Assembly: GCA_001692895.1 (NCBI GenBank)
Contig: KV748184.1
Coordinates: 1,364,001-1,428,000, forward strand
Reading direction: 5' to 3'
Origin: Cenococcum geophilum 1.58
Lineage: Eukaryota > Ascomycota > Dothideomycetes > Gloniales > Gloniaceae
Length of the DNA: 64,000 bases
The translations under genes were made by a program, and so were the position numbers. The number at the start of each line of letters is the position of its first letter. Position 1 is the stretch's first letter. The notes under the pieces are model-generated. The model was given only the letters and a program-made list of their open reading frames with translations. It was not told where the DNA came from and did no database searches. This document shows positions 1 through 64,000 of this stretch, one piece after another.

Positions 1-80
1 TAGTTGTATAGATATCCTAAATTTAGATCTATGCTTACCTATTATATAACTTATTACTTAATATAGTAATGTAAGATAAG

Positions 81-300
81 GCGCCTTAGTTATGGTAGGG
101 GTAAATATATAATATGTAAGACTCCTTAGTTACTATAGGGGTAAATATATAATATGCGAGGCGCCTTAGTTACTATAGGGGTGAATATATTATATGCGAG
201 GCGCCTTAGTCACTATAGGGGTGAATATATTATATGCGAGGCGCCTTAGTTACTATAGGGGTAAATATATTATATGCAAGGCGCCTTAGTCACTATAGGC
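81..300. repeat. 40-bp tandem array (5.5 units) in MULE copy 2
   Basis: Units start at 81, 121, 161, 201, 241 and 281, exactly 40 bp apart. Each begins gcgccttagttactatag and most begin within the palindrome aaggcgcctt. The array lies upstream of the transposase start, in the position of a promoter or transposase-binding region. The same array is present inverted in the other copy at 18894-19113. Binding by the transposase is inference. Confidence 0.9.
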
Positions 301-609
301 GGTTTTTATCTAATTAAAAGGATCTACGGCGGTGACCGAGGCGCCTTATATAATTATTTGTGGGTCCTATAATAACTAAGGCGCCTTATAGGTTGTAGTT
401 ACTAAATATATTATTAAAATATATTATTTATACTACAGTAGGATGCATTTAGCTAAACTACCCCCAAAATTTTATAGTATAGCGCCACTGTAAATACGGA
501 GAACGCGTCCTTTTATACATTCTCCTTTCTCTTTACCAGTATTATTAATAACTCTTACTTTCTGCTTACTCCTACGGCTATATATTTCTTATATACTATC
601 CTATATAAT

Positions 610-1501
610 ATTTGAAGTTAGTAAGACCTTTAAGACTATAGATAAAGCCACTAGCTACGTTATAGTTATAATTGTTAAACTTAATTAGTATTTAAAGCCT
701 ACACTAAATAACAACAAATCCGTCTAGTGTGCTTACTGCAAGCTAGGCAAATATAGCTGTCCCTTTTACGTGCGAATTGCGCTTATAAAGAACGGCCTTT
801 TTACCCTTATATAATATACGCCTCATACTTGCCCTATTATTACCTATAAAAACTCTAAGTAAGCCTAATTAACAAAGTATCTATAGTACGCGCTTAAGCT
901 ATAGCTAAACAATAACCTAAGAATCCAAATAAAACAACTAGCTAGTAATTAATTCATTGCAACTAGATACTAGCCTACATCCTAATAGGTTAACCGCGCT
1001 AGAATAGCAGCTAACGAGGATCTATAGGGCAATAAAATAAATAGCTTTAGGTATATACCGGCCTTGCTTAAGGCAATAACTTATTATTATAATGGGTTAG
1101 GTGTATATGCTATAACTAGCACTATTATTAGAGATAGCGTCTTTAGATAGTGCTTTATAGCACTAGCTCCCTATATTTCTACTTTTAAGTATACAAAACC
1201 TGTTTTAATTCTTAACTCTATATATACCAAATCCGCATTTAGGATAGATCTATTTATTGCGGCTATAAAAGACTTTAATAATTAGATACTTCTAATTGCC
1301 TAGGCTCTAGTTCCTAACAAAACAATTAAGAATTGGATATAGTTTATATAACTTCTTTACCAGACATTTTAACGGGCCAAGAAGGAGCTATAGGACTCTA
1401 GCTATAATCGCAAAATAGCCGTAATTAGTGATCGTTATGTAGGTCTAGTTACTGGCGTTATAGATATCCTCCCTTAGAACGAGTATTTTCATTACTTCTA
1501 T
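610..1501 (+). pseudogene. MULE transposase, N-terminal part (degenerate)
   Basis: Reading TAA/TAG as former Gln/Trp codons gives a continuous frame. It has an N-terminal region with Cys-rich motif QCAYCKLGKYSCPFY (about 725-770), like the FAR1/WRKY-type zinc ribbon of MULE transposases. A MULE catalytic core follows, with DLFIAAIKDFNNQI near 1240-1285 and VISDRYVGLVTGVIDILP near 1420-1475, as in the family's 'D...ISDR..G...A....FP' block. The frame continues after the retrotransposon at 11110. The in-frame stops show it is dead. Family assignment is by motif order; the start codon is not fixed. Confidence 0.75.
1498..1501. repeat. Target-site duplication of gag-only LTR element (left)
   Basis: ctat directly precedes the 5' LTR and recurs at 11106-11109 after the 3' LTR. 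The uninterrupted MULE copy at about 17685-17700 carries a single site at this point, so this is the insertion footprint. A 5-bp duplication with one mutated base is also possible. Confidence 0.75.
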
Positions 1502-1755
1502 TGTGGTGGTGTAGATTGGACGTCGCCTACTGTCTTGGCATTTTCCTATATTTATAGAGCCTTCGGCTTCCTTCCTTCTTCCCTCTATTATACATATCAC
1601 GACTCTACCAGTTACCAGAAATATACTCTTTTCTTTCTTTCTTACTGACTGTTCTACTGACTGATTACGACTAACCGACTGACCGACCGACCGACTGACT
1701 GACTGACTGACGGCACTGTGACTTTCCTATCTTAGAGAGGTTGTACCCTCCTATA
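1502..1755 (+). repeat. 5' LTR of gag-only element
   Basis: This 254-bp repeat begins tgtggtggtgtagattgg and contains a run of gacc/gact tetranucleotides near 1670-1712. It matches 10852-11105 with few differences, including cctata here against cccaca at the end of the 3' LTR, both CA->TA changes. Sequence just after it gives no primer-binding site I can assign to a tRNA. Confidence 0.93.
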
Positions 1756-2436
1756 TATTTTATGGCATTCCACGTGGGGACGACGGCAAGCTCTTTGGAT
1801 TAGAAGTCTAAGTGCTATATATATAGGAGACACGCAGAAACATACTACGACTATAGAAGAACCACCAGCTGTGGAAGAACGACTAGCTGCGGAAGAACCG
1901 CCAGCTAGATAGATGAGATAGTAGAAGAGAACTAGGCAATATTAAATAGTAAGGGGAACCAGGCAGTACCGGAAAAAGATAGGACAGCTAGACTTAACGT
2001 ATAGGCTAAAGAGTGGCAATAAGAAGCAAAAGACTATAGGTCTATTAACCTAAATCGGATTTCTTTGCCACCTTAACTTGGTTACCGACTTAGTTATCCA
2101 CATAGTCACAGGAAGAGTAGGGTCTTAAAAAGTTACATACTAAGATATCGGGCGAACTAGCGAGCCAATCAGATAACTTTAGCCGGCGGTTAGCGTTACT
2201 GAGATCTATTACCGAGCATGGCCAGACCTTTATTAAAGACGTAGAGATGGGTAGCTAAAGGCCAATCACTTAGATGGAAACGAGATCTAAGACATCTGGC
2301 GGCGAAGGAAGTTAGTACTGCCCTTTACGAATAAAGGACACAATACCGAATAAGGTCGCAAGCACACGAGATCGGATTTGTCCTTGAAAGCTTCCTATTC
2401 TAGCTTAGCTTTATCTTCTTTTGAGTGATCCGGATT

Positions 2437-4353
2437 ATGTCAGCAGCGGCTTAAGAGGCGTTCCGTAAAGAAGTAGAAGAGACCCTACCGCGCGGAATGA
2501 CGGCAGACCAAAGTAGACGAACGTACCAAGACCCGGCAGTAGACGATGAAGATTCCGTGCTCTCCCAGGGAGACCCCCTTTTAGGCGTCAAGAAGCAGGT
2601 GCTCTCCGTTAGGGATATAGCTATATAAGTAGACCTGCCGAAGTATGCACCTGTTAAGGTACCGCCAGGACAGCTATCTGGGACACCCTCTGTCAGGACC
2701 ACGGCTATGCAAGCAGACCTACCGTAGCGTTCACCCGTGACACCTAGGACCGATGACCCTCAGCAAACGAATGATATGAGCCGTAAGGACCACCTGCAAG
2801 CTCCCGAGGAAGCTCTAGATGCGTCACCCTATGGCCAGCAGTTGACGACTCAAGACAGGATCTACGTTGTGACCCAGCCTATGCCAGCCCCAGGAACTAT
2901 TGGAACTCCGTACTTTATAGGACAGGACATGTTATAGTTTATTGAGCAGTACGAACGACTATGCGCCCGATATTACGTCACGAGTAAGGAGAAGCACCAG
3001 GGTCTTTTGGAGTACTGCGATTACTGGATAGGAATGTGGATTTGAAGCTTGCCTGAATTTATAACTGGTGACTGGACGGAGCTTGTGAGAAAGCTTAGGG
3101 CAGAATACTGAGGAAGTGACCGCTTTCGTGAAATGGAGACGGTAGAATTCTTGGAGGCCTACGTACTATAGTGTAGGAGCAGCCTACCTGGCGTGCGCGA
3201 GTACTATAGGTAGTTTACACTGATCTCCTAAAGGGTTACGGAGGCAGGCAATCTAGGGAACGCTTAGCGAGGGTACTGGTTTGTAAAAGGACTTCCGCTT
3301 AAATATTAAAGGTATGCTATGGCCAAAACAGGAGCTAATCCCGATAGACGAGAGTCCTTTAACTTCTATTAGCTACAGAGAGCCGTAGAGGACAGGCTTA
3401 GTTCATATGAGGGCGCAGATTGTTTACCGAAAATGGACCCTAGGGAGCAGAGCCTTCGTTAGCTGGTTAAAGGATATAAAGACTGGTAGAATAGCACCCG
3501 AGCTCCCTTTGTCCTATAAGACTGTCGACCTCTGCAAGGTTCTTAATATCCGCAGGACTGTTGATATCCGCAAGATTCTACTGCCTTTAGACGGCCGCAA
3601 CGGGACGTATAGGGTCAGCAAGGTACGCGAGGACAAGGCCAGTGGACCTGTTTTGGATGCGGAGGGAGTCACCGTTTTACTGAGTACGAATGCTAAGGGC
3701 TAAAGGATCTTATTTAGCAAGGATTTATATATCTGTCTAATCGAGGAACACTAGTAGCTGGGACGCGCGATCGACCTGGACTAGTACTTCCGTGGCTCGG
3801 CAATAAAGGACGACTAAAAGGTATTAAGAACTGGCTCCGTATGTACTAAGGAATAGACCTAGCTATAAATTAGAAAAGGGAAGGATAAGAATAGACGCAG
3901 TAATAGGCCCTAATAGTATGAACGGATTTTACTGCTTTTTATGACGGAGTAGTATTATAGAATAGTGACGAAATATGGACGAACTGGGAGGACTGCTATC
4001 AAGTACGGCCTATGGACTTAGTAACGCCCAGCCAGTAACGTCCGCAGACCCGCCCGACCCTTAGAGACAGCCGTACGACTAGGATAATTGTTGAGCCGCA
4101 GGTTCCGCAGCAGGTTCCGCCGTAGGAGAAGAAAATATGATCAGGAGATTGCATCCAGATTAGGTCACGGCCTGTGGATGAAACGGCTAAAGCTTGGAAG
4201 ACGAATAAGTCGTTCGACCCTTGGAGACGGTCTTGGAGACGGACGCTTAACCAGCAGGCTCCGCAGCAGGCCCCGCAGTAGGCCCTATAGTAAGTGTAGG
4301 ATTTTTGACTAAGGGATAGTCAAGTTCTAAGGTGGGGGAGGGGACGCAGGTAA
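2437..4353 (+). pseudogene. gag: Gag polyprotein (degenerate), LTR retrotransposon
   Basis: Opening at ATG 2437, one frame runs 638 codons to TAA 4353, broken only by RIP-type stops. It has an acidic, proline-rich N-terminus, then a capsid-like region (FIEQYERLCARYYV near 2940-2980, WTELVRKLRAEY near 3075-3110, a leucine/aromatic-rich helical stretch to about 3400). A zinc-knuckle-like CFGCGGSHRFTEYEC follows at about 3650-3695, and a Pro/Gln-rich tail ends it (PQVPQQVPP near 4105). The order capsid, zinc knuckle, Gln/Pro tail is typical of fungal gypsy-type gag. Shorter open frames at 3407 and 4088 lie in other frames and are shadows. No pol follows, so it would package RNA only with a helper element. 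Confidence 0.78.
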
Positions 4354-4503
4354 CGGCTGTATAAAAAGATTTCTATTTGTCTGCTTAATTATAGTATTTC
4401 CTAAAGCTCCTTTCCTTGTTTATTTTCTTAATCGCAACGCGTTGAGATATATTAGTCGCGACGACCTGCTGCAAAGATGTCAGTTCAGCTCACCGCCTAT
4501 TAC

Positions 4504-4552
4504 CGAGCCAATAGCGATTTTCTATCCCGGGGATGGAAAATCCTGATTGGTC
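4504..4552. other. Hairpin motif shared with the copia fragment at 31212
   Basis: gattttc and gaaaatc form a perfect inverted repeat around tatcccggggatg. The motif, with its flanks aatagc and ctgattgg, recurs near 31212-31265 downstream of a copia polymerase, with RIP-type substitutions. It lies after the coding region in both elements. Function unknown. Confidence 0.65.
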
Positions 4553-7069
4553 TATGCAGCAGTAAAGCCGGTAGAACTCTACACCGCCCCTGGAATTCAA
4601 TAATACGCCAGCTGCACAATAAGAACGGCACCAAGAGCCTTAATTGATTGCACGGATATAGAGCCGATTGTACGATGCAGAGCTAGACGCAGAGCCAGAC
4701 GCAGAGCCTTGATCGAACGACTGCACAGAAGCCTTAATTAATCGAATGACTGCACAGAAGCCATGACTGGTCGAGGAATTGAATCAAGCCAGAGCCTCGA
4801 TGTCAGCACGTCGCCGTCACTGAATCAGATTAGTCGAATGTCGTCAAATTAGAGCCTTCGACCGGGCCGACCTTGTTCCTTATTCGAACGACGACTAATC
4901 GCAGCATAACTGCCACTGCTATCCGAATTCAGTACTGCGCCAGCTGCACGACGAGAACGGACACCGCGGTAAGGAAGAGACCTGTACAAAGGCAGTAGCA
5001 TAATATTGGAAAACAAGTAGCATACAAAGAGGCACTGCAACAAGAGAAGATAAGGATACTCTACAAGAGGTTGTACACGGGGCATAACTGACCACGATAA
5101 ACCTAAGCCATCCTTATGCGACTGAAGACAGAATTAAGCCGCATCTGGCTAAGCTAGTGGAGGGCTTATCAAGGATTATAAGAGGAACAGAAATTAGATG
5201 TACAGGAGCCGGCGCTTTTCTTCAGAGGTCGTCATAATGAAGGACTATATCGTGGATATAAGGGCAAGGGATATGCGACGGAGGTAGTCATAACGGCCGA
5301 GAAGCTGCCACCGGATGACTTTAAAAATATTGAGGACGGCTTAGGCGAAACGTAGAGCTAGCAGGATAGTAATTAGGAGACTAGGAGCAGAAGACAATAC
5401 TAGGGAAGGTTCTTAAGCCGGGAGAAGATCAAGGATATGCGAGTATCCTACTAGCAGCGGGGACAAGGAAGCAGCCGTAAGAGCCCAAGGATATACCGAA
5501 AGAGTCAAAAGCAATAACGGCCTAAAAGGGGAAGAGAGTAGCTACAAAAGGCGTCCTAGAAAAGCACTGGGCCCGTAATAGTGGTCTACTAGAAGCTGCC
5601 GTTTATGCTTACAAGGACGTCTTAAGACAGGTCTCTGGATTGGATGTCTGGAGGATGCTGAGAGCCTTAATTAACTACGGATGCAGAGCCCTAATTGATT
5701 AACTATATGGATACAAAGCTTTAACCGAACGACTGTGCAGCTAGAGTCTTGATCGATTGTCCGTAGATGCCGAACCTACGGACGCAGAGCCTCGATCGTA
5801 TGTACAGCAGAAGACACCTTAAGTTAAGCTAGAGCCTCTGTTAAATCCTGATCAGTTGAACGCTGCCTCTACAGTTAAGTCGTCAAATTAGAGCCTTCGG
5901 TCGTACCAACCTAATACCCTATCTGAACGTCAGTTGATCGTACGTTGTCACAGTTAAATCGAATCAGTTACCGTCGCCGTTAGACGTCTTCGATTAGCAG
6001 TTAAAGATTCTATAATAGCAGGCACGCAGGCACTAGACCTAACTAGGAAATCAGTACACGGCCAGAAGAACGTCAGAAACGCGGTTAATTAACGTTTTGG
6101 AGCCTCTGCGAGAGCCTCTTCCCTTAGCTGTCACCCCCGTATTAATCAACTGCCGCCCGTCTCGACGCCCGCGGATTGGTTAACTAAAATGATCTTTCCT
6201 GTAAATATAGATACGGAGCTTTATACGGAGTCTTACACGGAGCCTATGGATATGGAGCATACAGGTGCAGAGCCTTGGTTGGACAACAGTACGGCAGCTT
6301 AACTGGACGCCTATAGATGCGAAGCCTTAATTGAACGGCAGATGTGGAGCCTTAACCAAACGGACGCCTACACGGAAGCTTTAACCAACTGTCTACGGAT
6401 GTAAAGCCCTAGTCGTACGTGCAGCAGAAGACACCTTGAGTCAAGCCAGGGCCTCATTAAATCTCGATCAGCTGAACGTAGTCTCCGCATTTAAATCAGG
6501 ACAATTAGAGCGGGCCGACTTTCTACCTTAATTGAACGACCGAACGGTTAGTTACAGCACGTTGTCGCCGACCAGTTAGACAGTCTTTGGCTAGCAGTCA
6601 AAGTAGGCATATAGGGACGCACGTAGACACGCACGCAGACGCGGACGCAGAATATGCAATGCAGAGCTTCTGATGCACGGCCAGATGCACAGCTAGGTGT
6701 AGGGCCTGATGCAAAGCCACGGACAGAGCCTTGATTGAGAGCTGTGTATGATGTAGACTGATGCAGAGTCTTGATATCAAACGGCCAACCAAACGATTAA
6801 ATCAAGCCAAGGCCTCTGCTATCTTGGTCGACTGCTCTGTCTCTACTGTTCTAGATCTGTACCGTTGCTGGATCTGTACCGCTGCTAGATCTGCTGGATC
6901 TGTTATGTCGTCTAACTAGACCGACCGACCTGTTCTAGGCCTAATGCTGTTTTGACTGTTCTACTGCTGCTCTCCCGACCGCCATACCCTACCGTTTCGA
7001 TCGCCCCGCCGCCGCTGTTCCGACTAGCCGCCTCCGACCGACTGCTACTGGCCACTGCTATTAACCATA

Positions 7070-7145
7070 CTGCTACTGCTGCTACTGCTACTGCTGCTAC
7101 TGCTGCTACTGCTACTGCTGCTACAGCTACTGCTGTTACTGCTGT
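7070..7145. repeat. Microsatellite (ctgcta/ctg repeat)
   Basis: About 75 bp of tgctac/tgctgctac units. It lies just left of the hAT insertion, within the LTR element. Similar tgttactgccgttac runs lie on the far side of the hAT at about 10600-10660. The apparent open frame rich in Thr-Ala here is a product of the repeat. Confidence 0.85.
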
Positions 7146-7171
7146 ATTAGCTGACTGCTACCGACCGACTA

Positions 7172-7179
7172 CTATCGAC
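7172..7179. repeat. hAT target-site duplication (left)
   Basis: ctatcgac precedes the element and is repeated exactly at 10441-10448. Eight bp is the duplication length of the hAT superfamily, and this pair fixes the element's ends. Confidence 0.92.
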
Positions 7180-7330
7180 CAGACATGGGAATAAGCAAGC
7201 TGGCTTGCTAGATTGGCTTGCTTGCTTGCTGACTAATCAAGCAAGCCAGCAAGCTAGAAGGTCTATTTTAGGCAAGCAAGCAAGCCAAAATGAGGCTCAG
7301 CTTGCAAGCTAGCTTGCCCGCTTGATAGGA
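7180..7330. repeat. hAT left terminal/subterminal repeats
   Basis: The terminal inverted repeat is followed by many caagc and gcttg words, ending with gcccgcttgat, which pairs with atcaagcgggc near 10305 at the other end. Confidence 0.85.
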
Positions 7331-9939
7331 AATATATATACTAGATTTTAGTTGAGAGTTGAATCTTATGATACACTTTTGGTGGTGATTTTGACGCGTG
7401 TAATTGTTTTTCCGCGCCAAGCGTTCTCGCGCTCAAGTCGCGATCTATATTCAAGGAGATCTCTCTACCAAACCCCCCTAAAACACCACCACAATTACAG
7501 CTATCTACTAGCCCTTCTATCAGTGATGCCTCAGGATCTTACCGAAGCCAACCTAAACGCGATAGCCACTCCAACGCCTACAATTACACTTTCCGAAGCT
7601 GTCACTCCAGACGCGTCTCCACCGCCTTCAGATAATACTGACTTTGAGAGAAACTACGATGGGATTAACTGGGGCCGACTCGACCAATATCAGAAGCCAT
7701 TTAGAATCTTAGAGAGGAATGCAAGCTTTATTTACCAGTACGGATATCGACTTCAACATCGCACCAGCAAGCGACTATTTTGGGAATGTAAATATTGCCA
7801 TCAGCATGTTATACCTGGTGGCCGATTTAATATTACCTCTGCTACTTCTTCTGCCTCCCNACACCTTGCAGAAGAGAGGGAAGGCCACGGTTACAATAAG
7901 CAAGGCGTAATTGAATTCACAAAGAAGCGGAAGGCGACAATTCTTAAAGTACTCAACGGGAAGCATAGAATCTCTCAAGGCCTCGCAAACGATCTTATTG
8001 GCGGCTTTAATAAGAAGGCCTTTCAGCAAGCTATAATCAAATGGATTACCGACAATAATCATCCTCTACGAGAGGTTAAAACACCTTCCTTTCGTGTTAT
8101 AATAGCCGCTGCCAATCGCGACGCAGAGCGGTGGATTTGGAAAAGCCATAAGTCAGTTCGGCTTCATATAATGCAGGACTACAAGGCCTACCAGCCAGCT
8201 TGTAATTAAGGAGCTTACAAGGCGCCCGTTCAAAGCTTCATTTCTCATTCAATGGCTGGACTACACGCAGTGGCAAACACCTCTTCGGTGATCTGTGTTC
8301 ACCACCTTAATCGCGAAGGCGAGTTATTGACTCACTTGATTACTTTGCCAGAGCAAACTCGGCCGTCATACAGGAATCAACTACGCTCAAGTTAGTCGGT
8401 GACGTCCTCACCACGTTTTAACGTCAGTAGTAAGAGCTTGGCTATTTTATTACTAACAACGCCGCCAATAACGGCACCTGTATAGATCATCTATCTACCC
8501 ATAGTTTAGGCTTCAAGGAAAAGGACCGTTAGATTCGGTGCGCCGGCCCCACACCTCAACCTTGTAACCAGCCCAGTCGATTTTATTTGAAAAAAGATTA
8601 AGAAGCATATAAGATGAGGAATCAAATATACAGGAGTTAATTGATAAATCTTCACTTCCTACGCTCTCCTCACTGACTTCTACTAAACAGGACGAAGAAA
8701 CGCTTCCTTAAAGAATGCGAAAAGAAGGACCTCTCGGCGTTCCTTATTAACATCCTTAACTCTATCAAATCACCTCAGCTCTTCAATCAACTTCTTTGAT
8801 AGAGTACTAGCGACAGGAGCAGGTTACTGCACCAGAGGCTAAGGGCAGAATTTTGAAGTAGTAAAGCCAGTCAAAAGCCAGATGGAATAGTTATCACGAT
8901 AAGCCGTCGGAACCTGAATTAGCCGTCCTCTTCGTCGCCCCAAAAAACGGATTCAATTAACACAATACAAAATTGGAAATATAGATAAGGCAAGTGGACA
9001 CATAATATCGATAGCCAAAGCGAAAAGTTAACCTCTACCTATAGGAATTACACATCACTTATTGGCAGGCGGGAGCGTTACCTCTAAACGATTGGGACGT
9101 CAATTATCAACTACATCGAACATTCTATCACCCAATCCGCGAAGCTACCCAAGATGCTAAAGCTAGGGCAAATCGGCCTGCATGTCGCGATTGGGAGGTG
9201 ATTCCTACAATCTCAATTGGCTGCTCATCAACCTCTTTGAAGAAAAGAAGCCCGAGTATCTGAAGCAACAATGGAAGGCCTATCCTGATCAGAACCAATA
9301 TAAGAATCACTACGCAATGTAACCTCAATCGCGGGTGGTTAAAACTGCAGAAATATTTAAGAAAACCTAACGAGAACTCCCGTTTGACTACGCAGCCGTT
9401 CTACTTCATCCTTTATACAAAAACTTCTGCAAATATACATGGGCAGATCGCCCCGAGATTGCTGATTAAAAACGACTCAGCTTTCTTAAGCTTTGGCTTC
9501 CAATATAAAGCCTTAAACCAGAGATCCATCAATTACGTCACCAACCTCCAGCTCACCAACTTAGCGGCAAAAAACCATCGCATGCCGGCGTCCGGTAGAG
9601 ACGACTACATTTGAGCCAACACTCGTGGCTCTCAAGGCCTTATTGACCTCGATGAGTACGAAGCTTGGAGAGTTCAAGAGCCTCTCAATCACGATCATCC
9701 GCTTGCGAGCGATCCTATATTATATTGGTGGCAGGAGCGATCAACTCGGCCAAAGCTCTCAAAGATGGCTCTTGATATATTGACAACACCAGCTACAAGC
9801 GATAACTGCGAACGAGCCTTTAGTGAAGCTGGTGATCTTTTAGAGCCACGTCGCTCAAGGCTTCGGCCTGATCTTATTGCTGCCTTGCAGTGTAATCGTA
9901 GCTACAAAAGGATGGGCTTCAAAAGATCTAGTACAGATG

Positions 9940-9981
9940 GTAAGTGAGCCACGATCTACATAGGCGATAGCTAACATCTAG
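9940..9981 (+). other. Putative 42-nt spliceosomal intron in hAT transposase
   Basis: gtaagt at 9940, a branch-point-like ctaac at 9971 and tag at 9979-9981. Removal joins codon GGT and keeps the frame into the repeat tail; without splicing a TGA ends the protein at 9947. It is short even for a fungal intron. Confidence 0.7.
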
Positions 9982-10011
9982 GTGCTTCAAAAGTAGAAGC
10001 CTTATCACCAG

Positions 10012-10151
10012 AGCCTCTCTCAAAGTCTCTCTCAAAGTCTCCCTCAGAGCCTCGCTCAAAGCCTCCCTCAGAGCCTCCCTCAGAGCCTCCCTCAAAGTCT
10101 CGCTCAAAGCCTCCCTCAAAGCCTCCCTCGAAGCCTCCATCAACGCGTTCC
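10012..10151. repeat. 12-bp minisatellite coding a Ser-Lys/Glu-Pro tail
   Basis: Around eleven imperfect 12-bp units (agcctccctcaa-like). In the spliced hAT frame they encode the tetrapeptide S-K/E-P/S-P/L/R, giving a proline-rich, low-complexity tail after the hATC domain. The minus-strand open frame over the same repeat is an artefact. Confidence 0.85.
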
Positions 10152-10303
10152 TCAAAGCCGCTCTCAACACCTCGCCAAGCTTTGCGATAACTACCCCTAC
10201 GTAACTACATTATATAACTACGAGTCGGGCCGCGGAGGAGAGATTTTGGGGTGGCCTACAGCCTCAATTTTGTATATAACACCAAGACTTCTATACAAAA
10301 TTC

Positions 10304-10440
10304 AATCAAGCGGGCAAGCAAGCCAAGCAAGCCGACAATTTTGGCCAAACAAGCCAAGCAAGCAAGCTCAAGGTGTTAAAAATTACAAGCCAGCAAGCTG
10401 AGCCTGCTCAGCTTGGCTCGCTTGCTTATTCCCAACTCTG
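10304..10440. repeat. hAT right terminal/subterminal repeats
   Basis: Mirror of the left end: caagc-rich sequence ending gcttgcttattcccaactctg-like, the complement of the left terminus. Confidence 0.85.
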
Positions 10441-10448
10441 CTATCGAC
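10441..10448. repeat. hAT target-site duplication (right)
   Basis: ctatcgac, identical to 7172-7179. Confidence 0.92.
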
Positions 10449-10838
10449 CGTCTGCCGCTACCGAGATTTCTGTTACTAAAAGTTCTGCCGCTGAATGTCC
10501 TACTGCCTACTAACTGTTACCGAATTCTCCCACCGAGTATTCTACCGCCGACTGTTCTATCTTATTTCACCGCGCTAACTGTCTGCTTTTATTACTGTTT
10601 ATACCACTGTTACTGTTACTGCCGTTACTGCTGTTACTGCCGCCGTTATTATTTTTGGTTTACTGCTGTCCTAGTTGCTATTGGTAGGAAGGATAACGTA
10701 GAATAGTTTTATAGAAGGGTTGAGGATAAAGTTACCTACGTTTTTTTAGGGATATGCTTTCCTTTGTCTATTCTACTTTTGTTATACTCTTGTTTTGCTA
10801 TTCTTCTATATTATAGAACGTTAGGGGACAACGTTCTT
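10449..10838. other. 3' internal non-coding part of gag-only element
   Basis: This continues the pyrimidine/ctg-rich sequence interrupted by the hAT at 7180. No gene is supported; the open frame at 10413-10706 crosses the hAT boundary and is low complexity. Confidence 0.6.
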
Positions 10839-10851
10839 GGTGGGGGAGGTA
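10839..10851 (+). promoter_or_regulatory. Polypurine tract of gag-only element
   Basis: ggtgggggaggta lies directly before the 3' LTR start (tgtggtgg), the expected position of the plus-strand primer in reverse transcription. Confidence 0.75.
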
Positions 10852-11105
10852 TGTGGTGGTGTAGATTGGACGTCGCCTACTGTCTTGGCATTTTCCTATA
10901 TTTATAGAGCCTTCGGCTTCTTTCCTTCTTCCCTCTATTATATATATCACGACTCTACCAGTTACCAGAAATATACTCTTTTCTTTCTTTCTTACTGACT
11001 GTTCTACTGACTGATTACGACTGACCGACCGACCGACCGACCGACTGACTGACTGACTGACGGCACTGTGACTTTCCTATCTTAGAGAGGTCGTACCCTC
11101 CCACA
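10852..11105 (+). repeat. 3' LTR of gag-only element
   Basis: 254 bp, TG...CA, paired with 1502-1755. Ends cccaca, followed by ctat (11106-11109), the duplicated target. Confidence 0.93.
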
Positions 11106-11109
11106 CTAT

Positions 11110-12756
11110 CTTAATTATCTTGCTGCTAATATCTAGAAAGACTATAACTCTATATGCAAAAAATTCTTTAAGGAAGCTGCTTAGGCAGTTAAGAAAAAAA
11201 GATTTAATTACGTTATGGTAGAATTAAGGGACTATAATAAGGATTGCTATAACTACCTTAAAGCTATTAAGCTTAAACGGTGGGTAAGGTCTTATTAACC
11301 GGCTAAGTTTCTACGCTTTAGTAAGAGTACGAATAACACAGTTAAATTAGTTAACAGTAAGCTCTTATTAGTGCGAGACTTCCTACCCTTTTAACTACTC
11401 TATTGCCTTTAGAACTTAATAATAGAGAAGTTCTTTTAGCGACTTTATAGTAGATATAACCCTTAGTTAATAGGAACTCGATACTACAATAAGCTCTTAG
11501 AGAACACTATTACCAAATTACACTTTTGCATTATTACTTAGTTAACGTCTTTTAAGGGCTCCGTCTATATACCTAGTCTTAATAAGATATACCTTATATA
11601 TATTAGGGAAATGGAATATATATATAGCTTCTACTAAGATTACTAGCTTGCCTACGCATACGCTATAGCCCTAGCCAACTTAACTAAAAAGGACGCGTGG
11701 GAGGATAGCTGCTAGTCCCTTAAGAACTTTCGTAAGATATATAAAGCTCCCTTCTAGCTTATTAATCCATATAACTTATCTCTAAAAGATATAACGCCAC
11801 TAATATTAAGCCGGGCAGCCGGGCGGCTAAAAAAGAAAAGATTTAAGCGCCGCGATTATAGAGTAAAGCGCTCTTATTAGTGTTAAAGATGCAAGCGATA
11901 TAGCTATAGTTGGCGAAACTGTTAAAACCCCCCTAACCCGTTCGGTGGCAGTAAAGAGAGCTCTATAAGTAATAGAGAGAGTAGTAAAAATAGTTCTAAA
12001 AGGGTATTACTAAGCAAGACATTAAGCGAGATTATTGTTGCTATATTATAGCCGGAAATAACTAGAGCTAGATACTTTATTACTTACTAAAGGCAGCGGC
12101 AGAAGCCTTCTAATACTTTAGAGGATATAATTAGAAGACTAGATAAGCAGGCTCGTTAATAAATTACCTAAGCCCGCATAAATGCTATGCACTAATTTAA
12201 GGCTAAGGATATAGAGTTTCATTAATAATTGGCTAAGGAATTTAGTAAGGGCTAACCTCTAGAGGACAATCCTATCTTTAACATTAACTTATATTACTAA
12301 CACGCGTTTAACGAGCTTAATAAGCTACTAAATAGCACAAGCAGATAATACCAGAGCGATAGTAATAGTAATACACTAGAAGGCGACGCTAAGAGTAATA
12401 GATTGCCTACTATACTAAATTATAACTATATAGATAAGGAGTAGAGAGAGACTTACCAGCGGGTGAATGCTTATTTCGCTGTACTATTTATACCATTACT
12501 AATAAGACCTACTAATAAACCGTCCTTACTGCTAACTAAGTTCAAATAAACGCCTACTCCTCCTATATCTAAATAATCCTTACTACTTCCTAAGTTTAAA
12601 TAAACGCTAACTCTATCTACTAAGTTGCTAGTAAGGAATGGCCCTACTACTTTACCCACGCCACTAAGCCCGCCGCATCGTTTAATTGGCCTAAAAAGGC
12701 TAGGGGGTAGCATACCTATAGTTCTACTAAAGCGCCAGAGACGTTTAAGACAATAG
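11110..12756 (+). pseudogene. MULE transposase, C-terminal part (degenerate)
   Basis: Continues the frame cut at 1501. Immediately after the junction comes the end of the MULE core, then a Lys/Tyr-rich helical stretch, and a zinc-knuckle-like SYQCKRCKRYSYSWRNC near 11875-11930, where MULE transposases carry a SWIM or CCHC finger. The C-terminal part is Ser/Asn-rich (NSTSRQYQSDSNSN near 12330-12370) and proline-rich toward TAG 12756. A 33-bp direct duplication (about 12520-12600) lies in this tail. Stops are RIP-type. The open frame on the opposite strand at 12471-12713 is an antisense shadow. Confidence 0.72.
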
Positions 12757-13629
12757 GTAGAGTAGGTAGATTTAGAATTAAAAGTAAGTAGAGTAGGTAG
12801 ATACTAATTTAAAAGTAAGTAGAGTAGGTAGATACTAATTTACACCTAGGTGGTTCTTAAACCTTATATATACTTTATTCTCTAGCGCTTTACCTTATTA
12901 GGTAATTATATACTAGCTTAGAGTTAACCAAAGATATAGCCATACAACTATATTTAGTGACTTTAGTAAATGCGACCGTTCCTAACTAATAGTACTAATT
13001 TATAATCTACTGCTTTGCTTTATTAAAGCCACTACCTTACGCTATACTTAATATATATATAAAAGAGTACTCTATAGCTTAATTAGGCTCTGCTACTAAT
13101 ATTAATAATATTAATAGGGGGTAGTTGGATTACGTTCCCTAACGAGATTTTAGATTTTTAGTAATCGCAATCTAAAATCTAAACTTATAAATATAGGGTG
13201 TCTTTATTACTATAGTGGCTACTATAGTAACGGAGGCACCTTAAGTGGTTGGTCTACTGCAGCCTAAAATCTTAATTATTAGGAATTTGGGGTGTCTCTA
13301 CCACTGCAGTAGTAGAGGCACCCTAAGTTTAATACCATACTAAGTATTATAACTTTCCTGCAGTAACCGAGCAACCCTAAATCTTATTAGGCTAGCTCTA
13401 AATTAAAGTAATTATAAAACTTACTACCACTGTACCGTAAGGACTTTTAGTTATAATCTTATAAATTTAATTAAAATATAAACCCCTTTCTAAATTTCCA
13501 CGTGCAATACCATGCTAAGGATTACAATGTAGATTATAAGTTTATTGCTAAACGGCGGAGTCCGCCTTACTTAAAATTAAGCTTATTCTAACTAGGGAAA
13601 CCCTATATTTACTACTATATAAAGGGTAA
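12757..13629. other. MULE copy 2 non-coding 3' region with two conserved dyads
   Basis: No gene. A 35-bp unit agtagagtaggtagat is repeated near 12760-12840. Two long dyads lie at 13196-13240 and 13289-13323, each with arms resembling gggtgtctcta and tagaggcaccc. The same dyads are in copy 1 at 15365-15410 and 15282-15316. Confidence 0.65.
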
Positions 13630-13725
13630 AGCTATTAAGCCTTAATTGGCAGGAGGTGGATTCTGTTTATAGTAGGTGGATATTAAAATAAACGAAACTT
13701 TAGAGGTGGATTTTATATAAACCCT
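13630..13725. repeat. MULE terminal inverted repeat (copy 2, inner end)
   Basis: About 96 bp ending ggattttatataaaccct, the complement of ggggtttatataaaatcc with one CA->TA change. It contains three ggtgg-based words. Identical in layout to 14880-14975; the outer end of copy 1 lacks one roughly 20-bp unit. Confidence 0.9.
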
Positions 13726-13734
13726 ATAATTTTA
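13726..13734. repeat. 9-bp MULE target duplication, displaced half
   Basis: ataatttta abuts the MULE end here. Its exact reverse complement taaaattat abuts the outer end of the other MULE copy at 20679-20687. Nine bp is the usual MULE duplication length. That the halves flank different copies is evidence for an inversion. Confidence 0.85.
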
Positions 13735-14879
13735 TTCCTAGAGGCAAACTACAAGTCCGCGTGCACTATACGGCTTTTATTAGGTCTAGTACGAAGAAGT
13801 ACAATTTTACGGATAAAGATAGGGACATTCTTGAACCTATAAAATACGAAGGAGAAGGCGAAGTGGTCTGGTGGAAAATAGACCTAAAATCGGCTTCGTA
13901 TCTTATAATTACGACCTTATAAACTTAGGCAACAACCTAGACCGCTTAGGAACAGCATAAAACTATTTTCAATCTCTATAAAGACGGTGGTCCTCATTAT
14001 ATCGTTAGTGGGATTTTTACTAACAAGTTCTATATAGATAGGTTAAAGATAGGTTATCTAATAAAAATCGCCAAACAAGTGTATAATGATCAAGTAGTAT
14101 TTCCTCGCTTCTAACGCCCGGGCCAGTCTTACAAGAACGGTAATAGTAAAATAACCTACTACACCTCTTGACCTTTAGTAGTGTTTACTTCCGGTACGCT
14201 AACTAGCAAAGGTTTTATAAGTCTAATTCCCGCCTTAGAAATTTTCAGGGCCCCTAATTAGACGGATTCCCCAAATGCAAAATTAATTAATGATTGTAAT
14301 GTTAAAGCGTTAATTAAATATAAAAAGCTAGGAGCAGCCAATTACTCTTCTCTTCCAAATAAGGTTATTACGGGCTTTAAAAAATGCTCCTCTTTAATTA
14401 TAAAGGTCTTGATTATACGCAGGATAGGGGAAGACCGATAGTTTAATGGGAGGGTAATTAATAAGCTACCACTGGTCGTTTACTAAGACTGCTATGTAAC
14501 GAACGATTCAATATTTAAACCGTATATTAAGAAGCTCTGGCGTAGAGTATCCCTAGAAGCTTTCGAACAGCTAAATAAAGCTTTTAGACACTGGAAAGCT
14601 AAAGGAAGAAAAGGAGAAGAACCCGTCTTTAATATGGATCAATTTCTAGAGGGAGCCGGTCACTTATTAAAAATTTTTACTATCTTTCCAGGCCTGGCTA
14701 AGGTAGGAGATAAGTGGCAGGATACGTGGTAAAAGGATAAGACAAAAGTTGGAACAAAGCCGAGGTAGACAGTTAACGAGTTCCGTAGCGAAAAATGGGA
14801 TGAACCTTCGGACGAGAATCCACTTTAAAAGAATTGGAGCATAATTACTAACTCTAGGAAACTGAATAGAATTATAAAA
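13735..14879 (+). pseudogene. SNF2-like ATPase, middle segment (inverted relative to its N-terminus)
   Basis: One frame, entered at 13734 through the target duplication, runs 381 codons to 14879 with a dozen RIP-type stops. It shows IPRGKLQVRVHYTAF at the start, DKDRDILEP, then KLWRRVSLEAFEQLNKAF and LLKIFTIFPGLAKVGDKW near the end. Fused to the minus-strand segment ending at 20679, the frame is continuous across the duplication (SELNNF then IPRGK). This makes it the next part of the same SNF2-related protein, between the ATP-binding motif and the missing helicase C half. I cannot identify a clear DEAH box. It is flanked on both sides by MULE ends. Family is inferred from the N-terminal piece. 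Confidence 0.7.
14871..14879. repeat. Candidate second MULE target duplication (one half)
   Basis: attataaaa abuts the inner end of MULE copy 1 at 14880. It does not match the 13726 duplication, so it should belong to copy 2. Its partner is expected outside the window, next to copy 2's far end. Confidence 0.5.
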
Positions 14880-14975
14880 GGGGTTTATATAAAATCCACC
14901 TCCAAAGTTTCGTTTATTTTAATATCCACCTACTATAAATAGAATCCACCTCCTGCTAATTGAGGCTTAATAGCT
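14880..14975. repeat. MULE terminal inverted repeat (copy 1, inner end)
   Basis: Begins ggggtttatataaaatcc and continues with three tccacc words. It pairs with 20603-20678, which lacks one roughly 20-bp unit. Confidence 0.9.
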
Positions 14976-15848
14976 TTACCCTTTATATAGTAGTAAATGT
15001 AGGGTTTCCCTAGTTAGAATAAGCTTAATTTTAAGTAAGGTAGACTCCGCCGTTTAGTAATAAACTTATAATCTATATCGTAATCCTTAGCATGGTGTTA
15101 CACGTAGAAATTTAGAAAGGGGTTTATATTTTAATTAAATTTATAAGATTATAACTAAAAGTCCTTACGGTATAGTGGTAGTAAGTTTTATAATTGCTTT
15201 AATTTAGAGCTAGCCTAATAAGATTTAGGGTTGCTCGGTTACTATAGGAAAATTATAATACTTAGCGTAGTATTAAACTTAGGGTGCCTCTACCACTATA
15301 GTGGTAGAGACACCCCAAATTCCTAACGATTAAGATTTTAGGCTGCAGTAGACTAACTACTTAAGGTGCCTCCGTTACTATAGTAGCCACTACAGTAATA
15401 GAGATACCCCATATTTATAAGTTTAGATTTTAGATTATAATCGCTAAAAATCTAAAATCTCATTAGGGAACGTAATCCGACTACCCCCTACTAATATTAT
15501 TAATATTAGTAGTAGAGCCTAATTAAGCTGTAAAGTACTCTTTTGTATATATATTAAGTATAGCGTAAGGTAGCGGCTTTAATAAAGTAAAGCAGTAGAT
15601 TATAAATTAGCACTATTAGTTAGGAACAGTCGCATTTACTAAAGTTACTAAACATAGTTATATAGCTATATCTCTAGTTAACTTTAAGCTAGTATATAAT
15701 TACCTAATAAGGTAAAGCGCTAGAGAATAAAGTATATATAAGGTTTAAGAACTACCTAAGTGCAAATTAGTATCTACCTACTCCACTTACTTTTAAATTA
15801 GTATCCACCTACTCTACTTACTTTTAATTCTAAATCTACCTACTTTAT
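14976..15848. promoter_or_regulatory. MULE copy 1 non-coding region with conserved dyads
   Basis: No gene. It lies downstream of the transposase stop. Dyads at 15282-15316 (gggtgcctctaccac / gtggtagagacacccc) and 15365-15410 are conserved in copy 2. Arms stay paired despite point mutations around them. They could be terminators of transcription or transposase sites; this is inference. Confidence 0.55.
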
Positions 15849-18584
15849 CTATTATCTTAAATATCTCTAGCGCTTTGGTAGAACTATAGGTATACTACCC
15901 CCTAGCCTTTTTAGGCTAATTAAACGATACGGCGGGCTTGGTGGCGTAGGTAAAGTAATAGAGCCGTTCCTTACTAGCAACTTAGTAGATAGAGTTAGCG
16001 TTTATTTAAACTTAGGAAGTGGTAAGGATTGTTTAGATATAGGAGGAGTGTGACGGCTCGAACCATCGAACAAATGTCTCGATAGAGACTTGAACAAATG
16101 CTTGCAAGATCAAGCGAACGAATGCTGTATTACGAAGATATTAAGCTAAGGAGCAAGAGAAGGTGGTGAGGCCACGTCTATATACACACGCCAAGTCTTA
16201 AGCGAACCCCTGACTAGGTGACGCGCTCCAGCGCCGTCACAAGGAGTAGGCGTTTGTTTAAACTTAGTTAGCGGTAAGGACGGTTTATTAGTAGGTCTTA
16301 TTAGTAATAGTGTAAATAGTGTAGTAAAATAAGCATTTACCCGCTGGTAAGTCTCTCTCTGCTTCTTGTCTATATAGTTATAATTTGGTATAGTAGGTAA
16401 TCTATTACTCTTAGCGTCGCCTTTTAGTGTATTACTATTACCGTCGCTCTAGTATTATCTGCTTATACTATTTAGCAGCTTATTAAGCTTATTAAACGCG
16501 TATTAGTAATATAAGTTAATATTAAAGGTAGGATCGTCCTCTAGAGGTTGGCCCTTACTAAATTCCTCAGCTAATTATTAACGAAACTCTACATCCTTAG
16601 CCTTAAATTAGTGCATAGTATTTATATAAGCTTAGGTAACTTATTAATAAGCCTGCTTATCTAGTCTTCTAATTATATCCTCTAGAGTATTAAAAGGCTT
16701 CTACCGCTACCTTTAGTAAGTAATAGAGTATTTAGCTCTAGTTATTTCTAGCTATAATATAGTAATAATAATCTCGCTTAATGTCTCGCTCAGTAATACC
16801 CTTTTAGAACTATTTTTACTACTCTCTCTATTACTTATAAAGCTCTCTTTACTACCACCAAACGGGTTAGGGGGGTTTTAACAGTTTCGCTGACTATAGC
16901 TATGTCGCTTATATCTTTAACACTAATAAGAGCGCTTTACTCTACGATCACGGCGCTTAAATCTTTTTTTTTCGGCCGCCCGGCTGCCCGGCTTAATATT
17001 AGTAGTGTTATATCTTCTAGAGATAAGTTATATAGATTAATAGGCTAGAAGGGAGCTTTATATATCTTGCGAAAGTTCTTAAGGGACTAGTAGCTATCCT
17101 CCCATGCGTTCTTTTTAGTTAAGTTAGCTAGGGCTATAGCGTATACGTAGGCGAGCTAGTAGTCCTAGTAGAAGCTATATATATATTCCATTTCCCTAAT
17201 ATATATAAGGTATATCTTGTTAAGACTAGGTATATAGACGGAGCCCTTAAAAGACGTTAACCGAGTAATAATATAAGAGTGTAATTTGGCAATAGTATTC
17301 TTTAAGAGCTTATTATAGTATCAAGTTCCTATTAACTAAGGGTTATGTCTACTATAAAGTTGCTAAAAGAACTTCTCTATTATTAAGTTTTAAAGGCAAT
17401 AGAGTAGTTAAAAGGGTAGAAAGTCTCGTACTAATAAGAGCTCACTGTTAACTAATTCGACTGCGTTATTTATACTCTTACTAAAGTATAGAAACTTAGC
17501 CGGTTAATAAGACCTTGCCTACTATTTAAGCTTAATAGCTTTAAGGTAGTTATAGCAATCCTTATTATAGTCCCTTAATTCTACTATAACGTAATTAAAT
17601 CTTTTTTTCTTAACTGCCTAAGCGGCTTCCTTAAAGAATTTTTCGCATATAGAGTTATAGTCTTTCTGGATATTGGCAGCAAGATAATTAAGGCAGAAGT
17701 AATAAAAATACTCGTCCTAAGGGAGGATATCTATAACGCTAGTAACTAGACCTATATAACGATTACTAATTATGGCTATTTTGCGATTATAGCTAGAGTC
17801 CCATAGCTCCTTTTTAGCCCGTTAAAATATTTAATAGAGAAGTCGTATAAACTATATCTAATTCTTAATTATTTTGCTGGGAACTAGAGCCTAGGTAATT
17901 AGAAGTGTCTAATTATTAAAGTCTTTTATAGCCGTAATAAATAGATCTATCCTAAATGCGGATTTAGTATATATAGAGTTAAGAATTAAAATAGGTTTTA
18001 TATACTTAAAAGCAGAAATATAGGAAGCTAGTGCTATAAAGCACTGTTTAAAGACGCTATCTCTAATAATAGTGCTAGTTATAGCATATACACCTGACCT
18101 ATTATAATAATAAGTTATTGCCTTAAATAAGGCCGGTATATATCTAAAGCTATTTATTTCATTACCCTATAGATTCTCGTTAGCTGCTATTTTAGCGCGG
18201 TTAACCTACTAGAATATAGGCCGGTATCTAGTTGCAATGAATTAATTACTAGCCAGTTATTTTATTTGGATTCTTAGGTTATTATTTAGCCATGGCTTAA
18301 GCGCGTACTATAGATACTTCGTTAATTAGGCTTACTTAGAGTTCTTGTAGGTAATAATAGGGCAAGTATAAGGCGTATATTGTGTAAGGGTAAAAAGGCC
18401 GTTCTTTATAAGCGCAATTTGCATATAGAAGGGACAGCTATATTTGCCTAGCTTATAGTAAGCACACTAAACGGATTTATTGTTGTTTAGTGCAGGCTTT
18501 AGATACTAATTAAGTTCGATAATTATAACTATAACGTAGCTAGTGGCTTCATCTATAGTCTTAAAGGTTTTACTAACTTTAAAT
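15849..18584 (-). pseudogene. MULE transposase (degenerate, interrupted by solo LTR)
   Basis: Second copy of the transposase described at 610-12756, on the minus strand. It has the Cys-rich N-terminal finger near 18430-18470, the MULE core around 17720-17960, and the zinc knuckle near 16880-16940 followed by a Ser/Asn-rich tail. Without the 198-bp insertion at 16049-16246 the coding length would be about 846 codons. Stops are TAA/TAG at Gln positions. Comparing the two copies shows mostly C/T and G/A differences, as expected of RIP. The plus-strand reading over the C-terminal tail is antisense. Confidence 0.75.
16049..16241. mobile_element. Solo LTR (193 bp) inside the MULE transposase
   Basis: Begins tgtgacggctcgaacc and ends cgccgtcaca (TG...CA with inverted termini), flanked by the perfect 5-bp duplication aggag (16044-16048 and 16242-16246). 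The other MULE copy has the empty site. No internal region is present, so an LTR retrotransposon inserted and recombined down to one LTR. It is less AT-rich than its surroundings. Confidence 0.88.
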
Positions 18585-18893
18585 ATTATATAGGATAGTA
18601 TATAAGAAATATATAACCATAGGAGTAAGCAGAAAGTAAGAGTTGTTAATAATACTAGTAAAGAGAAAGGAGAATGTATAAAAGGACGCGTTCTCTATAT
18701 TTACAGTGGCGCTATACTATAAAATTTTAGGGGTAGTTTAGCTAAATACATCCTACTGTAGTATAAATAATATATTTTAATAATATATTTAGTAGCTACA
18801 ACCTATAAGGCGCCTTAGTTATTATAGGACCCACAAATAATTATATAAGGCGCCTCGGTTACCGCCGTAGATCCTTTTAATTAGATAAAAACC
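18585..18893. promoter_or_regulatory. MULE copy 1 transposase upstream region
   Basis: AT-rich, no ORF. It includes further isolated aaggcgcctt palindromes near 18808, 18848 and 18908 spaced differently from the array. Likely transposase promoter. Confidence 0.45.
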
Positions 18894-19113
18894 GCCTGCA
18901 GTAACTAAGGCGCCTTATATATAATATATTTACCCCTATAGTAACTAAGGCGCCTTACATATAATATATTCATCCCTATAGTAACTAAGGCGCCTCATAT
19001 ATAATATATTCACCCCTATAGTAACTAAGGCGCCTTATATATTATATGTTTACCCCTATAGTAACTAAGGAGCCTTATATATTATATATTTACCCTTACT
19101 ATAACTAAGGCGC
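18894..19113. repeat. 40-bp tandem array in MULE copy 1
   Basis: Inverted counterpart of 81-300, with aaggcgcctt at each unit boundary and tacccctatagtaac between. It separates the small ORF from the transposase. Confidence 0.9.
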
Positions 19114-19182
19114 CTTATCTTACGTTACTATATTAAGTAATAAGTTATATAATAGGTAAGCATAGATCTAAATTTAGGATAT

Positions 19183-19730
19183 CTATACAACTATACTAGC
19201 AGCTCCCCCTCTACCCCCTCTACCCCTTCTACCCTTCTTTCCACCTATCTTACTACCTACTACCCCTCTTATCCCACCCTTTCTATAACTAGCTTAACTT
19301 AGGCGGGGCTTAGGGGGCCGCGCTAGTAGGGTATACGCCTAATTAGCTAGGTGGCACTTACTATACGCATACCTAAGGCTTCTATTAGTATAAAAAGTAC
19401 TATAATACCTCCTATATACTAAATCCCGTGTAATATAACGGCTACAGGCCATAGGAGCTAGTTTACTATATTAGCCATTTATTATACGGGCGTAAGTAAT
19501 TCCCTTACGCTAGTGTAGGTCCAGAGAGTTTTATAAGGCCTGGCCTATATGCCTAAACTGCCTAGTAGCAGCATTAAGCGCAGCAGCGTTGTTCTACTTA
19601 GTATTCCACTGATCTGGAGACGGAAGATTAGTAGTAGTGGTAGTAGGAGTAGGCGTAGGGGGGCCAGAGGAGCGGGGGGTAGCAGTAGTAGCAGTAGTAG
19701 CTCTATGTATAATTAGCAATATAATACTAT
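19183..19730 (-). pseudogene. MULE accessory ORF with Arg/Gly-rich tail
   Basis: On the minus strand one frame runs from a Thr/Pro-rich stretch (PTPTPTTTTT) through a basic, aromatic middle (RYITRDLVYRRYYS, LRYAYSKCHL). It ends in a Gly/Arg/Lys tail (GGKKGRRGRGGRGGAA) at TAG 19183. Only RIP-type stops interrupt it. It is upstream of, and in the same direction as, the transposase. I do not recognise the family; the RGG-like tail suggests nucleic-acid binding. The beginning is uncertain. It could be a second MULE gene or a captured fragment. Confidence 0.5.
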
Positions 19731-20602
19731 TATACTTGCTATATAATATACCTAGGTGGACTAAAAGACCTTCTACGCCTATTATTATCCTTATCTAAGG
19801 AAGGGACGTCCTAAACGTCTCCGCTGGCGGCTATGGCGGGGCACGCGTATAAGGGACGGCGCAGCTAGTGGATAGGCGGCAATAAGGCCGGAGTAGTTAA
19901 TACAGAGGATAATAATAATAATGGTGGTGGCGGCGGCGGCTGCTAGGGAGGCTGTAAAAAAGGTAGAGGGTTTAATAGAGGTGATAGAGGAGATCCTATT
20001 ACCTTATTAGTAAAAGCATTTAGATTAAACTTAGAGTCTTCTATTATAGTAAGCTTAAAGATAGAGGTGTATATTAGTTAGATCTACCTTTATTTTAGGT
20101 AGAGGAAAGATTATATTTATACAAGCTTATTCTATTATAATAGTAAATAATAGTTATTATAACAAATTAATAATAGGCATTTAAATGACTATAATACTAT
20201 CGCATGACTAGAACTTAAGATTTTACTAATTTACTTACCAATAGGCTCGCTAAATCTCTATTAGATTAAGTAATAATAAATTAAGTGACAGAGTAGCGTT
20301 AGGTAAGAAAGGATACTAAAGGATACTTAGGAAAGGTTTAATTGCCGTTAAAACACTAAAACCCTATATATAGACTCTATATAGCATATAAACTTAAGCC
20401 TTATATAGTAGGAAAATTAGAAAGATTGCGTTCTCTACGCGTCTTACCAAAATTTCGGTTAAAAAGGCGGGGATATGACGCGCCAAGCTTCGTCAAATTT
20501 TTAGAATAACGCCTGTACGCGCCCATAGATTACTATATAGATTGGCGTTGTACTAGGCTAGATTGGCGTTATACTAGGCTAAATTAGTGTTACGCTATAT
20601 GA
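19731..20602. other. MULE copy 1 outer region, no clear gene
   Basis: The left part (19800-19960) is GC-richer with ggcggc runs. 20000-20330 reads as long frames with RIP-type stops on the plus strand, but I recognise nothing. A tandem attggcgtt[a/g]tactaggcta occurs near 20540-20580. Confidence 0.4.
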
Positions 20603-20678
20603 AGCTATTAAGCCTTAATTGGCAGGAGGTGGATATTAAAATAAACGAAACTTTGGAGGTGGATTTTATATAAACCCC
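20603..20678. repeat. MULE terminal inverted repeat (copy 1, outer end)
   Basis: 76 bp ending ggattttatataaacccc. Pairs with 14880-14975. Confidence 0.9.
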
Positions 20679-20687
20679 TAAAATTAT
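20679..20687. repeat. 9-bp MULE target duplication
   Basis: taaaattat, the exact reverse complement of 13726-13734. It lies inside the SNF2 reading frame (codons for Asn-Asn-Phe on the minus strand). Confidence 0.85.
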
Positions 20688-22740
20688 TTAGTTCTGAGGT
20701 CTTAAACTATAATTCGACGTCTTTAACCGCTTAGGGCAGTAGATTCTGTCTAGTAATATATATAGTTGGTCCTACTAGCCGGTTAAGAAATTTTCTGGCG
20801 ATACTTCCCTTAACATAACAGCACTGTGGCATACCATCTATTTGACTCGGGCATTGGGCGTTAGGCGGCTGCGGGTGTTTGTTCGTGCTAGGGGCAAGGT
20901 AGAGACTTTTATCTCTACCTTTTTAATTTTTCTAATTAAGCCAGTTAAGGTTAATCTTAGTTATTAACACGCCGGTATACCAGATTAAAAGCATTTAAAG
21001 TGTCTTACCTAAACCTATTATATCCGCGAGAAAGGTCCTACCTAGGGTTGTATAATTAAGAAGAGCATAGGTAACACTAAGCAGCTAATATATCTATATA
21101 GCTTTACCCTTTTTCATGCCGTGTAAGTGGAAGGTTGCGTCTTAAAGAGTGTTGCGAACAGTTAACGGAAATAAGAGGAACTGTAGCGCCTTTACCCATA
21201 ATATTGGGTTAATGTATACTTCTCGCATGTCCTTTAGGTAATTAACTTTCTAATTAACCTCCTTAATTTTATCCTCATGCTCGTCTTTCGGTTCCTTATT
21301 AGTTAAAATAGGGTTAATTAAGGCGTTAAAGTGGCGGCGCTCCTATATACGGTTAAGATTAATTTCCCTAATATAAATTAGGTTAGGGTTATTATTTATA
21401 TTCTTAAATAATGTATTAATAAACATTTCGCGATTAGACTTTGGCCATTTATCACACTATCCTTTTATTTCATCCTATGGTATTATCTTAAATATTTATA
21501 TTTTGTCTAGATCTACGCCTTTTAAGAGCTCTAATTTATCTAGTAGGGGCTAGTCTTTACTACTATGGGTCCAGCTACAAGTAGTTTTAATTATAGCCGG
21601 CCGTACGGCTGATGATGCATCAGTAGGTATAGGTGGCGTAGACTTTAGGGTTAACGTAGGCTTTGGATTTAACTGCTTAGGTATAGGTGGCGTGGACTCT
21701 AGGGTTGACTGCTTATAACTACTTTAACCTAGGGTAGGTATATCTATTCTTCTCCTAGTCGGCACCGGTCGTATAATATTAGGGTTAGAGTTAGACTCGG
21801 AATCACCCTTATTAAATCTTATGCCTATAAACATACGTTAGATAACTCTATATAATATTATATAATCTTATAAATTGTAAAATCTCTTACGCTTTGTAAT
21901 CCAATTAGGATCTTTAACTCCAATTATAATTATATTAAGTCCGGCCTTCTTCGCAGAAAGCACCGTAAATACTAGGTTTATATGGTTAAGAATTAGTATA
22001 CTAGTGGTTAGATCTACTATAGTCCAGCCATCCCTATATTTATCTGCCGAGAAGTTTTTACTTATTGCGGCCTGCAGCTTGTTATATCTATAGTAATATA
22101 TATTAATTTTCTCTGGAGAATCGGATAATAGATGCTTATACTTAGTTTTTAATACAAATCCGTATGGAATGGGGGCCCTAGTAAATGGCGTTTTGTCTAG
22201 GTAACTATACACAGCAAAGCTCATTTCATAGAATGGTGTAAGTATGGTATTTAGCTGTTGTGGGGCTTTAATAGATAGATTACCGAGCACCTGGGCAGCC
22301 TTGGAGGTTGCCCTTAATCTAGATAAGTCGATAGACTGCTCTCTAGAAGACAAGGCGCTACGCTTTTAAATAGCATCAGTTATCGTAACCTTTACGCCTT
22401 TACGTCTGTTGGTTGTTACGTGTCGCTATATAGATTTTTTAGCGGTAATAGCGAAAGCTTTAAACTCTGATGGTAGATTAGATCTCTTAAATACATGCCT
22501 ATACTTAGTGTTAAGAAGGTTAAAGACTATATACTTAACTCCATTTCGCATAGGTCCGGACGTTGGCAACCTACCGCTAGACACTTTATTGATTTCGCTA
22601 GCATAGTATTAGAGGATTTCGCTATATATTTTTTCGTTAATTATAAGTCCTTACTACAGCTTTAGACCACTTATTTGCGATAAGTTCTTATTAGTTACAG
22701 TAGTTAAGTACTAACTAAATTCTAGATATGGCGCCGCCAT
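20688..22740 (-). pseudogene. SNF2-like ATPase, N-terminal part
   Basis: From ATG 22740 one frame runs about 690 codons on the minus strand to the MULE junction. It is interrupted by TAA/TAG at Gln-type positions; the longest open piece is 21868-22353. The N-terminal region is unknown to me (MAAPYLEF..., FNLLNTKYRHVFKRSNL). A Pro/Thr-rich repeat follows (STPPIP twice, about 21610-21700). Near 20997-21030 is LADIIGLGKTL, the Walker A/motif I of SNF2-family ATPases (usual form ADEMGLGKT). The segment GPTIYITRQNLLP near 20730-20770 corresponds to motif Ia. The downstream part lies inverted at 13735-14879; the helicase C-terminal half is not in the window. SNF2 proteins remodel chromatin or process DNA; which subfamily this is remains open. 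Confidence 0.72.
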
Positions 22741-23189
22741 TATAGTTAGGGACCCTATATATTTATAAGCGGGTGAAAGCTTAATATAGAATAGTATAGA
22801 GTGACTTATAAAGATAGTGGAGCGGATAATATATTAGACAATTAGTAATAATATAACAAGATAATCCTAATAGTTATAATAAGAAGGTGTACTAATAGTG
22901 TTAACTTAAAATAATAGCGGATGCTAACGAGAGCGATTTAAGAGTAATATAAGAAATAGAATGGAATGCGAGTCTTAACGTAAGAAGTAGGATAAGATAT
23001 AAGCTTTAATGTAGGTAGTAGAACAAAATATAAGACTTGGAGTAAGAAACGGAACGAAAGGTGCGTAGCAAGACGAGATATAAGATTTGCGCTGCTAACT
23101 AAGTAAATAATAATAAGAGAGCTAATAATTCTATTCTTCGTGTTGTAACTAGTTAGTAAAGTAGCTTTAGAGAGGTAGGGAAACAAGTT
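22741..23189. other. Upstream region of the SNF2 relic
   Basis: AT-rich, no gene supported. Purine-rich plus strand with loosely repeated words such as gataagatataag and aacgaaag near 22940-23090. The minus-strand open frame here is a by-product of that composition. Confidence 0.4.
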
Positions 23190-23516
23190 TAGGACAATCT
23201 AAGATATTAAAAAATGTCTAAGATTATACGAAAAAGTGAAATATAATATGGCATTTTATTCCATAAGTGTAAGGTAAGGTAAAATGCATAGTAGAGAGAG
23301 GTAGGGGGATAATCTAAGACATTATNAAANGTCTAAGATTGTANNAAANAAAGTNAAATATAATATAGTATTTTATCCTATAAGCGCAAGATAAGGTAAA
23401 GTATATAGTAGAGAGAGGTAGGGGGATAATCTAAGACATTATGAAAAGTCTAAGATTGTATAAAACAAAGTAAAATATAATATAGTATTTTATCCTATAA
23501 GCGCAAGATAAGGCTT
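23190..23516. repeat. Tandem repeat, about 116 bp x 3
   Basis: gagagaggtaggg recurs at about 23173, 23294 and 23410, each followed by aatctaaga..., gtctaagatt and ttttat.c.ataag. The second unit contains several ambiguous bases. Not coding. Confidence 0.85.
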
Positions 23517-24069
23517 TAGGATACCCTTTTACCTAAAGTATAACCTATTTTTAAGCTATATCACTAACAAAGCAACTTTTTTTAGGTAAGCTGTTACGTC
23601 TACTATATAGGTAACCTAAAACTAGTATCCTAGATCCCACTTATAGCTACTACGCCTTATATCAAAGATATTCGCTAGACTTATTTATATATAGGTCCTA
23701 TAGTCCAAATTATATATTAAGCTATCTATAACATAGCTATTGTCACTCTAGCCCTATAACACCGTACTCTTATTTATACGCCTTTTTCTTCTATTTCCTG
23801 CCATTATCCGCTTAATCTTTTAAACTTCTATAACCGCCTAAACCGACACCATAGCCTCTTTATCTTTAAAAACACAACTATATTAAGCTTGGCTTAGCCT
23901 TAATTTCTTTTTAAAAACACAGCTACGTTAAGCTTGCCTCGGCCTTAATTTCTCTAAACGCATACTGCCTAGAAATATATCCCGCCTTATATAACTACTA
24001 TAAGCTCTACCTACAATATGGCGTCTGGTGCCCTAGCGCGGAGCGGGCTTTCTTAAAAGCTGTATTATA
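23517..24069. other. Leader of the Plavaka relic, no gene
   Basis: Includes a roughly 45-bp direct duplication (aaaacacaactatattaagc at about 23868 and its variant at about 23913, each followed by ccttaatttct). No gene seen. Confidence 0.5.
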
Positions 24070-24720
24070 ATGCCTTCTAGAGACCAGACACCTAAAGCTT
24101 CTTTAGCCGCTATAAATAAGGGAGATGCCAATATACAGATTAACGGTGGTATACTGGGTGGAGATGGCCCTAATCTTTATAAGCTAGGGTGGGATGTTAA
24201 GGTTAAGCTAGCCAATCTACAGACTGACCCAAATAACCCGTTCTTTTCTACTAAATTATTTAAAGAGCTCTAACTGTATTTTAGCTCTCCGCACCCTAGT
24301 AGTATATAGGCTTGTACTAATATGTCTATTTAATAGGAAACTGGAGGTGTTAAAAGGAATTCTAGAAATAAACTTTTGAAAGCCGTTAAAGATAAGCAGT
24401 TAGCCTACAAGATACGGGCTTTCTATTTAGTTACTTCGCGGGCTTTAAATCATCTATATTATTGCCGATACCTATTATCTGGCCTAACTCTCTAGCATTA
24501 CCCTAACGACGAATATAAGACTTCTAGGCGGCAGCTCAAGTTAGACATTAGTTAGAACTCTATATACTTAAGACTAGATATTATAGTTCCAAGTACTAAC
24601 TTATTTAGTTATCTTAACTTAACTAGCACTACCCTTAATCCTCCCTTTTTTTTTGCCACGGCTTATATAGAAATAACGGAATTGTAGGTCTAAATAGCTA
24701 ACATTATTAGGCTCTGTAAC
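24070..24720 (+). pseudogene. Unrecognised degenerate ORF
   Basis: ATG 24070 opens 67 clean codons (MPSRDQTPKASLA..., INGGILGGDGPN), then the same frame continues past RIP-type stops to about 24720 with KAVKDKQLAYKIRAF and a serine/asparagine-poor, aromatic stretch. It lies upstream of the Plavaka transposase in the same direction and could be a second protein of that element or the remnant of a separate gene. I do not recognise it. Downstream, 24835-25010 holds a partial tandem duplication (cttaaacttagtgttaagct). Confidence 0.4.
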
Positions 24721-25259
24721 ATTAATGGTAAATAATATCTTCGCCGTAGCTATGGTCCTATAGCTATCGCCTAAGAATACTATATATTGTTATTTAGACG
24801 GATAAAAGTTTTTTGGGTACTATTAAGTCTTTAATTTATAGTTTGGCTGCTTTAGACTCTTTTAAGTCCTTAAACTTAGTGTTAAGCTTAGTATTAAGCT
24901 AGTTATATTTACGCTTTAGCGTCTAGTTCGGTTGCCTTGGACTCTTAAGTTCTTAAACTTAGTATTAAGCTAGTTATACTTACGCTTTAGTATAACTAGT
25001 TCTGGCGAGAAAATAAGAGGTATACTCTTAGCAGCTATAAAGCCAAGCCACTTAGATTAAATACCGGCAATTAACCGTTAGTACTATAATACGCACTCTT
25101 TACGCCTAGAAATAATACCACATTGTTTAATATATAATTAGCGATAATATAGCGGAGCTATCTATGGTATTCTTATACCCCTAAGAGTTACGGCGGCCTT
25201 ACCAACACCTATAGTGCTGTAAAAGGCGGCTGCCTAGCCACTAACACGTCTATAAAAAA

Positions 25260-28200
25260 AACACGTAAAGAGAGATATAACACTCGCACGTTTATTACGG
25301 CCCGACTACTTATAATTCGCGATTAATTCCACCACTCTAACTAGTTAGATAACGCGTAATTACAATTAGACGGTATAAATATGGATACTAATAAGTATAC
25401 TCCGGTAGTGGTAGAATATAAGTAAAATGCCCACCCGGTGCCTTTGTGCGGTATACTACATTAGAAAAGCGTCCTATTGTTATTATTATTACTTAGAGTA
25501 GAGATATTTAAAGCAACTAAGAATATAAAGGCGGGTGAACTAATTTCGTGCGAGACCGATAATAATATATAGTAAGTTAACCAGATAATTTTAGATATTA
25601 CTATATAATAACACGACAATAGCCAAAGTATACTATATAATCCTTTTTATTTAGAGTTTAATTACGCCTTTTCAATATAGCTGCACCGCATTTGCTGCAT
25701 AAAGGGAGACGTTAACGCACTGCTTAAAGACACCCGCCTTAGCCTACTTTATAGCCTACTTAGCTTCCAATCTATAAATTAATGGGAGGAACTAATTACC
25801 GCTATTCTATTTGGCATATAAGACAAATAATAGCTCTAATTAGAGTGTAAGATGGAATTAAATATTAAAGGCTCTAAGTAGAGGAAATACTATATTCTTT
25901 ACTAGGATATTATAAATGTAATTGCCTTTCTAATTAACCATTGACCCTTTAAAGATGCACTAATATATGCACCAAAGAGACTCTATAATGCCAATAACCA
26001 CTAAGTCTATAATAAGCTATATAGTAGTGACTAGTAGTGGGAGACATAAGGTAAGGTTCCTAGCGGTGCTATAGTAGTTTCTATACTTATAGCAGTCGAT
26101 AAAACCCAGCTAATAATGCACTATGGTAACAAATCGGCCTAGCCGGTATATCTTACCATTGGTAATTTTAACCGACAAGTTTAACGCCAACAGATATCCC
26201 CCACAAATATTCTTATTAGTTTTATGCTAGTTATTAAAGAAAAGGATAATAATATAAAAAGTAAAGTATATTATAAGGCGATGAGAACTATACTTAAATG
26301 TAAGTCCTGCTTTAGTATTCTAACGCTATATTCCATAAACTAAAATATAATAATAATTAAGCATCTTGTAGAAAGCGGCATAGACCTTTAATATACGGAT
26401 AATTTTGTGCGATAATGTTATCTAATTATATATAGAATAATAGCAGACTATAAAGAATAAGTGCTGCTTATAGGTGTTAAAAGCTAATAGCACTACACTA
26501 TATGCCAGGTCCCCCCTTTAAAGCGTAAGAACTTAACTAAGAAATAATACCCGCTACGCACCTATAAGGAGATAAGAAGATAGATTAAACGCTAGCAACT
26601 AGAAAATATTCTTTTATCCTTAGATAACTAGGTATACCTAGTAGAATGTTTTATATAGTACTATCGCCTATTTAATATCCATAAGGGCATAATAGTAGAT
26701 GTTCTATATTAGCTTCTAAAGGGTATTGTTATGTAACTTATTAAATAGGTATAGAAACTGGTAGGCAATGTCATCTAGCTAAAAAGAAAGAGAAGAGGGA
26801 TAAAGATAACTACAACAAATATATCTGCGGAGACTTAGCTTAATTAGCGTTTTAGATAAGTCCTAGCTTTTATGGGGCTAAAACAATTTAATAATCTGTT
26901 ATTTAGTAAAGTTACTTAATGGACAGGTAATAAATAAAAAGCTATAGTTCGTTAACTTGTTACTGTGCTAGCCCTACTGCTGTCGTCTAGGGAACTATAT
27001 ACTATGCATTTTATAAGAGCCGTATACAACTTTATTATTATAGCTTAGTATTACACCTATAATGAGGAGACACTACGATATATACACCACGCCCTATATT
27101 AAATTAATATGCTTAAAGGCGTGTTTTAAAGTTTCCGTCTAAAGGCAAAGGATTCTAATATAGGCCATTTTAATATACTAAAATTCCATGCCCTTATATA
27201 TTTTAAGGAAAATATCCGCCTATATGGATGCGTAGATGGGTACTACACTAGCGTAAATGGCGAAGCTGGACACTGTTATATTGTTAAGGCGTTTTATAAC
27301 TTAATAAATAAACGGGATTTACTATCTTAAATCTGCTCTTACAATTTAAGATAGGTAGTAGTACTAGTAATAGAAGACGAAATAGCTTTCATAAATAGTG
27401 ATTCTGTACTACAGTCTTCCCAGCGTTTAAAGGTATAGGTTACTTAACTAATATAGCATTTAGCAGTTACAAAGCTTTGGTAGCCTTTAGAAGATATAAA
27501 TAGGGCAACGGATCTTGTCTAGAGGCGTCTTAGGTTAAAGATATAGCTTTATATATCTTATATAGCAAACTACTACAAAATCCTAGGGTTTCTAGACGGC
27601 ATTGCGGTATTTGTCTAAGAGTATAGGCGAAAACTATAAGGCGAACGTGCCTAGAACTCTAATATAGACTAAAAAAAGAAGAATCCTTTATGGGTTAAGC
27701 GCCTGCTTGTTAAAATACATCTATTTATCCGCTATTAGAAATAAGACGGAAAAAATACAATCGACCTTAAGGCCTAAATTAGTGAGGTAGTACGTTATAT
27801 ACTAGATTAGTAATGTTCTAACTAGTAAAGGCGTAATTACGTATAGGTTTAAGAGTATATAGATAACGACGACCGTATTAAAAAGGGCCATATACCGTTA
27901 GGTGGAAGACTTATAGGCTAGCTTTAGCTAATTGTTACTGTTCTAGATATTAAAAGGTTAGATAAGTATAGTGTATATATATAGTATACTAGAGCTATAG
28001 TAGAGCTGCTTTAGCCATTAAATCATGGACTGCCGCATCCAACATACGGTATGGTTAAGGTAAAAAGGTAGCCGCGCTTAAGCGTAAATACTAGGCAAGT
28101 ACTTAGAGGTGGTTGCTTTTATTTAATACTATCTATTCTATAAAGCGCGCATATTGTTCTAGCCGCTACTTCTTATCCAGATTTATACTATATTAATAAT

Positions 28201-28330
28201 TATATTAATTAGGACTAATACAATACTCTATACTCAGATAACTTTCTTAAAGAAGGAACCCGCATTGCGTTATTATATAGAAGCTAGGATAAATAGCAAA
28301 AGCAGCTAAGCTAGTATAGAACCTATATAA
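25260..28330 (+). pseudogene. Plavaka-type transposase (degenerate)
   Basis: Read with TAA/TAG as Gln/Trp, the plus strand shows the conserved blocks of fungal Plavaka transposases in order. A block with APKRLYNANNHQVYN near 25965-26010 is followed by a tryptophan/GATVV region. AVDKTQLIMHYGNKSA (about 26090-26140) corresponds to the family's SSDKT...TGN. YLTIGNFNRQVRRQ-like follows near 26150. DYKEQVLLIGVKS (about 26450-26490) corresponds to DYPEQ..I.GV. A long helical region leads to RAVYNFIIIAQYYTYNEETL (about 27015-27070). NILKFHALIYF...GYYTSVNGEAGHCYIVKAF (about 27175-27295) corresponds to the PKLH...YNTE..ERLH..FAK block. Frames shift in places. The encoded enzyme would cut and paste the element; it is inactive here. 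Confidence 0.75.
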
Positions 28331-28412
28331 GACTATATAGGACTATATAAGATTATATAAGATTATATAAGATTGTATAAGATTATATAAGATTATATAA
28401 AATTATTTTGAT
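28318..28412. repeat. Short tandem repeat (gattatataa, about 10-12 bp)
   Basis: Eight or so units of ga[c/t]tatata[a/g] in a row, directly after the last readable transposase codons. Confidence 0.85.
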
Positions 28413-28489
28413 CCTAATATATATTATAAGCTAGTATACTATAGGCTAAGAAAATAGTAAAAATTTATTTGCGTAATTAGTATATAACT

Positions 28490-28830
28490 TTAAAATAATA
28501 TATTATATTACCTTAATTGCATATTAAGGAATGTGCAGTTAGCTTTTAAAGTTATTAAATTAGTTAACTGCGTGTTATTTAAATTTTAAGNTAGTTAATT
28601 GTATGTTAAGGAATATGCAGTTAGCTTTTAAAGTTGTTAAGTAGGTTAACTGCGTGTTATTTAACTTTTAAATATATTAAGTTGGTTAATTGCGTATTAA
28701 GTTAGTTAAGTTGCATATTAAGTTGGTTAATTGCGTGTTAAGTTGGTTAAGTTGTATATTAAGTTGGTTAATTGCGTGTTAAGTTGGTCAATTGCGTGTC
28801 AAGTTGGTTAAATTGCATATTAATTACGCG
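28490..28830. repeat. Tandem array of ttaattgcgtgttaagttgg-like units
   Basis: Two longer units (about 75 bp, containing gttaactgcgtgttattt) are followed by at least seven 20-22-bp units alternating gcgtgttaagttggtta and gcatattaagttggtta. Position suggests subterminal repeats of the Plavaka element. One ambiguous base near 28591. Confidence 0.8.
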
Positions 28831-28849
28831 AAACGCGAAAAACAAAGTC

Positions 28850-31172
28850 TACTTAAATCTCATCCTGTGAATATTTTCCCGATGTAGACACGCTAATTAA
28901 GAAGATTTAACTTCCTAATACCCTAACTAAGAATAAGGTTCTTTTGGAAAATAATAAAGAAGTATTTAAACCGTTAATTTAAGAGGAAGACAATGACGTT
29001 AATAATAAGCCAGTTTGAACCTTTAATAAGTTAGCCGATCTTAAGCTTATAAGAGCTCTTAAAGATATATATTATACGCTACCTCCAACGGAAAAAGATG
29101 AAGAATCTCTATGTGCCTTTTACGTTAAGTATCCTATAAAGTTAGATATACAAGATACTAATTAAAACATTATTTAACGAATGGGAGACGGGTGTTATAC
29201 TTAGGGGGTGTTTAATAACTCGGTTAAAGACTTGTTTAAGAAAGCCTGTAATAATAGGTTTAAAGACTTTATTACTAAAAGGATTACTTTAGCCTATCAC
29301 GGCGCCTTCTTAGCAGGAAGGAAGTTTAACCTTAATAGTTAACTTAATAATAGCAAGCTGAAATTAGGTAGAATACGCGATATTAGATTATAAAGGAAGA
29401 ACCTACCTCCGCCACCTTAGTTAATTTAGGACCTTAATACGCACCCTCTTTAAGATCAGTTCCAAGAGGCTTAACAAGCCTATCTCCAATCTTATTATTA
29501 AATGAGGTCGTTTTAAGAAACAGATAAGAAGTACGCAAAGGGACAGCAGGTCCTTAGCTTAATGTGGGTGTTCGTCTATAAGACGGACAAGTATAGGTTT
29601 CTCTAGAAATGTAAGGCACGCTTAGTAGTATACGGAAATTAATAGGCCCTAGGAGACCTACCTATAAGAGCTACTACATTAGCTAGTACAACCTTTTAAA
29701 CCCTTATAGCGATTACCGCAAAATTTAACCTAGAGACAACACAGATAGATATAGTTAATGCGTTTGTCTATTGCGATCTTGACGAGGTTATCTATATAAA
29801 GCTACCGCTAGGGTTTAATAAAGGAAAGACAGATAAAGTACTGCGCTTAAGAAAAGCCCTTTATAGACTATAACGATCACCACTACTATAGCAGAAGAAT
29901 CTCACGAGCTCGCTGACAGAATTGGGTTTTAAAGAGGTACCCTAGGAGCCGTGCGTCATGCTAAAAGGGGGAATAGTCGTCTTCTTCTATGTCGACGATA
30001 TTGTCTTCTACTACCGAAAGACAGATAAGAAGAAGGCTTAAGAAGCGATTAAGAAGCTGAGTAAGGAATACCAGATAAGTACCCTTGGAGAGCTAAAATG
30101 GTTTCTAGGAATCTATATACTACGCGATTATAGCTAGAGGCTCCTATAGCTATCCCAGGAAGCCTATATTAAGAAGATAGCTAATTAGTATAAGATAGAT
30201 CTTAATGGGCGTCTTCCAGATACTCCTATGGCTAAATTAGAACTTTTACCTACTAATTACCAATTAATCTATCTGACGCGTCCGTCCCCTAATATAAACC
30301 TATTAGTCTGTCCTATATCCCTACTAGCTTCTACAATACTATATTAGAGAAAACTGGGTTTAGTACTTTATACAGCTACTATAACGCGTCCGGATATTGC
30401 CTTTATAGTATTACAGCTGGTAAGGTTTAATTAGGACCTAAGCTAAGAGCACTATTAAGCGGTAGATAGAGTTATCTAGTACCTATATAGCACGAGGAGC
30501 AGAGCAATCTACTATAGAGGAGATAAGGAAGGAATAAATGGTAGAGGGAGAGATAAAGGAATACGCGACTAAGGATGAGACGACGGAGACGGTAGAAGTA
30601 AAGCGTAATTATTTATCTGTGCTAGCGACGTATTATTTGCGGATAACTCTGTTAATAGAAAGAGCTTACAAGGATATATTATAAAGCTATTTAGGGGACC
30701 GATCGCCTAAAGAGTAAATAAGTAGGGTACTATTACGATGTTAAGCATAAAAGCTAAGTTATTAGCCCTATCACAGACAGTAAAGGAAGCTATCTTTATT
30801 AGTAGGCTATTTAAAGCAATAACATTACACCTAAATGAGCCCTTAATTATTAACTGCGATAATGTTTAGACACTCTAACTAATTATAGAAGATACGGTAA
30901 AGCTAATTATAAAGCTCCAACACGTTAACATCTATTAACACTAGTTGCGTTAAGAATACGTAATAAGACGAGTGCTATTACAATGGAAAGCGATAAAGGA
31001 GATAATTGCTAATAGACTTACGAAGGCCCTGCCTAAGTAGAGGTTTTAAAGCTTCGTTAATATGATTGGAATGGTGGATATTAAGGAGTAGCTAAATAAG
31101 GAGAAGCAGCTGGAGGACCTAAGGGATAGTATTAGAGTAAGATGGAAGGATTTAGATAAGATTAGAGTTTAA
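28850..31172 (+). pseudogene. pol: Ty1/copia polymerase fragment (reverse transcriptase and RNase H)
   Basis: The plus strand carries the region after integrase, then a copia-type reverse transcriptase: DIVNAFVYCDLDEVIYIKLP near 29755-29815, FFYVDDIVF with intact catalytic YVDD at 29988-29999, and LGELKWFLGIYILRDY near 30085-30130. TRPDIAF lies near 30390. RNase H follows (SIKAKLLALSQTVKEAIF near 30745-30800), ending at TAA 31172. The sequence before about 28850 is replaced by the tandem array, so gag and integrase are missing. Stops are RIP-type. The copia assignment rests on the VNAF and YVDD blocks, which differ from gypsy. Confidence 0.85.
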
Positions 31173-31341
31173 TTAACGCATTAATGAGCACGAGAAGGGT
31201 TATTAAGGCGCTAGCTATAAGCGAGCTAATAGCGATTTTCTATTTTAGGGATGGAAAATCCTAATTAGTTGGCAGAAGTTGGCAGAATTTGGTAGGAAGG
31301 TAGTTAGCTTTAACCTTAAAGAGCTCAAAGCTAAGGGGATG
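31173..31341. other. Copia 3' untranslated region with shared hairpin
   Basis: Holds the motif gattttc...gaaaatc (about 31227-31253) with flanks like those at 4504-4552, a duplicated ttggcaga, and a short purine tract ctaaggggat just before the LTR-like start. Confidence 0.6.
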
Positions 31342-31492
31342 TGTTAGATAATCTGTATTCTCTAGAGGCGTAGACCGTGCACGAGTTACGTACATTGTAA
31401 ACCTCTTTATCTAAGCCCGAGGGCCCTAGGTCCAAGGCCAATTAACTAAAAGACAAGATCATCAATTAATTAACCTATTTTATTAATAAACA
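31342..31492 (+). repeat. Probable copia 3' LTR
   Basis: tgttagataatctgtattct, directly after a purine tract, is a typical copia LTR start. The end is placed at the first suitable CA (taataaaca, 31492). No second LTR is in the window, so length is tentative. Confidence 0.5.
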
Positions 31493-31559
31493 GCTTAATA
31501 TAAGCTTCGTGACAGCTATAATAAGGCAAAGTCTAAAGTATCTAGTTTCTTCTCGTTAA

Positions 31560-32866
31560 CCCGTTACTTAGGGTATTTAGGGTTATATTTATAAAATCCG
31601 ATAGTATTGATTATAATTCTGCTCTTAATATAGTAGATATACTATTTACCTTTATCGTTAAACCGGAACACCTAGCTATTATATTCTTTATAGTGGATTC
31701 CCTACAAAGAAAGAAAAGTGCGGCTATATTAAATAAGGTCGTTTCTAGTTTTATCTAAGTCCGGGTAAAATTAAAAAGGATATGCTACTAGGGTATTTAT
31801 TTGGACCGTTTCCTAAAACTTATTAATCTTAATCCATCTAATAGCTTCTCTAATCCTTTTCCTATTAAAATCTAAATAGCGACCCTTAATACGGAAGTAT
31901 GCAGAACTATTTAGTTCTACTTTCTCCTTACTATAGGTATATTTAAGGCATCTTCTTACCTAGGTGCCTGCGCAAATAGAGTAAATATCTAAGTTAGGCT
32001 TAAATAGGGCCTAGAGTAGGTTATATATAATCTCCCCTCTCTTAATAAGCGAGAGGAGATATTTAGTAGTTAACTTATACGTATTGTTAATGTAGTTAAT
32101 TAAGAGGTCTAGATGCTTTAAATTCCTAGCGTCCTTTCCATTATTTCCGTGGCTTTAGTACGATTCTATATTTAGAAGGAAATAATATAGGATATTCTGT
32201 TTGATCTACGCGGAAAATAAGCGTTTAAACTTAGAAAATGGGTAAACTCTATAAGGCTTGCTATACTAAAGGCATATCCTCTATAAAAGAGACTACGCGT
32301 ATATCTTAAAGGATTACCCTTAAAATGTCTTATAATAATTCGGACTTAATGTTAATATAGTAAGTAGGTTCTTTAGTTAACCTATCTACACTTTTATAAG
32401 TAGAGAAGAGGCCCTTATAGGAATACTTTCTTACTAATTTAAGCCCGAATAATAAACACGTATTACTTTAGTTTACTTAGTAAGCCCGTTAGGGTTACTA
32501 GCTTAGCAATTTTATATTTATAGGCCTTTTTATCCTATCTATAATACTATAGTGTTAGCCGTGTCTACTTATCTCTTTAACGACTTATACTTTATCTACT
32601 TCCTTATATGCTAGCTTTGATACTTAGGCTTTAGCTTCTTTAGGTTTAAGGTTATCCTTAATTAAACCCTTAAAAGCTTTAGGCGTAGTGGTAGGTTTAG
32701 GCAGCGCCTTCTTAGCTATAATTACCCTAATAGCGTTAACGACTTTCTAAGCAATACGCAAGATAATGGCGTTATAGTTTGGCAACAGATTAGGGCTACT
32801 TAGAGAAGTTACTGTAGGTTAGGTGGTTAAGCCATTTAGCTTTATAACTTTAGGCGTAGTAGACAT
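31560..32866 (-). pseudogene. AAA+ ATPase of the DUF7025 type, N-terminal part
   Basis: The minus strand starts at ATG 32866 (MSTTPKVIKLNGLT). Downstream, with one or two frame changes, it reads LDLLINYINNTYKLTTKYLL, LLWALFKPNLDIYSICAGT-like, EKVELNSSAYFRIKGRYLDF, LVAYPF and RIIINTIGFYKYNPKYP. These blocks match the DUF7025 region that precedes the AAA+ ATPase domain in a large family of fungal proteins. The ATPase domain itself is absent: the reading ends near 31560, next to the copia LTR, which probably cut it. Gln/Trp codons have become stops. It may be a duplicated host gene hit by RIP. Cellular role of the family is poorly known. Confidence 0.68.
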
Positions 32867-33379
32867 TTATAAAGCTTTAATAAGGTATTAGTTTTTATAG
32901 GGAAAAAAGGGTATAATAGGTTAATAAGCTGCCTCTTAAGGAGGGTCTGCCTATTCTTATACTTATTAATAGATCTAATAAACGAGATCCGCCCTCTCTT
33001 ATATCTATTAATACGGTATAAGCTATGCTATGGGTATATCTACACCCCTCTTTTAGTAATAGGCTACCCTCCCTAATTAATCCTAGCAGACTTTAGTTAA
33101 GATATATTAATATTATTTCCGTCGTGGTAAATAAAGCTATGGTGTACGTGCTTGCCGTACTTATAAAAATAGTCCCCTGGCTTATATATAGGATTTCAAC
33201 TCTAGCACTAGAGTAAGCTTAAAAAAAGATATCGCCTAAAGTATAGAAGTGCTCTAATTAACATATAGAAGATAGGTAATATCTTAGGTCGAATTAAAGA
33301 TATAAGTGCAGAATTGGTGCTAGCAATCTAGCTATGCATTATTTAGCTAGGGGAAGTGGCATATAATTGGGCTAACCGT
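32867..33379. other. Upstream region of AAA+ relic, no gene
   Basis: AT-rich with no frame I can support. A short inverted word gagatccgccctctcttata occurs near 32990. Confidence 0.4.
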
Positions 33380-33590
33380 CCCGTCTCGTCTCGTCTTGTC
33401 TTGTCTCTTCCCTTTCCTTCTCTTCTCTTCCTCCTTCTCTTCTCTTCTCTTCTTTCTTCTCTTCCTCCTTTTTTCTCTTCCTCCTTCCCTTCCCCTACCT
33501 TCCTCCCTCCTTTCTCTTCCTCCTTCCCTTCCCGTCTCTTCTTATCTCGCTCTTTCTCGTCCTAGCGCTCTTTATCCTTCTTTTTATTCT
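33380..33590. repeat. Pyrimidine tract (ct/ttcctc-rich)
   Basis: About 210 bp nearly free of purines on the plus strand, starting with tctcg/tctt units and continuing as cttcctccttcc units. The open frames over it, rich in Ser/Leu/Phe, are composition artefacts. Such tracts can form triplex DNA and often mark decayed poly-purine or promoter sequences. Confidence 0.9.
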
Positions 33591-33599
33591 TAGTTAAAC

Positions 33600-36500
33600 T
33601 TCTAATGGCGCTAAATAACTGGTTTTACGAGCTACTTAAGGAAAAAAGAAAGACGTTCAACGCTAATACGTATCTATTACCCTCCTATTAGAATAACGCG
33701 TTTAAATCGTGCCTTAAGGTACTATGAGAAAACGCGACATTCTTAGAGAAACGGTTAAGCTCGTAATAAAGTATAAGGCTATATGCACGCACTCTATTAA
33801 CGGACGTTTTTATTAGCTTAGGTTTTAAAGTATTCTTCCTATACACTTTAGTAGCGCCTATCTTAAAACTGGCAATAGTATTAGTAAAAAACCTCCTCTA
33901 AGAGCTTTAAGGATAATAGGAGAATTACCCTTACCCCCGCGGTCTTATAGTTGCTATAAGTACACTTTATAAGGCTAATTTAATTAGCATATTAATTCCT
34001 TCGCCTCTAAAACGTCTATCTTTAAAGGTGGATCCCTCTACTAGTATAAAACAGCCTTATATTTTAAATAAATTATTAATAAATATTATTAAAGGAATAC
34101 CTAATATTAGCCTAAGACTCTTAGTTATTAGAGAGGCATTCTAAAGCTTCTATCCCTTAAGACGCCTATTAAACGCTTAGTATATAAGTCTTAGGTACTC
34201 GTTAATTGGTTACTTATATATCTTAGAGCAAGATTTATTATAAAAGGAAAGTATAATCTTATCTAATAATCCTAAAACTAACGGTTAGACACCTTGTTCC
34301 CTAAATTTAATATATTAATACTTATTTAAGATAAACGCCTCTTCTAAAAGTCCTCTAAGCGCTATTATGCTAGTATATTATTAAGTTATAAATAAACCAT
34401 TATTAAAGCGTCCCTAGTTAGAATTATAGCAAACTCTAGGTTTATAAAATAACCTTTAATAAGATATCGCACCTATAGTTAATATTAAATAGGAAATTTA
34501 ATATTGCTAGGGAAGGGCTAGTACTTTTCTTTTTTATTTATAAGGCGCTATATAATTAAAAATCTTCTTAAGCTATTTTGCACCGGGATAAAGATAAGCA
34601 ATTTATAGAAAAAGGAAAAGAAAAGAGGAGGACTAGCGGTTATAAATTACCTGTTTATGTACCTGCTAGAAACTATTAGTAAGAACACTCTCTTTATACT
34701 TAAGATTGGCTATAATAATAGATAGAATATCTCCAATTTATTTAGTTTGGGGGACCTAGATATTCTAAAGTTTAAGAAAAATGCCGTAGAAGAAGCTAGA
34801 GATTAACTTTTATCCGTAAATAAATAGCATATATCGCTTTAGATTACCACTTATTACTACCTCTTTTCTAACTTAATCCGTGCCTATATTATATAATATT
34901 TATACCTAATAAGAACCTCTCTCATTACTTATCTATTTTTTATACCTAATTTTTTAACCAGCTTCCCTTTACTATTTATAATATTATATAATCTGCCTTA
35001 AAATGCTATAGTTATGTCCTTCATTATGTTAAATTTATAAGCTCTAATCTTCTCCTATTCCCCACTAAGCGCCTTATCCCTGGCCTTAGCGGACATAGTT
35101 TATATAGCTAGAAGTATAACTACGTAAGTCGGCGAGACTAGTGGCTATAAAGGAGAGGTATTAAGTAAATATTATCTTTTATAAAGCGTTCTTAATTATA
35201 GATAGCCGTTTAAGGAGGAATGGCAGCTAATTTAAGAATTTATTTCTAAATAAAAGGCCGTAAAGTACATGCGTATTAAAGCACAACTATTATAGAAGAT
35301 GTAAGTAATTAGGCACATGCTGCGCGGAATAGCTAAGCTAATATTTACCTTAATAGTAAGAATAGAATTGCTAGATAACTATAAGAGGCAGAACGTAAGA
35401 AATATAAAAAGAGGTAAATTATAGGCTTAAATAGAGAGTAGCTTTACGGAACTGTACTGCAAATAATCTACAAAGTAGGGTTAAAGGAAATTTATAAGGG
35501 AAAATAGAGGTGTTACTATAGTTAATAGGTTTATAGCTATTTAGTTATTAGTGCCTAATAGAAAGGCTTATATAAAAGAATTATTAAGCAGGCTAAGCTA
35601 CGGCTAGATTTACTTTACCCTATTATTAAAGCTTTCTAGCATAGAATATTATGTGTATAATTAGGCTACTAGCTAAATAGTAGAACGGGTAAAGCGTCCG
35701 CTATAACGCGTATTTTAGCTATATATTAAAATCACCAGATATATATAACCCCTCCGCTAACTAAAATATCTTATAAGGATTAGATTCTTATAGCTTATTC
35801 TTATTTATAAGGCAAATTAACTGCAGCTAGTTTATACGCCTTTACATCGTATATATAAGTTAATTAATTATTAACACCTAACTTTATATTGTTCGGACTG
35901 CCGCTTGGTTTTAGCTATATTATATAATTTAAATTAACTAGCCAAGTTATAAACGTAGTTTTAGCCTCGCATTCTCTATTGTCTATAGCGTTGTAAGTAG
36001 TAATATAAGTGGCTCTTACTTACCGCCCTTAAAAAAGTAATGCTTTTACGGACCTTTTTATGCAGCCCTTATATAATAGGAAATGCGCTATAAATAGATC
36101 AAGTTAGAAATGGAATATATAATAAGAAATATCCTATCGCCTAGAAAACTGTCTTATATTTAAAGTGGGCGGAGTCTTAATACCTAAGGGAATGCGTATT
36201 CTTGCCTCACTTTTTTAAGCCTCTATATTAACGCTACGCTAAATTATAAGTAATACGCCTTAGTTTCGTAATACGTCTCTTCGCAATATATAAAATATAT
36301 TACTATAAAACACGATACATTAAATGTGGCTATATAGTAGAAAGCATAAGAGTAAAGCAGTGTGGAAATAACTGCTAGATAACTGAGGATGTTTATATAG
36401 GCTAGTTAACCAATTAAGAGGAAGTATGCCGCTTATGTTAAGGATAAGGTAAGTAGGACTAGCTAATATTATCTTAGTCCTTAATTATATGCTAATATTT

Positions 36501-38650
36501 ATAGAATCCTTATACCGTTTTTTAGGAGGGTTTATTTGCGGCTATAGGGGTAGATAGGTAATAGCTTCTAGGAGAAGTTATAAATTGCTAAGTAATAACA
36601 CTAAGGGTATAAGAGTATGCAATATTATTATTACTAATAGTCTAGAATTAAACGCTGCTAGTTGTTCCTATAGATGTCCTATAATATATATCTACAATTT
36701 TAATACCTGCCCGTCTAACATTTTTTAATAACTTCCCTATACGCAAGTCCCTTAGTATCTAAAAACTAACCTATACTAAACTAATATTGCGCTTTCTCCT
36801 CGGATAAGTCCTAAAAAGGTAGTATTTTGGTAATAATCTCATATATTATTAACCTAAGACTAAAAAGGTTACTTATAATAGAGGGACTTTTATCCTAGCT
36901 TTTATAAGAGCGCCTGTATAGACCTATAGTCGGTATAAGTCCTTATAAGCCTAAGCTAGTAAAGTTATATATCTAGAGAGACAGATTATTAGTAAGCAGA
37001 TAGTTTTAGGTACTAGGGTCGCTCTAGATAATATCATTACTATATAAGTATTACAGTCCCCTAGTTGCCTATATAATCTAGTTACGCCGCTATAAGGCAA
37101 TAATAGAGGACGCAGCTGTTAATGTAAGGTAGTTTTAAAGCGTGCCTATTAGTATATACTCTAGGCAGATGCCGTCGCCCATAGTCTTATAGTACTGTAG
37201 TAAGTATAGGTATTAGCTAAGGCGCTTATAGACGGCCTTTTTGCGCTAGATATTACGCGCTAAAAGTACTTATTTATACTGGGCCTGCTAGATCACAGCC
37301 TTACCGTCACATTAAGAAAATTTATACTAGAAAGGCGACTTTAGCACCCAATTATTGTGATCCTTTAATAGGCTAACTAGGCCGCTAGTCCCTATTCTAA
37401 GTGAGGGCACTTAAGTATCGTCCAGTGCAATAATAATGGGGTACTTAGTTAAGCCTTATATATTAAAAGAATCTTAAGAATAAAAGATATAGCTAGATAC
37501 TGGTTAGAATGGAGGTATAGAGGTATAGAGGTATTTAAGGTGTATAAGGGATAGCCTAAAGAATCTTTAGTAACTAGAGGGTACGCTAACTAAGCGCAGC
37601 CTCTAGATTAATCTCTAGCGTGTTTTGTTTTATTTACTAACTTAGTTTACCTATAGTTCCTATACTACCTTCTTACACTGCCCTTTAAAGTATATAACGC
37701 TGTAGTGTTACAGAACTTATAGACGATAAATATTCTATAAAAACCCTATAAAAGCCGCTAAAGATCTAAGTCTCCTATAAAGCCCTATAAGCGACATTAG
37801 AGAAAGGGAGGAAATTCTAAAAGATATAGCGGAGTTTGCTGCTAAAAGAGAGCGGCGTTTATAGATAATGCCTAAAGAAAATATTGCAGAGAATGGGTTA
37901 CGCTTGCGACGTTAACTTAAGAGTAAACCTATATTAACGGTCCTACTACAGCCAACTCCACTTAGACATATAGCACGAGCATAATATTAAGTAGATTACT
38001 GTTCTTTTATAGAGAAAGTAGGAGGCAGGTAGGTTAAAATTAAGGATAAATATTAAATTGTATTTAATATATAGCCATGGAAGTATTTCTACGTATCCTA
38101 TCTTAAAAAAATACTTAACTTGCCTTTGCTTGCCCCTACACGCTTTAGACTTAATATAGATTATTACTAGTAGAATTAAAATTAGCCTTAGATATAGGGT
38201 TTAATATTACGGAAATGGTTTAAATATAGTGGCTGTATTAACCTACGCAAGATTATGGGGTATATTAAGGCCTATAAAAGGTATAAAAAGGAAGATAATA
38301 ATTATAATATAGCTTAGATTAAAAGGGAATTAGCGCACTAGCGCAAATATAATAATAAAGAGGGAGGGTGTAAATGCCCTCTGCCGCTAGAAGCATTAGT
38401 AGAACTATTTCTAAAGGAGTACTAAACGAATAAAGGTGACGTATGTCCCCTCTCTAAGGTACTACAATATTAATATATAGAAAGGCTAGTGTTAGCAATC
38501 TAGGTTAATGGTCTTCTAAGCCTAGGCTTTTCTTTAGTATTTTTAAAGTAGGAGGAGAATTTCTATTAAGCAGAGCTAATGTCTAATTAGTATTAAGGCT
38601 ATTATTTCTAATCTAAATGCTTTTAATTGTTTTAACTCCCTATACTCCGT
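33600..38650 (+). other. Large degenerate region, coding origin likely but unrecognised
   Basis: The plus strand gives long stretches where only TAA/TAG at Gln-like positions interrupt the frame. These include ATG 33605 (MALNNWFYELLKEKRKTF), 35240-35460 with KYMRIKAQLLQKMQVIRHML, and 38240-38600. The opposite strand is also fairly open at 36600-37500 (YLYSNDIIQSDPSTQNYLL), so I cannot fix the coding strand everywhere. No transposase, polymerase or helicase motif was found. Confidence 0.35.
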
Positions 38651-41600
38651 TTTAACTAGCTATATATAAAAAAAATAGGATAAGTATATTAAGAAGATTA
38701 TAGGCCAGGTCTCTAAATTTTCCGTAATATTATAAAACTTTACCGCTTTAGACGAAATTGGATAATAAAGGGAAAGAGAAATTCCGGAGACTAACTCCTT
38801 TAGGGAGATTGGAATTATTTCTTAATATTAGCACAGTGTGTATAATTCTATAGATAAAATAGTAAGGGAATTCAGCAGCAAATAGGATAAAGTGCTATAG
38901 TTATAATAAACCTTACTCTATAAGAACGGTTTAGGAGATACTAAGGATATCGCAGCGGCTTTAATAAATCACTTCCCTTATAATATATGCTAGTGCGCCT
39001 GTACTACACCCAGCGTCTAATCTGGAAAGCAACCAAATATATTATCCTACTTTATACCTATCTTATTCTTATACGCGAGTAAGCGCTAATTATTTAACTT
39101 TAGCTATAGCTAATATGTTTGGATTTATACGCGCCTATACTCTCTATAGAGCCACCTATTATTAGCGGCGGCGCTAGTATTAGAATTACTACTGCCTAAG
39201 CTTTCGCTACCTAAGCTTTAGCTACTATTCCCAAAATCGTTATCTCTGTCATTGTCGTCCTTGTTATTATCTAGACTAATAGCATTATTATTAATACCTT
39301 TACTGTGCAGACTACGCGTAATAGTTTTGCTAGTAGTATAGTTACTACTTTACTGCGTTAAGCTTAGACTAGCGTATACGTTTAGCGTATTATTATACTA
39401 ATAGCCTACTAATAGCTATAAATCTAATGTTAACTGCGTTATATAGATAAGTTGCCCTATATTACCAAGCAAGTTATATATAATTATTAACAGTTTTAAA
39501 GATAACTTTAACGTTATCTTATTTTAATAGATAATCGCTATTACTAATGTTATACATTCTGGCACCTAGTAAAGGGTAATATTGGTTAGCTAATAGTCCG
39601 TATAGTCGCTCTATCTATAATTAACGGTGTAGTTATATACTACCTTTGCTCTTAGAGAAGATATTTAAAGGGAGGCAAACCGAGTTATAATGTTTACTTT
39701 AAATCTAGAGTAGCGGCGTACTGGTGATAACTTTAGATATTATAATGTTCTTATAGGCCTTATACTCCCATTAAGCCGTTTAAGACTTATTCCTATTAGA
39801 CCGCGCCGCTTATCCTAGAATAGATAATTGCTACGTTTATATCGCTATAAAGTTACTATACTAGCCCTATAGGACACCTCCTAGTCGCTATTAGGGTCGT
39901 CCTCGCCGCTTTCCCTAACCTTACTATTACTGCTATTGCTTTTATCTTTACCCGTATATATATCCTTACTAACATATTAATCGCCCTCTGTTTATCTATA
40001 TAGAGAAACTAATTGTCTTAAGGGCTCTAGCGGCCCTATATTTAGCCTATACCCTTAGTATTTACTATCCCTACTATTTACTAAATTAAGAATATCGCTT
40101 TAAGGTAAGTCTAGGATATTGGCATTATTGTCTTTATTACTACCGTCTAGGTTACTAGTATTTAGATTATTACTAGTTTTAAAAGGCGAAATTAGGCTAC
40201 CGCGGCCTAGCGGTGGCGTTAACTTTAGTATGTATACAGAACTAGATATAAGGCTCTCTGCCTATAGCTAGGCTAACCTCTACCGCTTTACTAAATAAGA
40301 GTCTTCTAGAGCTAGTTTTAAGGTTAAGTCCAGCACTTCTATAGAGGAGATAGCCGTATTAGTGGATAAAGTGCGCTTCCGCTTATATATTATAGACGGC
40401 CGACTTATTATACCTAAATCCTTATAGAGAGGTTTGTCCCGCTCTAGTAAATTATCTTTAAATACGTTAAAATAGGGACTCTATAAGTCTGTAAGAAAAT
40501 TACTTACTATTATATACGCCTTTGGTATTTTTTTATAGAGGGGGCGCGTATGCTAGCTGTATCTAGACTATTATCCTAATATTCCGGCAACCCGCTACTA
40601 GATTAGATATCCCCTATACTATAGCTTGCTCTAGCTGCATCGTCCTTTAGAACTAAAGGAAATTATATTATTAATTAGTAAATAAGAGCCGTAACGCCAT
40701 TAATATACCTACCTAGACTGCTTTTATTAAACAACCTATTTATAGCTAAGTTTATCTCCTTAACGCCTATAGCCTAGTTAGCCCCTTCCTAGCTAGGCTA
40801 GTAACTCTATAGTATCTGTAAAGGAATGGAGCTAAGATTACCTTCGCCGTCTACACGTATATATTAGCCGATATTTATTTTCTTATACCGTTTAAGACGT
40901 AAATAATACCTTAATATAGCGAACCTAAAGAATTAATAGCTCTTACTAGAGCTAGTAGTCCTAGATCTAGAGAACACAACGCTTTAGAGTTTAGTAGATT
41001 AGTTAAAAAGTTGTTAATATTAGCCTATTCTCTATTATATTTAGGGGAGCCAGCTTCGCTAAGGTTAGGTTTTATTATTTTAGGCTTCGCCTTAGGCTTA
41101 GCCTTAGATTTCGTCTTAGGCTTAAGTATTAGAGAAATATAAGGAACATATTTTATAGGAGGAAGTAAAGGGGTAAGTAAAAGAGTACTAAAAGAGGAGG
41201 CTATTTTAGTGCTAAGATTTACTAGCTTCTCTAGTTATAAGGATGGGAGCTAGTCTAGAGGTTAAAATATATAGCTACCTCTCTAAGCTAAGGAGTGTTA
41301 CTTTATATACTGCTACTAATAACGCCGCCTAAGGTAGGATTGTAAGGAACTTATATAAATGCCATATCCTAGCGCATAAGCTTAGTTGTAGGGGGCAGTG
41401 TAAGGGAGCTGCCTATATTAGGGGGAGTGAGGACTAGCTTAACGTCCTATTACCCTTAGCGTCTTTAAGACGATTATATATTGTACTTATAAGCGCCGCA
41501 GAGGCTCTATCGTAATAAGAGTATACACAGCTCCCTGGGTAATTGGCTAGTAAATATTATAAAAAACCCTCCAGACCGTTTTCTGTATCTTAGTATACTT

Positions 41601-42650
41601 ATTTACGTTATAACCTACCGTCCGCATCTTTTAGCTAATTAAGGATCTATATTACTTTAAATAAAACCGCCAATTTTTAGCTAATTCTTTAATTATCGGC
41701 CAACCCCTTACGTAGGACGAGGCTATGTTAAATAACGCATTAATAACCAATTCTCGCCGGTATTGCCCTATATTGGTTAGATAGTTAGCTTAGAGGGCTT
41801 TGTTTACGTCTTATAGCGCGCCCAACGCCATTATTAAGCTATTATTGGCCAACTTCTAGGCACTAGCTCCCTACTAGTTGCATTATAATGTTATAACCAC
41901 GCTAGACACTTTATATAAGGCGAAGCATCCTATAGAGGCTATAATAATAACGTAAAGGTTATAGGAATAAAATTAATGCCTTATGCTAGTGACTTACTGC
42001 GTTATTACTAAGGGATCTAGCCCTAGTAGGACACGAATAACGGAGCGCAGATTGGCTAGCGTATTCTACTAAAGGGCTAAAGTTAGAGAGTATAATGCAA
42101 GGTAATTAGAGCTAAGATAATAGTATAAGTGCTATATATTCTTTAGCTAAAATATATATTAGGTAGTGCGTAGCGAATACTATTAGTAACCTTAAGGTAG
42201 AGAATAAGTTCCTAAACGTATAGGCTAGCATTAACTATATAACTAGTAGGAGGTATCGCCACTTTAACCGTAGCCGTAACTCGCCTAAGAGGAGAGAGTA
42301 AAAGTTAATAAAAGAAGGATAGGGAGAGTGTGCGAGAGAGAAGGAGAAATGTCTATAAACTACTTATAGGGACAAGTCTAGAAGCGGCTTCTCTAGCGGC
42401 GGCTTAGGGTACCTAGAAGTAGATGGCACAGTATATATAGAAATAAGATAATAGGGAGGAATGGATTAGTAGAAGCAGAGTTAGGGATAGTATATATGCT
42501 GCGGCAAAGTTTAAAAAAAAAAGCCTTATAATAGATGATTGGGGTGTAATAGAGGGGGCAGCTGGGATAGGCGGAAGAAGAGCGAGGGGGGAAAGAGATA
42601 GAGTAGAAAGAAAAAGTTAAGAAGGATAGAGGATAAAAGACGCTAAAAGG
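38651..42650 (-). other. Degenerate region with minus-strand reading frame, unrecognised
   Basis: From about 42300 to 39000 the minus strand keeps a readable frame with RIP-type stops: NALFNIASSYVRGWPIIKEL near 41690-41750, a basic low-complexity run KPKTKSKAKPKAKPK near 41085-41130, LLNSKALCSLDLGLLALVRA near 40950-41010, and a Ser/Asn/Asp-rich C-terminus (SSQSLGSESLGSSNSN near 39180-39230). The layout (globular, Lys-Pro linker, globular, acidic/Ser tail) looks like a cellular or large transposon protein, but I recognise no family. 42300-42650 is purine-rich and non-coding. Confidence 0.35.
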
Positions 42651-42759
42651 AGGGCCTTTTATGGTGGTTGTTAAGGAAGATTGCCAGTTAGGGTATAGCG
42701 CAAAAGTTGTAAGCGAGGCGCGGATTACCTAAATGGGGAGCCTCCATTTCCTAATGCAG

Positions 42760-44286
42760 GCTTGCCGTTAGATTGTTTACTTTAAGACAATTAATAGCAA
42801 TAGGGAGTAGGTAAGTTAAGTTAACGCAATTAGTATATATAGGCAGATAATACTACCATTTATTATCTTTAAAGGAAAGTAATATATAGAATCTCTATGG
42901 CAAAGTATAGAGGAAGCTGTAGGTAAATATATAATTAGAATATTAGAAAATGGCTGGTTAAATTATAAGATAGGTATATAGTGGCTTAAATATTTTAAAC
43001 GCCATACTTATTAAATGGAGGCATAGGAGGCCTCTAAAAAGGATAATAAGAACGTTAAATATTATAGCTACTAATTACTTATTATGGATGGACACAGTAA
43101 TTACGTTAATATTGATTTTATTAAGCTCTATTAGCGCTATAAGATTGTACTAATATGCCTTCTACCCTACTTTATATACTTCCTACAACCTCTTAATCTT
43201 GTCCTCTTTTTAGTACTTAAACGCCTCTATTTATATAAAGTTAACAAATATAGAGCTTGTGGTATTACTAGTATTAATAGAGAGTATTTTCTAAAGATTC
43301 TTAGTAAGATTTAACCTTATATATATACTCTTAAGTTAATTAATAAAGCCTTTATAGCAGCTGGTCTCCTACTACTTAATATTAATTATGTCCTTAAGTG
43401 CCTTATAAAGCAGCCCTTATTTTTATAACTATCTATACCTCCTTTTAATAAGCTGACGCTCCTATCCTTACCTTTATACCTAAAAACGCTAAAAAGCTAC
43501 TTAGATTGCGCTTATTACGCTTATACAATCCTTTATCCTAAAATAATACCTAAAGTAGCTAAGCTAGTTATTAAAAAGCTTATAGAACACCTATAATTAT
43601 TAAAGGATAGACTATATTTAATATAGGTAGAAAATAATAATCTTCACAATAATGTTGCAGAGAGGAGGGCTAAGAAGAAGAAGAAGTGGGTAGTGCTCTC
43701 TACTAAATTAGTACTTATTACTAAATGGGTAAAAGCAATTATTGCTACTAAGGAGGCTAAAAAGGAAGCTAAGGGATAGGCTAAAGCTATAAGAGAAGCA
43801 CTTAAGACGACTTAATAAGAGGTAGCCATAATCGCTAAGGCATAGGTTAAAGAAAGGAAGAAGGCTTATACTGCTGCTATAGAGGTAAAGAAGCTATTAG
43901 ATTAATACTAAAAGCTATTAGGGGAGGTAAATAGGGCAGTGAAGAAGGTATAGAAGATGGTTGTTACTGCGACTAATATTGTAAACAGGAAGAATATAGA
44001 TAAAGCTTAAGAGGTGGCAAATAAAGTAGCGGAAAAAGCAATATTAAAAGTAGAGGCTTTGGCAGTAATGTAGACACAATTAGAAGCTTCCTCTACTGCA
44101 GCTATTATAGCTGCTGCTTACTATAAGGCATTGCAAGAAGCTGTGAAAAAGGTAAAGGAGGCTATACAGGAGGCTACATGGGTAGAGGAGGTAGAGGATA
44201 ATAAGCTGAGTAAGTTAAGTGACGATGAGATATTAGATAAGGACATTAATGTGGAAATAGGTGACGTCTAGTTAATTAAGTAGTAA
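42760..44286 (+). pseudogene. Pogo/Fot1-type transposase, C-terminal two thirds
   Basis: The frame shows NREW near 42800, LPFIIFKGK near 42850-42880, and WLKYFKRHTY near 42980. The catalytic block LLIMDGHSNY at about 43080-43110 corresponds to LLDGHxSH, the second DDE aspartate. The LQPLNLVLFLVLKRLY block near 43185-43240 follows. A long Ala/Lys/Glu-rich coiled-coil tail (43660-44200) ends at TAG/TAA 44281-44286. The N-terminal CENP-B-like helix-turn-helix and the first catalytic Asp are not readable; the 5' part is lost or scrambled before about 42750. Stops are RIP-type. The family moves by cut and paste into TA. Confidence 0.8.
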
Positions 44287-44575
44287 TTAACACCTTAAAA
44301 TACCAGAAAATATTGATATAGAGCCTCTATTATAGAAAAATAGGGCTTTATATAACCTCTATAAGACGACTATACCGTGTGATGTTTTTACTAGTATTTT
44401 TGCCTACAAACAAGCATTTGGCAGAATTTTGGTGTTTAAAACTGTTATAACCCTATAGACCGTCATAACCCCGTTAGTTACGTTAGGCGTAATAGATATA
44501 ACTTAGGTAAAGTTTTAATGTTCCAAATGGTTATAACCTAGGGTGCGGTTAAAACCCCGTTACCTACGTTAGAGG
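44287..44575. repeat. Pogo element 3' subterminal region and end
   Basis: Two direct repeats with aaccccgtta[g/c][t/c]tacgtta (about 44470 and 44555) and three ggttataac/gttataac words. The end reads agagagttaaact, followed by ta, where the DUF3435 frame resumes. I could not find the matching left end. Confidence 0.6.
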
Positions 44576-44871
44576 TTAGAGAGTTAAACTTACCGCTGCT
44601 ACTACTCCTTAATATTGCCGAACTATAGTATAGTTAAGTCTGTGTAATTAATCTATATAATATCTAACTTATTAATATTCTCCGTATGCGCACGGTAGTA
44701 TTCTAGAGGATAAGTGTGCTCCTAAACACACCCTTTATCCGTTATCTACATATTAGACACATCGCCTCTATTAGTGTCTTTATCTACACTTGTTAGGTCT
44801 GTCACGTATTCCGAATCGTCATCTGACGCCGCTGAGGATGATGAGTATCGCTCTAAAGCACAGCGACGCAT
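44576..44871 (-). pseudogene. DUF3435-type (Starship captain-like) protein, N-terminal fragment
   Basis: ATG 44871 opens MRRCALERYSSSSAASDDDS, followed by EYVTDLTSVDKDTNRGDVSN. After single RIP-type stops come HTYPLEYYRAHTENINKLDI and NYTD...FGNIKE, up to the pogo end. The order 'DLTS-D-N-G-SN', 'YPPEYY', 'Y.D.T', 'IE..W' matches the N-terminus of fungal DUF3435 proteins as I know them. DUF3435 is the tyrosine-recombinase domain of Starship captains, and is also found in solitary copies. Only about 95 codons remain; the catalytic part is not in the readable sequence to the left. The first 55 codons are almost free of RIP changes. It could also be an unrelated protein with a similar N-terminus. 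Confidence 0.55.
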
Positions 44872-45427
44872 AGCGGGATCGATCTTCCGTTAGGTTTGGG
44901 AGCGACGATGGGGGTGACGAAAGTGACTTGAAAAGACGGGTATGGATCCAAGTGTGAGTGATGGATGAATCGTTTGAAGAGCAGTAGGGAGGGTTCGCGA
45001 GACGGAGAGGGTTCGAGAGACGGAGAGGGTTCACGAGAGAGGGTTGAGGGCGGTAGTGGTTGCTGCTTGATATGTAGGGGTGGTAATGAAGAGAGAAGAG
45101 AATGGATGTTCGTGGGTATGGAATGGGCGAAGCCATCTTTAAAATACTCTGGCGCGCGACAACTGGGGGCTCAATTTTGGGACCCCAAGGTGACGGGGAA
45201 TAAAAGGTGATAGGGGTGCGGCGTGCCTGGCCCTAGGCGAAGCCGAGGCGGCTTTCTCTTTTGATGACATCGTTGGCGCCTGAGCTAGTCTAAAGCAGGC
45301 AATCCGGGCAGACGCCCGCACTGGCCACTAACTATAGGTTTTGGGGGGTTTTTGGGCAAGTCAGCCTCAGAAAATGGTATTAGAAACCGCTAAAAACGGC
45401 AGCTAAATTGCCGTCTTATTATTATAA
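44872..45427. other. GC-richer island, promoter side of the DUF3435 relic
   Basis: This stretch keeps CA/TG dinucleotides and has far fewer TA than its surroundings, so it escaped RIP. It holds a short direct repeat (ggttcgcgagacggagag, then two variants, 44992-45040). Several open frames overlap on both strands and none looks like a protein. Probably 5' flank of the DUF3435 gene. Confidence 0.5.
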
Positions 45428-45620
45428 TGTCACGGGGCGGGGGCAGTGGCTACAAGACGTATGTATTCGAGGAGTCTACAAGACGTTGCGCGATCGATCG
45501 TAAGGGTCGAGGGCGTAAGGAGGTGATATACCTACGCGTAGCTGACATAAGCTGTACGCGAGGTGTACGCGAGAGCACGGGGCTCTCCTATGGAGGCCCC
45601 TGCGGTGGGGTTCCGTGACA
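45428..45620 (-). repeat. 3' LTR of gypsy element D (193 bp)
   Basis: Reads tgtcacggaaccccaccgc on the minus strand and ends ccccgtgaca, TG...CA with inverted termini. It is GC-rich and barely RIP-mutated, unlike the element body. Its length equals that of the solo LTR at 16049 but the sequences are unrelated apart from their termini. Confidence 0.85.
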
Positions 45621-45634
45621 CTACCCCCCCTCCT
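45621..45634 (-). promoter_or_regulatory. Polypurine tract of element D
   Basis: On the minus strand aggaggggggtag abuts the LTR start, the expected plus-strand primer site. Confidence 0.8.
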
Positions 45635-45949
45635 ATAGAGGCGGAGCTCCGGCGACGCTATGGTTACTATATATATATATAAAAGGGACACTTAGGGTAT
45701 AGAAAAAAAGAAAGGGGGGTATTACTAAAGGCTTAAAACAACGTTATATAATAAGGCTTGGCATCTAAGAATCCGACTAATTAGATAACTTTAACCGCCG
45801 GTTAAAGTTCCTAAATATCTTAACGATATTCTGGTTACGTAATCGCACTTTACCGCAATCTAACGGCAATCTAACGGTAATTTGCCCCTACGTAGTAATA
45901 TATAACGGTTTAACTCTATAAAGGCTCCTATAGAGGATTAGGTATAAAA
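45635..45949. other. 3' untranslated region of element D
   Basis: Between the end of pol and the LTR; contains a tatatatatata run near 45668. No gene. Confidence 0.55.
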
Positions 45950-48900
45950 TCTCTGCTTAGGCCCAGTTTTTATAGGTTTGCGTAGTAAAAGTCGCTAATT
46001 AGATCCTTTATATTTTTAAAGTCTTCCCATAGTTACCATTCTGGCTAATCTATATTAAATCCTATATATATAGCTCTGTAGTAAAGCCGTCGTCCTCTAC
46101 CTTTACTAAAGTATTTAGAGTTAATAATTCGTTTAACAGTCTACTCCTTATAGTTCTTATCTTCGTTCTTATCTCAGATTAGTACTAGTAGGGGTTTAGG
46201 CTATATCTGCCCTAGTAAGGGGTTAGGCTAGTAAAGGTGTAGTAGCTATAGGTAAAATATAGGCCATATTCTACGGGTGGCTAGGGTAAGTAGGAGCTCT
46301 AGCTTATATACAGCTCCCCTATTAATAACTTATTTAATTAGGTAGGGGCTAAGGTTCTTATAATTAAGTAACTTTATAGGCCTCTATATAGAGATATTAC
46401 GTGCATCTAGCTATACCTAGTCGCCAACACGTATCTCCGGTAGTGGCGTTCTATAACAGTTGGCGAAATAGGCCTACTTTACTTAAGCCCAGGCCATTTC
46501 TCCCTTATAGTAGTTAAGTAGATTTTTTATATAGTCTGCATACTGGTTAGCAAGTAGCATCTTAAGGCGTTTTCTATATAGCAGTTTCTTATTAATAGGT
46601 TCTAGTAGTTCTATGCCGGATTAGGGGTAATATCCCTTATTCGCGAAGAACGGGGTAAGTCCTATAGTAGTTAAGACGTAGTTATTTGCTATAAATTTAC
46701 CTAGTAGGAGGTAATCTACCTAGTTATCTTAACTATAGGTAACTACCTGTTGTAGGTACGCTTTTATACTAGCATTAGCATTTTCCGGTTGCCTAGTAGT
46801 TTTATAGTAAAAGGATATAGATATCTTAACGGAGATGCCAAGGCGTTAGCAGATTCGTCTCTATACATTAGAGCTAAACTATATACCTTAGTTGGACGTA
46901 ATTAAGTCAGGTAACCCATATAATCGGTAGATTTCGTAAAGGAAGGTATTAGTAACATCGCTAACAGCTACGCCTTTAGTTAGGACGTAGTGGCGCTCTT
47001 TTATAAGTCAGTATATTATTATAAGGATATTCTTATAGATACGGCCATATCGCTTATAGGGTAGTAGGTTAATAACGAAATCTATAGCGATATCTGCCTA
47101 TTATCGTATAGGTACTAGTAGAGGGTATAGTAGTCCTTAGTACTTTATATTAAAGGCCTTAACGCACTTATAACTATAGCAGGCGCCTATAAATCGTTTA
47201 ACTAAGTCTATTATTTTAGGCTAGAAGTAGTATCGGTTAAGAAGCTTATAGGTTCCTTTTCTACCTAGGTAGCCGCTTAATTAGAGGTCGTAGGCTATTT
47301 AAATTAGTTACCGTTATAGATTTTCTAAGTTGGGGATAAATAGATAGCCTCTATAATAAAGCCTATTTTCTTTTACTTTTAAGGCTGCCATATTAATCTA
47401 GCCTAAGCTTTAGAGTTTAGTTAGTAGCATACGGGCGCTAGCAGTCTTTACGGCAATAAGTTAATATAGTAATAGGTTAATAGAGGTGTTATATGCCATA
47501 ATAATAAGCTCGTTAATTTTGGGAGGTAATTTTAGTTTTATGGTATAGAGCTAAGGTATAGTTAGCTCTATTGTAGGTAGCATACCTAGGGCTAAATTCC
47601 ATACTTTTAGAATCGTCTATTATTGGAACTGGTTATAAGGGTTATCTTTAGACTAAGGAAGGTCTTATAAGCGGCGTATTAGGCTATTAGGCTTAGTACC
47701 TTATACTCCTAGCCTATATATAATTTTAAAGTTAAAACTAGAGAGGAACTCGTTCCAGCGTACTTAGCATTAGTTTAGCTATTTCATAGTTATAAAGTAC
47801 TTAAGGTTGCGATAATCCGTAAGGACTTTAGTTAGCTAGTTAGGTTCTACTAAGGAGAGTTTTAGTTAGAATTCCTTAAACGCTTATATAATCGCGAGAA
47901 GTTCCTTATTATAGATCTTGTAGTTATATTCTTATAGTATAAGCTTAAATAAATAGAATACAACTAGGTAGAGGAGACCGTTATTACCTATTTAGGAGAG
48001 GACGCCTACGTTAACGTGGTTTAAGAAGTTAGTCTTAAGATAGAGTTATCGTCCTAGTATAAAGTAAGCTAAAATAGGTACTTTAGTAAAAGCATCTTTA
48101 AGGTCTTAGAATGCTTTCTTGCATTTAGGCGTCTAGATAAAACGTAAATATATTTTTCTTTCTTTCGCGGAAAGGCCCTTTGTTTGCATTATTACTATAA
48201 GTAATACTATAACACCTAAGAAGTTATATATAAATTTTTAATAAAAGTTAGCGAAACTGAAAAAAGCTTATACGTCTTTAATGCAGTTAGGGGTTTACTA
48301 TTTAGTAATTATGCGTACCTTTTTAGGGTCCATACGGACACCCTTAATAGTAACAATTAGTTTAAGGTATTTTACTTCTATAACTAAGAATTTGCACTTC
48401 TTTAAATTAATACAAAGTCCTACGTCCTTAAGGCGCTATAGGACCTTTTAAACGTGCTTGGTATACTTAGAAGGGTTATTACTATAAATAAGTATATCGT
48501 CTAGGTATGTAGAGCAGAAGTCGTTAAGGTAGTCCTATAAGGCGTTATTAATATAGCTTTAGAAGCTGCCTGGGCCGTTATATACGCTAAAGGGTATAAT
48601 GGTATATTTAAATTGGCCAAAGCGCAATACAAATACGGTTTTCTATTCATTACCTTCTTATATTTAGAGGCGGTTAAAGGCGGCGATAATATTAAGCTTA
48701 GTATAGATTTTAGCTTAGCTAAGCCGCTTAAGAGTTTTATATATAAGTGGTACGGGGTATTAGTTCTTAATTGTAATAGCGTTAAGTCCTCTATAGTTAA
48801 CGTAGAATTAAATACCTCCTCTTAGCTTCTTAGTAAGGAGGATAGGGGCAGCTACTAAGGATATGCTAGGGCGAATAAACCCTTTATTAAGGTGCTTATT

Positions 48901-49420
48901 AATATACTTTTTAATAACTAGAAGTTTGTCTTTTAATATTAGGTAGGGTCTCTTATAGGGTAGCGTTTTTCCTTATTTAATATTAATGGTATAGTTATTA
49001 GGTTAATATAGGGGGAGTATATCTACGCTTTTTTATAAGCACATATTAATAAAGTCATAGTACCTCTTAGGGAGGAGCTTACGGAGTTCCTCGTTAATAA
49101 GTCCTTTTTTAAGCTTTATAAACTTTTTAAAGTCTAAAGGTAAAAGNCNNTAGAGTTCNNNNGGGGNNTCGTNTTCTANAANGTTAANTATATNTATCCT
49201 ATTACTATANAGGACNTAGTCCTATTCTTTATTAAGCTTATATAGTTATAATCGGGAGGCTACGGTAACAGTTTAGCCTTTTCTATGTACTATACGGTAG
49301 AAGGCCACGGCACTTATATAGTAGCAGTTAGTTATAGGTAGGGTAATAAGGGGTTCCTTAGGTTAGTATCCTAGGGAGTAAATAGAGGCGGCTAGGCTAT
49401 ATCCTAGGCAGGTCTCTCTA
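45950..49420 (-). pseudogene. pol: Gypsy D Pol: protease remnant, reverse transcriptase, RNase H, integrase
   Basis: On the minus strand, from high to low coordinate: protease-like sequence (49250-49410), then the reverse transcriptase with FGQFKYTIIPFSVYNGPGSF near 48560-48620. An intact catalytic box STYLDDILIYSNNP follows (YLDD at 48496-48507). RNase H has YNYKIYNKELLAIIQAFKEF near 47880-47940. The integrase zinc finger and core follow (GYLGRKGTYKLLNRYYFQPK near 47210-47270; ITSNQG near 46895), then a C-terminal basic region to about 45960. Stops fall at Gln/Trp-type codons. Ambiguous bases cluster at 49147-49212. Typical fungal gypsy order RT-RH-IN. The gag part is not present. Confidence 0.88.
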
Positions 49421-49427
49421 CAGTATT

Positions 49428-49848
49428 TATTATAGACGCATTAAGTACAATATTACGACTGCTTGGAGAAGAGTTAGAAGAAGCTAGTTGGTTAATATAA
49501 GCACGGTCCAGGATAGAACCCATAGAACTATGTGATAAGGAATAGTAAGCAGAGTCACGTGATGTGATCTATATAATTTATATAATTTATAAGATCTGTA
49601 ATAGAGCAAACAGAGCAGACAGAGTAGATAGAGTAACGACTTTCTTAGGAGTACGGTTGTGTATTTAAGGACCCTTAGTCCCTACCTAGATAGTTCTTTT
49701 CTTATAGTAATTCTTAGAATATAATTAGAGTTAATCTATTAGGCAACCACTCCACCAGTTATTATTATGTTGTTGACTTACTTATAATACCTATATACCT
49801 AGCCTATTAACAAGCCTACCGTAGTCCCTACTATAAGGTTCTGTTATA
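49428..49848 (+). repeat. 5' LTR of gypsy element A (421 bp)
   Basis: Starts tattatagacgc, the RIP form of tgttacggacgc seen in element B, and ends ggttctgttata. It matches B's LTRs, inverted, except for a divergent block around 49550-49635. A TSD candidate gtatt precedes it. Confidence 0.85.
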
Positions 49849-49888
49849 TAATTACTACTACGGTTACGGTTTTAATAAGTTAAATAAC

Positions 49889-51162
49889 ATGCCACTAAAA
49901 GCAGCCACTATAACGCCATTAACGGCGGTAACTATATTAGGATTAGGTAACGACACTAGTATAGCAGACACTAACTTATAACAACCTATAATAGTAGGAT
50001 AGTTATAAATAATAGTTAATTAGTTAACGGGAGATAATGCGGCACTTAAAAATAGGATTAATAGGATAGAAGCAGCAAAGGTTAAGTTACTATTGATTAA
50101 AAGATTCTTAGGAGAAAGATTAAAGCTTAAAGGATTCCTTACGTAAATACACTTTAAGGTTATATAGGAGGGAGTAAAGCTAGCAACAACTATGGATCAA
50201 GTAGCATACGTAGGATTGTTCTTATTAGGAAGAGCACTTAAGTGGTTTAAGCCTTACCTTATAGAGATATAAGTGAATGGAATGACAATAACAAACCAGG
50301 AAGTACGGTTTATATTTTTAAGCTAAAATATATTCGTAGAACGACTTATATAAATATTTAGGGACCTAGAAGTAATGACTATAGTAAAAAGGAAGCTTTA
50401 GGACCTAACGTAACGAACCTTAGCAATTAAGTACACGATATAATTCTAAACGCTAGCTATATAACTTAAGTGGAACAATAAGGCGCTTATAGCATAGTAT
50501 AAACAGGGACTTAAGGCTAAAGTCTAGGATATAATTATTCTAATAGAAGATGCGGATACCCTAAGAGAGTTAATAGATTAAGCGATTAAGATTAACAATA
50601 GGATCTTCTAAAGGGAATAGGTTAAGAGAGGCTAGAATAGAGTTCTATAGTTATATAAGACGTAAAGTACGCAACAACTAAAGCTAAGTTAGAAATTATA
50701 GTATGGCGTAGAGCTAATGGACCTAAGCGGTACTAAAGAAGCCTATAAGAGATGGAGTAAGAAACTATAGAAACCTAGGGGTTAAGGATTAAGTAATTAT
50801 AGGACTAGGGAGTATAGGCTAAACTAAGGATTTTAGTAATAGAAGACGTTTAAGCAAACTCTATAATAAAAGCAATGGTTTAAAGATGGAGCTTATATAA
50901 ATTACGGAAAATAGGATTATTTCGCCAAAGACTGTAAAAGTGGTTAGAGTTATTATGTAGTAAAGGAAACTAGACTAGCAGTATATAATACACACGTATA
51001 GAGGAATAATAGTATACTACAAGGAATAAAAGAGTGTTTAATTAAAAGTTTTGTGTTTTATTATAATAACGCATACTAAATTTATAAAGATGCTAAGTAT
51101 AGTGTAAGCTATTGGCCATAAGAGCTAGAGTTAAAAAAAACTTAAAGGAACTAAAGAGTTAG
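49889..51162 (+). pseudogene. gag: Gag of gypsy element A (degenerate)
   Basis: ATG 49889 (MPLKAATITPLTAV) lies 40 bp after the LTR. The frame has AALKNRINRIEAAKVKL, then a capsid-like core with GRALKWFKPYLIEIQVNG near 50230-50285 and a helical region (LAIQLKWNNKALIAQYKQGL near 50455-50515). A degenerate zinc knuckle YINYGKQDYFAKDC follows near 50895-50940, where the first Cys is lost and the His of CCHC has become Tyr. The order capsid then zinc knuckle marks gag. RIP-type stops throughout. The frame continues at 59124, after element B. Confidence 0.85.
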
Positions 51163-51167
51163 ATAAA
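51163..51167. repeat. Target duplication of element B (left)
   Basis: ataaa, repeated exactly at 59119-59123. It proves that B is inserted in A. Confidence 0.9.
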
Positions 51168-51592
51168 TGTAACGGAACCTTATAGCAAGAACTACGATAG
51201 GCTCGTTATTAGGCTAGGTATATAGGAAATACAAGTATAAAAGTCAACAACGTAATAATAATTGGTGGAGTGGTTGCCCAATAGATTAACTCTAATTATA
51301 TTCTAAGAATTACTATAAGGAAGGAACTATCTAGGTAGGGACTAAGGGTCCTTAAATACACAACCGTACTCTTATAAAATCCTTCTTATACATAATATAC
51401 GTCTTATATATAAGATATATAAGTTCCTCTTATTCCTCTTGTTTAATACGTAGTATATTATATAACCTTAGTTACTATTCCTCGTTATATAGTTCTATCG
51501 GCTCTATTCTAGACCGTGCCTAAATTAACTAACTAGCTTCTTTCGTTTCTTCTTTAAGTAGTTATAACATTATACTTAAAGCGTCCGTAATA
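51168..51592 (-). repeat. 3' LTR of element B
   Basis: 425 bp. Its plus-strand left end is tgtaacggaacc and its right end ccgtaata (CA->TA version of ccgtaaca at 59118). Pairs with 58694-59118. Confidence 0.93.
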
Positions 51593-51610
51593 CCATCTCC
51601 CTCCTCTTTA
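51593..51610 (-). promoter_or_regulatory. Polypurine tract of element B
   Basis: On the minus strand taaagaggagggagatgg abuts the LTR. Confidence 0.8.
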
Positions 51611-51959
51611 TCTTTATCCTTAAAGATTTAAAATATCTCTAAGTTGTTTACTAGAGGTGTAATATCCGTTTAATTAATTTAGTTAATATTATTGCTCATT
51701 ATACCTAAAGCAATTTCTTCTTCACACGCCCAACGTTGTGCTCACACTATTGCTGCAATATTATCTCTTAGTGAGATTATACCGTTTTCGTGTTCTCGTT
51801 GTTTAAAAGAGGGGTTGGTTTATATTACGTTAGCGAACCCATTTTTACAACAACCGTCCTTTTACTTAAAGTATACTAAAGCGAATATTTGTTCGTCCTA
51901 TAATATTCGCTCTACTTTTAATACTAAATATACGCAACCTATTACTCTTAATAGTTATC
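51611..51959. other. 3' untranslated region of element B
   Basis: No gene on the element's strand. The plus-strand open frame 51692-51970 has no support: it is antisense, begins in the UTR and shows no family features. Confidence 0.5.
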
Positions 51960-54900
51960 TAGTTCCCTAATTAATTTATCTTAGGGTCTTATATTTAATC
52001 TGCTACTACGCGGCTAGATAGTAAACTATTATAAGCCCTTACTAAGTTAAAACGTTCCCATAACGCGGAACAGAAGGCCCTAAATACTTAAATTACGGCG
52101 TCTACTCGTCTACTTTATCTTAAGAAGGTTTATAAGAAGGTTTATTCTAAGGAGTAGAAACTTATAGAATAAGGTTTATAGAAACTAGGTAATAAAAGAA
52201 TAGATTCTCCTCTAATAGAGAAGGAAATAGATTTAAGTAGTTTAGCAACTGCTCTTCTTAGGTCCCCCTTAGGTAACTCGTTCTTTAGCAATCCTTTTTT
52301 ATTAATGCTGCCTAACCTAATCTCTTCTAATACTCCTATACCTTTCCTATAGCGTTCTTTAAATTCTCTAGTAGCTCCTAGGTAGTCTTAGTATAGCCTA
52401 TCTACTTAACCTTATACTATATTTTATTGTTAATATCCTTATAATTAACAATCTTTAAAACTTGCTATTTGTCTTCTTCTTATCCTCTATACGTATCTGC
52501 TTCGTAGCCTAATGGCTTAATATTCCTATATACTAGCTCTAGCATTGCGATGTACTATATAGGGTAGATCTTCATTTTAGCTAGTAGGTTTAACTTAAAT
52601 ATAACTAGTGAAATCCTTTATATAATTTTAAAAGGTCCTAGTCTAATATAGTCCAATTTCTTACTTAGTCGTCAACTCTTAAAAATTTTGTATAGTAGCC
52701 ATACTTTATCTCCTTCCTTAAGATCTAGTCCCTTAGATCTCTTAGTATTATAGTACCTTTTTATTCTCTACTATACTACCTTAGCTATCTCTATAAGGTC
52801 TATATAAAGATTTATTAAATCCTTTATTCTTTCTTTAGCTATACTACTTGTTTTCTTTACTTACTATAGTAACAATAATATTCTTAGCTTATATCCATAA
52901 TTTGCCTTAAATAGTAATATGCCTATTCCTTCTTAGGGTGTTATATTATATATAAACTATATAACTAGTAATAGCGATACCTAATTATTCTATATATAAT
53001 TAATATAATACCTTAGATACTATTCTAGTATTTAGTTTAATCTTTCCGTTTAACCGTCTGTCTATAAATAATATACGGTAGAAGTTGCTATTTAAACTCC
53101 TTACTCCGCTAAAAACACTTCCTAAAATACTACTATAAATCTTAGATCTCTATCTGATATAATCTTGCTTAGTGCTCTATGTCTTATAAATACTTCCTTA
53201 ACGTAGATTCTAGCAACATCTTCCGCTAAGATTTCTTCTATATATGCTATAAAGTATCCCCACTTTATAAGCTTATCCACTATCACTAAGATCGCGTTAT
53301 AATCTTGTCCGGTAATAGGATCTTTTAATTTCAGTAACTTAATAATAAAGTCTTATAATATGACCTCCTATAATCTCTCTGGTATTTTAATAGGTTATAG
53401 CCCTCTATATAGCTTATACCTTATCAGTTTATTCCTTTAGCAATCTAAACATTCTTTAGTAACCCTTCTAGCTATCCTCTAGATTCTATTAATAATATAC
53501 TCCTCCTAGAGTCTTAATACTAAGCCCATAGCTCCATTATATCCTTAAGTTAGTCCCTTATAGAAATTCTCCACAAACTACTCTACTATGCTTCTTGGGA
53601 TGTACTTCGCTTCTCAATTTTTATATATATCCGTCTATAGATCTTCTAGCTATGCTTCTAAAATTCTTTATACCTAAAAGCTTTCCGGTATCTTATAGAC
53701 TTTCTCTAGTTTATCGTCTTCTTAAGTTACTACAATTTTTAGATAATTATACCTAATTAATCCGTCTGTATCTTTTCGTAATAAAGCCCCTAATAGCTTT
53801 TCCTTATTTTATAGTTCAGCTTTACGGCTTAAAGCATCTGCCCGCGTATTATTTGTACCTTTAGTATACTAAATCTCGAAATAGTATTCTATAAGCATCT
53901 CTGCCTATTTAACCTGTCTTTAGTTAAGTTCCTTTATCATTAGGAATCCTATTAGGTTCTTATAATCCGTCTTAACCATAAATAGTTTTTCTATACCTTA
54001 TAAGAATGCTCTCTATTCCTTTAATACTGCAACTATACCTAATAACTCCTTATTATAGATGTTATAGTTTAACTCTGGTGGTGTTATCTTCCGACTATAA
54101 TATGCTACTAGATACTATCTATCTTAATGCCTTTATATAAAGCATACTCCTAGTACATAGTCTAATACATCTGTTTCTATAACCGTCTTTAGTCCTAGTT
54201 AATAGATCTTAAGAACTAGCTCCTAGGTAAACAACTCTTTAACTTTCTTAAAGAGTTCTCTTTACTCCTCTCCCTATACCTATAGTTCTTCCTTTTTTAT
54301 TAATCGCGTAAATAGCTCAATATCCTTTAACCACTGCGCTATAAACCTTCTATAGTAATTATAAAATCCTAAAAACGATCTCAACTGTGTGACGTTCTCT
54401 AGTTCCTACTAATTTACTATAGCCTCAATCTTCTTTAGATCTATACTAAGTTAGCCTAGTTTAATAATAAATCCAACAAAATCAGTCTTCCTAGTAAAAA
54501 ACTCGCATTTCTTAATTACTACTAGCATCTATTCTTCTTATAGTCTCTTTAAGACCCATTTAACGTATTCTCCATACTCTTCCTTAGTCATTAAGTAAAT
54601 AATAATATTGTCAAGATATGCTATAATAAATTCATCTAAGTATTCTCCTAACACATTATTAATACGCTTCTAAAACATTGCTAGTGCGTTTATAAGCCCG
54701 AATTATATAACTAATAGCTTATATAGTCCTTCCTTTAACCTAAAGGCTGCCTTCCATTCGTCGCCTTCCTTAATCCTAATCTAATAGTACGCCCATCTTA
54801 GATCTATCTTTATAAAGATTTACGCATTACCTATCCTATCTTAGATTTCGCTAATTAAGGGTAAAAGATACCTATCCTTCCTGGTAATACTATTTAACTA

Positions 54901-57149
54901 TCTATAGTCAATACACAGCCTTAGTTTGCCATTTTTCTTTAATACGAATAGTACTGGATAACCCACTAATAACTGCAATGGTCTAATGTATCCCTTTCGT
55001 AGATTTTCCTAAATAAACTCTTTTAACGCTCTACCTTCTTCTTTAGTAAGCTTATAGATTAAAAAGAACTTTAGACTTGTTCCTAGTTCTAACTCTATCT
55101 TATAATCCTATACTGCATATTCTAATAGCTTTTTACTTTCTAGTAACTATAGTTTTTTACCATACTTATGGTATCTCTTTAGTATATAACTTAGTCCTTT
55201 TTCTATTTCTTTATAGGTTGCTTCTACTTAGTACTATACCAACTTGGCTTATTATCGCATCTTATAACGTCAAGTATCTCTAATATTGACCTAACCTATA
55301 ATCCAATTAATCCTTAGATTGTATTCCTATAACTAAGGCATACCTAATACTGCCTTATCCTGTCCTAATAGTAGGATATTAAAAGATATCTCGATTTATC
55401 TTCCTTTAATAGTTATTTAAATAGGTCCTATTTTAAGATTAATAATCCCTCCTCTATAGGTTATTAGATCTCCTAAAATCGTAACTAATAGGTAAAGTTN
55501 CTCCTTTTATCTATNNGGTAGTCCNATTCTCTTAACTACTNCTAGTAANATATAGTTTCGCGTTNCTCTACTATCTATTAGCGCTTNNAACTGCTAATCT
55601 TACCAATTAATTTATAAATTTAGGTGTTATCCTTAAATTCCTTTAAGGGTCTAAGGCTCTACTACTAGCTCCCTCTAGTCCTATAGGCCTCTACTTTTCC
55701 TAACTATTAGCTNCTTAATCCTAGTGCACTTAGCTTGCTCTTTAGCCAATACCTAGTTTGCTTTTTATCTTTAATATACTATAGATATATATTTTCTAGG
55801 CATTCCTACCACTATTGTCCGTCTAAGCATTCTTCCGTAAGGAATCTTCCTAGTTAAAGTACTAAACTTCCTTCCTCTTAGACCTCTGCTAGATGCCATC
55901 CATATATATATTTAGCATTCCTATACTATTACTTATCCGTCATTTAGTATATCCTTATAGGGTATTTCCAATTCTTTTCCTTCGGATTCTTATACATTTC
56001 GCATATATTGTCCACACACGCGATCTATAATAACGTATAGTATACTAGGTGCTTTAGGTTAACTCTTAGCTCGTCTTTATCCCTTTATTTAAACCTTTAT
56101 TATGCTAATCTAAACGTTATAACTTTATTTATAGGTACTAAGATGCGTCTCTTACTTCTCTAGTCCTCTAAATGTTCCTCTAGATCCTTTAATATTATAA
56201 TTAAGGCTCCTTTAATATGCATTATAGCCTTTTCTATAATTAGGTAGTCCTAGATAACTTTTTTATCTAACCATATATAGAAATCTTCCCACTTATTATT
56301 ATGCCTTTACCTATACTACTTTTAGTACAGCTGCTAGAGTATATACGGTTTGTCCGTAAGGAAGTATCTTCTTATTACTATATCGTGACAGCCTTTTATA
56401 TGTCGTTCTTCGAACCTAGTTAAAATCCCTAAATCCTCTTTATTTTCTAATTTAATAAGCCACTTAGCTCTTAGTATGCCTGCTCTTAGCCTATTAGTAA
56501 TTCTTTATACTAGTGCTCTATCCTTTATACGTCCTAATATACTAGATCTTTTATCTAGTTTCTGTTCTTGCTATGCGATAATTCTTTACCTAAACTCTTC
56601 CATAGTTTCTTTTGGTTTGCGCCTTACGCCCTAATCCTTAAAGTTATCTTACTTCTTAATCCTAGTATCAAACTTTCAATCTTTAGGCTAAATACTACGT
56701 TCCCCTGGTAAGTCTTCTAGGTCTATATATCTGTCTCCCAGTCTAACTGCTATTTATATTATAGATTCTCTAATCTATAAAGAAGCTTCTTACCTCTTAC
56801 CTATAGGTGTCCTTATTTATATCCCAAAATCTTAATCCCTTGGATTTTTTAATCCTAAGCTTGCTTCTAACTTAAGCTTAGCTCCCGCCTTAGTCTAATT
56901 AGGCGTCCGTGGTGTTCTTATCTCGTCTTAAGAGTCTTAAATCTCACTTATCTTGTCTTAAGAGTCTTATGCCTGTGGGAAACTCTATCCCGAGCTTATT
57001 TATATATTTCTAAACTAAGCTACTGCCCTACTCCATCGGTTTTCGTCCGTTATAGGTCCTTAGGTATACCTTATCTCGTTTTAAAAATCTTAATTATCTC
57101 TTATCTTATCCTAAGAATCTTAAGCCTTTAGCCTTTTGCCTTTATTAAG
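51960..57149 (-). pseudogene. pol: Pol of gypsy element B with C-terminal chromodomain
   Basis: Minus strand, high to low. First comes a linker region of unknown role (KETMEEFRQRIIAQQEQKLD near 56540-56600) shared with element A. A protease follows at about 55500-55300 (partly in ambiguous bases), then the reverse transcriptase with YLDN at 54607-54618, the catalytic YLDD with its last Asp turned to Asn by one G->A change. RNase H lies near 54000-54200 and integrase between about 53600 and 52700. A chromodomain lies at about 52380-52480 (NKIQYKVKQIGYTKTTQELL, in which Q replaces W at RIP stops). Chromodomains target integration to marked chromatin. Numerous TAA/TAG. Length and order fit a chromovirus. 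Confidence 0.85.
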
Positions 57150-58649
57150 TGCCAAAGTAATTCGCTATCCTACTTCTCTTATGTCTTGTAAAGCGATAGA
57201 CATCGTGTCTAGTGGGGTTTCGATCCCTACTAATATTCCTTATTCTATAGTGGAATCATCCTCTACCTCTAGTATAACATCTCCGAGGTCTGCTTGCTCC
57301 TAGTAAGCGGCCCTTGTTGCCTCATTGTCACGGAATGTTTCGCCTAGGTTAAATTCATCGTCCTTAATATCCAATCTATAAACTGGTTCGTTGGTTCCTC
57401 TACATCCTATAGATACTGGCTCTTATAGCTAATAGCTTACGCCGTACTTAGCGTCCTTATAAATTTAGCATGCGTTATTATAACAAAACGTAAAACTTCT
57501 AATTAAACATTCTTTTGTTCCTTGTAGCATATTGTCGTCCCTCTATACGTATATATCGTCTACCAGTCTTATACCTTTTACTATATAGTAACTCTGCCCA
57601 CTTCTACAGTCTCTAATATAATAACCCTATTTTCCGCAATTTATATAAGCTCCTTCTTTAAACCACTTCTCTTGCTATAGAGTCCGCCTAAATATCTTCT
57701 GCTATTAAGATCCCTAATTCGGCCTTTACTCCTTAGACCTTTAATTACTTAATCCTTATCCTTTAGGTTTCTATAGTTTGCTCCATTTCTTATAGGCTTC
57801 TTTGGTACTACTTAGGTCTATTAGCTCTGCGCCATACTATAGTTTTTAACTTAGCTTTTATTATTACGTACTCTACGCCTTATACAACTATAGAACTCTA
57901 TCCTAGCCTCTTTTAGCCTATTCCCTTTAGTAGATCCAATTGTTAATCTTAATTACCTAATCTATTAGTTCCCTTAGGGTATCCACATCTTTTATTAGAA
58001 TAATTACGTCCTAGACTTTAGCCTTAAGTCCCTATTTATACTATGCCATAAGCGCCCTATTATTCCACTCTACTTATATTGCTAGTGTCTAGAACTATAT
58101 TATATACTTAATTACTAAAGTTCATTGCACGAGGTTTTAGAGTTTTCTTTTTGCTGTAGTTATTTCTTCCGGGTCTCTAAACATCTGCGTAAGTTATTCT
58201 ACAAATCCTTCCTAACTTAAGAACATAAATCGCACGTCTTAGTTAGTGGTTGTTATTCCGTTTACCTATATCTCCGTAAGGTAAGGTTTAAACCACTTAA
58301 GTGCTTTTCCTAATAAGAATAGTCCTGCGTAGGCTATTCGATCCACAGGTATAGGTAACTTTGCTCCCTCCTATAAGACCTTAAAGTATATCTGCGTAAG
58401 AAATCCTTTAAGCTTTAACCTCTCTCCTATAAATCTCTTAATTAATAGTAGCTTAATCTTTACTACTCCTATCCCGTTAAGTCTTTCTTCTAATACTATA
58501 TTATTAGCTGTTAGCTAGTTAACTATTTCCTATAGCTGTCCGACCGTTACAGGTTGCTATAAATTAGTATCTACTATACTAGTATCACCTCCTGTCCTTG
58601 AAGTAGTTGCTGCCGTCGATAGCGTTATAGTAGCTGCTTTTGGTGGCAT
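57150..58649 (-). pseudogene. gag: Gag of gypsy element B (degenerate)
   Basis: ATG 58649 (MPPKAATITLSTAATTSRTG) is 45 bp inside the 5' LTR. It has the same layout as A's gag: QLQEIVNQLTANNIVLEERL, capsid core GKALKWFKPYLTEIQVNG (about 58270-58325), LMAQYKQGLKAKVQDVIIL, and a zinc knuckle YINCGKQGYYIRDC near 57590-57635 with first Cys and His altered by RIP-type changes. The C-terminal acidic stretch near 57240-57400 (DIKDDEFNLGETFRDNEATR) precedes the pol region. Gag and pol may be one frame. Confidence 0.85.
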
Positions 58650-58693
58650 GTTATTCAACTTCTTATATTAATACCGTAACTAGGTAGTAATTA

Positions 58694-59118
58694 TATAACG
58701 GAACCTTATAGCAAGAACTACGATAGGCTTATTATTGGGCTAGGTGTGTAGGAAATGCAAGTACAAAAGTTAACAACGTAATAATAACTGGTGGAGTGGT
58801 TGCCCAACAGATTAACTCTAATTATATTCTNAGAATTACTACAAGGAAGAAACTATCTAGGTAGGGACTAAGGGTCCTTAAATACACAACCGTACTCCTA
58901 TAAAATCCTTCTTATACGTAATATACGTCTTATACATAAGGTACGTAAGTTCCTCTCGTTTCTCTCGTTTAATACGTAGCACATCATATGACCTTAGTTA
59001 CCATTCCTCGTCACATAGTTCTATCGGCTCCATCCTAGACCGTGCCTAAATTAACTAACTAGCTTCTTCCGTCTCTTCTCCAAGTAGTTGTAACATTATA
59101 CTTAAAGCGTCCGTAACA
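58694..59118 (-). repeat. 5' LTR of element B
   Basis: 425 bp, on the minus strand beginning tgttacggacgc and ending ccgttata (RIP form of ccgttaca). Less mutated than the 3' copy over its right half. Confidence 0.93.
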
Positions 59119-59123
59119 ATAAA
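59119..59123. repeat. Target duplication of element B (right)
   Basis: ataaa, as at 51163-51167. Confidence 0.9.
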
Positions 59124-62100
59124 GAATAAGATCGACTCTACGAGTTAGATTAAGATATTATAGCAACATGCGGATAAAGATTAGTAATAATAATAATAGA
59201 GTTAGAGTACTTCTTAATTAATAGCGATAAGGATAGTAAAGGAACTAATTAGGGGTATCTAAACCTTAATAACGTAATAGAAGTAGAGACTAAGACCGCT
59301 ATAGAGTAAGGTTTAGTAACGGGTATTATAACACCGTTAGATACGGCATCTATCGCTTTATAAGACGGAAGAAGTAATATTTAGAGATGATTAAGCAAGC
59401 AAACGACTACTAGTACTAGCTTACTACTTAATAAAGGTAAAAAGCTAAAAGCTTAAGATTCTTAAGACAAGATAAAAGACGACTAAGATTCTTAAAAAGA
59501 GATAAGGTATGCTTAGAGACCTATAACAGATAATAACTAATAGAGTAGAGTAATAGCTTAGTTTAAGAACATATAAATAAGCTCGGGATAAGAGTTCTTA
59601 ATGGTATAAGACTCTTAAGACGAGATGAGTAAGATCTAGGACTCTTAAGATGAGATAAGGACACTAATAGAGCCTAGTTAGACTAAGGTAGGAGCTAAGC
59701 TTAAGTTAAAAGTAAGCTTAGGATTAAAGAATCTAAGGGGTTAAGAATTTGGAACGCGAATTAGGACATCTATAAGTAAGAGGTAAGGAGCTTCTTTATA
59801 GATTAGAGAATCTGCAGCGCAAACGGCGACTAGACTGGGAGATAGATATATAGACCTAAAAGACTTGCCAGGGGAACATAGTGTTCAGCCTAAAAATCGA
59901 AAAGTTAATACTAAGATTAAGAAGCACGAAGACTTTAAGGATCTACTCGCAAGACGCGACGTAAAAGAAACTATGGAAGAATTTAGAGCAAGAATTATCG
60001 CATGGCAAGAAAAGAAACTAGACATAAAATCTAGTATATTAGAACGTATAAGGGACAAAGCACTAGTATAAAGAATTACTAATAAACTGAGAATAGGTAC
60101 ACCAAGAGCTAAATAGCTTAACAAACTGGAAAATAAAGAGGATCTAGGGATTCCTACTAGGTTCGAAGAATAATATATAAAGGGCTGTTATAACGCAGCA
60201 ATAAGAAGATACTTCCTTACGGATAGACTATATATACTCCAGTAGCTATACTAAAAGTAGTATAGGCAACGATATAACGATAAGTGGGAAGATTTCTATA
60301 TATAGTTAGATGAAAAAGTTATCTAAGACTACCTAATTACAGAAAACAATAAATTATATTAAGGGAGCCTTAATTATAATATTAAAGGATCTAGAGGAAT
60401 GATTAGAGGACTGGAAAAGCGAGAAGCGCATCTTAGTACCTATAAATAAAGTTATAACGTTTAGATTAGTGCGATAAAGGTTTAAACTTAAGAATAAAGA
60501 CAAGCTAAGAGTTAACCTAAAGCACCTAGTACACTATACGCTATTATAGATTGCATATATAGACGATATATATAAAATGNANAAAAATCTAAAGAAAAAG
60601 AATTGGAAATACCCTATAAGGATATATTAGATAATAGATAAATAATAATATAGGAATGCTAAGTATATGTACGGCTAGCATCTGGCAGAAGTCTAAGAGG
60701 AAGGAAATTTAACACTTTAACTAGGAAGATTCCTTATAGAAGAATACTTAGATGGATAATAATAGTGGGAATATCTAGAAAATACCTGTTTATAGTATAT
60801 TAAAAATAAAAAGCAAATTAGGTATTGGCTAAAGAATAAGCTAAGTATAATAGGATTAAGCAGCTAATAGTTAGGAAAAGTAGAGGCCTATAGGACTAGA
60901 GGGAGCTAGTGGTAAAGCCTTAGACCCTTAAAGGAATTTAAGGACAATACCTAAATTTATGAGTTAAATAGTAAGATTAATAGTTTAAGGCACTAATAGA
61001 TAGTGGAGTAATAAGAAACCATATCTTACTAGCAGCAGTTAAAAGAATAGGGTTATTATATAGGCAGAAGGAACGTCCTTACCTATTAGTGATAATTTTA
61101 GGAGATCCGATAGCTTATAGAGGAGGCATTATTAATCTTAAAACAGGACCTATTTAGTTAACTATTAAAGGAAGATAAGTCGAGATGTCTTTTAATATAT
61201 TACTATTAGGGAATAATAAGGCAGTATTAGGAATGCCTTAGTTATAGGAGTATAATCTAAAGATTAATTGGGTTATAGGTTAGGTCGATATTAGAGATAT
61301 ATAACGCCGCAAGATGTAATAATAAGCTAAGCTAGTATAGTACTAAGTAGGAGCAACCTATAAAGAAACGGAAAAAGGGCTAAGCTATATACCAAAAAGA
61401 TACTATAGGTATAGTAAGAAACTATAGTTACCTAAGAGCGAAAAGCTGTTAGAATATGTAGTATAGGACTATAAAATAGAGTTAGAAGAAGGAATAAGTC
61501 TAAGGTTCTTTCTAATCTATAAGCTTACCGAAGAAGAAGGCAGAGCACTAAAAAAGTTTATCTAAGAAAACTTACGAAAGGGATATATTAGACTATTGCA
61601 GTTATTAGCGGGTTATCCGGTACTGTTTATACTAAAAAAGAATAGTAAACTAAGGCTATGTATCGACTATAGACAGTTAAACAGTATTACTAGAAAAGAT
61701 AGGTATCCTTTACCCTTAATTAGTAAAATCTAAGATAGGATAGGCAATGTATAAATCTTTATGAAGATAGATCTAAGATAGGCGTACTATTAGATTAGAA
61801 TTAAGGAAGGCGATAAATAAAAGGCAGCCTTTAGGTTAAAGGAAGGACTATATAAACCATTAGTTATGCAATTTGGGCTTATAAACGCACTAGCAACGTT
61901 CTAGAAGCGTATTAATAATATATTAGGAGAATATTTAGATAAATTTATTATAGTATACTTTAACGATATTATTATCTACTTAATAAGTAAGGAAGAGCAT
62001 GGAGAATACATTAAATAGGTCTTAAAGAGACTATAGGAAGAACAGATACTAGTAGCAATTAAAAAATACGAGTTCTTTACTAGGAAGACCGATTTTGTTA

Positions 62101-63642
62101 AATTTATTATTAAACTAGGCTAACTTAGTATAGATCTAAAGAAGATTAAGGCTATAGTAAATTAGTAAGAACTAGAGAATGTAACGCAATTAAGGTTATT
62201 TCTAGGGTTTTACAATTACTGCAGAAGGTTTATAGCGTAATAGTTAAAGGATATTAAACTATTTACGCGATTAACAAAGAAAGAAGAACTATAGGCATAG
62301 GAAGAGGAATAGCGAGAACTCTTTAAAAAAGTTAAAAAGTTATTTACCTAGGAGCTAGTTCTTAAGATCTATTAACCCAGACTAGAGACGGTTATAGAAA
62401 TAGATATATTAGACTTTATATTAGGAGTATATCTTATACAAAGACACCTAGACGGATGGCATCTAGTAGCATATTATAGTCGGAAGATAATACTACTAGA
62501 GTTAAACTATAACATCTATAACAAGGAGTTATTAGGTATAGTTATAGTACTAAAGAAATAAAGAGCGTTCTTATAAGGTACAGAAAAACCATTTATAGTT
62601 AAAATAGATTATAAGAACCTAACGGGGTTCCTAATAATAAAAGAACTTAACTAAAGATAGGTTAAATAGGCGGAGATGCTTATAGAATACCATTTTAAGA
62701 TTTAGTATACTAAGGGCATAGATAACACGCGAGCTAATGCGTTAAGTCGAAAGGCCGAGCTATAAAGTAATAATAAGCCATTAGGGGCTTTACTACGAAA
62801 AGACATAGATAGACTAATTAGGTACAATTATCTAAAAATTACAGTAACTTAAGAAAATGAGTTAGAAAAGATTTATAAGACACTAGAAAGCTTTTAGGTA
62901 TAAAGAATTTTAAAAGCACAGCTAGAAGATCCGCAGTTAGATATATACGAAAATTAAGAAGCGAAGTACATCCTAAGAAGTATAGCAGAGTAGTTTATAG
63001 AAGACTTCTATAAGGGACTAACTTAAGGACATAATAGAGCTATAGGCTTAGTATTAAGACTTTAGGAGGAGTATATTATTAATAGAATCTAGAGGATAGC
63101 TAGAAGAGTTACTAAAGAGTATCTAGATTATTAAAGAAATAAACTAATAAGGCATAAGCCATATAGAGGGCTATAACCTATTAAAATACTAGAGAGACTA
63201 TAGGAGGTTATATTATAGGACTTTATTATTAAGTTACTAAAGTTAAAAGACCCTATCACCGGATAAGATTATAACGCGATTTTAGTAATAGTAGATAAGC
63301 TTACAAAGTGGGGATACTTTATAGCCTATACGGAAGAAATCTTAGCGGAGGATGTTGCTAGAATCTATATTAAAGAAGTGTTTATAAGACATAGAGTACT
63401 AAGTAAAATTATATTAGATAGAGATCTAAGATTTATAGCAGTATTTTAGGAAGTATTCTTAGTAGAGTAAGGAGTTCGAGCAGTAACTTCTACCGTATAT
63501 TATCTACAGACAGACGGCTAAATGGAAAGGTTAAACTAGACGCTAGAATAGTATCTAAGGTATTATATTAATTATGCATAGAATAATTAGGTATCGCTAT
63601 TACTAGTTATATAGTTTATATATAATGCAACACTATAAAAAG
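59124..63642 (+). pseudogene. pol: Gag-pol remainder of gypsy element A
   Basis: Continues A's frame after B. It has an acidic gag end, then the linker region shared with B (one clean stretch at 59865-60071 with KETMEEFRARIIAWQEKKLD). The protease has ALIDSGVIRNHI near 60990-61025. Reverse transcriptase has [20 protein letters not shown] near 61650-61710, and a catalytic box reading YFND (61956-61967) where the first Asp of YLDD is now Asn. RNase H has YNIYNKELLGIVIVLKKQRA near 62510-62570. Integrase has HKPYRGLQPIKILERLQEVI near 63150-63210, then DKLTKWGYF and TDGQMERLNQ near 63510-63540. It is cut at 63642 by element C before the end of integrase. All stops are RIP-type. Confidence 0.88.
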
Positions 63643-63861
63643 TGTTAGGAATAAAGGTAAATGGTCACTATATAAGGCATATTGCCGTCACATATAGCAA
63701 GTTGCCGTTACGTGCGGCAAGTTGCCATCATGTGCCGCCGCGGCACTAGCGTGGTGAGGAACCTTAAGTTCCTCACCCCTTTCTTTAAGAAGAAATATAA
63801 TTAATAATTATTATACTATCTACGAACCGTAGCTACATAATATCCCCTTATAAGTCCAACA
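63643..63861 (+). repeat. Putative 5' LTR of element C (219 bp)
   Basis: Starts tgttaggaataaagg, ends ataagtccaaca, with near-inverted termini (tgttagga/tccaaca). Inside are three tandem 20-bp units of gttgccgttacgtgcggcaa type (about 63682-63745) and a perfect hairpin ggtgaggaac/gttcctcacc (about 63752-63778). It is GC-richer than A. Sequence after it, ctaattagtggttagc, lies where a primer-binding site would be but I cannot assign the tRNA. Confidence 0.6.
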
Positions 63862-64000
63862 CTAATTAGTGGTTAGCTTTACTGTTATACCATAGAGCAG
63901 CTAGGTATTCCACTAAGAAGAGACGAGCCACTATACTAGTGCTACTCGTGCTAAAGGAAGCTGTTTTTTAAGGTTAGAACTAGTCCTAAACCTTAAATAG
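63643..64000 (+). mobile_element. LTR retrotransposon C, 5' end (runs off the window)
   Basis: An LTR-like block TG...CA sits in A's integrase at 63643-63861, followed by sequence with no readable gene to the window end. Only one LTR is visible and the right side is missing, so a solo LTR cannot be excluded. Confidence 0.6.

Follow-up and report, generated by a model that had tools for sequence, protein, structure and literature searches.

Inversion of a segment of a transposon-borne SNF2-like gene between two oppositely oriented MULE copies in Cenococcum geophilum

Inversion by recombination between transposons in opposite orientation is an ordinary and well-known kind of event, recognised by near-identical inverted repeats, reversed intervening DNA and exchanged target duplications. 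Fungal Mutator-like elements (MULEs), such as Hop of Fusarium, have terminal inverted repeats, a MULE-type transposase frame and 9-bp target duplications. In maize, alternative transposition of Ac/Ds is a further source of rearrangement, the ends of separate copies being joined to new target sites by the transposase. Inversions by alternative transposition are documented for Ac/fAc (PMC8225341). PlavakaB transposons have CATCA..TGATG ends and target duplications of 2–3 bp, and the Plavaka families described in the consulted part of that source were reconstructed from Agaricomycotina (PMC12730594). The locus analysed here has the features listed for the first two systems, the transposase frame being a putative one; it shares with the Ac/Ds inversions two DNA transposons that bound an inversion, and with PlavakaB a Plavaka transposase, CATC..GATG ends and 2-bp target duplications. 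Among the titles and abstract beginnings examined in literature searches on MULE-mediated inversion, no fungal case of this kind was found.

The locus lies in a window of 64,000 bp on contig C9 of C. geophilum, in which two MULE copies enclose part of an SNF2-like frame. The features are as follows, in window coordinates unless prefixed with C9.

1..13725: MULE copy 2, in opposite orientation to copy 1 and split by an LTR element; the outer end of the MULE is at C9:1362496, 1505 bases before the window starts
1502..11105: LTR element of 9.6 kb nested in MULE copy 2, with a 250-bp LTR match at 98% and TG..CA ends
13726..13734: ATAATTTTA, partner of the copy 1 duplication, beside MULE copy 2 in inverse orientation
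13726..14879, plus strand: inverted segment of 1154 bp that holds the middle part of the SNF2-like frame; the remaining parts of the gene are on the minus strand
14871..14879: 9-bp target duplication of MULE copy 2, ATTATAAAA, beside copy 1; its partner is at C9:1362487-1362495
14880..20678: MULE copy 1, 5799 bp, with GGGG..CCCC ends and a 55-bp terminal inverted repeat at 98%
16049..16241: probable solo LTR in MULE copy 1, TGTGACGGC..GCCGTCACA, with a 5-bp duplication AGGAG found by eye
16700..18778, minus strand: putative transposase frame of MULE copy 1, with 38 in-frame stops
20679..20687: 9-bp target duplication of MULE copy 1, outer side, TAAAATTAT
20679..28887, minus strand: 5' part of the Plavaka-like element of ~20 kb, of which the remainder is the flipped segment plus C9:1351920-1362495 upstream
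20688..22740, minus strand: N-terminal part of the SNF2-like frame, with no Pfam match in this piece of the window
25867..26733 (C9:1389867-1390733), plus strand: window copy of the Plavaka transposase domain PF18759, E = 1.8e-37, with 21 in-frame stops

The 9-bp flanks of the two MULE copies were compared. The original prediction held that the outer end of copy 1 and the inner end of copy 2 adjoin reverse-complementary 9-mers, and the match is exact: positions 20679-20687 and the reverse complement of 13726-13734 both read TAAAATTAT, the plus-strand letters at the latter being ATAATTTTA. In addition, the inner flank of copy 1 (14871-14879) reads ATTATAAAA, as does the reverse complement of the outer flank of copy 2 just upstream of the window (C9:1362487-1362495). 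The chance of a single 9-mer match at the local composition is 7.6e-6, and two such matches are present. Both duplications are thus present yet swapped between the MULE copies, as inversion of 13726-14879 requires, and each is exact once the inversion is undone. All four junctions between MULE and target retain an exact 9-bp flank, with no footprint.

Paralogues of the interrupted sequence confirmed the original orientation. Eighteen were fetched, out of at least 39 other genome matches listed. In all 18 the SNF2-like segments are joined directly with a single ATAATTTTA at the joint, so that the sequence from 13726 adjoins that from 20679 with a 9-bp overlap; the prediction had named non-adjacent segments in an intact homologue as evidence against it. 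Sixteen of the 18 keep the reading frame all the way from its beginning to the joint. The sequence upstream of the window also agreed with what had been predicted: the outer end of copy 2 is followed by ATTATAAAA and then, on the expected strand, by the missing C-terminal side, which aligns to all 18 paralogues at 87.6–91.1%, each alignment beginning at base 1 of the 9-bp duplication. Moreover, all 18 are collinear across both joints. The segment 13726-14879, bounded by inverted repeats, is therefore reversed relative to uninterrupted homologues, and the crossed duplications together with the 18 intact paralogues demonstrate the inversion itself.

The minus-strand SELNN (followed by F, as the letters themselves show) continues in frame into the plus-strand IPRGK, as proposed, although the plus-strand part starts at 13734 rather than 13735. 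A single frame had also been described as running to 14879; frame 13734-14879 has no frameshift relative to the paralogues, but it contains 12 in-frame stops and is not open. Domain searches gave little for this frame. Pfam returned no match in 3/3 readings, nor in 14/14 members read with X at stops (4 of the 18 copies were excluded for frameshifts). Matches below the cut-off occurred in 3 of 7 SNF2-like proteins (SNF2_N, PF00176, E = 0.011 and 0.012; Helicase_C, PF00271, E = 0.067). Their order along the frame is correct, although they come from different copies, and neither family matched either window piece. A PDB profile search gave no match, and a further search gave chance-level matches only. 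We take the motif I region to lie within 20688..22740 on the minus strand. By itself, the SNF2 label is a weak assignment.

The split of the SNF2-like gene by a MULE was confirmed, but the gene is not a host gene: the flipped segment is present at no fewer than 40 genome places, and these copies together with transposon ends rule that out. Instead, the gene belongs to a Plavaka-like transposon of ~20 kb and high copy number that has been degraded by repeat-induced point mutation (RIP). The ends of this element are CATCGG..CCGATG, and a 2-bp target duplication flanks 11 of 12 copies, the twelfth being off by one transition (by eye). The Plavaka transposase domain was identified in the copy on C33 (PF18759, E = 2.9e-46, profile positions 33-325 of 325); another frame of the window, read over 24600-28800, was assigned to no family. 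The element also carries a ZNFX1-domain gene. Of 65 ZNFX1-domain matches genome-wide, 57 have a Plavaka transposase match no more than 35 kb away, in at least two arrangements. The C9 copy differs from the paralogue majority by 253 transitions and 2 transversions in 6093 columns. AcademH was also considered as the host element for its helicase, as described in PMC10799480; the Plavaka PF18759 match decided against it.

The two MULEs are inverted repeats of each other, as predicted, in three paired blocks (14881-16049/12556-13724, 16242-17692/11110-12561 and 17695-20677/-1503 to 1499) at 92–93% identity. All 396 differences between them in 5604 ungapped columns are transitions, none a transversion (a further 22 columns with gaps were left out), so before RIP they were near-identical substrates for recombination. 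With A or T counted as derived, the changes in copy 1 and copy 2 were 45:33, 65:48 and 133:72. The longest identical run is 138 bp (19984-20121), a length not clearly beyond chance under three null models (P = 0.019, 0.099 and 0.013). A switch of mutation load along the copies, sought in order to place the crossover, was not found.

The MULE label is of moderate strength. In the copy 2 frame (416-1501, plus strand), PF10551 matched with E = 0.00059 and 20.7 bits, below the curated cut-off of 27.6; it did not match the copy 1 readings or the frame of a third copy on C1, the transposase piece scanned on C3 ends before this domain, and none of 79 genome-wide PF10551 matches is at C9. In the matching region hhalign gave E = 0.14 and a probability of 0.4%, the AlphaFold model of the transposase piece was uninformative (pLDDT 36), and so were PDB and NCBIfam searches. 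The 9-bp flanks of the C1 copy, TTTCAATAA/TTTTAATAA, are identical at 8 of 9 positions with one RIP-type difference (by eye). Long terminal matches were found on C9 (two copies) and C1, and on C3 for the inner end only; transposase-frame matches, all with stops, were found on C9, C1 and C3 and partially on C4, others being short or partial.

These data support, with a probability of about 85%, the following order of events, in which the original prediction of two MULE insertions in opposite orientation and a later flip is retained. The Plavaka-like transposon with its SNF2-like gene multiplied in this genome and was degraded by RIP, as its copies, ends, transposase and almost transition-only divergence show. 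Two essentially identical MULEs inserted in the C9 copy in opposite orientation, 1.15 kb from each other; one hit the SNF2-like frame and duplicated ATAATTTTA, and the other duplicated ATTATAAAA. The four 9-bp flanks record both insertions. Recombination between the inverted 5.8-kb MULEs would have turned the intervening segment around. We infer homologous recombination as the mechanism, and a crossover within the repeats would be expected to leave junctions without a footprint, as seen. RIP also mutated both MULEs. Copy-specific changes, in host orientation, were 2 C>T and 11 G>A in the segment and 31 and 57, respectively, in the flanks; this bias did not differ from that of the flanks (P = 0.21) and differed from the reversed bias (P = 0.0015), which is consistent with RIP having acted on the host copy ahead of the flip, but much of that RIP may predate the MULEs. 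The 9.6-kb LTR element is flanked by a 4-bp duplication CTAT (by eye). The presence of CTAT in both target copies, versus CTGC in copy 1, indicates that this element landed in copy 2 after RIP at the target site. No function is proposed for the flip, because stops disrupt the SNF2-like gene as well as the two MULEs.

An assembly artefact, in which the segment is unflipped in the cell and was turned by the assembler between two similar repeats, would yield identical junctions. The assembly was made from Illumina data with AllPathsLG and PacBio gap filling, according to PMC5023957, and such a flip could plausibly arise in a repeat region closed by gap filling. There are 37 scattered N in the window, the closest to the site being at 23326. 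However, the MULE copies are distinguishable by the 396 differences given above, by the probable solo LTR in copy 1 and by the 9.6-kb insertion in copy 2. A usual AllPathsLG word length is 96, and only two identical runs exceed it, each of them 4 kb or more away from the segment in copy 1. Since the longest run is 138 bp and no N lies within 13000-23000 (nor any run of five or more N across the 84 kb examined), we consider an assembly flip improbable. Equally improbable is inversion by the transposase, which would have cut at both inner ends of the MULEs, the released 1154-bp segment then being rejoined in reverse. Alternative transposition of Ac/fAc is the documented precedent (PMC8225341), and DNA of similar appearance could result. 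The breakpoints do coincide with MULE ends, but this is equally expected from a crossover inside the repeats. Excision and rejoining usually leave footprints, whereas the 9-bp flanks are exact at all four junctions. Finally, although AT-rich 9-bp words are common, a reading without inversion, in which two MULEs inserted independently in unrelated DNA and the 9-mer matches and frame continuation are due to chance, is hardly credible given two exact matches at defined positions (7.6e-6 each) and 18/18 collinear fetched paralogues.

Recombination between the inverted MULEs thus remains the preferred reading, and the inversion at C9 differs from other ectopic-recombination inversions only in its location within another, decayed transposon and in the still exact sequence of all four duplications. 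Compared with the Ac/Ds inversions in maize, neither a new target site nor a footprint is seen, and compared with other fungal Mutator-like elements, the C9 MULE has few copies in the genome. As a fossil of inverted-transposon recombination in a genome with RIP-type decay, the inversion is unusually complete, and RIP has driven the repeats behind it 7% apart. The wider value lies in the host element. Among the papers searched, none linked Plavaka with SNF2 or ZNFX1, and there was none on SNF2 together with transposons that matched most of the subject. Compared with PlavakaB as described in PMC12730594, the first four bases of the CATCGG..CCGATG ends agree and the fifth differs, and the C9 element is ~20 kb long with SNF2-like and ZNFX1-domain genes; a TET/JBP gene was not noticed among the genes identified in it. 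It is conceivable, if rather unlikely, that the SNF2-like remodeller and the ZNFX1-domain protein encoded by the Plavaka-like elements of this genome serve to counter silencing, by analogy with the TET/JBP dioxygenases on other fungal transposons. A 20-kb Plavaka-type transposon with SNF2-like and ZNFX1-domain genes would add a further gene set to those behind the idea that DNA transposons of fungi acquire genes acting on silencing.

The two MULEs, copy 1 (14880-20678) and copy 2 (1-13725, with its outer end upstream of the window at C9:1362496, C9 being the contig that holds the window), are inverted repeats of each other. Put in one orientation, their 9-bp flanks were as follows:

20679-20687 (beside copy 1) and 13734-13726 (beside copy 2): TAAAATTAT
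14871-14879 (beside copy 1) and C9:1362495-1362487, upstream of the window (beside copy 2): ATTATAAAA

The flanks pair crosswise: for each MULE, one of the two copies of the target duplication lies beside the other MULE. Reversing 13726-14879 restores a perfect 9-bp target duplication around each MULE.

The segment 13726-14879 has at least 40 matches, the window itself included, in the assembly (177.19 Mb, 162 contigs; window at G000:C9:1364001-1428000), and about 10 kb was fetched around 18 of the 39 other matches. In 18/18 of these paralogues, DNA from 20679 onward was joined to the segment in the predicted order and strand, with a 9-bp overlap at the first joint that is a single copy of ATAATTTTA, and the far end of the segment carried a single copy of ATTATAAAA. 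The frame was intact from its start through the first joint in 16/18; the other two, L015 and L016, were frameshifted earlier, before that joint. Upstream of the window, the outer end of copy 2 was followed by DNA that aligned to all 18 paralogues (87.6-91.1%) from the first base of ATTATAAAA. Homologues with the two SNF2 segments apart, or upstream DNA lacking the continuation of the gene, were looked for through these joints and this alignment, and neither was found. The crossed flanks and collinear joints thus confirmed the original prediction that the segment between the MULEs is flipped, with the two SNF2 segments adjacent in homologues and the copy 2 end, flank and gene continuation upstream; it was right on the inversion and careful about an assembly artefact.

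Such an artefact, an assembly error between similar repeats, is very improbable: the assembler would need to confuse repeats differing about every 14 bases. The longest stretch over which copies 1 and 2 are identical measures 138 bp, and just two such stretches, at 19125 and 19984, exceed 96 bp, both 4 kb or more away from the segment. Although 37 scattered N occur elsewhere in the window, 13000-23000 contains none, and nowhere in the 84 kb examined do more than four N stand in a row.

For the inversion, a crossover anywhere within the 5.8-kb inverted MULE repeats would turn the segment and leave the MULE/target junctions unaltered, and the untouched junctions agree with this. Sequence comparison along the copies placed no crossover position. 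Across 5604 ungapped columns, the copies differed by 396 transitions (213 in plain CpA or TpG context, 72 with a second neighbour difference, 111 in other contexts) and 0 transversions; therefore, they were essentially one sequence when RIP began, a near-perfect recombination substrate. We infer that this near-sameness fits a local jump.

The MULE label, of moderate strength, draws on the 9-bp duplications (one RIP-type change in that of the copy on contig C1), 55-bp terminal repeats and a below-cut-off PF10551 match in the copy 2 frame (E=0.00059). The copy 1 and C1 frames scanned gave no match to PF10551, the C3 piece scanned stops short of the domain, and a genome-wide scan listed none at C9. 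An LTR element (1502-11105; 250-bp LTRs matching at 98%) is nested in copy 2; most of the element has 44-50% GC, compared with mostly 31-37% in its surroundings. It seems to have entered after RIP at the target site, because its 4-bp duplication is CTAT on both sides, against CTGC at the matching place in copy 1. In copy 1, 16049-16241 is a probable solo LTR with a 5-bp duplication, AGGAG. Elsewhere, 49600-63700 holds a second large inverted-repeat set (53714-56236/60338-62860 at 85%, plus neighbours) and strong GC-skew switches.

The SNF2 label is weak. It rests on marginal matches in 3/7 proteins (PF00176, E=0.011 and 0.012; PF00271, E=0.067), neither window piece among them; its other basis is the presence of motifs I, V and VI, which we take to be SNF2-type. 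Under a stricter domain reading, 14/14 members gave no match.

The segment is part of a larger repeat, as are both its flanks; the copy of this repeat on contig C33 (L033, L013, L035) measures 19,993 bp. The window copy comprises 20679-28887, the flipped segment and C9:1351920-1362495 (L009, L010). Searches with the two ends scored 40 places each, of 576 and 703 candidates, and most matches started or stopped within a few bases of one common point. Read by eye, the ends are CATCGG(G/C)AAAATAT, inverted, and a 2-bp target duplication flanks 11/12 copies examined, with one transition in the twelfth. RIP-type decay marks the sequence, as in the C33 copy of the element (GC 34%, TpA/ApT 1.53, (CA+TG)/(AC+GT) 0.60). 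One gene encodes a Plavaka transposase (E=2.9e-46, C33 copy) and a further one a ZNFX1 domain (E=1.8e-16, C33 copy). This Plavaka-like family of about 20 kb, with the segment at 40 or more places, carries SNF2-like and ZNFX1-domain genes. The relevant features are:

25867-26733: Plavaka transposase, window copy (E=1.8e-37)
C9:1358142: ZNFX1 domain, window's own element copy (E=5.2e-8)
C30:1712561 and C30:1716331: compact ZNFX1/Plavaka pair on contig C30, its ZNFX1 domain without a stop

A stretch of the C33 copy also matches DUF6532 (PF20149, E=4.1e-6). A part of the MULE, some 340-380 bp long (15070-15435), shows about 70% identity to DNA within the element (L009 5582-5917); parts of it match many other genomic places, and it is perhaps an older MULE relative.

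Of the 65 ZNFX1-domain matches in the genome, 57 had at least one of the 123 scored Plavaka matches (of 266 candidates) no more than 35 kb away, against about 5% expected by chance, although many are copies of this one family and therefore not independent; 8/65 lay farther away and 9/65 closer than 5 kb. These nine, on C30, C6 (two), C41, C50, C59, C81, C89 and C5, lie 2.7-3.8 kb from a transposase match, in what looks like a second, more compact arrangement.

The inversion is an event of a known kind; less ordinary is the Plavaka-like element it struck, with its ZNFX1 association. The literature searched yielded no paper on Plavaka together with SNF2 or ZNFX1. For PlavakaB elements, 2-3 bp duplications and the ends CATCA..TGATG are reported (PMC12730594); the host element has CATCGG..CCGATG, differing at the fifth base.
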